Positions 1-64,000 of a stretch of DNA of 64,000 nucleotides are shown here, piece by piece. The DNA comes from Labia minor (taxonomy: Eukaryota; Arthropoda; Insecta; Dermaptera; Spongiphoridae), in assembly GCA_963082975.1 (NCBI GenBank), contig OY720347.1, positions 14,056,225 to 14,120,224 on the forward strand, given 5' to 3'. The number at the start of each line of letters is the position of its first letter. The stretch's first letter is position 1. The translations under genes were made by a program, and so were the position numbers. The notes under the pieces were generated by a model. It did not search any database. It was not told where the DNA came from and saw only the letters and a list, made by a program, of their open reading frames with translations.

Positions 1-960
1 AATATATTAAATTTATAATAAATTTGAGATATATATATATATATATATAATAAACTAAGAAAAATAAAAGGATTTTTTTTGTTTAAATTTATATATACTT
101 GTATACATTTATTTATTTTCAGTTGTCAGTTTGTATTGAAATTTATATATTGAAGAAAGTCACGATGTAGATTAATTTGAATTATATTTACTTCTAGTAG
201 ATAAACAGGTAAATATTTATAAATTTCATTTAAATATTTTCAATGTTTATTAATTAATCAAAAGAAAATTAGTTAAGTAATTGATCGTTTGCTTTTTTTT
301 TAAATCTTGTTTTAAATACTAATTTTCCAATGAGATGCAAAAAGCATGAGAGGCCAATTCATCAATGGCGAAAAGTTTATTACACTCAACAGCCCATAAA
401 GTTTGTCTACTCTGACATTCGAAAATTTTATATGAATAAAAGATTACTATAAAAAGTGACTGTTTACGGGAGGTGAAAAACGAAATGACAAAAGGGCAAG
501 ATTTTAATAAAAATTTTCTGCCGTAAATTAAATTAATTCAAGCATCATAAATTATTACTGTAACTAATTATTTCATTTGGGGTTTGACTGAGTTAAAGAA
601 TTTTTAACAACGCCTAAAAAAATAACCAGTTTTGTTTTAAAACGAGTTAAGACAAAAATAAACAAATTTTGATGCGTTCAAAGTTAAAATTTTAGGAAAA
701 AGAATAAAAAATATTTTTCAAAAAATTAATAAACTTGAAAATAAATAAAGTTGTACAATAGATAAAAATTAAATTATAATTAAAATTAAAATTTCCGGCA
801 GTTTATTTTATTTTTTTTTATTAAATTCTTAAACTTAACGGGAACAAGTTAAACCCATATAATAAAAATTTAAAAATTATTATCCTGATGAATACAAAGT
901 TAAATAAGTAAATAAAAAAATATCTAGTAGACATTTTAATAATTAAAATCGAAAAATTGT
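1..960. other. AT-rich, no feature seen
   Basis: Only AT-rich low-complexity sequence and a short (AT)n run near 31-50. Confidence 0.6.
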
Positions 961-967
961 AAAAATA

Positions 968-1200
968 TTGAACACTCTATATAAGCAACTCATTTGAACC
1001 AATTTCAATAAAAAAGTTACTTATAGGGAAAAATTGTATTAAAAATACAAAAATATTAATTAATTAATTAATTATGTAACAGAAACTAACTGAAATTCTA
1101 GTAACTATTCGAATTAACATAAATTAACTTCAATACTGGCAGCCTTAAATACAAACATATTCTAATAACAGAATGTTTTACAATTTGAGCTGTCAACTCA
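968..1200. repeat. Dispersed repeat P, copy 1
   Basis: ATATAAGCAACTCATTTGAA at the start, and AACATATTCTAATAACAGAA plus TTTTACAATTTGA near the end, recur in order at 48810-49090. The start resembles pogo/Tigger-type MITE ends (inference). Confidence 0.62.
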
Positions 1201-2270
1201 GTCAGTTGTCAGTCAGTCATTCTTATTCAAAAACACTAAATGATGATAGATGATTTATCTTCAAAATATCAATAATTATAATTTAAAAAAAAATTATCTT
1301 TCTCCGATTGTCTTTTACCATTAAATTGTAAATATATAAATTGATTAATTTTTATTAAATATATTTTATTTTATTAAATCAATAAAAAAAAGAAAACTAA
1401 AATTTTAGTTATTAGCTATTAGTTATGGGAAATGTTCTTATATTTTAATGGGTATTGATGCAGAAAATATTTTCTGACACTGTATGACTTATGAATGAAT
1501 TTAAAACATAATTCATCACTAATAGAATTTTTTTAGATCTGACAGATAATAAAATTTTTATATGTGATAATAAATTCTACACTCGAAACTGATATTTTTG
1601 AATAGTAAAATAATCAAGTCCGAAATAACTTGTTTTATATCGATAATTTTTCCAAGTTCTAAAACATTTTATTATAATATCCATTTCATGTTCCCATAAC
1701 GAATTGGCTGGATTGATGGTGGTTCCGTGGGACTGCCTGAAGGGAACGCCATTAATCTCCCGTTGTTTTCGAGCTCCTCATTCGAGCCCAACGTGACAAT
1801 CCACCAGCCCTCAGCTATCTTCAGCCAACTGATTAATTTCATCGAGAGAATAATATCTTTTTATTTTCATTTGAAATTTAAAAAATATTTTATACAAGTA
1901 TATACATATTTAAACAAAATTTTTATTCAATAAATATAATTCAATTTATCATACCAAATAATATCATAATACCCATAATTATAAAATTAACATTAAAAAA
2001 ATAAATAGCATTGAATATATAATAATAACACCCCCACCTTTGTATTTTTTTAAAAAATTTACTGTGAACTAACTACTCAGACCGCTTTCGGGGCTGACTT
2101 CCACTGTGCCCTTTTGTTCACTGTTAATATCTAATAGAACAAGATATATTTGTATACATATATACATATATAAAATGATTATTAAAAAATATTATCTACA
2201 ATACATATTCAATGAGTATGTTTTAATATTTAAACTAATATAGTTGTAAATAAAATTTTATTAAAAATTG
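1201..2270. other. AT-rich with a small balanced patch
   Basis: About 1700-1830 is GC-richer (GGGAACGCCATTAATCTCCC ... CATTCGAGCCCAACGTGAC) and unique-looking. The rest is AT-rich without features. Confidence 0.45.
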
Positions 2271-2279
2271 ATAATTTAT

Positions 2280-2600
2280 AATTATGAAAATGGTAATTAT
2301 TTACAAAACGGGAAGCTTCAGGGATTTGGATAAAACTTTGCCAGTGGATTCCTTTTTTAATTCCAAAGAAACTTGTGTTATATTGCTCGCTCTCTTCTAG
2401 TTTACGAGATAAAAAAATTTTAAGTTCGACACACACACACAGATTAGCTGGTTATATACGCAAACTAGAAGAGACCAAGAAATATTGCATAAGGAAAGTT
2501 TCTTTGATTTAAATAAGGAATCAATCCACTAGCAAAGTTTCATTCATATCCCTAGAGCTTCCCGTTATGTAAACAACTACCATAAATATTATATTATTAA
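2280..2600. repeat. Fold-back element with arms of about 130 bp
   Basis: The left arm (about 2280-2408: TTTACAAAACGGGAAGCTTC ... CTCTTCTAGTTT) and right arm (about 2460-2595: AAACTAGAAGAG ... GAGCTTCCCGTTATGTAAAC) are imperfect inverted copies around a centre with (CA)5. No ORF. Confidence 0.8.
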
Positions 2601-2637
2601 ATATACAGATTTCAATATGTATGACAATATATTAAAC

Positions 2638-2926
2638 CAGTGATCCTGAACCTTTTTTTTTACCGCGGCACACTTTAAACAGTTTAAAAATTTGGCGGCA
2701 CACAAAGAAAAAGATAAGTGTATACTTATTATACTTATTTACCATATCGAAAAAATTGAAAAAAGTCGAAAATATTTAAGAGCCTGATCGCAAAAACATT
2801 TTACCTTTTTTTTTAAATACATATAAAATAAATAAGTGCTTTTTCTTAATTTGAACTTTACATTTGTAAAATTTGGCGGCACATTTTGAAAATCTCGCGG
2901 CACACAACAGTGGTTGAAAATCACTG
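2638..2926. mobile_element. Non-autonomous hAT element (289 bp)
   Basis: The ends are CAGTGATCCTGAACC and, inverted, CAGTGATTTTCAACC. The 8-bp flanks TATTAAAC and TATTAATA agree at 6 of 8. Subterminal GCGGCACAC words are repeated at both ends. The internal module (about 2748-2813) is shared with other MITEs here. Confidence 0.8.
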
Positions 2927-2929
2927 TAT

Positions 2930-4130
2930 TAATATAAAATTAATATACATGTAATAATTTTATATCATGACTATAACTTTAAATATAAAATATTTAATTA
3001 TTTATATATATATATAGATTTGAAGACTCAAGATTCATTTATCATATAATCAATTTTATAATTTAAATAACTTGCTTAAAAATGAAAATATAGAAATTCT
3101 GATTTCATAATTCTAGTCCTCCTGTATATTATGCTGAAAAAATGAAATTCAGTTAATTTAAACGATGTATATCTTTCTTGATCTGGCTAATTATTTTTCA
3201 AAAATTTATGTCCAAAAGATATTGTTTTGGATAATTAGATATTGATAAAATTTATATGTTATATTTAAATAGAAAAGGTATTTAAGAATATATAATAATA
3301 AACCTTTTTCATACACCTATAAGTATATATATATTAAATTTTAATTTTTTTTTAGTATGGTTTATAAAATCAAAAAAAATTCGATAGGAAGGACAGATTG
3401 CTAAAATGCGCGAAAAAGCGATTGAATGATAGACGAGAATTGGGCGGATCTAACATTTAAAGGAATGGAGTTATATAAATTTAATTAGAATAAGTAATAT
3501 TTATTTATTATTCATTTCTCATTTGTTTAGTGTATAAATACAATTTTCGAATCCAATCTGATTAGTTTTGAGAATAATTTACATAAAAGTTTAAATCTAT
3601 AAATTTAACATAAAAAAACGATCGAGAGATTAAAGCGATTATTTTTTTTTTTTAATCAAATGTTCATTAAATAAAATGAAAGATGTTTATACGGATTCCC
3701 ACCCAAGAATAAACACGCTTAAGGTGCTCAACCAAAGCGATTCTAATCTCTATCACGGATTAATATCCTATTAAAATAGTTATTTGTGGAATTTTATTTA
3801 TCGCATGCGATTGAATTTCCATTGAAATTAGATTGGGATTCATTTTATATCAGGAAAAATGGAGAGAATTTTTTTTTTTTTGGGGGGGGGGCCACCTGTT
3901 TCTTCAATTCCAAAATGATTACGTTAATGTAATGTTATAATAAAAGAGAAGAATTGGTATTATTTGAATTTGAAGAAAAATAAATTGAACCGTGGAAATC
4001 AAATCGTTAAATATCAAGGTAAATTTGTATTTTTTTTATTTTTTTTTTGAAAAAAACTTTTAAACAAATTCACTCGTAGTACTGTTTAGTAATGACAGTT
4101 ATAAACTATAGTAATCTGTAAGCAAGGTTG
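2930..4130. other. AT-rich, no gene seen
   Basis: The only notable point is a T-run joined to a G-run at about 3870-3891. Confidence 0.5.
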
Positions 4131-4560
4131 AAACCTGAACTTTTTTGTTGAGCCTGTGTTTGTTGCTGGTCAATGCTTTATAAGAATGCAATCTGAACAG
4201 CAGAATATCAGGTTCATTAGCGCTTGATCCAGCAACTTTCAATTAACTTGTCAATTAAAGAAAAACCTAACCTGTATGTTGCTTGCTATCGGTGTGTCAA
4301 CCTGGCGTTGAAGATGAACACGAAATGCCGAGTTAAGCAAACAAAAACGCCGCTTGAGCGACTTGTGACTTGTCAAGAGTGGTTTGCTTATGAAAATGAT
4401 TCGAGTGAGTCATTTCACTGTCATCTGGGGTCAAAGGAAAACCGGTACACATTGATTCTGGTCTGTTTAATCGGTTGGTGAAATGGTCCATGAATGAACG
4501 GCTCTTACGAAATCAATAGAGCCAATCGAAAGATCGTGAATCATTAGTGTTTTAGTTTAG
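4130..4560. other. Balanced-composition island
   Basis: This low-repeat sequence is richer in GC than its surroundings. An 85-codon plus-strand frame (4224-4481) is open but has no recognisable domain and no convincing splice signals. It could be an unknown exon, a decayed gene fragment or a regulatory element. Confidence 0.35.
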
Positions 4561-5499
4561 TGATCGGAATGGCAACCTTGGAAAAAAGATATTGCAAAAG
4601 ATTCACATTGACACAAAAAAAAAAGAAAGAAAACTATTCAAACCAATTTAAAAATTATTTAATAACAGTTTCCTCACTCAATAAGACAATATTCTATTCA
4701 ATAATTATTATAATTATAAATGTTTTGAAGATAATTTGGTTGCATATCTCTTAGGCGGATGATTTTTAAATTTGAATGAATTAAAAAATGAGAGAATAAA
4801 TAATTTATAAATTTAATTTGTTAATAATTATAGTTTATGATAATAATAATAATTTTATAAACCTATAAGACCATTTTATTATAATTCATTTTATAAATAT
4901 TATTATTGTAATATAATTTTATTATTTCAGATGGCAAAACTATGAATACCTACATTTGTTTTCTTTTTTATCATTATTTTTCACAGTTTATCAATATAAA
5001 AGATAATAATAAAATGTCATTAGAAAAAATTTATTTAAGATTTATAATGATGACTACGCCGCTGAAACAATAAACAATTTCTCAATCTCTTTACATATGT
5101 ACATAATTATATAATTATTTAATATCCAATTCATATAAAGATTAAAATTTGAATAATAAATACTAAGAAAACAAAATGAATAATTTTCATAATCCATTAT
5201 CCATTTAGTAATTAATGAAATAAATAGATGATTTGAAAATAATTAAAATATTTGTTTTTACGTTTAAAGCCTAAAATTTAAGGTCTAAAATCAATTACTA
5301 TTATTTGAAGAAAATATTTCATTGAAAATAATAATAATAATATTAAATAAACTAGATTTATTATAATTTATTAAAGTATAAATTATAACTATTTTTAAGA
5401 TATTAAATAATAATTAAGAAATATACACAAAATTAAAAATAGATTAATAAATAATTTTTGAAAAAAAACTTTCAAATTCAATTATTCAATTATTTTAAT

Positions 5500-6055
5500 A
5501 AGTATCTGATTCACCGAGCCGCAGCTCGGTACTTTAAAAAAAATGATTCCTTATGAACTATAAATATTTAAGATTAAGATTATTATTTAAAATATATAAA
5601 CGACATATATGAAACAATTTCAAATAATTTAAAAGAACATAGATTAAAAAAAGTAGTCATAAAACATACAGCCCTTAAACGTATTAATGCACTGAAAGTT
5701 AGAAAAGTATGGCCTGTTGATATAATTAATATATATTTCGTAATTTGTTTACAAAATATTATTAAAACAAATATTTTTAATTTTATTTTATTTATAATAT
5801 TTTGTATTTAAGGAAGCGCTGTCAGGCGTTGCCCGGCGCCATTTTTTTTATTATTAAAATTCCTATTTTAAATTAAGAATAAACTAACAAAGATGATTTT
5901 TCCCGAGGCTGAAACCAATACAAATCGATTTTTCTTTATAAATGTTATCACTGGTGTGAATTTCAAAAAACTCCTTAGAGCGCTTTAATAATTCAAAAAT
6001 ACAAATAGATATATATACAATTTTTGCTAGTATAATAAGATTAGATAATATTACT
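5500..6055 (+). repeat. H4 repeat (related to H3), copy A
   Basis: A GC-rich hairpin ACCGAGC-CGCA-GCTCGGTACTT (about 5514-5534) is followed by AT-rich sequence. A block from about 5870 (AAATTAAGAATAAACTAACA, then AAGATGATTTTTCCCGAGGC) to TTAGAGCGCTTTAAT recurs at about 16480. Part of it (AGATGATTTTTC.CGAGG..AAAACCAATACA) also occurs in H3 copy B. Confidence 0.65.
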
Positions 6056-6059
6056 ATGA

Positions 6060-7790
6060 AATTGTAAGAAACAAAAATTGTTTATATAGAATTCGAATTT
6101 AATAAAATCAAATAATATAATAATATTCTTTTTTGAATTATAAAATTAAATACAAACCATTAATTAACCATTAATTAAACAAAATTACAATTTTAATTTA
6201 AAACCTATTATTATTTAAAAAAAAAAAATAAATAATATTTTATATTACTTTATTTAATTTGAATAAATCATAGGGTTTTGAGACAAGTAAAGCTTGTTTG
6301 ACATCAATATAATATTTAAACCAGGTTGAAAAAAAAAATCTTCAATGTCATTTATAATAACCATTTTTTTTCGATTAGGGTTGAACAAATGGGATGAACA
6401 TAATTTAATTCATTTTATTTCATTCCATTTAATCTTAAAAAAAATTTAGACTAAACATGTTTGAATATTTTGAAATATTTTTTTTTTTTTTTTTAAAGAC
6501 CATAGTTTTTTTTATAATATGAGAAATAATAGTAAGAATATTAAGTACTTATTAAGTAAATAAGTAATAATAAAACTATTAATTAAAATAAGAAAAATAA
6601 AAAAAGAGAAAGAGTTAATATTAGTTAATAAACTGCATGTAATTATCGTATATGGGTATTTTTTATTTATTTTTTTTTAAAGGAGAGAAGAAATTATATA
6701 GAGTGATCAAAGTTCCATTACATAACTTATGGCTCTCGTCCAGCAACTAAATATTATTATATTATTTTAAAGTGAATGTATACTTTCAAGATATTTTTTG
6801 TTTATAAAATTGCAATATTTTTATAATTTCTTGATAATTAATATGGTAGTATTTCATTAAATTACTATTGTATTATCTATTTTCATTAAAAAGAAACAAA
6901 AATTCACTATAAGTAATTATATTTCTATAAAAGTCATTACTAGTATAATATATAAGTAGTTTCATTTAATTTTTCTTTTTAATAATAAATGCTAATAAAT
7001 TTAGATTTAGACAAATTTTATTTCATTTTAAAAATTATTCTCATCATGGGTTTTAATAGTGCATAGGGCTAAAAACATCCTTCATCCCTTAAAAAAATGT
7101 TTTTAATAAAACAAAATTTTATTTAAAAAAAAGAATTTGTATAAACTACTACTATTTAAACTTTAAACGCCCACAGCAACTCTGTTTATAAATCAATTTC
7201 AATTTTTTTTTTGTTTATTAATTTTTCAAGTTGAATCTACCTAACTATTATCATTATATAAATAGTTTTCATTAAAATATCAATAAATTAAAGAATAATA
7301 AATAAATAAAAATACAATTTTACTGACATAAATAATAGTGAACCATGGAGGGATGAGTCATGACTATAAATATTGTATGTGAATCTATTATTACTCGTTA
7401 TATGTAATTTTTCTTCATATAATGAAAAATTAAGTAATTTATTAGAAAGATGCAATTGGAGAGATATTTATTTTTAATTTAAGATACTTATATATGACAT
7501 ATCGTATATATATATATATATATATATTAAAGATGCCAAAATGTCATAAAATAATATAAATAAAACTTGAGATTATATTAAAAGTAAGATATGTGTAGGT
7601 GAAAAGATAAATAGATCAGATAGTTTATCTTTCTCTCTTTTCTTAAGTCATCAATCATTAACATTTTATTCAATTGATCTATATTTCTTTAAATAATTTA
7701 ATACTATTTAAAAAAAATAATAATTTAAGTCCATTGAATTTATTTTATTTATTAATATCATATTGCTGAGGGATTAACGTAAAATGACAA
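6060..7790. other. AT-rich, no feature seen
   Basis: Homopolymer and (AT)n tracts only (for example 7507-7527). Confidence 0.55.
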
Positions 7791-7794
7791 TATT

Positions 7795-7900
7795 TATCTG
7801 CGGGCCGGATAAAAATAGATGTCGAGCCGGATTTGGCCCGCGGGCCGTAGTTTGTAGACACCTGATTTAATATTTAATCTTTTCTAAAATTATTATAATC
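7795..7900. repeat. hAT-type right-end fragment
   Basis: GCGGGCCGGATAAAAATAGA, GCCCGCGGGCCGTAGTTTGT and GACACCTG form a typical hAT end. The 37 bp that follow (CCTGATTTAATATTTAATCT onward) recur at 8539-8575, so end and flank were duplicated together. No matching left end was found. Confidence 0.6.
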
Positions 7901-8316
7901 ACGGTTTGGCTTTACTTTCTTTCGATTAGTAACTTGTAGGAATATTAACCGGACATTGGATATCAAATAAAATAAAATAAAAAAAAAAACAAAAAAACCT
8001 GTCTTATATGAGGAAGTACCGTTCTCTCGCTGGTTGATGCTCCCCGTGAACATCATCCAGTTGCTTTCCTGGATTTGCTCTCTTTGAGCTCGTCAGAGAT
8101 AAAGAAGGGCCGATGGATGTCGAAGAGAAGCAGAAAGTTGGGAACTTGTCAGCCACAACGTTCACAGTACACATGGATTTTTTAGCCCTAACTTCTTTTT
8201 ATTTATTTATTTATTTGTTTTTTTCATATTTCACTATAAACCGTAGATTAAAAATTAGAAAAATAATTTCTTATCACTGATTCTATTTAGATAAATGAAA
8301 TAAAAGGTATACTATC

Positions 8317-8775
8317 ATAGGTTTGTTCAAAAGAAAAGGTGAATTTTAAATTATTTCTAAAAGTATTTATTTATTCATCAATATCCATTTTATCCCTTTC
8401 AAAGTAATTCTTTCAGATATAATGCACTTATGCCAGGGCTTTTCCCAATCGTTGAAGCACTACTGAAATGCGTTTCAGCTCGTTCTTCGATTCCGCGGGC
8501 CGGATAAAAATAGATGTCGGGCCGTAGTTTGTCGACCCCTGATTTAATATTTAATCTTTTCTAAAATTATTATATATATATATTAAAGATGACTTTATCT
8601 CATTAATTGTGGCAAAACGCTTTTCTTTCATTGGTCTCTTCAGTTTTAGGAATAGGAAAAAATCGCAGGAAGCCAAATCTGGCGAATACGGTGGTTCAAG
8701 CATGATTACGGTGTTGTTTTTGGCCAAAAAATTACGAACAAGCATTGATTTGTGAGCTGGTGCATTATCCATGCA
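8317..8775 (-). pseudogene. Mariner transposase 3' part, interrupted by a hAT-end fragment
   Basis: The minus strand encodes DNAPAH (catalytic D) and PPYSPDLASCDFFLFLKLKR (second D motif). It is then broken at about 8492-8590 by about 95 bp of hAT-type end plus AT-rich sequence, and resumes with the mariner C-terminus and the TIR GGTTTGTTCAAAAGAAAAGG (8320-8340). The N-terminal half is missing. It belongs to the family of the 50775 and 55437 copies. It encodes no functional enzyme. Confidence 0.85.
8493..8590. repeat. hAT-end fragment inserted in the mariner copy
   Basis: GCGGGCCGGATAAAAATAGA, GGGCCGTAGTTTGTCGACCC and CTG followed by ATTTAATATTTAATCTTTTC duplicates sequence from 7800-7900, including the non-transposon flank. 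Confidence 0.65.
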
Positions 8776-8935
8776 AAGTTACCATTATACGAGTATAGGT
8801 ACAAAATATATACATATTATTATTAATACATACTTTGTAATTGCAAATATTTTGCGAATAAAAAATTTAAAGCAATAAAATTTTTTATTACATCCTTCGT
8901 TAGGACAGTAAAATATATATTCTAACATGTCTGGC

Positions 8936-8986
8936 CCCCAGATCTGTAAAATTTTTATACTTGAAAAAAGTTTGCCGACCCCTGCA
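8936..8986. repeat. hAT-type right-end fragment
   Basis: TCTGGCCCCCAGATCTG then AAGTTTGCCGACCCCTGCAT is a typical hAT right end. No left partner is seen. Confidence 0.5.
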
Positions 8987-9956
8987 TTAAATGAAAGACT
9001 AAAGAAATATATTTGTTACTATATTTTTCTTTTGAGAATTTATTTGTGATTTGTGCAACTTTATTCGTTAATTGGTAGTTAAATCAGCAAATAATAATAC
9101 TACTACTTTTAATAATAATAATAATTACAACTATGATACAAACTACCCCATGGAGTATGATATATAATAAAAAAAAAATTATTGAAAAAATGAAATGCGA
9201 TTTAACTCAATTTGCTAATTAATTAAAGTTTTTTTTGTTCTTATTCTTATTTATTAATATAATATGATTAGTTGTATTATTAATATGAAAACAATCTTTT
9301 TAACTTATCATTATCTCAGAAATTTATTTAATTAAAATATCTACTAAAAAAAAATTAATTAATAAACTATTAGTTTCGAAAGCGAATTTTTTTTAGTTCA
9401 AGGCGTTTTATTTTATTATTATTATTATTATTATTAATATTTTGTATGAGTTTGGAAATTTTTCTTGGGGGAGGTTCAAAAATTGTAAATATAATATAAT
9501 GAGAAATTTTAATTAGACTTTCCCCTTCATTTGGATATTTTTTTTAATATAAAAAATCATTGAATGTTATTAAAATAATAATAATAATAATAAAAACGAT
9601 ATCTATTATCTTGTCTTCGAGTGCAAATAAATTGAACAGTTCTAAGAAAAATGTCTGTGGTGTGTTTATAGATTTAAAATGATGTATGAATATATTAAGC
9701 CAAGAGTAAATATAAAAGTGACTTTAAGCTTTTACTTTTATCCTAGAAGAAAGGCATCATTCAAACGACAACAAATGATATCACACTCAGCAGCAAGAAT
9801 GGTATTAGGCGATGACGGGGCAACTAACAGATAAATTTTCAACGAGAAGTTTGCTATAATAAAAATCACCAGATTAGCTCGAGATCGTTAAATAAAATGT
9901 TATGTGTATGTGTGTGTGTATGTTTGAGAGGGAGAAAGAGAGAGAGAGGAAGAGTG

Positions 9957-9987
<31 letters not shown>

Positions 9988-10076
9988 TTTTACATCGAAG
10001 ACAACATTGAAAAGAGGTTTTTGTGAGTGACGTTTCCTGAATAAATTCAAAACATGTTGGTGGTTAGTGGTGTCTA

Positions 10077-10081
10077 CTTAC
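10077..10081 (-). promoter_or_regulatory. 5' splice donor of the FHOD exon
   Basis: On the minus strand the exon ends TCCAA and the intron begins GTAAGTAGAC, a strong U1-type donor. It fixes the 3' edge of the exon. Confidence 0.85.
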
Positions 10082-10191
10082 TTGGATTGGAAGCCTTCGA
10101 ACTCTTCCTGTTGTTCGTTGATGGAGGCCTCGAGGTCCAGGTAAGCGCCATAATCCCCGTCTTTGTATAACTGCAGGGCTGTGTCATCCAA
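10082..10191 (-). CDS. Fhod: Internal exon of a FHOD-family formin (N-terminal region)
   Basis: Read on the minus strand, a 110-bp open exon lies between an acceptor (pyrimidine-rich tract ending TTGCAG, 10192-10211) and a donor (GTAAGTAGAC, starting at 10081 and reading down). It starts in phase 0 and ends after two bases of a codon. It encodes 36 residues beginning LDDTALQLYKDGDYGAY, then LDLEASINEQQEEFEGFQS. The skeleton LDD..LQL...GAYLDLEA...EQ..E.EGFQ is what I know from the N-terminal GTPase-binding/FH3 region of FHOD1/FHOD3 and Drosophila Fhos. FHOD formins nucleate and bundle actin, for example in sarcomere and stress-fibre assembly. The exon GC content is far above that of its flanks. 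No other FHOD exon is recognised; the 5' exons would lie at higher coordinates and the 3' exons at lower coordinates, in the window or outside it. The exon call is very secure and the family assignment is strong but made from memory. Confidence 0.88.
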
Positions 10192-10211
10192 CTGCAACAA
10201 ACCAAATGAAA
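10192..10211 (-). promoter_or_regulatory. 3' splice acceptor of the FHOD exon
   Basis: On the minus strand the bases just upstream of the exon read TTTCATTTGGTTTGTTGCAG, a T-rich tract with the invariant AG. It fixes the 5' edge of the exon. Confidence 0.8.
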
Positions 10212-10830
10212 CTCGATTAGAACAAAATCCCACATCAGATCAATTTGTCTCTTAATCTTAACTCGCAATTATCAAATTAAGTGGTTTAAAAGTTTAATTT
10301 GAATGTCCAACTTAAAAGAATAACTACTACCTTACGGCTCTTTTATTTGTAGATTATTATTAGATTATATGTATAGGTTTATTTTTGATATCTTGTAATT
10401 ATTAACTCTGAAACTAAATACAAGGATAAATAATACTTTAGTTTTTTTTTAACTTTAATCATTTATTTTTCTATTTACAGTTGATATAGTATTTGATTAT
10501 TTTTTCGTTTCTTTTATTTAATTTGTTGTGATTAGGAATTAATTAATGAAGTATTATTTAAATTATTCAATCAATTTAATTTAATGTTAATTTATAAAAA
10601 GTTCTCTATTGTAATATTTTGAAATGTATTGAACGCAGGTTCCTCATTACATGTTAAAATATCTTTTAGATACTATAATTACAGGATAGTTCAAAGATAA
10701 GATCAATTGAAACTAGATCCAAGAAATTTATGAAAATAATAATTACTCGTATATACATATATACTAGCTATAATAATAAAAAGTGTTTAGATACACCTAT
10801 AAAAGTACCTATAAATAGTACAAAAATTAG

Positions 10831-11102
10831 CTGGAGTGTCTCCACTCGACTATCTCGCAATTTAAAATGGAATTAATAACATAATATATTATATTTAAAT
10901 TAAATTTTATTAATTATAAATTATAAATTAATTTTAATAAATAATATTTATTAAACCAGCGCATGTTGGCTCTTTGTTGATGGACCACGTCACGTGTTGG
11001 GGCATGATTTGCAGTGTTAAAAAATTAATTCCGGTACTTTCAGCGATTCAATCAAGCTGAAATTTTATATAGAGCAGTTTTATACAATTATTAATCATGT
11101 GT
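10831..11102 (+). mobile_element. H1 element, 5' portion only
   Basis: It begins CTGGAGTGTCTCCACTCGAC followed by the subterminal word ACTATCTCGC. It runs in step with the full copies as far as the stretch ending ATTAATCATGTG, then stops where a SINE-like sequence begins. The microsatellite and terminal hairpin are absent. Confidence 0.85.
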
Positions 11103-11321
11103 GCCGGTTATATCAATGAGGTGTCCTATGATCAGTAGAACGGATCCTCTCAACCTTTACCTTGATCTTCTTGATCGGAGGCGCTATCAAGTAGCTTTTC
11201 CCGGGGATTAGTTTGACTCCGTCCTATAGGCTAGAGAAATTCCCTTGCCAGGCCCGGGACTTGAACCCGGGGCCATGTGAATGTGAAGCAGGTTCGCTAC
11301 CCACACACCCTATGGCGTCTT
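11103..11321 (-). mobile_element. tRNA-derived SINE candidate
   Basis: The minus strand starts GCCATAGGGTGTGTGGGTAG and carries a B-box-like stem, CCGGGTTCAAGTCCCGG (11250-11275). Only the outer acceptor pairs survive, so it is not a functional tRNA. It abuts the broken H1 copy at 10831-11102. Confidence 0.6.
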
Positions 11322-11517
11322 TAAAATAATACAATAGTTTCAAATATGAATTCACATGGACATACATACTATTTTATTATTTTGAAAATCAGAGTACTTC
11401 TTTGATTAGAATAGACATTTTTTTAGGAAATTTTAACATTAATAAAAATTAAGACTATATTAAAAATTAAAAAAAAATGATTGTGAGATTCTCTAGATAT
11501 TTTATTAAACTCTAAAT

Positions 11518-11710
11518 CAGTGATTCTCAACCTTTTTTTTACCGCGGCACACTTTTAACGGTTTAAAAATTTGGCGGCACACAAAGAAGTCATATCATAT
11601 TGAAAAAAAGTGGTCCCAAAAACGGTTTAACTTTTTATTTTTTTAAGAACCAAATTGAAAAATGTAGAAAAAAAGTCGGAAATGTTTAAGAGCCTCTTTA
11701 AATATTTTTT
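11518..11710. mobile_element. hAT element, left part only
   Basis: CAGTGATTCTCAACC followed by ACCGCGGCACACTTTTAACG matches the left end of the 2638 element. It continues into a copy of the shared internal module (AAGTCGGAAATGTTTAAGAG). No right end is seen, so the 3' limit is approximate. Confidence 0.72.
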
Positions 11711-11719
11711 CTATCAACT

Positions 11720-13290
11720 ACTATACCCATTAATTTGAAATTTACAAACCTCTTGGTTTAATGTTTCGATAAGAGTCATTTGTTATAATACCAAATAAAG
11801 GACCAAGCCATATTTTATAAAAATACTCAAAATAATTTCGAAAATGTTTTTGTACTTAAAAAAGTTAAAAGGTATGTAATAAAAATAAAATTTCTATAAA
11901 ATTTATTGACAGTTATTATGATAATTGGCGAATCACTAAAGTTTATGGCAAAAAAGGGAATATTATAATGTATATATTCTAATAATAAAGAATATAAATT
12001 TTTAAAATGTGAAAGGTGGAGAAAGGGAGTGAAAAAAATTCCTTTCGAATTTTAAAAATAACAAAATACATATGTAGGAGGTAATAAAGATTAAGTTATT
12101 TTTATTTATTTATTTATTTTTTTTTTTTGAAGAAAAATTAAAATATAATCAATTAAATAGAATAATAAAAACAAATGAATTATTATTGTTCTTTAAAGTT
12201 TTCATGTCCGGATGTTTTCCTTTATTTCGAGATAGATTGGTAATCTTAATTGTAATCTTCATTCCATTCCAATTAGATAGAATTAGACATTGTAAAAAGT
12301 TCAGAAAACGAAATAGAGATTTAAAAATTCTTGTGCAGGTTGCCTCGAGGTTTGTCAAAAACCAGTATTGAAATTATACCTATACACATTGTTAAAATTC
12401 ATAATCTAATCTGTTATAAATCTACAGGTGCATCATCTATCCATATATATATATATATATATACTTACTATAAATTATAATTTTTAAAAATTTCACAAAA
12501 ATATTAATATAAAAAAAAATATAATACTATTTTTTTTATCTCACAATAACAGGATATATGTAAGTATATAACTTTCATATATAATATAATCTTTCATCTT
12601 TTATTTTTATTAAATGCTCAGTTTTAAATTTAAAATATTTTAAAATTATTTCTATTTCTTTAATTATTACATTAAATTTTTAAAATATATGTATATCATT
12701 TACTTAATTTTTATTAATATAATTAAAATAATTTATAAGTTTAATATTTATGATAAACATAAACTAAAATAACATTAAATAAAGATAAATGATAAACTTG
12801 TTAGAATAATCAGATAAATTTAATTTGTATAATCACTGGTAGACATTAAAACTTCTGAATCAGCATAAATAAGAAACAAATTTAGTTATATACATACATA
12901 TATATATATAAGATTCAACATGGAATGATTAACGAACAATCCAAGAAATATGAACAAGAAAAATTCAAAAGACCACCAAAGAACAAGTTCTTGTATCATT
13001 TGTGAAAGAACCTACGAATCATGTCGTCCAAATTCACACATGAGCCAGAATTCAATTATAACTAAAATCAAAATCTTAAATGATTACCAAACTAGACTAT
13101 CATAAGAAACAACATATTTTCTTTAGATTTTTTTTAACAAGATAACATCTTCATTCCGTTAATTTAATAATTTTACTATTTAGAAATATATATAAATTAA
13201 TAATTTAAAAATTTAAAAAGAAGATATTAAAAAAAAATAACTACATCAGATAAGTTAAATCATCACAAATTATATATCGTTATTAAAATA
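11720..13290. other. AT-rich, no gene seen
   Basis: Overlapping short ORFs at about 12149-12371 lie on both strands in AT-rich DNA and are not protein-like. An (AT)n tract lies at about 12446-12463. Confidence 0.5.
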
Positions 13291-13294
13291 AGTT

Positions 13295-13866
13295 GACCTG
13301 TGGCCAGGCTCAGAACCGACCGACGACTTGAAATAAATTAATTTCCAGTTACATAAACAATTTTAAATAATTTAAATGTATCTATTAACAATAATATTTT
13401 TAATTTTATTTTATTTATAATATATAAGGAGGCACTGGCTGTGACGTCATGAAGAGCTGGGTGACATCATATAATTGTAAATTAAGTAAAAAGTAATGAA
13501 GATGATTAAAACAATATTCGTGGAGATATGTAAAAAATATCTTCATGTGAAATTTGGTATGAAAATAAGCCTTTCCTTCCTATCGTCGATCGGTAATAAT
13601 ACCACTTCCGGTTTCCGAATATACACCAAAAGTTGATCAATTCATCATACTGATGCATTAAGTAAATATATCAAATTTTATCAAAATCCGTTGAGCCGTT
13701 CAAGCTGTACACGTATATAAGGACGGACGGACAGACATCATGCTAAAATACTTTTTTCTGTTAACAAAATGCATGATTCGTGGAGATATGTAAAAATTTC
13801 CACATGTAAAATTTGGTGTGAAAACAATAACTCCCTTACCATCGACGGTCGTTAAAAAGGAGAATT
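13295..13866 (+). mobile_element. H3 element (copy A)
   Basis: CGACCGACGA (13317-13326) near the left end is matched in inverse by TCGACGGTCG (13842-13851) at the right end, 9 of 10 bases. Between them lie TGACGTCATGAAGAGCTGGG, CCACTTCCGGTTTCCG, CAAAATCCGTTGAGCCGTTC and GGACGGACGGACAGACATCA. The layout is the same as H1/H2 but the sequence is diverged. Confidence 0.78.
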
Positions 13867-14566
13867 CTTTCTTCTTTTTCAATAAATAATATTAAGATAT
13901 AAAAATATAAAAGTTTTTATAAAATTGATAGTACTTATTAACATCACAAATTAACATTTTAATTAATAATTCTTATATGGATTATATTGAAAATTTGTAC
14001 TAAAATCTAATTTTTAGAATATATTTTCTATACATATACCTATAATATAGCTTAAAGATGATTTAATCTTTTGATTAATCAAAATGTGTTTAAATTTAAT
14101 GCTCGATAAAAAAAATTCAAACACCCAACTATTGTATTAAAATATAAAATAAATTAATCGGTTGAAATTGTTTTTTTTAATTATTATTTACTTATTTATT
14201 TTATATGATTAAGATGTAAAGTTAATAGGAAATATGGATTACTAATATTTGCTTTCAAAGATTATTATTAATAACAATTATTTAAGATGAAAGTGTTTGA
14301 TAAATTATTTCAACATTTTTAATAATATGGTTTATAATCATAAATAATAATGATTTTTTATATTTTAATATAGATAAGATACTTAATGTTTAGGTGAAAA
14401 TTGATAATAAAATGAAAATGAGTAATGAATTGGTAAATTGATTAATTTTAAAAAATATAAAAATATTTTCAAAAAATTTATAAGGAAATATCAAGTAATT
14501 TTCGAAAGTAAATAGAAAGGGAAAATAAAAAATTTTTTAAAAAAAATGTAATAGTATGTTTAATAG

Positions 14567-14860
14567 CAGAGGTTCCCAAAGTTTTTGCTAGGCGGGCCAA
14601 TTTAGTATACCCCAAAATACTTGCAGGCCAAAAAAAGGAGTCACCTATATTAAATAAGTAATAATTATTTTTTATTTGTTTTTTTTTATTAATTTACCGC
14701 ATTTAATATACATATAATTTTATTATCTACCTATTTTACTATTTTTTTTTATAATTAAAATTAATATTAATAAAAATATAAACTATAAATATGTCACGGG
14801 CCGCATTCAAAGGGTTCGCGGGCTAAATGCGGCCCGCGGTCCGCACTTTGGGGACCCCTG
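14567..14860. mobile_element. Non-autonomous hAT element (294 bp)
   Basis: The left end is CAGAGGTTCCCAAAG and the right end, inverted, is CAGGGGTCCCCAAAGTGCGG. The flanking octamers TTTAATAG and TTTGATAG differ at one base. GC-rich subterminal GGGCCGC words resemble many animal hAT elements. Confidence 0.85.
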
Positions 14861-15224
14861 TTTGATAGAATAGTTTTTAATAAAATTTGAAAATCTTTGA
14901 TTATTGGGGAATTTCAACATTTACATGATTTTTCAATTTTAATTGTCATTTTATGTAAATACTATACATGTTTAATCTTATTAACATTTTATTTGAAAAT
15001 AACATTTATTATATCAATTATTTCATAAAGTTCGAATCATAGGGTATTTATCCATTTGCCAAATGTTCTTTAATTTTTTGTTCTCAATACTATTTTATTT
15101 TTTTAAAGAGAATCAATTCCTCCTGAAAGATGAATGAATGGCACTGAGAATGAATTTGAAATGAAATAATAGGAAGAGGGGTTGTTGTAAAGGCAATTAT
15201 CTTTATGGAAATGGTTTTTAGTGA

Positions 15225-15450
15225 AGAGAAGGAGGAGGAGGAGGTTAGTTGCACACCTCGGAAGAGGCTGACTGGCTTATGCAACGGAATTCCTGGCCGT
15301 GGCTCAGGGCCGCACTTTCACTGGCGGGCGCCGAGTCGGGAGCCACGCGCCGCCCGGCATTCCTCCCAATCGGTCCATCGGATCTGTCAAACCGACTGGC
15401 TACTCCGTCCGCTTCATTCATTTCCCTAATCACTCACATTCACGTTTAAT
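15225..15450. other. GC-rich island, overlapping open frames on both strands
   Basis: GC content is far above the window average, with many CpGs (GGCGGGCGCCGAGTCGGGAG, CGCGCCGCCC). Three overlapping ORFs of 62-74 codons are side effects of high GC, and none resembles a known protein. It could be an unmethylated CpG-type regulatory element or an unrecognised exon. Confidence 0.45.
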
Positions 15451-15964
15451 TAGCCCTATTTGAGACACCATCTAACCTTTCGAGTCAGGTCAGGTGAAGA
15501 TGAATACACCTGAAATTGATCATTTATTGCAAATTCAACTAAAAAATTATCAAAAATCCAAATCAAAGAAATTCTGAATTGACAATGAATAGAATTTTAT
15601 TTTTATTTGATTTCAAAATTTATTGAACATTATAATGATTAATAATTAAAATAATACCTAGATAGGTAAAAAGAAAAAGAAAAATAAATAAAGAAGAAGA
15701 ATAAAATGCAAATGAATTAATTTATAATATAGATACTTATAATATGTAAAAATGTGTTTCTTTATAAGAATATGTTAATAAAATTCAATGTTTATTGTAT
15801 TTATTATAATATAGTATTAACAAACAAAGAGTAATATAAGTAATTCCTAGCTGTAATATAATAAAGTAAGTTCTTTATTTATATTAATAAAATCTATACA
15901 AAACTTCACAATTTTTTATAAACATAATATAATTATTTATTCAGATTATTCTTATAATAATAAT

Positions 15965-16660
15965 AAGTACCTGGAACACCGAGCTATACAATTCGTTATT
16001 ATAAACTTTAAAAATTTTATAATTTTTTAATTATTTATTATAATTGTTAAATGGGTTTTCTAAAAGTGACCCATCAAAATTTTGTTTCAATTAGCTTATA
16101 GACTGTTTCGACCACACACACAAGAATTACTACTGATAATAATATAAACTCTGAAATTATATTGACACCTGTTTTTGTTTATATTTTAATTAAGAAAGGT
16201 TATATTTTTTCTTTTTATTTATAATAATCAAATATCTTTTATATTATTTATAATTTAATCTAAAAAATATTTTAATTAATATAATATAAATTATTTAATA
16301 TTATTAGCTCAAATTTATCCAACAATTTATTTGAAATTCCTCCCTATATAATTGTTAATATGTATTATATGTTGCTAACTTCATGAATATTTTTTTTTTT
16401 GGTAAATATATTTCGTAATTTTATTACAAATGACGTTATCCATATTGAAATTTGCCTCTGCTCGGTGTTCCAGGTACTTAAGAAAATACTAATAAAGATG
16501 ATTTTTCTCGAGGTTAAAACCAATACAGATCGATTTTTCTTTATAAATATTATCTATGATGTAAATTTTAAAAATATCCTTAGAGCGGGTTAATATCTAA
16601 AAAATATACAAATATATATATATTTAATTTTTGATAGTATATAGTATAGTATAATAAGAT
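15965..16660 (+). repeat. H4-like repeat, copy B, with 20-bp perfect inverted repeat
   Basis: AAGTACCTGGAACACCGAGC (15965-15984) is exactly inverted at 16460-16479. Immediately after it, AAGATGATTTTTCTCGAGGT through CCTTAGAGCGGGTTAATATC matches the block at about 5890-6000. The 475 bp between the arms show no ORF. Confidence 0.65.
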
Positions 16661-17470
16661 AAGATTAAAAAATAATAATTTTTGTTTAAAGATTTGTAGA
16701 AATTAAAACAAAATCAAAAGTAAAAGATAAAAATTACCATAATGTAAGATAAAATAAAATTTGAAATTTTTATAATCCTTAATCAATATTTTCAGAGATT
16801 TATTGTATGAAAAAATAATATATCTGATTATTTTTATTATATGAATTATTTAAAAAAAAAATGGTAACAAGCTATTTGAAGTTCATATCGGCATTGGAAA
16901 TGTATTGAAGGCCTTTTGGGCTCTCTTAATTCAAGGGGAACACATGTCCCATTGTCTAGAATCGGGGAATAAACAAGAACCAAAACATACTATACCTGTA
17001 CAGCAGTGGTTCTTAAACTGTGGTCCGCGGACCCCTGGGGGTCCGCGAAGCCTTTACTGGGGGTCCGCGGTCCTCGGAAAAAAATCATCGTAAAAATATA
17101 TACATATATAAATATTTAAAGTTCATTGTTTAACTATATCCTCCTAGAGAATTACGGCTATAATTTAATACTATTAATAATACTATTTTATTTTATTAAA
17201 TTGATAATTATGTCAATTAATTTTTTGTGAATAAATAAACATATATAAAAAACTATATATAAAATTTGAATTTTCATCCATTCATTCATTTAAAATCATT
17301 TTTCGATTGTTCCTTTAAAATAACCCCTCTTAGGGGCTCGGAAGGGGAGGCATATAAGGGAATTTTCTTTCACTTTGTTATTGGGGAAAACCAGGGGAGG
17401 GGACAGTCTTACCCGGAAAAACCCAAATTGTCAGCGTCCACTCTGGGGTTTTAAACAGTTTTAAAGCAAA

Positions 17471-17580
17471 TGTTAATTATAAGTTCATTTCTCAACGAGT
17501 TGTATCTTTAAATTATTTTTATTAATGTTAATTATAAGTTCATTTCTCAACGAGTTGTATCTTTAAATTATTTTTATTAA
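17471..17580. repeat. Exact 55-bp tandem duplication in the hAT 5' region
   Basis: Two identical 55-bp units sit head to tail (17471-17525 and 17526-17580), each starting TGTTAATTATAAGTTCATTT. They lie between the left TIR and the transposase ORF. Confidence 0.9.
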
Positions 17581-17764
17581 TTTAATTAATTATAATTAAA
17601 TTATAGCTAATAATAGTTTATTATAGCTAATAATTTTTTTTAATTTTTAGTGTAATTTGCATGATCATTATTTTATAAAAACACTAAACACATTTTGCAA
17701 TTTCCCAGAAAGGCTGTTTTTGAGAGTAAGTATAAGTTAGTTTTATGAATAAAAAATATTTATT

Positions 17765-17995
17765 TTAATAATATTTTAGAATCAAATTACGAAATTAATA
17801 ATATTTTAGAATCAAATTACGAAATTAATAATATTTTAGAATCAAATTACGAAATATATTTATTATATAAATTAATATTCATTTAAAATGATGTTAAATC
17901 ATTTATTTAAAATGATTTAAAACATTTATTAAAATGATTTAAAACATTCATTTAAAATGATATTAAAACATTCATTTAAAATCATATTAAAACAT
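17765..17995. repeat. Short tandem repeats upstream of the hAT transposase
   Basis: Three 30-bp units containing TTTTAGAATCAAATTACGAA (about 17765-17854) are followed by imperfect units of about 20-24 bp built on AAAACATTCATTTAAAATGA (about 17878-17995). Subterminal repeats of this sort are common transposase-binding regions in hAT elements; that role is inferred here. Confidence 0.75.
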
Positions 17996-18084
17996 AGCTA
18001 GTAAATAATAATTCGTTATATTTATATTATATTTATATTATATTTATATTATTGTAGTTCAATGTTAATAAATTACTCCATAAA

Positions 18085-19944
18085 ATGGATCGTTGGCTAC
18101 AAACTGGTTCAACACAGAAACGGAAAGAATCAGATGATGAGGCATCAACAGCAAACTCTACCAAGAAACGCAAAACTAGAAAATATTCGGATGATTATTT
18201 ATCATTTGGATTTACTTATATTTGCAACAATGATGTGGAAAGACCAGTCTGCGTTCTATGTCAGGAAAGTTTATCCAATGAAAGTATGAAACCTGCTAAT
18301 CTCAGACGTCATTTACAAACAAAGCACAGCGAGCATGTTAGTAAGTCTATCGAATTTTTTAAAATGAAAAAAGAAGAACTTAATTCAAGTCAGAAATTGA
18401 TGGTAAAGACGGGATCTGGTGGTATGAGTAAGAAAGCAGTAATGGCATCATATGAAGTAGCTCTACTTATTGCTAAAGCAGGAAAGCCGCATAATATAGC
18501 AGAGCAATTAATTCTTCCTGCTACAAAAGTAATTACAAATATAATGTTAGGAACTAAAGCAGCAAACGATATAAATTTGATTTCATTATCAAATGATACG
18601 GTTAAGAATAGGATTGAAGACATGTCATGTAATATAAAAGAAGAATTAATATCGAGAGTGCGCAAAAGTCACTATTACTCATTACAATTGGATGAAAGTA
18701 CTGATGTCACTAATAATGCCAATTTGTTAGCTTTCATTAGATATGAGTTTGAAAATCAAATACAAGAAGATGTATTGTTTTGTGATTCACTACCTTCACG
18801 AACGACAGCTAATGACATATTTAACAGTTTGAATAATTTTATAACCGAAAATGAAATAGAGTGGCCAAAATGTGTTGGAATTTGCACTGATGGTGCTCGT
18901 GCAATGTCAGGTACAAGAACTGGATTGATTGCTCTTATTAAAAATGTTGCGCCTCAGGTTGTTTGGAATCATTGCTGCATTCACAGAGAATCATTAGCAG
19001 CCAAAAATATGTCACCAGATTTGAAAAGAACATTAGACGAAGTAGTTAAAATTGTCAATTTCATTAAGGCTCGTCCACTTAATTCCAGAGTTTTTAAAAT
19101 TTTGTGTGAGGAAATGGGTAGTCAACATACACATTTATTATTACATACAGATGTACGTTGGTTGTCCCGCGGGAAAGTACTCATTCGCCTTTTTGAGCTT
19201 CGAGATGAAATACGATTGTTTTTAATAGATGCGCATTTTGAACTGACCGAATGTTTCAATGATTTTATCTGGTTAGCTAAGGTGGCTTACTTGACTGATA
19301 TTTTTACAAAATTGAACGAACTTAATTTGAGCCTGCAAGGTACTGTTGTAAATATATTTAAAGTTGAAGATAAAATAGAAGCAATGATTAAAAAAATCGA
19401 CTTGTGGTCGAAACGCATCCAGAACGGTGTATATGAGTCTTTTCCAACTCTCAATGATTTCATAGAAAGCTCCAGTGAAAAATTGCTTAATCAAACGCGT
19501 CAATTATTTGTTGAACATTTAATTACTTTGAAAAGCAACTTCAGGAAGTATTTTTCTACTCCTGATCCTTGCAATAACTGGATCAGAGATCCATTTAATA
19601 TGGAAATTACAAATACTAAACATTTATCTGCACCTGAACAAGATATTCTCGTGGAATTATCATGTGATACAACTTATAAACTAAAATTTAACAAAACTGA
19701 ATTGAGCAACTTTTGGTTACTTCTCAGGTCAGATTATCCTGCGCTTGCAAATAAAGCACTTCAACACTTGATTCCATTCTGCACAACATATTTATGCGAA
19801 CAAGCTTTTTCGGTACTATTTTATATTAAGTCTAAATATAGAAACAAATTAAATGTAGAGCCGGATCTTAGATTAAAAGTTTCCAATATTAAGCCAGATA
19901 TTGAGATTCTTGTTTCAAGAAAACAACTGCATACATCTCATTAA
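18085..19944 (+). CDS. hAT-family transposase, BED zinc finger plus DDE/RNase H core (619 aa)
   Basis: This single-exon ORF is the transposase of the surrounding hAT element. It would bind the element's ends and catalyse excision and integration in the nucleus. The N-terminus is basic (KKRK at about 27-30). It is followed by a BED-type finger with C56, C59, H76 and H81, preceded by the usual aromatic stretch YLSFGFTY. The catalytic core shows D203 in QLDESTD, D269 in CTDGARAMSG, the CxxH motif C297/H300, W359 in DVRWLSRG, and E572 in LCEQAFSVL. The C-terminus (about 540-619) is the hAT dimerisation region ending KQLHTSH. Length and motif order match the ZBED5/SCAND3-like (Buster-type) transposase group. 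All core acidic residues are present and no frameshift or internal stop is seen. The start is the first ATG of this frame after the 5' repeats. An alternative is a domesticated copy, but the intact TIRs and TSD argue for a transposon. Confidence 0.93.
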   Translation: MDRWLQTGSTQKRKESDDEASTANSTKKRKTRKYSDDYLSFGFTYICNNDVERPVCVLCQESLSNESMKPANLRRHLQTKHSEHVSKSIEFFKMKKEELNSSQKLMVKTGSGGMSKKAVMASYEVALLIAKAGKPHNIAEQLILPATKVITNIMLGTKAANDINLISLSNDTVKNRIEDMSCNIKEELISRVRKSHYYSLQLDESTDVTNNANLLAFIRYEFENQIQEDVLFCDSLPSRTTANDIFNSLNNFITENEIEWPKCVGICTDGARAMSGTRTGLIALIKNVAPQVVWNHCCIHRESLAAKNMSPDLKRTLDEVVKIVNFIKARPLNSRVFKILCEEMGSQHTHLLLHTDVRWLSRGKVLIRLFELRDEIRLFLIDAHFELTECFNDFIWLAKVAYLTDIFTKLNELNLSLQGTVVNIFKVEDKIEAMIKKIDLWSKRIQNGVYESFPTLNDFIESSSEKLLNQTRQLFVEHLITLKSNFRKYFSTPDPCNNWIRDPFNMEITNTKHLSAPEQDILVELSCDTTYKLKFNKTELSNFWLLLRSDYPALANKALQHLIPFCTTYLCEQAFSVLFYIKSKYRNKLNVEPDLRLKVSNIKPDIEILVSRKQLHTSH

Positions 19945-19976
19945 ATATGTAAGTTATATTTAATGAGATAGATGCA
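19928..19976. repeat. Hairpin spanning the transposase stop codon
   Basis: Two 21-base arms (19928-19948 and 19956-19976) are inverted copies matching at 19 of 21 positions around a 7-base loop. The stop codon at 19942-19944 lies in the left arm. A role in transcript 3'-end structure is possible but not shown. Confidence 0.7.
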
Positions 19977-21104
19977 GTTATTTTTTAAAATATTTCTTAT
20001 TTAATATTTTCTGAAAAAAATTATAAAATATTTATATGAATTTAATGTAAGTACCCATTATAATTTGTGAGATTTGTTGCTATGACAATGTTTGTATTTT
20101 CTTTCTTCAATATTATAATTTCTAATAAAATGTGTTCTACAATATGCAAAAAAATCGTTATTCACCAATCACTGTTAGAAATATTCATCATATATCCTTG
20201 TCCTTATGAGATCGTAAGCCAGAAATTAATTAATAAAATGACGTAAAGTACCTAAAGTTGTGATGGGGGTCCGTCAAAAAAAATTTTTTCAAGTGGGGGT
20301 CCGTGGAGTACATAAGTTTAAGAACCTATGCTGTACAGCCATTGTTTCATTTAAAATCAGAGATAATAAATATTTTCGAAATGGAGGTCGATTTAAGTGT
20401 ATTACAATCTATTTCAAAAACTGATTTGAAATCGACTTGGATTGAATTGGTAATCAATTTATGATGGTCACATGAAGAGTCATTGGTCCATTCGAAATAC
20501 AAATGCATAATTTATACGAAAATACTTTATATTTTTATTTATTTATTTATTTATTATTATTATTATTATTTTTAATTTGTTTTATTTTTTTATGGTTAGC
20601 CAGATCTCTACAGAAATCGTGTACCACAGATTAACTGTGCTGTTCAATTATAATAATTCTCTAGATTGGATTTTAGAAAGGTTACAAAAGGGAATTGATG
20701 TATGCCAGAGAGACGGGTTAATTTGATCCCGACTCGTATAACTCAGAGAGAGAGAGAAAGAGAGACGATCGTTGAGTTGCTGAATCCCTAATGTTAATGG
20801 AAAAAGGCGTTAAAATAGATTCTTAGAAAGGAAATGCAAGTAAGAGGCACTGACTTCAAACGGAATGTTTTATAATCATCAAAAGATGCAGTAGTCGTTT
20901 TCATTTTATTATTTTAAATGTTACCCTCTTTCTCTCCCTTCATTCACCCTTATCAGGCATGAAAAATTAAAATTGACAATTATTTATAAATTTTACATAT
21001 GGTAAAAAACGTTGAACGATAGAAGTTATAATAATAACGTTTCTTTCAAAAAGTATTCTTTACTCTTGAAATATTCTAGATAAATTATAGTTTTTTATTC
21101 TTCT

Positions 21105-21366
21105 TCTTAAGGTGCCGTTTCCCTTTCGGAGTTTAGCTATCATCATGACTAGGATAGCCATAATGATTTTTCTTAGAAATGTTAAATCGGTGGTTTTCCG
21201 TTGCCTTCCGCATGTATAGAACCGGGAACTGACTGTTCCTGGAGCCGGAGGCAGCTGTTGTTAAATTTAATTTTATTAGAAAAATGTGTTCTTAGTTTGA
21301 ATCGAACGCCGACTTCTTGTTTAGAAAATTGCTACGCTACACTCTCGGCTAGCTGCCTCCTATAAG
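21105..21366 (-). mobile_element. tRNA-derived SINE candidate with AAGAAG tail
   Basis: The minus strand starts GGAGGCAGCTAGCCGAGAGT (A-box-like). It has the B box GTTCGATTC at 21299-21307. It continues through a non-tRNA body ending CGAAAGGGAAACGGCACCTT and a short AAGAAGAAGAAT tail. The head, body and simple-repeat tail layout fits a SINE. Confidence 0.65.
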
Positions 21367-21369
21367 GAT

Positions 21370-23665
21370 ATTAATAAAGTTTAATATGAGAATTTAATAG
21401 AATATATTTTTAACTATTTTACAACAAAATAAACATTTTTATTACATTAGTAGTAGCAGTAGATCTAATATTATTTAACAAAACAACTTACAATTCAATA
21501 TTTTATAAATTGATATTTTCATAAATGATTAATATAATAGAAATTAATTTCGAATTGAAAAAAAAAAAATTAATGTGGAACATAAGAGTTTTAATAATTT
21601 TTGTATATGACAATAGAACTAATAAATATCAAATATATTTATTATTATATAAATAAATGTAACTGGAAAATATAAATTTATAAAAAGAATTTACTCAATT
21701 AAAAAAAAAGAATTATTTATGGTAAGTAAAATCGTATTTTATTTAGAGATTGAAAATTTAAAACAAAAAAATGCCTTCAAAAATACCATAAAAAATGGAC
21801 GATTATATATATATAAATGTGTAATAATTGTTTGTATTTACTAAATTATTTACTTTTTATTTCGTAAAGAAATCTTTTACTTTTTTTATAGTAATTGAAA
21901 GAGGAAATTTCGCTAATATTTACTCCCATCAGGTTCAAAGCTCTATAGACCCCCGTCCAGGACCCCGTTGGGAATCCATATACTAATTCAACAGGTGTTC
22001 ATTCAATTGATATTGAAAAAATTCAAACCCAGAATAGAAATTCTGAATAGCATCTAGTTATCTAATATAATAGTATTCTTTGTTAGTATTTTTTTATTTT
22101 TTAAAATATCCTCAAAATCTCAATCTTTATATAAAAATTAAAAATATAAATAACCATAAAAAGAATTGTAATTTAACTAAATTAGAAAAATTAGTTTATA
22201 TTATTTTTTAATAAAAGTTACAGTTTATTATTTATGATGATGGAAAGGGATCAATGTTCGAAAAATAATTTGTCGGAAATAGAGCAAGTAAATTGAGATA
22301 ATCTATATTTATATGTATAAATGTAAAATTGATCTCTTTATGTATTAATTATTATGTATGAAATTTCAAAATTCTATTTATTTATGACGAATTAAAACCA
22401 TATTTTAAATACAAATATAATTCATCCAATTTCAATTTACCTATGTAAAGTTAATTTAAAATAATATTCCTTAATACTAAATTAATATTAATAAATTCTC
22501 TCCTTATTTAAAATTGAATATTTCATTGGTATTGAAAGAAATAGTTTTATTTTAATTCATAATTTGAAAAAAAAAATTTTTTAAAAACATCCCCCCAACA
22601 TTTTTATTTTAAATGTAATCTATTGTCTTGTTTCTAAAAAAAAAATATTTTTTTTAACTATGTCCAATAATAAAATTGCAAATATTTTGGTAGAGATTGG
22701 TTTGAAAAAAAATCATTCTATTTGGGGTTATTTTTTTCTCCTCTATCCTTCCTATATATTGAGCATTTCAATTCGAGAACATTGTCTTCCAAATATGTCA
22801 TGATCGAACTTATTTTTCCTAATTAGGAGTTTAAGAATGAAAAAGTTTCCATTCTATCATTAATCAATTTAAAATGATTTATTTCACCTTCTTCGATAGC
22901 TGCTCGTTTACGTTACTCTTTGATGTGTTTTCTTTATCTTGTTCAAAGACAATTCCCACATAGATATGTGTAAGAATTAATTAGATTCCCCTCACATGTT
23001 TTAACTTGGGATATAATGAGGTCATTTATCTCTGGACAGGATATCCTTCTTGAAATCATTCTTAATAAAAAAAAAAGAATCCATTTGAATTCGAATAAGC
23101 AATTTTTTAAAAATTCATAAGAATCTATTCAGATATCAATTTTAAAAAAATTATCAAAAGATTATTTAGAATCATAAGAGGACGAGTACCGTGTGAATAG
23201 AAATTAACAAACACACACACACACACATCATATTTTTATATAACTATAAGTATACAGTTAACAGCCTATTTAAAGATAAAAGATTTTTTTTTAATTTTAA
23301 CATAGCATTGTATAGCATTTAACATAGCATGAATGTATTTATATATAATACATAGATATATTATTATTATACAAAATATGTATAATAATTTCTCAATTAT
23401 TAATTTTATTGAAAAAAATATAGCTATTTTTTTATAAATTTAATTTAAAAAATAAATAAATGAAATAATGAATAATTCAATTAATATCTATAATCAAGAA
23501 TAAATATTCATAAAATAAATTTAAAAATTTTATAAAATATATAGTAATATTTAATAAAATATTTTTTTTTTTTAATAATCAGAAACTAAATTTATTTCTA
23601 AATTAATAAATTCATTGAAATAATCAAATTTGTATTATATGTATGATATGATAACTCACATAATA
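21370..23665. other. AT-rich, no feature seen
   Basis: No ORF, TIR or repeat partner was recognised; a (CA)n tract lies at about 23211-23226. Confidence 0.55.
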
Positions 23666-23670
23666 TAGTC

Positions 23671-24054
23671 GAGGGCAATTCACAAAGTAGGTTACGTTTT
23701 GGACGGTGATAAAAAAAGGAACTGTTGGAAAAGATCAATGAAAAAATTAGAGGAAAACGCCGTTTCACCATAACTGAACTTGCCTTCAGTTTTCCGCAAA
23801 TTTCACGAACTTTATTGTACGAAATTGTTTCTCACAAGTTTTGTGTCAGGTGGGTACCACACTCAGGCGGCGGATTTCTATGAGGAAGGAATTTCGAAGC
23901 TCGTTCATCGCTACGAAAAATATCTCAACTTTTTTGACGATTATGTAGAAAAATAGTATTTTAGTTGCTCTTTCAAATGTATATAATAAAAAACATTTTC
24001 CTGTACTAGTTTTGTTTTAATTTCAAAACCTAACCTACTTTGTGAATTGCCTTC
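23671..24054 (+). mobile_element. Mariner element, internally deleted (about 380 bp)
   Basis: The TIRs GGCAATTCACAAAGTAGGTT (left) and its inverse (right, ending 24051) are nearly perfect over about 28 bp. Remaining coding words are GKRRFTITELAFSFPQISRT and, after a deletion, CVRWVP and the C-terminal DYVEK-stop block. The catalytic region is gone. Its TIR differs from the other mariner copies, so it is a separate family. Confidence 0.87.
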
Positions 24055-24105
24055 ATATTAAGTCAAAGTCTTCTTATTTCAATAAAATGTTAACAGTGAA
24101 AATTA

Positions 24106-24224
24106 TATTAAAAACCTTTAATCCTATGATCGGATGGAAAAAAATTTTAATTAATTTTCAAATATAGAAAAAAGCTTAATTATCCATTTCAAATTTGAGA
24201 GATAGTCGAGTGGAGACACTCCAG
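24106..24224 (-). mobile_element. H1 element (short subfamily), 5' fragment
   Basis: The minus strand begins CTGGAGTGTCTCCACTCGAC then TATCTCTCAAATTTGAAATG. It matches the short-subfamily copies at 29752 and 31497 (both share AAGCTT-TTTTCTATA) and stops after about 120 bp. The hairpin end is missing. Confidence 0.75.
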
Positions 24225-24799
24225 GGTTTTTTTTGATGACCATCACCTCTTGTAAATTAAATTTAATAATAATTGAAAGAGATTTAACTTTACTATAACT
24301 ATATCTTTAACTATAACTAAATAAAAAATAATAATAATTATTATTTATTCAATGTTTATAATTTTATTAAAATTTCTAAAAACGTGCGTGCGCTTGCTCT
24401 CCTCCTCCTCTTAAATGATTAGAATTTTTATCTTTGATATGCAATTATATTTATTATATTTTTCAATATTAAATTGTGAAAAACAAATGATCTAATTAAT
24501 CACTTAATTCTTTATAGGTGTAATAATGATGGCCATAAGTCGACTAGAAGATTATCTATAATGAAATCAAGACAGTGTGTGATGAGCTGAAAGATATTTT
24601 AATAGATACGTATATGAAATTAAGAAATATGAAGTGAGTGCTGATAGAAAAATAAAAAAACCTCTCAATTTCAGTTTAAATTTATGTTTAAAAAAAAAAT
24701 AAAAAAAAAAAAAAAATTCTGCATATTTACATTTTAATTAAAAGACAGAAATTTTAAAGATGAGATGATTCTTTCCGAAATATATATATCGATTTCGTG

Positions 24800-25140
24800 T
24801 TAGTGAAATGATAATATCATCTGTAGTTTCTGGGTGGCCTTGCCAACCAACCATTAATCAAATCACTAAAGCTTCAACAGTCCAAATGAGCTTTGACCAT
24901 TTTATGGAGGTTTTGTCAATAACCGCGCCGACGACTTTTGCCCCTTCCAATCGATGTCTCCGATTACCCTTTCGCTTAATTCTCCGCTCGCTTGGGAATA
25001 ACTATTTGAAGGTTTTCCAAGAAATCTTTACTTGGTCTTATATCGTACAAAGAGCTCCTCATTTCAAACAAATCAGCATCAGCGTAAATTTTAATTTTAT
25101 AGATGAGAGCAGCCCCGTAATAATTAATGCGATCCATTAG
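24800..25140. other. Island with the longest non-transposon open frame (110 codons)
   Basis: The plus strand is open from 24808 to 25140 but has no recognisable domain, an unusual residue mix and no splice context. It is more likely a conserved non-coding element or chance than a gene. Confidence 0.4.
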
Positions 25141-25804
25141 AGATTTAGCATTTCATATATTCAAGCAATCCACATTAGAATACAATAATTTCTCATTATA
25201 ATGGACTTGAATGCAAATAATATCTCTTGATAACATTTATTTAGACTGATTCAATGCTATTTTAACAATATATTTATTTTTAAACAAATTATTATATTTA
25301 TATATCTCAATAACATTTTATTTTATTATATTATATAGGAATAATTCAACTCAAATTGTAATAATTTAACAAAAATGATTAAAATGATTAATCAAATGAA
25401 TAAATTAGGCCTATTTATAACTTATATTAATTCTGTTTAAACATTTAATTTTAAAAATGACTACTTCTCAAACAATTACAAATTTTGTAAATTATATTAT
25501 AACAATTGTTTTTATATAATTTTTTTAATTTATTTATTATTCTTTTATTTTTTGAAAAATTGACTGTAAATAGTATAGCAATAAATAATTATATAGTTTA
25601 TATATTTTTTTTTAAAATATTGATATTAATATTATATAATACTATTATTATTTAAAATGAACAAATGAAAACTTCATTGTAAATATCTACAATATATTAA
25701 TTATTTAATATAAAAAAAAAATAAAATGAAAAATAAAATGGATCATCAATAATGGTGGATGAATAAAGTTCTGATTTCTATTCTAATTGAAATGATGTAT
25801 GTGA

Positions 25805-26080
25805 AAGCGTATAAAACCGCGGCCCGACAATGAATCTCCCAGGTCGGAGTCGAGGGACCCGGCCTTGAGACGTTCGGCGGGCCCCTGGGGCTAAAGCCCC
25901 TACACCCCGATCACTTGCTTCCTCCGGCACATAAATCGAAACGGACGCATCTCCTTGGGGCAGAGATCGTCGAGATCCTTGGCCGAGACCAATATTTCAT
26001 TGGTATGCGTCGCAAATCGTGTTCATGAATCGAAAGAGCATCGAGGAGACTTCAATGCACTTGCAATGATGAAATTATCT
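25805..26080. other. GC-rich island preceded by a TATA-like box
   Basis: GTATAAAACC (25810-25819) is followed by a CpG-rich stretch (CGAGGGACCCGGCC, GTTCGGCGGGCCCCTGGGGC) in the middle of AT-rich DNA. A minus-strand frame is open through much of it. A promoter or alternative first exon is possible but unproven. Confidence 0.4.
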
Positions 26081-26084
26081 TGTC

Positions 26085-27850
26085 AAAATGAGAAAAAGGA
26101 AAAGATTTCAGTTTAAACGCATTCATATTACATTTTATCACACATTCTTCCTTTTACGTATTTTTCTTCACTCTATTTCCGTTATATATATTATTAATTT
26201 TATATGGATAGAAAGGAAAACTATTTATATGACATAATATAATTAAAAGTAACCTTGTCTTGATTTAGTTTTTAGTTTTATATAACCTGTAATTAAAGAT
26301 AATAATAAAGAGGTATAAATAATTCAATATCAATTGTCTGGAAGTTGTTAGAATATAACATTTTTGAAATTATTTTATTTTATTTCCATTTGGTTGAAAT
26401 CTATTCGAGATTTAGAATTTCTCATTGAAAATAAAAAGAGGACTGACTGAGATGTTTTCCAAGCCCTTTGTCCATGAATCTTGCGCTAATGCACAATAAA
26501 TCTAATTGAATTGAATATTTTTAAGTCTATTAAACTGTAAATATAATATAATATTTTCCTTAAATGATTTAAACGTTTGCCCTGTTTGAAAAAAAAGAAA
26601 AGATAATTTGATCGCTTCAACTAATCAACAAAAATAGAATATCTGATTAGTGAAAATAAATGGTTAATATAATTCCATTTAACTTTTTATATCTTATTTT
26701 ATTCGATAAATAACGAGTTAATCTCAAATGATTTTATATCACTTAATAAAAAAATAAATAAATGTAACTAATTAAGATGAGATTTTTTCTTTCTTTATTT
26801 TTCTCAATGATAAATGGAAATAGGAAAAAATTTCCTCTGTTAATATCTTGGACACGTTTTATACCGAAAAGGAATGTGGGATTTTCGCTCTTATTGGTTT
26901 ACAACGATGACAAATACATCAGATGTCGATGCTATCATCCAACAAAGTTCAAGTTCTCAGTGTTTTCCAGTTCGTTGAGAATCTTTGGACCGCAACTCAG
27001 TGACATCCCAATTAATAATTATAAAAAAAGAAAATAATAAATAAAATTTCATTTGTATTTATTTTGAAGTTTATTCTTTTTTTGTTTTTTAATGTAATTT
27101 CAATCTCATAAAATTCAATCTTAACTTATGAAATGTTTACAAAAGACACAGAAAGAATCACATTGACTTCATTAAAACATCTTCCGCCATTAAATTCAAT
27201 TTCATCCCTAATTATATTGCATTGTGTTGATCCAATCCGCTTGATTAATATTAATGTCCTTCAATGATATAAATTATTAATGTCATATTTTAACCAATTT
27301 CTTATGAAGAATTTCTTTCTACATACTGATGTCAATTAATCAAGATTTATTATAATAGAATTCTTCTCTTTTAAAATATTAAAAAAAAAAAAAAATTCCA
27401 TGAATTCAATAAAAAAGATAAATATTCTATACCATCAATGAAATAATTAATTGTCATGAGAATTTTTCTTATTTCAGAGTAATGTTAGTTCAATACTTTT
27501 AAATCGAAGAGAATAATTTTATAAAAAAAAAAAAAATAAAAAAATAAAATAAAAATAAATATGATTAGTAAGAATATTTTTTTTATTTGTTATAAGTAAA
27601 TGTACTTTAATGATGCCGATCTAAATTCTCGGAATTATAGTCTAGTTCATTGAAAGAATCATTATTTTATTTTAAGTTTAATGTTCAAGAGAGTTGTTGA
27701 ATTATACTAATTTAATGTTCAATCTTATATATCCCTAAGATGACTATAATCTAATATTATTAAAAATATTTAAAAAAATTTTATATGTATTTTTTTTTTC
27801 GTTTTTATGCCTATTTTACAAATCCATAATACATCAAATTTTATTTATAC
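26085..27850. other. AT-rich with a weak island at 26780-27010
   Basis: An 86-codon plus-strand frame (26777-27037) is open but unrecognised. The remainder is AT-rich. Confidence 0.45.
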
Positions 27851-28235
27851 GTGTTTTATTAACTTCACTTTTCTGTCTGTCTGTAATGTTCAACATTTGT
27901 AATTGTATTTTAACGCACTTATAGTTAAGCATTTTCCCTCAAATTTGAAAAGTATATTGAAAGTTGATGACACTACAATAATCAAAAAGAAATATTTTGA
28001 ATTTTTCAAAAATATGTATTTTTAAAATTGGTGAATTTAATTATATTTACTTAAAGATAACACATTACTAGAGTTAAACCAGAATAACTTTAGGCACATA
28101 AATCGTTGTCATAGGTACAAACTTTCAATATACGTTTCAAATTTGAACGAAATCGCTCAACTAGAAGTATGTTAAAATACAATTACAAATTTTGAACATT
28201 ACATACAAACAAAAAAGTGAAGTTTATAACTAAAA
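27851..28235. repeat. Long-TIR MITE (about 385 bp)
   Basis: The left arm AACTTCACTTTTCTGTCTGT ... AATTGTATTTTAAC (27861-27915) is inverted at about 28168-28224 (GTTAAAATACAATTACAAAT ... AAAAAAGTGAAGTT). Arms are about 55 bp with a few mismatches. It directly adjoins a second inverted repeat at 28244. Confidence 0.78.
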
Positions 28236-28243
28236 ACTTGAAA

Positions 28244-28550
28244 ATAAATTCATATAAAAAACTTTTTAATATATACGCTTTTTAATCAACAATGTCCTAA
28301 TAAATAGAAATAAAATATTAATTAAACCTTGAATATTATCATATTTACATATGGCCAACAAAAAAGCGTGGAACACTTATAATAATATTAAATTCTTTAC
28401 CTACTACTTATGTTCATATATATTGTTGGGCATATATAAAGAATAATATTCAAGGTTTAATTAATAATTTATTTTCTATTTTTTAGGATATTTTCGATTA
28501 AAAAGCGTATATATTAAAAAGTTTGTTTTTTTATTAATTTATAAAGAATA
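28244..28550. repeat. Fold-back element with arms of about 90-100 bp
   Basis: TAATATATACGCTTTTTAAT ... TTAATTAAACCTTGAATATT (about 28265-28338) is inverted at about 28443-28530 (AATATTCAAGGTTTAATTAA ... AAAAGCGTATATATTA). Confidence 0.78.
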
Positions 28551-28630
28551 AATTTAAAATTTACTATTATGCCTATAAAGATTAAAAGTAAAATATCAAT
28601 TTTTAAAATAACTTATAGTATAAATCTAGA

Positions 28631-28660
28631 ATGACAGCTGGGAAGTTCCCAGGATGTCAT
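28631..28660. repeat. Short strong hairpin
   Basis: ATGACA-g-CTGGGAA-g-TTCCCAG-ga-TGTCAT is a 30-bp near-palindrome in AT-rich DNA. It may be the end of an unrecognised element. Confidence 0.6.
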
Positions 28661-29751
28661 CTACCTATATAATCAGTTATAATAATTTATTCTTTTCATA
28701 AAAAAAATTCAATATATGTATAGTTTTACCAGTTAATAGTTTAAATAATAATAATAATAATAATGATAATAATAATAATAATACTTTTACAAAGTAAGGA
28801 TATTATTAAAGAATTTTTTTATAAAATTTATGCTATATCTTGATAAAATAAATTTTAAAAAAATTAAATGATTTTTTTTTTAAGATTCCATCCAATGAGC
28901 TGAATGAATGAATTTTGATAATCTTGATGTAATTTTAAAAAGAAATTCTCCCATCACATAGCAGTTTTTTTTTAAAGAGGACATCTTTCGAATCTTAATT
29001 AGTTTTTGTAATGGAAGTTATAAAAGAAAATATTTGTACGCATGCATGCATTAAATCTATGTTACTAGCACTCTCCGTTTCTTATTAAAACATTCTCGTA
29101 ATTATAAGAATATAAAATATTTATTAGATATAAAATAAACGAAAACTTTATTATATTAGGAGAGAAAATTGAATAATATATTTAATCCAAATTGTAAATT
29201 TTTCTATCATTAAAACAAATTTTATAAATTTTTCGTTATTATCAATGAAATAAAAAAAAAATACAAAAATACAAAAATACAAAAAAGATTAAAAAAAAAT
29301 TTAATATTTATGAACAGTTTACCATTTGGAGTCCAAAGTAAATATTAACATGTTTTTCATTTTAAAATACATTTTGAAAATCATTAAAAACAGATTAGTG
29401 GCTGGACAATAGATTTCCATGGTTTCATTTCAAGGTCAACATTATGTTGTGATAGGACCCACAAAATGATGGTCAGTTTCTTTACAATCGAGGTTCAGAA
29501 TTTAAAAGTGTAGTGCCTAATGGCTTTATTGGACCCGTGCCCGTTTGAAAAGAAGTTTTAAATTTTAAGAATTAAAATCTATTTAATGATTACTTGAAAA
29601 TAAATAGTCCTAGGTCATTGAAGAAAATTTATACAAAATTTACTTAAATCCGTTAGTAAGTAATTTAATAAAATCAAGGAATATATTACACAATATAATC
29701 CATGGATTAGAATTTCAGATTTCTTACTAAAATTATATTATCGAAAAAAAT

Positions 29752-29990
29752 CTGGAGAGTCTCCACTCGACTATCTCGCAAATTTGAATTGGATAATCAA
29801 GCTTTTTTCTATATTTGAAAATGAATTAAAATTTCATTCTATTCGATCATAGGATAAAAGGTTTTTAACACAAGCCAGCTCGTGTTTGGTTCTTTGTAGA
29901 TGACATCACATCAAAGTGTTAAAAAATTTAAAATATTAATTCTGGTACTGTCAGAGATTCAATCAAGCTGAAATTCTGAAGAGATAGTAA
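29752..29990 (+). mobile_element. H1 element, short subfamily (about 240 bp)
   Basis: It starts CTGGAGAGTCTCCACTCGAC and ends GAGATAGTAAAAA. The middle differs from the 600-bp form (GATAATCAAGCTTTTTTCTA) and lacks the microsatellite and the 3' block. The flanks on both sides also match those of the inverted copy at 31497-31738. Confidence 0.8.
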
Positions 29991-30689
29991 AAATAGTTAA
30001 TGTTCATCCTGTATGTAATCCAGAAATTACCACCACCCACAGATTTATTCAAAATCTTCTCATTAAACACCCTTTCTCGGCAAAAATAAAAAAAAGCATT
30101 TCCGTTTTTCTTCCCATGAAATATATTTAATACTGTGAAAAATGTTTTTTTTTTGTTTGTCTGAAATAATAAAAACTTTAAATTTTCATCTTCATCATCA
30201 AAACAACATCAAGAAATAATTTTGTTGTTCGTTTTAGAATATTAAAACAAAAAATAAATAAATAATTAAATAAATAAAAATATTGCAAATGCTCAACAAG
30301 TTAGGTAAGTTCTTTAGAATATTTATGGGCAACAATATATTTTAGTATACTTAATTAAAAAAAAAAATGAAAATATTTAATTTAATTTAAAATAAAAATT
30401 TTTTCCATCTATTGCAAAAATCATAAATTTATTTATATAATTATTTAACTATGTAATATACAGAATATTATGGAGTATTATTTATTCATATTCATTGTGT
30501 TGTTTTAGTGGATTATATAACAGTCAAGACCTGAATATAGTTTTAACGAGAGATCAGCAAAAGGAATTATTATTATATAGGTATATATATAACTGGTTAC
30601 TATACCAGTTTCCCTGGTTAGTAGTTTAAAAAAAAAGAATTCTCTTCTATTAAATATCGTAGAAAAGAGTAAATGGATGAGTCTAGGGA

Positions 30690-31030
30690 GGTGGTGGTAG
30701 AGTAGAGAGGGGGGTGGGGGGAGAAGAGTGAGAAATGACCGATAAATAGAAGTGCATTGGCAGCGAAAGTCACCTGTCCTTGAAGGATCTATCTTTCATA
30801 TAAACTTTATCCAAGTAACAACTTCATGAATGTCAGAGGAAGGGTATTTGGGGATTGGTTCAACACATTCCAGCCCCAATGTTAAGATTGTCTGCACAGG
30901 AGACCCACTTCCGGTTTCCTGTTATTGACCGTGCACCAGAACTGGACGTGGGAGAAGTCGGCCGGGTCTCACGCCGGAACACCGACTTCCCAGGCCTCTC
31001 AGCGTCTTCGGCTCACTGGGCTACACAATC
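30690..31030. other. Purine tract followed by GC-rich island
   Basis: A G/A-rich run (30695-30735) precedes balanced sequence with GGAGAAGTCGGCCGGGTCTC. A 69-codon plus frame (30855-31064) shows no known motif. The island lies between the inverted pair of short H1 copies. Confidence 0.4.
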
Positions 31031-31235
31031 CACCAACCAAAAAAAAAAACAACTACCTATATAAAAAAAAACTAAAACTAAACAATTCTCAACTCTAATA
31101 TCTTATGATTTTATTATCTTTATATTGCATAATTTGTAATTTCTGATTTATTGTTCACTGATTGATAGCTAAAAGGGATTTATATTTATTATTTATATTT
31201 ATTATTCACTCTAATAACTAATGTGTATATATCGC

Positions 31236-31470
31236 GGGGGGGGGGGGGGGGGCAAATATTTTTAAGCGCAGGCCAAAATAAAATTTTCAAAATGTCTCTC
31301 GGACCGGAGGACCATATTCCAAAAACACAAAACCGGACATTTGTAAATTTACCTTTTTTTTATTTTTTTTTATTTTAAAAGCCATATTGGATGAAAGATC
31401 GAAATAAGAACCAGACTTTTTTCAACGCGCCGGATAAAATAAGCAAAAGGGCCGGCTTTTGTCTACCCCT
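31236..31470. repeat. hAT-like MITE candidate beginning with a 17-G run
   Basis: G17 (31236-31252), then a body with CCGGAGGACC and CCGGACATTT, ends GGGCCGGCTTTTGTCTACCC CTATTA. The right end looks like a hAT terminus. The left end is masked by the expanded G run, so the assignment is tentative. Confidence 0.45.
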
Positions 31471-31496
31471 ATTACAGGATGAACACTAACTATTTT

Positions 31497-31738
31497 TACT
31501 ATCCGCTTGATTAAATCATTGACAGTACCGGAATTAATATTTTAAATTTTTTAACACGTTGAATGCCAATCACGCGCCAGCAAGTGACGTGGTATCATCA
31601 ACAAAGAGCCAAACACGAGCTGGCTTGTGTTAAAAACCTTAAATCGGATATAATAAAATTTTGATTAATTTTCATATATAGAAAAAAGCTTGATTATCCA
31701 ATTCAAATTTGAGAGATAGTCGAGTGGAGACACTCCAG
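31497..31738 (-). mobile_element. H1 element, short subfamily, inverted partner of 29752-29990
   Basis: It runs from TACTATCCGCTTG at the left to GAGATAGTCGAGTGGAGACA CTCCAG at the right. About 30 bp beyond each end also matches the 29752 copy, so the shared unit is roughly 31478-31770. Confidence 0.8.
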
Positions 31739-31961
31739 ATTTTTTTCGATAATATAATTTTAGTAAGAAAAGTAAATTTCAAATTTGAGTTTAAATTTTA
31801 TTTTATTTTATATTTTTTCGTATCTTTATATATATAGATATATATATATACAGGGTTCCGACCCAGGGGTGCAGGGGGTGCGGGGCACCCGGGCGGCAAG
31901 CCTAGGGGGGCGGCGCGTGCCGCCTTAAAAGTACTTATTCATTTTATGTTTTTTTAATTTT

Positions 31962-32109
31962 TACTTTTCCGCATACTTCGTATAAGGGAAGTATTGGAAT
32001 CGTCAAAAATTTCGACTTCGAGATTTCGATAGATCTTGACGTTTTAGACCTCCCTGAGTCGGAAAATACCATTTTTCGAATTATGTCTGTGTGTGTGTAT
32101 GTATGTATG

Positions 32110-32140
<31 letters not shown>

Positions 32141-33156
32141 TGTCTGTAAGCAAATTTACTCAAAAACTAATCAAGCTAGGACTTCGAAATTTGGTACACC
32201 GATATTATTCACAGTTTGTAGATTTCTATCAAAATTTCGTTAAAATCGGTTAACCGGAAGTGGTACTTTACCTACACTGGTTGCGTTTACCTTTCAAGTA
32301 AAGTACCAGTTTGCTTCGAGATATTTGCTTCATATTTTGTATATAGATTTAAAAATATGAAAAAATTGAGATACCAAATTTCATCATGATCTGACTACCG
32401 GAAGTGACATTTTACCTATACAAGTAGCGTTTCTTTTTTACCGACCGACGATAGTAAGGGAGGTATTGTTTTCACACCAAATTTCACCTATGGATATTTT
32501 TAGGTACATATCTCCACGAATCATGCATTTTCTTAACAGAAAAAAGTATTTTTAGCATGATGTCTGTCCGTCCGTCCGTATAGATGTTTACAGCCTGAAC
32601 GGCTCAACGGATTTTGATGAAATTTGGTATATTTACTTAATACATCAGTAGGATGAATTGATCAACTTTTGGTGCAAATCCGGAAACCGGAAGTGGTAGT
32701 ATTGCCGATCGAAGAGAGGAAGTGAAGGGTTATTTTCATATCAAATTTCACGTGAGGACATATCTCCACGTGTTATGCTCTTTGTATTGGTTTTATCCTC
32801 GAGAAAAATCATCTTAATTAGTTTTTTCTTAATTTAAAATTATATGACGTCACCCAGCACTTCATGACGTCACAGCCAGCCCTTATATATTATAAATAAA
32901 ATAAAATTAAAAATATTTATATTATATCCATATCTGTTTTTTTACATTTAAAATATCAGTTAACCGGAAGTAGCACTTTATTCTATATATATATATATAT
33001 ATATATAAATGTTACCAAATATCAAATTTGACACCAATAAAAACTAATACGAACTGGCTCTTTATCAATACCAAGTTTACACATTCTAAATATTCATTCA
33101 CAACTCTTTATACCTATTTATATGCGGGAAAGTCTAGGGGAGGACACTCCCGCTTA
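31962..33156 (-). mobile_element. H2 element: diverged relative of H1 carrying a nested H3
   Basis: The left end is an imperfect hairpin, TACTTTTCCGCATAC-TTC-GTATAAGGGAAGTA (31962-31993). The body follows H1 in order: AGTATTGGAATC, CGAGATTTCGAT, a (GT)n(ATGT)n tract (32085-32140), ATTTGGTACACCG, and AACCGGAAGTGG. The right end reads GCGGGAAAGTCTAGGGGAGG then ACACTCCCGCTTAT, which parallels the H1 end GCGAGATAGTCGAGTGGAGA plus CACTCCAGCTTAT. The subterminal word TATGCGGGAAAGT (33121-33133) is the inverse of ACTTTTCCGCATA in the hairpin at 12 of 13 bases. H3 sequence occupies about 32437-32905. Confidence 0.78.
32437..32905 (-). mobile_element. H3 element (copy B), nested in H2
   Basis: It starts ACCGACCGACGATAGTAAGG, then a GTCY-type run (TGTCTGTCCGTCCGTCC), AACGGCTCAACGGATTTTGA and CCGGAAACCGGAAGTGG, and ends near the twin TGACGTCA words. 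It matches 13295-13866 in opposite orientation. Confidence 0.78.
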
Positions 33157-34111
33157 TTTTCAATATGGTTATAAAAAAAGGTCAAATGAATTTGCGATCA
33201 GAATCTTAAATACTTTCGATTTTTTTCCAATTTTTTAAAAAACTAAATTAACTTAAATTTAATTTATCTTTTTTATTTGTAATTTTTGGGGGAAGGGGGC
33301 GGCATATACCCTAGAAACGGCCCTGTATATATATATTATATATTTATTTTTTTAAATTTAGACATTATTTATATTTTTTTATTTATTATGTGTTAGTTGA
33401 AATAAGAGTAGTTTTATAGGTAATTAGCAATCTCTTGAAAATTACAATTAACGTCATTTTATGAGATTAGATAATTTAAGAGCAAAATTATAGATATTTA
33501 TGATAGAAAACTATAATTAAAGCTTTTGAGATCAAGATTACAAATTTGACTAAAACAACAATAAATGGAATGTCTTTTAAAACAGCTTTATTCCTCTAAT
33601 TATATTATATCTAAAGATTAAATGAATGAAAAATAAATTCTTAAAAATTTTTGATAAGAAATAATAAGTCATTGAATGACATGCGATATTAAAAAAACTG
33701 ATGTTTTTTTTATTATTATTAAATAAGAAATTTCTACGATAATAAATTAATAAGAGGTTGAGGGTATTTTTTTTTTTTTTGGTAGTAGCCATCAAGTCTT
33801 CTTTTCCAAGGAATTTCCTTTTTGAGCATGATATATAATTTTAGAGATTAAATCTAGTGCAACTGCTGCGGGGTTCAATCGGAAGCATTGAGTGATTCTC
33901 CATTTCGATTATCTACAACATTTCAGAGTTCATTGTATTATATGGGAAAAAATCGTTCTTAAGATTTCAATATACTGGTATACACAATCAAAAGATGATT
34001 ATTTTATTGTTTGTCTAGACTTTGTGATTATTAAGATAAAAGAAATTTGTAATTTGTATAAAAAAAATATATTTTTTTTTTTGCTTTTTCAAGCATAATT
34101 TAATTAATTAT

Positions 34112-34351
34112 AAGGTGACCATATTTTGGAAACGCTAAATCAGGACATTTTTTTTTTTTAACCAAATTGAAAAATAATCGGAAATGTTCAAAACCATAGT
34201 CCAGAAAACGTTTGACCTTTTTTTTCCTAAATAGTTTAAAAAACGGGACAGATATCAAAAAGAAGGAAGGTTAGGAGGAGACTTACAAAAGAAGGACAGA
34301 GCTTACAAATGGTGGACTGCCCTCCCTAAAGGAGGACGATTGGTCACCTTA
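34112..34351. mobile_element. TIR element of about 240 bp (AAGGTGACC ends)
   Basis: The inverted ends are AAGGTGACCATATTTT and TAAGGTGACCAATCG. The flanks TTAATTAT occur on both sides, though register is ambiguous in AT-rich DNA. Inside is a version of the module shared with the hAT MITEs (AAATTGAAAAATAATCGGAA). It is probably a hAT-type MITE. Confidence 0.68.
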
Positions 34352-34716
34352 TTAATTATAATCTATAGGAAAAGATTAATCACATAATGAATTAATATTT
34401 TTTTTTTCTTTTATGTTTAAATTTTGAGTGATTTTTATTTAGAATTATTTATTTTTGACATATTTTAAAGATTATTTAAAATTATAATGCACACTCATTG
34501 AAATTTTCATTTTAAAATTGAATATAATTTGTTGACTAAACTTATCCATTAATTTGAATGTTTTGTACTTTTATAAAAATAAGATTGTGTGTTTATTAGC
34601 ACAATCCCAGATTAACAGCAAAATCTTTTTTGTAAGAGATTTACATATATAAACATATTTAATAGAAAAAATAAAAAAAAAAATTAAAAAAGTAAATATT
34701 GTTATAGTGCAATGTA

Positions 34717-35092
34717 GGGTAAAGCATACAGTCGTTGGCCCCCTTAAGCAATTCCTAGATAATGCATATCTGGACAAATTGGGAAACAATCTGTGTCAAA
34801 TTAGGTTTGCATAACATAGATACTATGAGCATTTTAATGAATAAAAAAAAATAATTTTCTCATGACATTTTCAATAAGCATTTTAAAAAAAAAAATCCTA
34901 AAAAATTCACTTATTGTCCCCATGTTATAGTTATTGGCCTAGGTATTCTATAGTGATTATACAACCATACAACAAATGATTACATAACCATAGTTAATAG
35001 CGCAATTTTTAAAATAAAAATTTCTTATTATTTGTATTTTAGTGATAGGGGGCCAATGACTATCGCGGAGCCAACGACTGTATACTTTACCC
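34717..35092 (+). mobile_element. TA-flanked MITE, copy 1 (376 bp)
   Basis: The ends GGGTAAAGCATACAGTCGTT and, inverted, GGGTAAAGTATACAGTCGTT are flanked by TA. The body aligns in reverse orientation with 61357-61712. There is no coding capacity; superfamily is uncertain (Tc1/mariner-like by the TA flank). Confidence 0.82.
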
Positions 35093-35214
35093 TAAGAAAA
35101 TTTTGTTTTGTTTTCTTGTTTCAATTTTGTTGATAATTTTAATTATGAAGATTTATTTATTGCTTCTAACCTTTCGTTTATACATTGAAATAATATTGTT
35201 TAAACATCTGGTAA

Positions 35215-35540
35215 GTTTCTCAGGGCATGTTCAAAATGACTGGAAGGTAATATTTAAAAGATTCCAACCATGACTTAAAGGAAGGAAGAGACTGAAAGCG
35301 CATCTCGAAGGACAAAGGCGGGTTGTTGTGGTTAGAGCACCTGCCTCAGGCCCTTAACGACACCACCTTGCAACCTCCCTCTTCCCAGGAGGATGGATTA
35401 ATTATCGAAATGCCACTAAAAGGCTCTAAAATATCCTCCAGAAGTTTCAGGCTCCGCCCTCCAGGGTCAATATTGACCCATCATCAGTGAACTGTGGGAA
35501 CCAAATGAAATCACCCTCCACTTTTCAAATAATCATTTCG
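35215..35540. other. Balanced-composition island
   Basis: Low-repeat sequence around TGTGGTTAGAGCACCTGCCT, whose tRNA A-box-like look lacks a B box. No coding frame is recognisable. Confidence 0.35.
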
Positions 35541-36634
35541 ATCATTAGAAATCATTAAACGATTTAACCCGAACTGAAGAAATGGATTGATCATTTGATT
35601 TTCAAAATCAATTAAAAGATTATACAATTTTATTTTCAACAGAAAATACTAATTTTTATAATTATTTAAAAATAAATAAGTAAATAAATAAATATTTGAT
35701 ATGTATAGGAAATAATATAAAATGTGGTCCTTCAAGTTAAATTAATAAAATTATTTTTTAATTATGTGAAATTAATTTTTAAGTGGTGGTATTTATTTAT
35801 TATCATATACTTTTATCAAATAAGTATCTTACATATATCTTTTTTTTTGTTACATTATAAATTCCACATTTCATGAGGATAATATGTTGCTCACAAAATA
35901 TGAAGAAATTTGCTTCTGTAACCTTAGTAAGGTTGTTCTCCAAATGTCAAAGCTCTTCTACCGGAATAGTGAATGAAAATAAAAACGAAATTGGAATATA
36001 AATGAAGATATAATAAACTGGATGAAGAGTCAAACACTCCCATTAATTCGAGGATATTTTGAATGGATTTCAAACGGATGAGGCAAAAGTAGTGAAAGAA
36101 AAAAAAATAATTAAAATATTTTTCTTCCGACAGACAAAAATCGAGCAAATAAATTTAAACTTGTTTATCTTTCGGGAAGTGTGAGAGGAGAATAAGGTAA
36201 TTTTTGTGTTAATAACTCTAAATTACTTGAAAAGTTTAAAGGGATTTTGACCTCATCTATAAATACATTTGTTGTTGCTTTTCGTAATTTGTAACACGTT
36301 CTGATCGTTTGTGAACATTTCAATTTGAAAAAATGTTAAAAAAAAGTATACTAAATTTAATCCAACAGATAAAGAGTAAATAAAAAGAACGTTCATATTT
36401 TAATTATCCATTAAGCATGAAATATTAATGTTAAATAATTGTAAATATTTTATTTATAATTTGATGGAGCATAAAATGAATTAAATTATTGAAAAAAAAT
36501 AGTTAATTTGATTTTGACTATGTATGTACCTAAGTAAATAACATTTAATAATAATAATAATATAATTATTTATATAGAAATAAAACTATAAAAAAACTAT
36601 ACAAATATTTAAACTTTTAGAATAATCAAATTTT

Positions 36635-37204
36635 TACTATCTTGCCAGAGATAGTATTGCGATCATGAAAATTTTCGATATCGAGATTTTGATGTTTTTA
36701 TACGTTTTGAAGGTCCCTGAGTCATTTTCACTAAGGTTGAGAAAAATGTCTGTGTGACAAGATTACGCAAAAAAGGTTTGAGCTAGAATCATGAAATTTG
36801 GTTATTATTCAAAATTCGTAGTTTTCTATCAACTTTTGAGAAATGTAGCTCAACTGGAAGAGGGTCATTACCTACAACGTTTTGATTTTTTTTCCTCTAA
36901 AGTGACCGTAAAAATAAAAATATATGTTTGATAATTTTTCACATGATTAAAAATTGTATAAAACTGCTATATATAGAATTTCAGCATGATTGAATCGCTG
37001 AAAGTACCAGAATTAATTTTTTAACACTGCAAATCTTACGCGCCAAAACGTGACGTGATGCTATAAACTTGCGCTTGTTTAATAAATATTATTTATTAAT
37101 TTTAATTTATAATTTATATTTAATTAAATTTTTAATTTAAATATAATATATTATGTTATTTATTCCAATTCAAATTGCGAGATAGTCGAGTGGAGACACT
37201 CCAG
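36635..37204 (-). mobile_element. H1 element, near full length (about 570 bp)
   Basis: The left end is the hairpin TACTATCTTGCCAGAGATAGTA and the right end reads GCGAGATAGTCGAGTGGAGA plus CACTCCAG. Internal landmarks are AAAATTTTCGATATCGAGAT, a nearly collapsed GT repeat (GTCTGTGTG), TTTGAGCTAGAATCATGAAA and GCTCAACTGGAAGAGGGTCA. No ORF and no target duplication are visible. Confidence 0.88.
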
Positions 37205-37559
37205 CTTATTAAGAGTTTAGAATTGAGAAATTAAGTCTACTTTCAAAAATACAAAATTTTATATACTACTACTCGTATATATGTTATTAATAACATGAAG
37301 AAACAAAAATATTAGTATTCCATCTTTCTTAAATTATTCATTCCCCTTTTAATAATTAATAAATAAAATAATTAATAATTCAGGTTTACATTAACTGTAG
37401 TTTTAGCTTAATAAAATTTGTCTATAAATTTTCGATCAGGTTATTTTTAGGAAACGCAATTCATTATTGTTAATTTGCATTCGTTTGAAGTAATTAGCAA
37501 TGAAATTATAAAAGAAATATTTATTTTTTTTTATTTTAAAAAATGAAGATATATTTTTC

Positions 37560-37925
37560 TATGGATTATCTTCGAGTAATAGTTGCGACATTTCAGCAAA
37601 TAGTAAATAATTTTTGTTTGTTTGCAAATTGGTTAAGACAGGTAAAAGATGATGATGATCTTTTGGAGTTGAGAGGAAACGATGTGTTATTGTAGACGAT
37701 GACGTTATCGTTAACTCTTGAGCGGTCAGGTCGGGCCTATGAACCCAGGACCTCTCGACACCCAACAGGAACAGCAAATGCATCATCGATAGGGAGATAC
37801 GGAAAAGTGGTAATCGACAGAGACGAAAAATGAAGTAATCGGTTTTCGTTTGGAGGGTGAAAGCGAGAGGGAAAGGAGATAACTGGCTCGGTTTGCTTAT
37901 TGCTAGCTCTTCTCAATTTCAAACC
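37560..37925. other. Balanced-composition island
   Basis: Two minus-strand frames (37559-37786 and 37737-37922) are open but low in recognisable motifs. A TGA-rich repeat (GATGATGATGATC) occurs at about 37650. It may be a regulatory element. Confidence 0.35.
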
Positions 37926-38074
37926 AAAAATAAACTACTAAACTAAATACTTAGAAAATTTTCATTAATGATGTCCATCAATTTAAAATTTTATCAATAT
38001 TGTAATATTTTTTTATATAAATTATAAAAATTAAATATTAATCGAGATTTAAGAAATCAATTCTATTATTGATA

Positions 38075-38552
38075 CGAGGATAGGTCAATAAGTCCGTGAC
38101 TTTTTGAATGAAACACAGGATTGTGGATAAAAAATTATTTTATTTATCAACGTAGTCTCCTTTGAGCTCTATACACTTCTCCAATTTTTTTATCCCTTCC
38201 AAAAAATAAGCTTTGTTTAGGATATCAAAATGGATTTGTTTGTGAGATGATTTCATTATTAGAGTCAAATCTCTTTCCGCCGAGCCATTTCTTCATGTTT
38301 GGAAACAAGAAATAGTCACTCGGGGCTAAATCCGGAGAATAGGGCGGATGAGGGAGCAATTCCTATCCCAATTCATGAATTTTCTAGGAAATTCACTTTT
38401 TCCATTTTCATCTCCAATTACAAGTCTGCTATTAATGGATGTCAAACAAAAATTAAAAGTTCATATTTCGTCAACTGATAGTTGCCTACTGACAAGAGAA
38501 GTGTTGCCATTCAGGAAATTCAAAAAGTCACGGACTTATTGACCTGTTCTCG
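38075..38552 (-). mobile_element. Mariner element, internally deleted (478 bp), TA flanks
   Basis: The ends GAGGATAGGTCAATAAGTCC and, inverted, GAGAACAGGTCAATAAGTCC extend to GTGACTTTTTGAA and are flanked by TA. The minus strand keeps a decayed C-terminus reading roughly FLVSKHEEMARRK through KNWRSV. The N-terminal and catalytic parts are deleted. Confidence 0.87.
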
Positions 38553-39115
38553 TATATTACTCGTATAAACATTATAATCATTAGATCATTTATTAATTGT
38601 TAATATTATTATTATTATTTTCGTTAGTTATTGAAATATTAGATATATATTTTTATAATAAAATAATTATAAATTCACCACCACCCCAACCTCACTCCTT
38701 CTACACACCGACAATAACACAACAATCAATTACAATTTATTTATTAATTTATTTATTTATGGAATTAATAAAGGACAGGTGAAGGAAGTCATGAAATAGG
38801 TAATCACAAAAATAGAAGATTATTCTTCAATGTCGGCCAAGGATGGTTTCAAAGGAAGACAAACTATTATACAAATTTTAATTAAAAATTCAAGAATAGA
38901 AATAATTAACATAACCTATTATTAAATAATATAAGTATATAATCAGTTCAGTTAGGTATTTAATAATTGTATTTTAATTAAGTGCTAAAACTTGTGCAAT
39001 TATATATAAATATTTGGATATCTCTTCAATATTATCTAATATCTTTATAATTATGATAGATAAATTAGACGAAATATATTTATATTATATTTAATATTAT
39101 ATCCTTCCCATAAAA

Positions 39116-39299
39116 CATCGGTCGGGGAACCGGGGTAAATTTCCCCAAATGGGGTGAAAATGAAATTTTTGGGGGTAAAAATGATACTTTTGTGAGTAAA
39201 AAGTATATATTTTTAATTACTATTTTATAAACCATGGGGTAATATCAACTTGCACAAAAATATTTTGGGGTAATGATCAAAAAAGTTCCCCGACCGCTG
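39116..39299. mobile_element. Non-autonomous hAT element (184 bp) with exact TSD
   Basis: The ends are CATCGGTCGGGGAAC and, inverted, CAGCGGTCGGGGAAC. Both are flanked by CCATAAAA (39108-39115 and 39300-39307), a perfect 8-bp duplication. Confidence 0.88.
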
Positions 39300-39512
39300 C
39301 CATAAAATATTGAATAGAGGTATCGTATACCTATGCTATAATAACTCTAAATATGCATACAAAAATTCAATTCATTTTCATTTAAAATTTCTTTATGCTA
39401 ATTAATTTATATATGTATATCATATCACTTTCTTTGTTCATTAATAATAAAATAAATAATTTTAAAGTTAACTTGATTTTTTATTGAACTTTGAATAGCT
39501 CTTAAGAATAAG

Positions 39513-40111
39513 CTGGAGTGTCTCCACTCGACTATCTCGCAATTTGAATTGGATTAAATAACATAATATATTATATTTAAATTAAATTTAATTAATTATA
39601 AATTATAAATAATAAATATTAAACCAGGGCATGTTTGGTTTTTTATTGATGGCACCATGGCACGTGTTGGCGCGTGAGATTTGCAGTGTTAAAAAATTAA
39701 TTCTGGTACTTTCAGCGATTCAATCAAGCTCAAATTCTATATATAGCAGTTTTATACAATTATTAATCATGTGAAAAATTATCAAACATATATCTTTATT
39801 TTTACGGTCACTTTAGAGGAAAAAAATCAAAACGTTGTAGGTAATGACCCTCTTCCGGTTGAGCTACATTTCTCAAAAGTTGATAGAAAACTATGAATTT
39901 TGAATAATGCTCATGTACCAAATTGCATCATTCTAGCTCAAACCGTTTTTGCGTAATCTTGTATACATACATACACACACATACACACACACACAGACAT
40001 TTTTCTCAACCTTAGTGAAAATGATTCAGGAACCTTCAAAACGTATAGAAACATCAAAATCTCAACATCAAAAATTTTCGTGATCGCAATACTATCTCTG
40101 GCGAGATAGTA
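39513..40111 (+). mobile_element. H1 element, full length (about 600 bp)
   Basis: It begins CTGGAGTGTCTCCACTCGAC and ends ACTATCTCTGGCGAGATAGT followed by AAAA. It has a CA-rich microsatellite at about 39963-39995. It makes a good reference copy because both ends are intact. Confidence 0.9.
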
Positions 40112-40586
40112 AAACTGAAATTTATTTTAGTAGTTTATATTTGTAACATTCACAATAATATAAAATATTTAATGGTTAAAAGTTAAAAAGAAAAATCAAA
40201 TTATTATTTCTTTATGAAATTAAATATATGTCATGGAACAAGATCTATGTAGCTCGTGCATGCAAGATGCACGCAGCAGAAGTCATGCGCAGCGATGGTC
40301 CATTTATCTTTGGTGCTGATCAACCGAGAAAAGTTCTTTCCTCCTTCCCTTAACACAATGGACTAAAGTAGAGATTGAATCAAAAATATTTTATAAAGTG
40401 TAGTATTTGTATTATAATTTGAACTTAAAATAATTAGAAATAAACCAAATCTAGATAATATTTTTTTTTAAATAAATAATAATAATAGATCTCCCATCCT
40501 CCAAAAGAATATTCTTCGTTTATTAAGTTAATTTTTTTTTTAAATTATTAAAATCAATTTTTAAATCAAATAAAAGTTTGTAAATG

Positions 40587-40745
40587 ACCGGGAGCTTAGC
40601 CGCGCGGTTAACGTGACTGGTCCGCCGACGGGATCGATTCTCGTCGAGTGCGTCGATATTTAATAAAAATAAAAATAATAAACAGTTCTGAAAAAACTAG
40701 CTAAATGGAGATATATTCCGAAAAAGCCAAAAAAACAAAAATTTT
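40587..40745 (+). mobile_element. tRNA-derived SINE candidate
   Basis: CCGGGAGCTTAGCCGCGCGG contains an A-box-like word (TAGCCGCGCGG, 40597-40607), and GATCGATTC at 40632-40640 is a consensus B box. An A-rich body follows. No cloverleaf closes well, so a SINE head is more likely than a tRNA gene. Confidence 0.6.
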
Positions 40746-40956
40746 TTTTGTAAATACTAAATAATAAAAATTAAAATAAATTGAATCAAATTATTATAGA
40801 TTAATTTCTAATAAATTATTTTTTTATTTATCATCATATTAAAATAATTCTTATCTATGGGGATGTGATTTAATATTTTTTTATTATTATTTCGAGTAAT
40901 ATTTATATAAAAAATATTATATATGTTAACTTAATAATAAAATTTTAATAAATAAG

Positions 40957-41561
40957 CTGGAGTGTCTCCACTCGACTATCTCGCAATTTGAATTGGTTTA
41001 AATAACATAATATATTATATTTAAATTTAATTAATTATAAATTATAAATAAAAATTAATAAATAATATTTATTAAACCAGCGCATGTTTGGCTCTTTATT
41101 GATGGAATCATGACACTTGTTGGCGCGTGAGATTTGCAGTGTTAAAAAATTAATTCTGGTACTTTCAGCGATTCAATCAAGCATATAATCATATATAGCA
41201 ATTTTATACAATTTTTATTTTTTGTGAAAAATTATCAAACATATATCTTAATTTTTACGGTCACTTTAAAGGAAAAAAAATCAAATCGTTGTAGGTAATG
41301 GCCCTCTTCCCGTTGAGCTACAATTCTCAAAGGTTGATAGAAAACTATGAATTTTGAATCATGCCCATGTACCAAATTTCATCATTCTAGCTCAAACCGT
41401 TTTAGCGTAATCTTGTCTACATAGACACACACACACACACACACAGACATTTTTCTCAACCTTAGTGAAAATGATTCAGGAACCTTCAAAACGTATAAAA
41501 ACATCAAAATCTCAACATCGAAAATTTTCATGATCCCAATACTATCTCTGGCGAGATAGTA
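40957..41561 (+). mobile_element. H1 element, full length (about 605 bp)
   Basis: Both ends are intact, as in the 39513 copy, with an (AC)n tract at about 41425-41445. The two lie 850 bp apart in the same orientation. Confidence 0.9.
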
Positions 41562-41982
41562 AAAATGGTTTATGAAATATCATTCTAACAAGATTATATA
41601 CAATATATAAAAATAAATTACAGATAATATATGTTTAAAAGGTTAATTCATAAATTAATGATTAAAGAGCGTGTGGATGGGAGATTCTCTTGAGGATCTT
41701 TCCCGTTTGAAAGCTCAGTTGGGAATGTGCACCGCTCTGGTGTGCCTGTCTATCATCAAACAACTGGATTGGAGAGGGAAAGTAGGATTAACGAGTTCAA
41801 ATAGATAGTTTCCGTACTTATGATATTATTATTATTATTATTGATGATCATATGAATTTAAATAATTTTGACTAAAAAGTAAGGTTTATTAATAAAATAA
41901 TATCAATTTCATGTGCACTCATTCAAATCTTAATTTAAATATTACATATTAGAATTGATAGTTGAAAATGTAATTTAAAAAC

Positions 41983-42046
41983 ATGTGAAATTTGGTGTGA
42001 AAACAATACTTCCCTTACTATCGTCGGTCTGTAAAAAATGACCTGA
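41983..42046 (+). repeat. H3 terminal fragment
   Basis: About 60 bp (ATGTGAAATTTGGTGTGAAA through CCCTTACTATCGTCGGTCTG) matches the hairpin-side end of the H3 copies. Nothing else of the element is present. Confidence 0.75.
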
Positions 42047-42899
42047 TTGATAGGTATAACCAATAATAAAATTCAAAAATTTTCCAAATTATATTTAATA
42101 GGCATTTCCATTTCTCTATTTAATAATGAGAGTGAAGTCTTGCTATTTAATTGTGTAAATACATATAAATAATTATAAAAAAAAAATTAATAAAATAATG
42201 TCATGAATCAACATTTCAATTCATACGTCTATTAAAAAACCAATTCACATGTCTAATATTTAAAATAAAATGAGCTTACGACAAAAAAAAAATTCTAAAC
42301 TGATATTATTAACAAATTTTTAATTAAACAAATAAAATTTTAAAATTTTGGATGGAAAAACTTTTATTATAATATTATAAAGTTCCATTATTATTGGATA
42401 TAAGTTAAAAAATTTAATATATAAATTGTATTATTAGTATTGGTCTTAAATTTTTTTTTTAAATGTCAGTAGACAAAAAATAACTTTGAACACTTCTGAT
42501 ATAATTCTCACGAAAAATAAAAACAAAATCTAACGTGAACATAATAAAACTTTGATTGATCACTTTTTAAATTTATTTATTTATTGTTTGTTTATTTATT
42601 ATTTATTTGAAATTTTTTCTTCAAGTTAATTAGCTAAATCTACAATATGCCTAAGTAATCAAATTAAATTATTTAAATTATTTTGTAATATATATACTTT
42701 TTATTATATTTATTTTATATATGTATCGTTTTTAAAAATAATTTGATACCAGCATCAAAATTAATTGAATAAAATGAAAAATATTATCTAATTATTTCAT
42801 TTTTAAATCATTTTAATTAATTTTCAAATCATATTAAAAAAAATAAAAATTCATTGATTCTAGAAATAGTTATCAGATTTTATTTAGTCATTTATCTTA

Positions 42900-43220
42900 G
42901 GTTAGTAGGCATTAGTCACGCAATTTGCTCTGACGAGGTCTAGATAAATGATACCCTTGAGCTTTCTTCTTTGGTTTCCCTCAGAAAATGACGCTTCTCT
43001 AATGGGACTCGTTTAGATGGAAATTCGTTGAAAATAAACACCAATTCACAAATTAATCTGTCAATATAAGCCTCTTTAGAAAGAAAATCGACATTTATTG
43101 TTCTTAGGTAGTGTTTCTCTTTCAATTCTTGGTTAAAAATGGAAATCACTGTGAAGGAATTTGTGGAATTTGTGATTAGTCTGTCTCTCTCACTCCTTCT
43201 TTTGCTCTCTAAACTTTGCT
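42900..43220. other. Balanced-composition island
   Basis: A 69-codon minus-strand frame (42940-43149) is open. No family is recognised and no firm splice sites are seen. Confidence 0.35.
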
Positions 43221-43303
43221 GGTGATAATTTTAAAATTAAGATTGTTTATTTCGAGGAAGAAGAAAAACGATACACTTCATCAAGATAAATAAATAGGCA
43301 AAG

Positions 43304-43335
<32 letters not shown>

Positions 43336-43979
43336 AGATATAAAGATTAAAAAGTAACAAATTGGGAAATTTTATATCTTTTATAATCACTTTAAAATCT
43401 AAATGAAAGGTAAATTTGTAATTTTCATTGGAAAAAAATTTAATAAAAAAAAACGGTATTTTCATAAATACCTATTTACCATAAATAGAAAAAATTGGTT
43501 GAATTTTTGTCATTTTTTTTTTTTTTTTTTCAATAGATTTTTAACAGATTTATTGGAATGTAATAATAAAAATAATAATAATTCAATTTTTATCTTAAAT
43601 AAAAATATATATATAAAAAAAAATACTAAAAAAGACTGGAAATTTTGAAGGTTTTTTCAAAAATGATTTATTGTATTTTTTTTTTTTAATTTTTTTCTTT
43701 TTAAATGAATGATAGAACCTACGATATTTTTTTTTATCTTATATTCATTTATGAATTATAAATATACACAACATTATGAAATGACATGACTAATTCCGAT
43801 AAATTATTTATTTATGTTTGTTGTATGGATTGCATTCATATTTTTTCCTGAATCTTCTACAAAAGATACAACAACAAATCCACATCATTAGTATCGTTTG
43901 TCTATTTCTTTAAAGCAATCTTTATAATAAATTTGCTTCGTTTATTCATTTTCAAGGTAAATATTATTAAACCCGAGTG

Positions 43980-44300
43980 ATAATGATTCAGATAGCAGAG
44001 AAGGTGGAAGGATAGAAGGGTAGGAGGGGGAGGTGAGGGGGGAGGGAGTGTATGCTGATGGATAATCTCATCGAAATAGATCGACAGATAAAGTGCATTC
44101 GATGGAAAGAGTGAAAAGAGAGACGAGCCACCGAAATGAGGCTGTGGGTTTGTTTGTTTGCCGGATTTGTTTGCACAGCCTGGAGTTGTTTTCTGTCGCT
44201 TCTATTCCGGGTGCGAGTGGGAGTGGATGGCGGTGTTATGCAACCAGCAATTCTGAACAGATCTTGCATCCTTCCAAACAATACTTGGCACTATCCTATA
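43980..44300. other. Island with purine tract and balanced sequence
   Basis: It contains the G-quadruplex motif and then sequence around GGCTGTGGGTTTGTTTGTTT and CGGGTGCGAGTGGGAGTGGA. Three overlapping short frames are not protein-like. Confidence 0.4.
44018..44046 (+). other. Predicted G-quadruplex motif in a purine tract
   Basis: Four G runs of 3, 5, 6 and 3 bases are separated by loops of 5, 6 and 1 bases, which satisfies the usual G3+N1-7 rule. They lie in a purine-rich stretch at about 43990-44050. Confidence 0.6.
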
Positions 44301-44850
44301 CATACACAAGAAAAACAATCTAGAACATCACTGATTATAATCCAGCCATTTGCTACCAATTAGTCATTGTCAACTCGCTTAGTTACACTAAAACAAACCA
44401 TATATAGCAAAAGGAAATCTTTTTTTTTAAATTATTACACAATGTTTCTTTGTTAGTTTATGTTCATGTAAAATGCAAATTTCAATTTTTAATGAAATTG
44501 TTAGAATTAAGATATTCAAAAAAAAAAAAATAAAAAATAAAAACCAAAGAAAAAAATAAGAAAGTAATGAAATTATAAGCATAGAACAACAAATATTTAT
44601 ATGAATGAATGAAAAATATTTTTAATTTGAAAAAAAAAATGAGAAAATTAATTTGTATATGAACTTTTTACACACACACACACATACACATTATAAATTA
44701 AAAACTTATAAATTCATAAAATTCACTCCGAGTTTTAATTTAATTCTTGTAAGGTAATTGTATTATATAATAGGAAATGTTATAATAATATATAGTAGAA
44801 AAAGTTGATCTTGAAAGGTAAAAAAAACAGCTAATTTTATCTTGGTATTA

Positions 44851-45470
44851 TTTATCTATCTATCTCTGTGGCTCTACGGAGCTCGAAAGTTCTTGGCCGC
44901 AGCAACCACATTTCTCAAAGTGTCCCTATCCTGAACTACAAATATCTAACTCCTACCCTCTCCGATCTCCCTCACGTCCCTTCCTACATTGTTCATCCAC
45001 CGAGGCCTGTTTCCCAATCGGTTTTCCTACCAATATATTTTCGCTATTCTTTTCTCTCCCATTCTAGCCACGTGCCCTGCCCATTGCAGCCTTCTCGATT
45101 TTATAACTCTAACTATGTCTGGAGATGCATACAAGTCATGTAATTCCTCGTTATGCAATCTCCGCTATTCTCCGGTGACCTCATCTTTCTTTAGCCCATA
45201 AATGGTGCGAAGAATCCTATAAATACTCTAAATCTACTCTCGTCCCACAGGGTCTTTGACCATGTCTCACACTCATATAGTACAACCGGCAAAATAATTG
45301 TTTGATATATATTTAAATTTTGATCCCCTCTGATAATAATTTTGTCGAGATAAGCTTCGTTACTGCATGATAACAGGTGCTACTCTATTGCAACCTCGAT
45401 TTAAATTCTTCTCGAATATTGTTATCCTTCGTGATAACCGAACCTAAGTAATTTTATCTATTATAATACA
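44851..45470 (-). mobile_element. Non-LTR retrotransposon (LINE) 3' end
   Basis: On the minus strand it encodes the C-terminal tail of an endonuclease-reverse transcriptase: an EEFKSRLQ-like block, a YKTIILPVVLY-like block, a GHVARM-type block and a terminal KNFRAP-like end. Then comes a (GATA)n tail at 44851-44867. Frameshifts are present. It is 5' truncated, as usual for LINEs. Confidence 0.82.
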
Positions 45471-46596
45471 TAGTACTTGTATTTGTCCCCTAAAATGGTA
45501 CAAATTAATTAAAATAATTTGATTTTCATTTTAAGAGGAAAAATTTATTCAAATTTTCTTGATAACATATTTGATCCTATATTATATATATACAATTTTT
45601 GCTAGTATAATAGATAAAAACAATTTGAATATGAAATGACATGGAACTAAAAGAAGATTGAATTAATCTAATAAAGAAGTTTGTACCATAATTTATGGAG
45701 ATGTTGAAATAAAAAAAAATATTAAAAGAATTAGTAAATATGTGAAAAACATATAAATGAAAAATATTGGTCTGATTTTATAAAGTAAAAATAATATATA
45801 ATATATATATAAAGTAAAATAAAAATAATGAGCTACTTATTATATTAATATAAAAATTACAATTTTTAGTTTAATTTTTTAAAAGCAATTATTTCTAATG
45901 CTTCTTTGCAGATCTTGATTATCCACTATGATTGCGCTATTATTATTATTTTTTTCTCACCATTTTAAATATTGTTTTATAAAATTTAATGGCACTCTTT
46001 TCTAATATGGAATTCCCAAAAGCATCTATTTTCATTAATCACTATTATCAATAAATACTTCAACTAAATTCGATGTCGGGTGTCAATGAACTCCTTTTGG
46101 TCAAGGTTGTTGGCACTTGAATTAAATGCTATTAGAATTTCCCGAAACTTGCTCATTTCAGGTTATTAGAATTTTTTTTTTTATTTTATTAAAAATCCAT
46201 TATTTGATAAAGATGCCTTGACAAAGTAGAAAATTAATTAAATTTGATTAGAAATAGAAAGAAAGTATTTATATATATTGAAAAGTGACATTTGGGATAT
46301 CAATAATATTAATATCACTTTCTTAAATTTTATCCAAATTAATGTTTTAATCTCTTTTCGAATTTAAAATTTCAATTTTATTTATCGAAACTTTTCGACA
46401 TATAAGAATATTAACGATGAATAATTAATTAACAATTAGTGACATTGTGAGGCTATAGACATGATGAAATGTTTGATTTAGATACTAAATGATTTATTTA
46501 AAAAGCAAAAAAAAAAATAATCTAAGTTAATATGTATAAACTGAAATATTCTGAATGTTTTTGTAAGGAAATTTTAAAATTATATTTATATCTTTT

Positions 46597-46709
46597 TACT
46601 ATCTCGCCAGAGATAGTATTGCGATCACGAAAATTTTCGATGTCGAGATTTTGATGTTTTTATACGTTTTGAAGGTCCTGAATCATTTTCACTAAGGCTG
46701 AGAAAAATG

Positions 46710-46770
<61 letters not shown>

Positions 46771-47209
46771 ATGTAGACAAGATTACTCAAAAACGGTTTG
46801 AGCTAGAATCATGAAATTTGGTATTCGGGGATTATTCAAAATTCGTAGTTTTCTATCAACTTTTGGGAAATGTAGTCAAGCGGAAGAGGGTCACAACGTT
46901 TTTATTTTGTTTCCTCTAAAGTGTTTGATAGTTTTTCACATGATTAAAAATTATATAAAACTGCTATATATAGAATTTCAGCTGGATTGAATCCCTGAAA
47001 GTACTAGAATTAATTTTTTAACACTGCAAATCTCACGCGCCAACACGTGACGTGGTGCCATCAACAGAGCCAAACATGCGCTGGTTGAATAAATATTATT
47101 TATTAATTTTAATTTATAATTTATAATTAATTAAAATAAATTTAAATATAATATATTATGTTATATAATCCAATTCAAATAGCGAGATAGTCGAGTGGAG
47201 ACACTCCAA
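46597..47209 (-). mobile_element. H1 element with the longest CT/GT microsatellite
   Basis: The left hairpin TACTATCTCGCCAGAGATAGTA is intact. The internal tract (CT)n(GT)n spans about 46710-46770. The right end reads GCGAGATAGTCGAGTGGAGA, with a slightly altered last base (CTCCAAC). Confidence 0.9.
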
Positions 47210-47517
47210 CTAATTTTTGTATTGTTAATTATTATTTTTTTAATATCTATTTCAATTCATTATGTATTGTATAAAGTAAATTACTATATAATATATGTAA
47301 TAGAACTTAATAAATAATAATACATAATTATATTAATATAGGTATTATATTATACTTATTGCAAAAAAAAATTCTAAAAGAGTAGAAAGCCGTTCAAGAA
47401 GTAAAAAAAAAATCACTAAGCAGAGAGAGAGAAAAATACTATATATAAGATAATTAATTTATCCTTTGAATTTAAAAAAAAAGAAATCTAATTAAAAGTT
47501 ATATTAATCATAATTTT

Positions 47518-48106
47518 AATATCTCGCCAGAGATAGTATTGCAATCACGAAAATTTTCGATGTCGAGATTTTGATGTTTTATACGTTTAGAAGGTTCCTG
47601 CGTCAATTTCACCAAGGTTGGGAAAAATCACTGTGTGTGAGTGTATGTAGACAACATTATGCAAAAACGGTTTGAGCTATAATAATGAAATTTGGTATAT
47701 AAGCATTATTCAAAATAGTAGTTTTCTATCAACTTTTGAGTAATGTAGCTCAACCGGAGGAGGGTCATTAACTACAACGTTTTGATTTTTTTCCTCTAAA
47801 GTGACGGTAAAAATAAAGATTGCTATGTTTGATAATTTTTCACAAAAAAAAAATTGTATAAAACTGCTATATATAGAATTTCAGCTTGATTGAATCGCTG
47901 GAAGTACCAGAATTAATTTTTTAACACTGCAAATCTCACGCGCCAACAAGTGTCATGATTCCATCAATAAAGAGCCAAACATGCGCTGGTTTAATAAATA
48001 TTATTTATTAATTTTTATTTATAATTTATAATTAATTAAATTTAAATATAATATATGCTATTTAAACCAATTCAAATTGCGAGATAGTCGAGTGGAGACA
48101 CTCCAG
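47518..48106 (-). mobile_element. H1 element, second of a same-strand pair
   Basis: It is only about 310 bp from the preceding copy and in the same orientation. The left hairpin has lost its first bases (ATATCTCGCCAGAGATAGTA). The microsatellite is short (about 47630-47650). The right end is intact. Confidence 0.88.
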
Positions 48107-48809
48107 CTTATTTATTTTTTTAAAAACATGATTATATATTGTATATTATTACGATATATTACATATATATTGTAGAATACATTCAATATGTATACGTATG
48201 TATTGTATCACAAAACTAAAAAATAAAAAGGATTAAAGTGAATGAATGTGAAATCGATCTTTTCCAGCCATTTCAACTGCCTCCTTAAAGAAAGACATAT
48301 TTCAAAAATAATGGTCTCGGGCGATGTGGTGTTGAATTTCACCTTCGATTCGGATGCATTCAATATCTATCTTCTTATCTAACAACCAAGAACGCTCCCA
48401 TAAAGAAACTTGGTGTTGTTTTTGTTTTCTTTTTTTTTTATTCTTTTAACTCGTTTATGCACGTCTTTTTTTAACAAATCTTTACTCTCTCGCCCTTCTT
48501 TGTCACATATTCACCATACAATATACTAAAGCAAAACAAAATTCAAAAATGGTATAAATTCTTTATCGGTAAACATAATCATAATCAATTATGAGTATAA
48601 ATATTTAAAAAAATAAAAACGTTTGTTTGGATATTCTAGATCTCTAATCTTCAAGATACATATAATAAAATTTTCAAATTTTATTCAAGATACATTATAA
48701 TACATTATTTTATGATTATTTATTCTTTTATTGTATTAAAATAAGTGATCAAAATAAAATAAATCAAATAAATAATAAAAAAATAACGAGATTTTATAAA
48801 TAACTAAAT

Positions 48810-49090
48810 ACAATGAACGTTCGATATAAGCAACTCATTTGAACTAATTTCAATAAAAAATTTTCTTTTTGGGAAAAGTTGCTTAGGAGTATAAAAATAC
48901 TTGCCGTCTGGAAAATAATTTCCTTATTTCTTTTACTAACTAAACTGTGTCAGAATAAATATAAATAACTATTCTAATTAACAGAAAATAAATTTCAATA
49001 CAGTCAGCACAATACATAAACATATTCCAATAACATAATTTTTTACAATTTGAAGTTATGTTGTTGTGAACAGCTGTCAACTTAAATATT
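48810..49090. repeat. Dispersed repeat P, copy 2
   Basis: GAACGTTCGATATAAGCAAC, then CAACTCATTTGAACTAATTT, AACATATTCCAATAACATAA and TTTTTTACAATTTGAAG align with 968-1200. The intervening spacing differs by short indels. Confidence 0.62.
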
Positions 49091-49094
49091 TAGC

Positions 49095-50770
49095 TTTAAA
49101 AAAATTAAGTTACTTATACAGAACATTTGAACTAAAAAATATTTACAAGGAGCCTAATTAATATTTAGCATTGAGTATTCTTAGTTTATTTATTCATTAA
49201 TATATAATGTAATTATAATATTACAATATATTAGTTATGTATGTTCTCATTAAATATTATATTTAAATAATTAATTACAAAAAAAAAATTATAAAATAAA
49301 ATAAAAGTATATTCAATTAAAATAATAAATTAAGCGTTTAATTTATAAAAAAATTAAAAATTTATGTAAGAATAATTAAAAATATTTTATGATTTGTGTT
49401 TAAATTAAAATTTATATTTATTTTTCAGAAATAATAATAAAATAAAAATTTGTCCATCAGTTTTATAATATCTATGTTGTAATGTTTGAAATTTATTCAT
49501 CAATTAACCAATTCAAAAAAAAAGAAGAATTTTATACAGATAATTTATTATTATTTGAAAGAAACAACTGTAATTGAATTAAACAAAGAATTGATTAAAA
49601 ATCAATTTCAAATTTCCTATTCTCTGATAGTTTGTTGTTTTTTCTCTCTCTCCCTCTTTTTTTTTTGAGAAAGTGGCCCTCGATGACTTTGGCCTTGACA
49701 CACAGTAACTATGCCTAACCATCACTGGATAATCGAATTTGTTATGATTCCTAGATAAGATGTTGCGATAGGATTTTAATTTTAAGATCCTAATCGAATA
49801 AGGAAAAAAAAAATAGAAAATTTAAATTTTATATTCCTAGACGAAAATGAAATCCGGTTTACTAGGTGATAAAAGTAAAATAGACAAATATATGACTTTG
49901 ATTAACACGTATAAGAGGAAAAAAAAGAAGATAGTATCTTTATTAACGGAGAATAGTAAAATAATTGTTGACAGTAATGTATTTTATGAATATATGTATT
50001 AAAGTAGGTATATGGTACCTGGTACATTCTATATTTAAATACAGACAATAAATCTAAAAGCTTCTGCTCCTTGTTAAATATTTTGTTTTGTTTTTTTTAT
50101 TTTTCCTCTAAATAGGTAAACATGCATATACATTCAAAGGGAATTTTTATTATATGTGTTTAAAAAATTATGTTTGTGAGAATTTTCTTTTTATTTAAAT
50201 ATAAATGAATAAAAATTATTTTTCTATTAAAAGTAGTCAAATTAAAATTACAGAGACTTGAATCCAAAGTATACCACCGTTGTTGACTGAATAAACAAAC
50301 CAGCTTTGACAGCAAAGACAAAAATAACGGCTTTTTAATTTAAATATTACTATATTTTTTAAAACAATCATGAGATTTTAGTTGTATTTATTTCAATTTT
50401 AGTGGACCAAATACCAGATAGCGGTTTTTAATATTAACATATGATTATAAGAAAATAAGTACAATACATATATAATATCTATTCAAAATTGCTTTAACCG
50501 TATTTATAAGTATTAACGATAATATGTTTGAACTCTTTGGTCCATATATAATAATTTTAAATTGACTTACAAGAAGAAATGTAATTGAATGTACTGTGAT
50601 TAAATTCATATTTTTAAGTTTAGATATCGATTGGATGCACGTTTCAAAATCAATCATCAAGATATTATTAAATGAAAAATAAAATATTTCTAAGAGATAG
50701 TTGAACAGATAAATTGATTGAAAATAGAAGAAAGAGTGATACAAAAAATAGTTTCTTTATTATTATAATA
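49095..50770. other. AT-rich, no gene seen
   Basis: A small balanced patch lies at 49670-49740. Short ORFs here look like chance frames in AT-rich DNA. Confidence 0.5.
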
Positions 50771-50774
50771 TATA

Positions 50775-51503
50775 CTAGGTTTGTTGAAAAGAAATGGAGA
50801 ATTTTAAATTATTTCGAAAAGTATTGATTCATCAATATTCATTTTGTCTCCTTCAAAGTAATTCCCCTCAGATATAATGAGAATAGGAAAAAGTCGCAGG
50901 GAGCCAAATCTGGTGAATACGGTGGTTAAGGCATGATGAAGGTGTTGTTTTTGGCCAAAAAAAATCACGAAGAACCAATGATGTGTGAACTGGTGCATTA
51001 TCGCATTGCAGAATCCATTATTTGTTTTTCTACAATTCCCATCGTTTGAGCCATATAGCTACACGCAAACGTTGTATAACTTCCTTGTAGTATTTCTTAT
51101 TAACAGTACGAACTGTTTGCAAAAACTTATGATGCATCACACCAATGTAATTAAAGAAAACAGTGAGCAAAATCTTCACATTTGATCGAACTTGGCGTGC
51201 TTTTTTTGCGTACCACTTATAAACATTTTTTTGAGACAAAGTAGACTCGCCGAATGCCACAGTTCACATTTTAAGTTCGTTGGAGCACTTTATTCCATTT
51301 TTAACGAAAAATTTAATACAGATTCTTTAAAAAATCGAAGAACACACAAAAACGTGACTAACTTTTTCAGTTGTCGAAAACAAACTACTAATAAAAAAAA
51401 TGGCTGATAATGTCAATATATGAAAAACATATGTGTACCAACATAACAAAAAATAATCGATAATCGAATGTCAAAATTCACCTTTTCTTTTGAACATGCT
51501 TCG
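50775..51503 (-). mobile_element. Mariner element, internally deleted (729 bp)
   Basis: The TIRs are CTAGGTTTGTTGAAAAGAAA and, inverted, CGAAGCATGTTCAAAAGAAA, flanked by TA. The minus-strand ORF 51030-51260 reads MAFGESTLSQKNVYKWY, then RSNVKILLTVFFNYIGVMHH, with a deletion between them. The PPYSPDL region is reduced to a short remnant near 50895-50930. Confidence 0.88.
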
Positions 51504-52680
51504 TAAAATATACTTAATATTTTAATATGAGAATAATACTTTTTAGTAGGAGTTGAAAATAAAAACAAATACATAAATACATTACTAAATGTTAAATGAT
51601 AGTGATAATTTTTGATAAATTTATTAAATAAAAAAATATTTTATAAGACTTATTTTTAAAATAATGAGCCCCTATTTCTATTTAAAGAAGATGGAAGACT
51701 ACTTTATTGAAAAGTGTAATTTTGTCTAGGAAATATAAATTTATTTATAACAAAAAAACAATTAAATTCATATAAATTAAAATTAAATTGATAAAACCAT
51801 AAGTCATAAAATAAAAGTAAACATGTGAATTATCTATTAACAAAGTAAAGATACGGAAGTATAATAATAATTCATGATTCCATTTTCTCAAGGATATTCG
51901 TGGTTGGTATGGAATGCCCTTGATAAGGTCATCCTGATGACTGATCCAAAAAAGATTCAAAGATGCAATTTGTTATTTATGCAAAAATTAATATGATAAT
52001 TAATATTGGAATTATATAAGAGCATCCATTAATTAATTTGTTAGTTGTTTTTTTTATCATAAGTATACAAAAAAAAAATCTATTATATTATTCAGTTAAT
52101 CTCAATCTTTAAGCAATTCAATATTTTCTGGGCAGAGATAAGAGTTAAGCTTAACATTAACTAAAAAGTAAAATTAATTTTCATGATGGCTAGAAATGAC
52201 GTGGCAAGTGATAGAAAACATGAATCCATTCTTTTACAATCAATAATTAATTATTTAATAGATAGAAAAACATACGAAGACATCTTCTAATTGGATAAAG
52301 GAAAAATGAAATGAAAATCAAAATTAATCTTCAACACGTAATACATGACAGAAAGTCTCTTTTTGGGATGTCGACCTTGGATAGATGGATCGATGCTAAG
52401 ATCTTGTTCATTGAACAACGCAAAAAAATGATACAATTGTTTTTTTTTTATTTGCGCAAATAAATTAAAATATTCATTGAAGAAAAGAGAGAGAGAGAGA
52501 GAGAGAGAGTAACAACATCTATCTATTAGACAATATAATATATATCGTGTGAGTGCATATTACACAGCTATCAATTACTTTTATTTTATTTAAGTAGTAT
52601 TCCTATTTATATATATTACTAAAAACGAATAAATAGTATAGATGGTTGCCTAACGTTTAGGCAAACTTTTTCCCATGTTT
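51504..52680. other. AT-rich, no gene seen
   Basis: A (GA)n tract lies at about 52485-52509; nothing else is recognised. Confidence 0.5.
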
Positions 52681-52682
52681 AT

Positions 52683-53305
52683 TACTATCTCTGGCGAGAT
52701 AGTATTGCGTTCACGAAATTGTTAGATTTTGATGTTTCTATATGTTTTGAAGGTTCCTGAATCATTTTCACTAAGGTTGAGAAAAATGTATCTCTCTCTC
52801 TCTCTGTGTGTGTGTATGTGTGTTCATGTGTGTATGTATGTAGACAAGATTACGCAAAAACGGTTTGAACTAGAATCATGAAATTTGGTATACGGGCATT
52901 ATTCAAAATTTGTAGTTTTCTATCAGCTTTTGAGAAATGTAGCTCAACCGGAAGAGGGTCATTACTTACAACGTTTTGATTTATTTTCCTCTAAAGTGAC
53001 CGTAAAAATAAAGATATATGTTTGAAAATTTTTCACATGATTAAAAATTATATAAAACTGCTATATATAGAATTTCAACTTGATTGAATCGCTGAAAGTT
53101 CCAGACAGAATTAATTTTTTAAAACTACAAAATCCCACGGGCCATCACGTGACGTGGATCCATCAACAAAGAGCCAAACATGCGCTGGTTTAATAAATAT
53201 TATTTATTAATTTTAATTTATAATTCATAATTAATTTAATTTAAATATAATATATGCTATTTAAACCAATTCAAATTGCGAGATAGTCGAGTGGAGACAC
53301 TCCAG
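52683..53305 (-). mobile_element. H1 element with inverted hairpin loop
   Basis: The full-length copy has a (CT)n(GT)n tract at about 52790-52850 and an intact right end. Its left hairpin reads TACTATCTCTGGCGAGATAG, whereas other minus-strand copies read TACTATCTCGCCAGAGATAG. The loop is flipped relative to the body. Confidence 0.88.
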
Positions 53306-53814
53306 CTTATTTTAAAAAAAAAAAATATTTTAGTTATTTTCTATATAAAAATACAATTTTTAATCAAAAACAAATATTGAAAATGACATCATCGATTATA
53401 TATGATACACTATTAATATGTAATATTAAGGATAAATATACTTTACTAATATTTTGAATTTCAGAGAATTAAATATTATTAGTATATTAGATTCTTGACT
53501 TTGAAAGATCAATTGACTTTCATTACGTTACTTTTTGTATTCATAGTATTGAAAAATTTGAAGTCAAAAGAAATTTTAAATATAATAATCGCTTTGCAAT
53601 ATGTTCGTTTATTTGATGTTATTTCAAAATTTTGTCATAAATTCTAGTCATCGAGAGTTGTTTTGTGGAATAAATGAAAAAAAAAAAATAATAATCTTAA
53701 TTGTATTTTTACTGTAAGATAACTATAGTAATAACTTTAATTTATAAAGATTTCAAATAAAAGACTAATACAACAAAGAGAATGTTATTCTGGTGTGAGT
53801 TTAAAAAAAAAAAA

Positions 53815-54060
53815 TCTGAAAAGTGAAAATGACCAGAGTGGCATCATCATGGGTGATGAAGAGGCGGAGTTAACGGGATCGTTTTGTTATCATTGAAGAA
53901 AATGAAAGATATCGACATCACGTCCTGAAGACAGGTAGAGGCTTTGTTCACGAATTGCGCATCCAATTGAGATCGAAGATTTCCGTTCCACACTAGAATT
54001 TTGATGCGCCGTTCAAATAAATCCAATTCAAGGGATAGTCGAGAGAGAGAAAAAAATTGT
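53815..54060. other. Balanced-composition island
   Basis: Unique-looking sequence with no repeat partner in the window and no long frame. It lies between the H1 copies at 52683 and 54379. Confidence 0.3.
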
Positions 54061-54378
54061 TTCTTTTTCCGTTATTTTTCCAAAAATCGAAGAAGAAAAA
54101 TATACAAAGCCTATGTGGGAAAAAAAATAAAATCCGACAAGCACTATTATTGAATTAAGAAATTGCCCTAGCAAACATTTTTGTTTTGTTTTTTTTTTTT
54201 TTTGGTTTTTTTTTTTTCTAGTAAATATTCATAACAAACAATTTCTTCTTATCTAGTCTCATTCGTATGCCGCCATTTAAATCTTAAGACGAATAAACAA
54301 ATTTTTAACATAAAATATTTTTTGGTTGCATAAAAATATCATAATAGATTTATATTCAAAACTTGATTTTTAACTTTT

Positions 54379-55288
54379 TACTATCTCGCCAGCGATCACG
54401 AAAAATTTCGATGTCGAGATTTTGATCTTTTTATACGTTTTGAAGGTTCCTGAATCATTTTCACTAAGGTTGAGAAAAATGTGTGTGTATGTGTGTGGGT
54501 GTGTGTATGTGTGTGTATGTAGACAAGATTACGCAAAACGGTTTGAGCTAGAATCATGAAATTTGGTATACGGGAATTATTTAAAATTCGTAGTTTTCTA
54601 TCAACTTTTGAGAAATGTAGCTCAACCGGAAGAGGGTCATTACCTACCACGTTTTGATTTGTTTTTCCTCTAAAGTGACCGTAAAAATAAAGATATATGT
54701 TTGATAGTTTTTCACATGATTAAAAATTGTATAAAACTGCTATATATAGAATTTAAGCTTGATTGAATAGCTGAAAGTACCGGAATTTTCAAATTGCATT
54801 ACCAATGATAATGATGAATTGTGATTTTAAATATTATCTAGTAGATTGATAAAATTTTAAAGTTCAATTTTTAGATTTTTTCTTCTTTTTTTAAATTATA
54901 AATTAGTAATTATGATATACTTGTAATTTAATAATTTTTATTATTATTATTATTACCTATCACCTTTTCATTTTTTTTCCTCTTTAGTGACCGTAAAAAT
55001 AAAGATATATGTTTGATAGTTTTTCACATGATTAAAAATAGTATAAAACTGCTATATATAGAATTTCAGCTTGATTGAATCTCTGAAAGTACCGGAATTA
55101 ATTTTTTAACTCTACAAATCACGCGCCAGCTCGTGATGTGCTGCCTTCAACAAAGAGCCAAACATGCGCTGATTTAATAAATATTATTTATTAATTTTAA
55201 TTTATAATTAATTAAATTAAATTTAAATATAATATATGTTAATTAATCCAATTCAAATTTGCGAGATAGTCGAGTGGAGACACTCCAG
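54379..55288 (-). mobile_element. H1 element, broken and partly duplicated
   Basis: A hairpin half (54379-54787; the hairpin has lost its second arm) and a CTCCAG half (about 54975-55288) flank about 185 bp of unrelated AT-rich DNA. About 110 bp starting GACCGTAAAAATAAAGATAT is present in both halves. It is either two truncated copies side by side or one copy with an internal duplication. Confidence 0.8.
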
Positions 55289-55436
55289 CTTCTATTTTTT
55301 AAGAAACTTAAAATAATTCTTAAATAAAGAAACTATAAAATGTTTTGTTTTACATATAAAAAAAACAGAATAAATTTTTAAATGATAAGATTATAAAAAT
55401 TATTATATTAGTCAGATAATATTATTTATTTATATA

Positions 55437-56177
55437 CGAGGTCTGTTCAAAAGAAAAGGTTAATTTTGAATTTACGCGGGGGCTGTTTACATTCGATTAT
55501 TGCAATTTTTTTGTTATGTTGGTACACTTATGTTTCTCATATTGACATTATCAGCCATTTTGGATTAAAAGTTTGTTTTTGACAACTGAAAAAGTTAGTC
55601 ACGTTTTTGTGTGTTCTTCATTTTTATACTTAAAAATGGATCAATGAATCTGTATTAAATTTCGCGTTAAAAATTGAATAAAGTGCTTCAAAGCATTTAA
55701 AATGTTGACTGTGGCATTTGGCGAGTTTACTTTGTCTCAAAAAAAATGTTTATAAGTAGTACAAGCGTTTTACAGAAGGCAGAGAAGTTCGATCAAATGT
55801 GAAGGTTTTGCTCACTGTTTTCGTCGATTACGAAGGTGTGGTGCATCATGCGTGTCCAAAACCAAAACAACACTGTAATCATACCTCAACCACCGTATTC
55901 ACCAGATTTGTCTCTCTGCAACTTTTTTCTATTCCCAAAACTGAAGAGACCAATGAAAGGAAAGCGTTTTGTCACAATTATTGAGATAAAAAAGAACGAG
56001 CTGATGGCCATACCGAAAAGCGCATTTCAGAAGTGCTTCGAATATTGAAAGAAGCGCTGGCATAAGTACAATATATATAAGGGGAATTACTTTGAAGTGT
56101 ACAAAATTAATATTGATGAATAAATAAATACTTTTTGAAATAATTCAAAATTCACTTTTTCTTTTGAACAAGCCTAG
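55437..56177 (+). mobile_element. Mariner element, internally deleted (741 bp)
   Basis: The TIRs are CGAGGTCTGTTCAAAAGAAA and, inverted, CTAGGCTTGTTCAAAAGAAA, flanked by TA. The coding remnants in order are AFGEFTLSQKK, KVLLTVFVDYEGVVHH, a deletion, then NTVIIPQPPYSPDLSLCNFF and a C-terminus with FQKCFEYWKKRWHKY. Stops and frameshifts are present. It is the same family as 8317 and 50775 but has a different internal deletion. Confidence 0.88.
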
Positions 56178-56499
56178 TATTGAATGCATTTTATAATTTT
56201 GTATTTTTAAATAAATTTTAAATAAACCTGAAAAATATTTATTTATAAAAAAAATTCTAATTTTAAAATTTTGATCACACTTTATCATAATAGAGGTTTG
56301 TAAATATTTAAATGATTTTTGTATAAATAATAAGATCAATCAATCCTCGTTTAAGATAAACGAATGTTAATATTTGCTCAAAACATAATAAATAAATATT
56401 GAATTAAAAGGGGAAAAAAAGTAGAGAGAAAATTTTTCTATAGTTTGTTACATACAAAGCGAATTGAGCTTGGATTTACCGATCATTTTTCAAATTTGA

Positions 56500-56705
56500 A
56501 TGTAAAGAAATCAAGAAAGTTGGTGGTAATGAATTCTGGCGAGAACCCGTCCAGTTAATGAGGGTTATTGTCAGCCAGAATATTTATCATCAGATGACCA
56601 AGGGCATCTGACTCGCTTTGTGGGTCATTTCAGGCTTATCAGTTTTCACGAATAATCCATCATGATCGGGAAGTAAACAAAGTTTGGAGAACAAATAGGA
56701 AAGTT
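56500..56705. other. Balanced-composition island
   Basis: Unique-looking sequence around CCGTCCAGTTAATGAGGGTT and no coding frame. It is a candidate conserved non-coding element. Confidence 0.3.
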
Positions 56706-57329
56706 TTGTCTCGAGGCGATTTGTCATTATCGAATAACTTCAATTGTTTTGTTTTGTTTTTTTGCAACATGTTTTGCATTGCAAAGAAGAACGTTGACAC
56801 TTTAGACACTTAAAACAATTAAGTCATATCTCTATGCAAAAATTATCATAGAAATAAAGACAAAGAGAAAGAAACCATCATTAAGATATCTTGAATGATA
56901 CATGCATTCATCATTCATTCATTCATTCTTCACTCATTCAAAATAAAGAAAGGGGGCTGTCAATATAATACTTTTGAATTAAATAAATAAATAAATAAAT
57001 TATAGAAAAAGTAAGAAAAAATTTTAATAAATAAAATTAATTATGAAATTAGATTTAAAATTTAAGAGATTATTAAGTAATTAACTTTTGTCTTAATTTT
57101 TAAATTTTCAATTATTCTCTGAGAAAATCAAATTAAATTTTTAATTATATTACAGTGCAGATTCAAGTTTTATTTTTGAGAAATATCTTCTAATAAATTA
57201 TTTTACTTTAAATTGTTGTTTTTTTAAATTTTAATACCATTATTTTCATAAACTTTTATTAATAAAAAATAATTTAATGATTTTCCAAGTTTTTGAAAAT
57301 TTTTAAAATAATTTTTGTTTAGTCTAAAC

Positions 57330-57692
57330 TAGTGATTCTCAACCTGGGCGATCGACATCTTAAAGAGGGCGATTATTTGACTATACGATTTTGGGGGGCG
57401 ATAGTATTGTTTTTTTTTTGGGGGGGGGGGGCGAAATCATTTTCAACTCTATAAAAAAGGTAAGATGATTTTGCGAACAGGCTTTTTCCGCTTTTTTTCA
57501 ATGTTTCTAAAAAAAAAAGTCGGATGATTTTGCGATCAAGCATTTTAAACATTTCCGCTATTTTTCAATATGGATCTATAAAAAAAAGGTAAGATGATTT
57601 TGAATTTTTATCTGTTAAAATTTATAGGGGGGCGAATCATGAAGCCGGCCTTACGAAGTGGGCGTTTGGTCCAAAAAAGTTGGGAACCACTA
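57330..57692. mobile_element. Non-autonomous hAT element (363 bp)
   Basis: The ends are TAGTGATTCTCAACC and, inverted, TAGTGGTTCCCAACT. The flanking octamers GTCTAAAC and GTCTAAAA match at 7 of 8. It holds a G-run (about 57420-57431) and two or three inverted versions of the shared internal module. Confidence 0.82.
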
Positions 57693-57710
57693 GTCTAAAA
57701 CTAGTATGAA

Positions 57711-58065
57711 AGATTTTGTTTATCAAAATTATGTGGCGGTCGCTTCTAGTTTAAGAGATAAAAATATTAAAGTTTGCATATAAACTAATTATGAATGAAT
57801 GAGCAACCATTTAATAATGTTTTATTGACTAATTCACTAATTTTCGGTTTTTATAAGTTCGGTTTAATTATTTAATTAATTAATTTTTTAATCTTCTTAT
57901 ATCCAAACCGAACTTATAATATCCGAAAATTAGTGCAGCCCCCTGGAGGTCAAATAACAAAACATCCTAGCTAAATAGAATACCAATGGATTTATATGCA
58001 AACATTAATATTTTTTATCTCATAAACAGGAAGCGACCGCCACATTATTTTGATAAAAAAAATCT
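57711..58065. mobile_element. Long-TIR MITE with nested inner inverted repeat (355 bp)
   Basis: The outer arms (57711-57785 and 57990-58065) share ATGTGGCGGTCGCTTC and its inverse GAAGCGACCGCCACAT. The inner arms share CACTAATTTTCGG and AAGTTCGGTTT with their inverses (57835-57870 and 57905-57935). It lies 18 bp from the hAT MITE at 57330. No ORF. Confidence 0.8.
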
Positions 58066-58429
58066 ATCAAATGGACAATTACTGGTACAGTGGTCAACTA
58101 CGTACGTTTACCCTATTTAAAAAATTTAAAATAATATACTCACTAGAAACTACAATCATTTAAACTTAATTTTAATAATTAAAAAGAATTTGTTTTTTTT
58201 TATTTGATTCCGTTAATATAAGTATGAACCTAACGACTTTCTGAAATTATTTTTAAGAGTGAAAGAATGGATAGGGAAACGATGCGACAACCCATTGATT
58301 AGACAATTTCTATTTTCTCTCTCCCTTTCTCTCTCTATGAAGTATTATAAAATATTTTAATCATAGAGATAGATGCACTCTATGTTGTACGATGCTTATC
58401 CAAAAATTCCTCGAATAATTTTATTAATT

Positions 58430-58600
58430 TGCTGTCCCTCGTGGCCTGGGAATTCTACCTGGACCATGTTCTCTGCTTGAGACGCAATACTCCGCCCACG
58501 AAATACCTACAGTTACTTTCGATTTCCGTCAAAGACGTCTAGGAAGACGTTGACGATGGCGTCGACAATAAGAATCACAATTAGGAACCACAAACAATTT
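58430..58600. other. Balanced-composition island
   Basis: GC-richer stretch (CTGTCCCTCGTGGCCTGGGA ... GACGATGGCGTCGAC) without a recognisable protein in any frame. Confidence 0.3.
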
Positions 58601-58924
58601 CAAAAGAGTTATAACATGACACATGAAAATGAAACTTTTTTTAATATAATCTCAAAAATGAAATTTTAATGAAGATGGGAGTGTAGTAATTTACAAAAAG
58701 TTTTTTTTTCTGAAAGAAAATTAATTTTTTAAATTTTAAATCAATCAATTAAAATTTTTAAAATAAGAATGAAAGTTAATCGGGAAGAGATGGTTCAAGC
58801 TACACAATGACCATAATTTAAAATTATGTACTATTTAGATTTTAAATAATATAATTGTTGTTATATAATATTTGTATAATAATTAATATAATTATTTATT
58901 TATTAATAATTTTTCAGTTCAAAG

Positions 58925-59593
58925 TCTTAACACATGAAAAGTAGAATTTGAAAATGTAGAAAAATTTAAATACTTAGATTCTGTAGTCACGAAGAATAAT
59001 AACATTCGAGAAGAATTTAAATCGAGGTTGCAATAGAATAACGCCTGTTATCAGGCAGTAAAGGGGATTATGTCGTCAAAATTATTATCAATGGGGATTA
59101 AAATTAAAATATATAAAACAATTATTTTGCCTGTTGTGTTATACATGGGTGTGATGCATGGTCTACGACCCTGGGAGACGAGAGTAGATTTAGAGTATTT
59201 GAGAATAGGAGGATTCTTCGCAGGATTTATGGGCCAAAGAAAAATGACGTCATCGGGAAATGGCGGAGACTGCATAACGAGGAATTGCATGACTTGTATG
59301 CATCTCCAGACATAGTTATGGTTATAAAATCGAGAAGGCTGCGATAGGCTGGGCACGTGGCTAGAATGGGAGAGGAAAGAATGGCAAAAATATATTGGTG
59401 GGGATACCGATTGGGAAACATCCTCTTGGAAGACCAAGGCCGCGGTGGATGGACAATGTAGGAAGGGACGTGAGAGAGATGGGAGAGGGTAGGAGTTGGA
59501 TGGTGGTGGCTCAGGATAGGAACACTTGGAGAAATGTGGTTTCTGCGGCCAAGAACTTTCGAGTTCCGTAGAGTCACAGAGATAGATAGATAC
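58925..59593 (+). mobile_element. Non-LTR retrotransposon (LINE) 3' end, second copy
   Basis: The plus strand reads VEKFKYLDSVVT, IREEFKSRLQ, IKIYKTIILPVVLYMGV, RRLR-stop-AGHVARMGEERM, and NVGRDVREMGEGRSW through VSAAKNFRVP, ending in a (GATA)n tail. Stops and frameshifts make it a pseudogene. It aligns along its length with the 44851 copy. The clade is probably RTE- or CR1-like. Confidence 0.84.
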
Positions 59594-59599
59594 TATATT

Positions 59600-61350
59600 T
59601 AAGGGATATACTTTAAATTATTAATTTTAATTAACTTTTTAGTTAAAAAATAATATACTACATACATACATAAATCATTTATGAAATCTAAAATGTTAAC
59701 ATTTAGTTAATATTAGATTTTCTTCTAATTAAATAGTTGTTGATTTTTTTTAAATTCAATTTATGTCAAAAAGAGATAATTAATTTGATAAGTTAAAAAA
59801 AAAAAAAAAAAAAAAAATGATGAATTGTTTTTGAAAAAAAGATCCTTTTTTCAGCGGATATAAAATGCGTGACTTCTGCATCTTGAAATCTGAGTTATGC
59901 CTGAAGAGGAATGAAAGATGGGTGTCGGGATGTGTGAGTCGTGGGTCGTCTAATTTCCAGATAATATCCGTGGCGAAGGACACCCATCCCGGATACTAAC
60001 TATTGTCCAGAGTTAGGCCCGCTGAAAGCAGGATTTGACATCAAGTAACCCAGAAAGAAAATAAATTAGGAATCCACTTTCGCTAGACGTTAGTTCAGGT
60101 AAGAAATGTCTTTATGATAAACGGACATGTTGCGAAGACCATAACACATAAATTTGTTTGTTATTATATCATTTAACCTCTGACGAAAGGTGAGAGGGAG
60201 AAACTGAAACCAATCTGCTTTAACAATATTACTTTCAAAATCTACTAAATATTGTATAAATCTTACTAATATATTACTTTCTCCTTTAATATATTACTAG
60301 AGATAAGATTAATAGTTTTTTTTTTAGGAAATATCCTTTAATTATTAAACTAAAATTTTTAAATATTTTCATTTTAATTTTATCTTTAAACTTAATTTTT
60401 TGTTGTTTGTTTTTAATGGTTTTGAAATAATATAAAAATCGTCCTAAAAGAGGGTTGTAGTCATGTAAAAAAAAAATAGGTTAATGTTTAGAAAAGGTAA
60501 AAATGAAAGTTTGCTTTTAGATAGGACCTTTCAAAATGAATTTCGATAAATGATAAAAGGAAAATATTTTAGGACATCAATGTTTATAAAACAATCTACT
60601 ATTACTACTATTCCTATTTAATATTTTCAACTAACTTTACTTTACTATTGTATTTTATTAATTAAATCTATGAAAACAATGAATGAAGATTTTCTAGGGT
60701 ATCAGGTTAAATATAAATGACTTTCTACATATGCAATTTGTTTTATTTAATTGTAAGTAGAAATTATATTATTCAATAAAAAAAAAACAGTGTGACATAA
60801 TTTAACTTCATTCGTTTAATTTATAGTATATATCTATTGGAGGTGATTGAAGAAAAAATTTGAAGGACTGAAGGAAACTTTTAAAATTATATTCATTAAT
60901 AAGGTTTCATTATAATTGCTATAAAATAGGTATTTATTTATTTATTTTTTATTCATAACTTTATATTGAATCTGTTTTAGATATTTCAAAAAAATTAAAA
61001 AAAAAATCAATGGAAAAGTACAGAAAATATTCATTAAATTTTAATAAATGTATTAAATAAATGCATTTTCAATTAATAAATTGAAAGACTTTGTAGTTTA
61101 TTATTTTAGATGATACACATATTTAAAATAAATTAGTATTGTGTGTTTGTAGAGTATTTTAATATAAACATCGAGATTAATTGAAAGTGAGATTACAAAT
61201 TATAAAATCACAGATATTTTTGATATTATGAATTTTATGATTCAAATATGAGCAAATATTAAATAAAGATTACATTTAGAAAATATTTAACGAATAATTA
61301 ATAATCCTAGTTAAGTAAAGTTTGGTTAGGGGGGGGTGGAGATGAATGTA
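59600..61350. other. Mostly AT-rich around one island
   Basis: Apart from the island at 59860-60075 and poly(A) near 59794-59817, no feature is recognised. Confidence 0.5.
59860..60075. other. Balanced-composition island
   Basis: Unique-looking sequence (GGGTGTCGGGATGTGTGAGT ... CACCCATCCCGGATAC) with a short inverted pair GGGTGTC..GG / CACCCATCCCGG. No coding frame. Confidence 0.3.
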
Positions 61351-61356
61351 AAAGTA

Positions 61357-61712
61357 AGGTAGAGTATACAATCGTTGGCCCCCTATCACTAAAACACAAA
61401 TAATAAGAGATTTTTGTTTTAAAAATTGCGCTATTAACTATGGTTATGTAATCGTTTGTTGTATGGTTGTATAATCACTATAGAATACATAGACCAATAA
61501 CTATAACAGGGGGCCAATAACTGTATTTTTAGGCTTTTTGTGTGCTTATTGAAAATGTCATGAGAAAATTATTTTTTCTTATTCATCAAAATGTTCATAG
61601 TATCTATGTTCTGCAAACCTAATTTGACACAGATTGTTCCGTAATTTGTCCATATATGCATGAAAGACTGCTAGGAATTGCTTAAGGGAGCCAACGACTG
61701 TATGCTTTACCC
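61357..61712 (-). mobile_element. TA-flanked MITE, copy 2 (356 bp)
   Basis: The ends AGGTAGAGTATACAATCGTT (left) and, inverted, GGGTAAAGCATACAGTCGTT are flanked by TA. It is the reverse-orientation partner of 34717-35092. Confidence 0.82.
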
Positions 61713-62014
61713 TAAATGTTTCTAGTCGTTGCAATCACAGTCATGGACAGTATGAGGGTGACAATCGTGAGCTTTAAATTTAATGATCCCTCTTCTCTTT
61801 ATAATCGACAATGAAATTTTATTCCTAGGAAGAAATAGTTTTGTTCAGGTTTTATGATTTAGGTATATAGATTTGCATCGACCGTCATCTATTTAAAAGA
61901 AACTCGCTTTTCATCCAATCGCAATGAAATCATTTGATGGGAGAGTATGCATAAATTTTCCATTTCTTCTCTCTTATTTCTTTCTTTAATCGAAATTGCT
62001 ATCAATATCGATCG

Positions 62015-62018
<4 letters not shown>

Positions 62019-62054
<36 letters not shown>
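62019..62054 (+). repeat. Poly(A) run of 36 bases
   Basis: An uninterrupted A36 tract. No retroelement is recognisable upstream, so it is treated as a simple repeat. Confidence 0.8.
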
Positions 62055-62056
<2 letters not shown>

Positions 62057-62084
62057 AAACATGAATTCAACTTCTTGATATCTC

Positions 62085-62280
62085 CGTCGAGCTTCACCTC
62101 TTGGATGCCCTCTGCAAAGATAAATTTCCGGAATAGTTTTGGCCAGGTCACAACCTCGCTTGTCTTGTCAGAGAGCCTGCTGAGAAGGCCTCTTCGTTCG
62201 TTAACTAATATGAATACGATTCGTACACAAACCATTTCGAAATGATAAGCATAAATTTGCCAGCCAGTTGGACATTAAAT
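62085..62280. other. Balanced-composition island, minus-strand frame
   Basis: The minus strand is open with RRGLLSRLSDKTSEVVTWPK and an internal TTTGCAG that could serve as an acceptor. The peptide is not recognised. It could be an exon of an unknown or fast-evolving gene. Confidence 0.35.
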
Positions 62281-62699
62281 GGTGGTCTCCCTCTCTCCCA
62301 AGAAATCATTTTTATTACTTTATTACTTGGAAATGGGAAAAATAACTCAGATCACACACACACACACACATAACTTTTATGATATAACTTTGGTATCCAA
62401 CTTTGGTTTACTTTAACTTATAAATGTATAATAAATACGATGAGTTAATCAGAACAGATCAGATCAATTCAAGGGTAAAAAGACTGGTAATTGAATCGAA
62501 AAAAATTATTTCATATCAGTTCTTCCTTCTTCTTTTTCTTCTTCTTATTGTTATTATTAATGTTTCAGATGCTTATCGAATAAAGAATATTTAAGAGGCA
62601 AAGATTGTCTCATTAAGATAGCAAGAAATTTCTTGAATAAATTATTTATTATTATGGTGTAATAATTTTTTCAATCAATTTTTTCCTCCCTATTGTAAG

Positions 62700-62975
62700 G
62701 TGCTGTCTCATTAAATTGGATTATAATTAAAATCTCAACAGAGGACAGTGCAAAACAGAGGCTGCTGTTTGGTCTATGGAATTTAATGAGCTCTTGCCCG
62801 TTTTGTCGTTATGAGACTAACTGTTTCATTCAGAGAACCGAATGGCTTGTCTTTCCTGGCAAACTGGTTGAAGAAGTTGAAACGACATCCATCCGAGAGG
62901 AGGGTAGAATGGCAAATGGGCATCTAGCCAATCCAATCGAAGGAGAAAAAAAAACAACAACAACAACCGAGTAAG
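62700..62975. other. Balanced-composition island
   Basis: A plus-strand frame of 62 codons (62786-62974) is open. Its start MSSCPFCRYETNC hints at a cysteine pair but not a known finger. It may be regulatory. Confidence 0.3.
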
Positions 62976-63261
62976 ATAAGAAAAGGGAAGATCACTGATT
63001 AACAGTCAAGAATCGTTTGTTTTTTTTTTACCTCCTGAGAAGTAAATTATGAAAAAAAGTCAATTTTACAAGGATGAGTTAAAAACATAAAATGTATTTG
63101 TTCGAATATAAAATGAAAATAATCAATGGAAAAAAATAAAAAGGAAATATTAAAAAAATTTTCAATATATATTTAAAGTAAAAAAAATAAAATTCTATTA
63201 ATTTATCAGTTTTATATAATTAAGTAATATATGTAAAAAAGGTCGTATAAATAAAATAATA

Positions 63262-63561
63262 TAAGTCTTCACTCGACTATCTCGCAATTTGAATTGGATT
63301 AAATAACATAATATATTATATTTAAATTAAATTTAATTAATTATAAATTATAAATTAAAATTAATAAATAATATTTGTTAGCGCAGCTAATGGAACCACG
63401 TCACGTGTTGGTGCGTGATTTGCAGTGTTAAAAAATTAATTCCGGTACTTTCAGTACAACCTTAGTGAAAATGATTCAGGAACCTTCAAAACGTATAAAA
63501 ACATCCAAATCTCGACATCGAAAATTTTCGTGATCGCAATACTATCTCTGGCGAGATAGTA
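63262..63561 (+). mobile_element. H1 element, internally deleted (300 bp)
   Basis: The 5' end is slightly damaged (TCTTCACTCGACTATCTCGC) and the 3' hairpin ACTATCTCTGGCGAGATAGT is intact. About 300 bp including the microsatellite are missing between CTTTCAG and TACAACCTTAGTG. Confidence 0.87.
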
Positions 63562-64000
63562 AAAATAAATAATGATTATATTCTCTCTATATTCAATTCT
63601 CTTTCTCCCTATCTTATCTCAAAACAAAAGGTCAATCATAAATATAGATAGGACTTCATGTTCAAATTAATATTTTAAGTTAATAGTTAATACGAGTAGA
63701 TTGGAAATCCCTTCCCCCAATGATATACCTAATATAATTTTTACTGCCCTTTCTAAGTCAATCCAATGATGGATTTTTTATAAATTAATAACCATAAATA
63801 AAATAAATTGTAATTAAAACAAACTATTATTATCATGAGATGTTTATTTAAATTAATTTAAAGTAATTAGTTAATATAATAATACCTATGTGTTATAAAA
63901 CTTTTATAAAATTCCCTATCTTTGAGAAAAATGTGTATTTATATATAATATATATATTAGTATTGATTGTAGAAAATTAATGTAGAATGTACTCAAAATT

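Follow-up and report, generated by a model that had tools for sequence, protein, structure and literature searches.

Among the dispersed repeats of Labia minor is one of ~610 bp, H1, which recurs within the window (the whole 64,000-nucleotide stretch of DNA analysed here) and raises the questions of which way such an element reads, how it inserts and what moves it. A preliminary description of the window had called it a non-autonomous Helentron derivative of the DINE-1/HINE type, and that assignment is borne out by the layout of H1 on the flipped strand and by a protein-coding element elsewhere in the genome, E1, that shares its ends. We conclude, with a probability of about 0.88, that H1 is a HINE, i.e., a gene-less Helentron deletion derivative, and that E1 is its autonomous form or a close relative; as such, H1 is a candidate new family of a known kind.

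Copies, ends and orientation of H1

All 12 places at which H1 had originally been listed hold H1-related sequence, but they do not amount to a dozen insertions: the miniatures at 29749-29988 and 31498-31741 are not independent of each other, because they occupy an inverted duplication (29706-30013 versus 31473-31784) in which the flanks outside both miniatures match as well. Seven copies are near full length, and the others are an internally deleted copy (63262), one without its left part (10829), a fragment (24107) and the two miniatures (Table 1). Across the 604-Mb genome, an exact 20-mer from the H1 end has 7,331 matches (3,760 + 3,571), against none for the reversed-pattern control; within the window, the 20-mer matches 11 times at up to three mismatches (shuffles, 0), and GCGAGATAGT matches 21 times at up to one mismatch, where 0.88 are expected and none of 100 shuffles reaches 21.

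As previously described, H1 is devoid of genes: no ORF in the full copies reaches 110 codons, and all six window ORFs that do lie elsewhere. A scan for Rep/helicase motifs in the window and in loci L001-L028 (29 sequences) found none, and Rfam and ARAGORN returned no matches on the window. IMG/VR, in a search that may omit records close to the species' own genome, held no exact match to the 25-nt H1 end word, and the literature matches listed for the end words look like chance.

The strand first assigned to H1 should be flipped, such that the supposed 3' hairpin (a subTIR with a complementary IR) is the true 5' end and the supposed 5' start (a subTIR with a palindrome) the true 3' end. The subTIRs at the two ends (ACTATCTCGC/GCGAGATAGT) are 10 bp long and exact in the H1 consensus. 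At the 5' end, the IR is complementary to the subTIR, forming the hairpin ACTATCTC ... GAGATAGT, with a DNA fold of -8.0 (z -3.4 against mononucleotide shuffles). At the 3' end, 61 right ends were collected with a pattern that includes the palindrome TGGAGACACTCCA itself, and in 55 of them its two arms are fully complementary; the last 45 nt do not fold with unusual energy (z -1.1). Since the 3' subTIR sits ~22 nt inside the end, upstream of the palindrome, these repeats are not classic TIRs, which agrees with the original account for the few sites examined. A GTCT/GT microsatellite (TGTCTGTGTG) lies near consensus position 111 and is, as had been noted, variable in length: the longest GT-type run spans 7-38 nt in the seven near-full copies, three of which contain an exact TGTCTGT. 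With subTIRs, a 5' IR, the microsatellite, a 3' palindrome and insertion into T-runs, the flipped-strand layout of H1 matches the published definition of a HINE.

Table 1. Positions of H1 copies and their terminal features in the window, and of element E1. On the + strand, the Helentron reading places the 5' subTIR/IR first.
Feature	Position	Strand	Description
H1 copy	36636..37207	+	572 bp, both ends
5' subTIR ACTATCTTGC (usually ACTATCTCGC) + complementary IR GAGATAGT, hairpin	36636..36655	+	of copy 36636..37207
3' subTIR GCGAGATAGT	37177..37186	+	of copy 36636..37207
3' palindrome TGGAGACACTCCA	37191..37203	+	of copy 36636..37207
H1 copy	39510..40110	-	601 bp, both ends
H1 copy	40954..41560	-	607 bp, both ends
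H1 copy	46598..47211	+	614 bp, both ends, GT array 38 nt
H1 copy	47518..48109	+	592 bp, both ends
H1 copy	52684..53308	+	625 bp; 5' hairpin loop in opposite sense (ACTATCTCTGGCGAGATAGT)
H1 copy	54380..55291	+	912 bp; internal insert ~310 bp, partly duplicated H1 sequence; 11 bp of 5' hairpin missing
H1 copy, internally deleted	63262..63560	-	299 bp; left end intact, right palindrome degraded
H1 copy without left part	10829..11101	-	consensus 335-611 only
~240-bp miniature derivative	29749..29988	-	5' subTIR partly kept; IR and microsatellite lost
~240-bp miniature derivative	31498..31741	+	other arm of inverted duplication with 29749..29988
Miniature-type fragment with 3' end	24107..24227	+	BLAST match to consensus at 24143-24224
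E1	G000:C1 47874777-47862611	-	12,167 bp, both H1 ends

A Rep/helicase element with H1 ends

The preliminary description had proposed looking for a Rep/helicase-encoding element that shares the ends of H1, and E1, on contig C1, is such an element; a second right end occurs in another copy, E2. H1 consensus positions 1-514 fall within the first ~746 bp of E1, where 204 bp are duplicated in tandem, and the last 39 bp of E1 correspond to positions 573-611. Identity to the consensus is 100% over these 39 bp and 91% over the left 515 bp, so that the exact source of H1 may be another element; among the loci compared, the best-scoring match to the left 515 bp is the window copy starting at 39510 (90.9%). 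E1 has one uninterrupted frame of 2,181 codons, in the orientation predicted from the flipped H1 ends, and the domain scan covered this frame alone. Helitron_like_N (1.3e-23) and PIF1 (PF05970; 1.9e-31) match in the same ORF, and the Rep motif reads RGSPH in E1, E2, a copy on contig C60 and locus L031. A C-terminal piece of the protein, scanned separately, resembles an AP-like endonuclease (Exo_endo_phos_2, PF14529; 7.9e-5), at 22.9 bits against a cut-off of 27.4, with the motifs YQNINSL, AETL and GDFNIN in order; the whole-protein scan at E 0.001 did not report it, and a PDB search with this piece gave just one chance match. Near the N-terminus, the protein contains a 21-residue repeat (a 63-bp tandem repeat in the DNA).

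E2 and E1 are 98.8% identical across 5,171 bp and share the right end, at 99.2% across 249 bp, with flanks that diverge just past CTAATTTTA; E2 is without the left end and abuts another Helentron that is 55-58% identical. Upstream of the C60 copy the sequence is a different one, and alignment with E1 breaks off 546 bp short of the contig end, no right end being present; for the C10 copy, the ~550 bp beyond its E1 match contain no right end. Locus L039, which lies upstream of a relative with 52% identity, matches neither H1, E1 nor the E1 protein, and the Rep/helicase loci L029 (2,039 codons), L030 (1,652) and L031 (1,785) contain no full H1 end in ~9.9 kb each. In L029, a lone subTIR-like word with one mismatch occurs at 8014.

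Among the copies examined, only E1 has both H1 ends, the left end is missing from E2, and the region from H1-left to the ORF (element positions ~700-3080) matches other dispersed repeats. Each of these observations would suit a chimera, in which a Helentron cassette inserted into an H1 copy or recombined with one, and H1 in truth belongs with some other element. We consider this unlikely: E1 and E2, whose flanks differ, both have the right end attached to the same cassette, and a piece of 124 bp that lies 66 bp inside the H1-left part of E1 (E1 3335-3458) is joined to the cassette in E2 too, at 96% identity. Dispersed repeats elsewhere match roughly half of this piece as well (80-89%), and the support that E2 lends to the left side is therefore weak.

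The ends common to H1 and E1, the shared orientation of ends and gene, the protein domains and the insertion into T-runs are all seen directly, and E1 is probably the kind of element that moves H1. By analogy with the family, the Rep (HUH) domain would nick the DNA, the helicase would peel one strand from the 5' end, and the 3' palindrome would serve as the terminator; the single-stranded copy would then be inserted at a T-run, which the AP-like endonuclease may have nicked. H1 would contribute its ends alone and borrow the protein, and its microsatellite would grow and shrink.

Insertion into T-runs

At least TT precedes 24 of 28 left ends (background, 0.145 per site) and at least TTTT precedes 18 of them (background, 0.029 per site), at least two of the 28 being flipped hairpins picked up on the wrong strand. 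Among four candidates for a spanning empty site, only the paralogous site at locus L025 is clean, L008 being suggestive and L003 and L028 of low complexity. At L025, the empty site reads T5 and the filled site T2 [element] T5, which leaves at most 2-3 bp of ambiguity within the T-run; the gain of two T at this one clean site is ambiguous, as it is for DINE-1. Were the element to end at CTT, the same locus would also fit a 3-bp duplication of ATT, but the fourth base after the palindrome CCAG is A in 45 of 61 right ends, which counts against that end. One H1 copy hosts a nested sister element, which likewise occupies a homopolymer site with two extra bases (A6 to 3+5). The few sites examined reveal no clear target duplication, as was initially reported, the one clean site being readable as TT or ATT within a T-run.

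The two T or A gained at the H1 and sister-element sites are readable as a TT duplication, such as was once argued for DINE-1, and H1 does have 10-bp inverted repeats. Yet it is very improbable that H1 is a MITE of a DDE transposase, using ACTATCTCGC/GCGAGATAGT as TIRs and duplicating a short target (TT or ATT): its 3' repeat is not terminal but lies ahead of the palindrome, its 5' repeat has its own complementary IR, and the element that shares its ends, E1, codes for a Rep/helicase. Derivation from a canonical Helitron (RGLPH Rep, 5' TC, 3' CTRR, insertion between A and T) is scarcely credible, since, although the genome has such elements too (L029 and L030 carry RGLPH), H1 is without those ends, sits in T-runs and shares its different ends with an RGSPH element, neither of them found in the ~9.9 kb examined of each of L029-L031.

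Relation to known Helentrons and a protease-like domain

As published (PMC2374699, PMC7492417, PMC4067079), DINE-1/INE-1 of Drosophila and the HINEs resemble H1 in having subTIRs, an IR beside the 5' subTIR followed by a GTCY-type microsatellite, a palindrome after the 3' subTIR, T-run insertion without clear duplication, no ORF, many copies and an autonomous Helentron partner. H1 differs from them in its sequence family, in the length of its subTIR (10 bp versus 11-15 bp, and so one base short) and in the distance from the 3' subTIR to the end (~22 nt versus 38-60 in mite). Its microsatellite is a short GT/GTAT type, and a typical copy is without the central tandem array, further differences from DINE-1 and the HINEs. 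The autonomous Helentrons of mite, Culex and Drosophila (PMC4067079) share with E1 a single long ORF, an RGSPH Rep, a PIF1 helicase, a C-terminal AP-like endonuclease and ends common to short derivatives; E1 goes beyond them in its N-terminal repeat and in a weakly scored C48/Ulp1-like domain after the endonuclease, at the C-terminus of the protein. Some Helentrons also include an RPA gene.

This domain matches Ulp1/C48-like proteases at a Pfam E of 9.8e-4 (19.5 bits, cut-off 20.7) and SENP8 at E 0.0046, and H, D, Q and C are present in order in E1 (H2083, D2098 and C2137). E2, a broken copy, has N in place of the D, which somewhat weakens the C48 reading. Helentrons with VTD or OTU deubiquitinase domains are known (PMC9741609), and they, like E1 putatively, place a Ub/Ubl cysteine protease on a Rep/helicase/endonuclease element, VTD or OTU in their case and a domain resembling Ulp1/SENP8 (C48) in E1. 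At slightly less than even odds, the Helentron lineage of E1 may carry a C48 (Ulp1/SENP8-like, CE-clan) protease fused after the endonuclease, a third independent Ub/Ubl protease type beside VTD and OTU.

A hitherto unlabelled repeat can now be classed as a HINE, its candidate driver being an element with both ends and a single unbroken frame, and the orientation, insertion rule and partner of H1 become testable. The C48-like domain, if real, would be a third protease class among the ubiquitin-system enzymes of Helentrons and would support the idea that removal of ubiquitin-like tags aids rolling-circle transposition.

Abundance and structure of H1

In the 64-kb window (GC 26%; C5:14056225-14120224) of this 604-Mb, 71-contig genome, the 3' subterminal inverted repeat (subTIR) of the gene-less dispersed repeat H1, GCGAGATAGT, occurs 21 times with at most one mismatch (0.88 expected), and the 20-mer at the H1 end occurs 11 times with at most three mismatches (0.00 expected). 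Genome-wide, this 20-mer has 7,331 exact matches and the reversed-pattern control none. H1-related sequence is present at all 12 places named in the preliminary description; these represent at most 11 insertions, because 29749-29988 and 31498-31741 lie in the two arms of one inverted duplication (29706-30013 versus 31473-31784) whose outer flanks match too. The duplication has arms of ~310 bp, each with an H1 miniature, enclosing ~1.5 kb.

We prefer the strand opposite to that originally chosen for H1. The H1 consensus of 612 bp derives from 22 two-ended copies, six of them from the window, in 29 sequences totaling 286,180 bases (the window and 28 fetched loci). The window copy at 52684 was excluded because its 5' hairpin is reversed: in place of the usual ACTATCTCGCCAGAGATAGT it has the reverse complement, ACTATCTCTGGCGAGATAGT, and looks flipped. 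The same sequences hold 82 matched elements, including the 22 two-ended copies, 2 with only a left end and 39 with only a right end, a surplus that is biased since loci were selected by the exact right-end 20-mer. K2P distances to the consensus are 0.029-0.084 in 19 of the 22 copies and 0.115, 0.167 and 0.657 in the others, the last probably being a misjoined pair. We found no prior name for the family, curated repeat libraries lying outside this comparison.

Layout of H1 and positions of associated features
Feature	Position	Strand	Description
H1 5' end	T-run, then ACTATCTCGC	flipped	5' subTIR
H1 complementary inverted repeat	within CAGAGATAGT, which follows the 5' subTIR	flipped	
H1 microsatellite	~90 bp past CAGAGATAGT	flipped	TGTCTGTGTG...
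H1 3' subTIR	~400 bp past microsatellite	flipped	GCGAGATAGT, then CGAG
H1 palindrome and 3' end	after CGAG	flipped	TGGAGACACTCCA, then GCTTA, then T-run
E1	C1 47874777-47862611	minus	12,167 bp; L032 joined with neighbor L033
Inverted duplication	window 29706-31784		
Flipped 5' hairpin	window 52684-52703		
Open frame	window 18058-19944		628 codons; by eye, resembles a hAT-type/ZBED transposase
Element-like stretch	window ~38080-38555		inverted terminal sequence (AGGTCAATAAGTCCGTGACTTTTTGAAT...); by eye, mariner-like remnant
Sister element	L001 ~1685-2850		1,165 bp; HINE-like, layout like H1
Second Helentron	C1 ~44701000-44706500 (L037)		~55-60% protein identity to E1; stops in frames

Insertion sites

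H1 left ends are preceded by at least TT in 24 of 28 cases and at least TTTT in 18 (per-site background, 0.145 and 0.029), with at least two of the 28 being flipped hairpins picked up on the wrong strand. Right ends are of the CTTA type in 37 of 61, and at least TT follows in 34 of these 37. At the sole clean empty site (L025), CAATTA-TTTTT-ATC becomes CAATTA-TT-[element ending CTTA]-TTTTT-ATC, meaning that either two bases, TT, were duplicated or the T's are part of H1 itself, the same ambiguity that the DINE-1 authors describe (PMC2374699). If H1 ended at CTT, a 3-bp duplication of ATT would be another reading, but A is the fourth base past CCAG in 45 of 61 right ends. An H1 copy in L001 hosts a nested sister element whose subTIRs differ (ACTTTCCCGC), and here too the insertion has left two extra bases, a run of six A's having become three plus five; related sequence also occurs within E1.

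A Rep/helicase element with H1 ends

PF14214 has 104 matches in this genome (126 candidates scored) and none in 14 control genomes. Among the four long-frame loci fetched, one (L032) has an H1 right end, and it yielded E1, the kind of Rep/helicase element with H1 ends that had been proposed as a test. The left 515 bp of E1 are 91% identical to H1 consensus 1-487, the next 237 bp 95% identical to 278-514 (a 204-bp tandem duplication) and the last 39 bp 100% identical; T's adjoin both ends. A stop-free frame of 2,181 codons (6865-13407 of the E1 stretch) runs on the flipped strand, as predicted, and encodes DUF6570, Helitron_like_N, PIF1 and helicase C-terminal motifs. Its Rep motif is RGSPH; S marks Helentrons and L Helitrons (PMC4067079), and both canonical Helitrons fetched from this genome have L. 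One of these Helitrons, L030 (RGLPH), is among seven places on C9, C10, C1, C2 and C5 that share a Helitron frame (1,537-1,652 codons) and score identically (2.6e-55), a pattern suggestive of recent spread.

C-terminal pieces scanned separately matched Exo_endo_phos_2 (7.9e-5) and Peptidase_C48 (9.8e-4), both under Pfam cut-offs and neither reported when the entire protein was scanned at E 0.001; against PDB sequences, the last piece scores best with SENP8 (E 0.0046). This weakly scored, putative C48-like domain is the sole unusual part, and its D position reads N in the broken copy E2. Helentrons are reported to carry VTD and OTU domains (PMC9741609); among the open-licence titles and abstract openings listed, none reported a C48 domain in a Helentron, which is weak evidence of absence.

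A protein search returned at least 34 matches with 22 of 1,837 candidates scored, so counts of E1 relatives are lower bounds. Among those scored, several relatives share 31-60% identity, and E1 alone matches all 2,181 residues in a single open frame. E1-like copies, 77-98% identical piecewise, are E2 (C1 ~44.69-44.70 Mb), C60 and C10 (37.19 Mb). Identity of E2 to E1 is 98.8% across 5,171 bp (98.6% across 6,384 bp with added sequence); E2 has broken frames, the right end of E1, different flanks, and a lost left end next to the second Helentron. It lacks ~1 kb preceding the right end (E1 13441-14449), part of which is present in C10 (to 13538, 94.7%), so E1 did not simply gain the whole stretch. 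Upstream sequence in C60 is unlike E1, and its match ends 546 bp short of the contig end; in the ~550 bp past the end of the C10 match, no right end was found. Two copies thus tie the H1 right end to the coding cassette, and one copy the left end. The piece at E1 3335-3458, slightly internal to the H1-left part, is cassette-linked in E2 as well, but part of it matches dispersed repeats.

Classification and putative mechanism

As the preliminary description had suggested, the H1 layout fits the definition of non-autonomous Helentron derivatives (HINEs) given in PMC4067079, PMC7492417 and PMC2374699, although the subTIR and the 3' distance are shorter in H1; we therefore classify H1 among the HINEs and E1 among the Helentrons. 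By analogy with the family, Rep would nick the element, the helicase would peel off a strand up to a stop point at the 3' palindrome, and the copy would be joined into a T-run.
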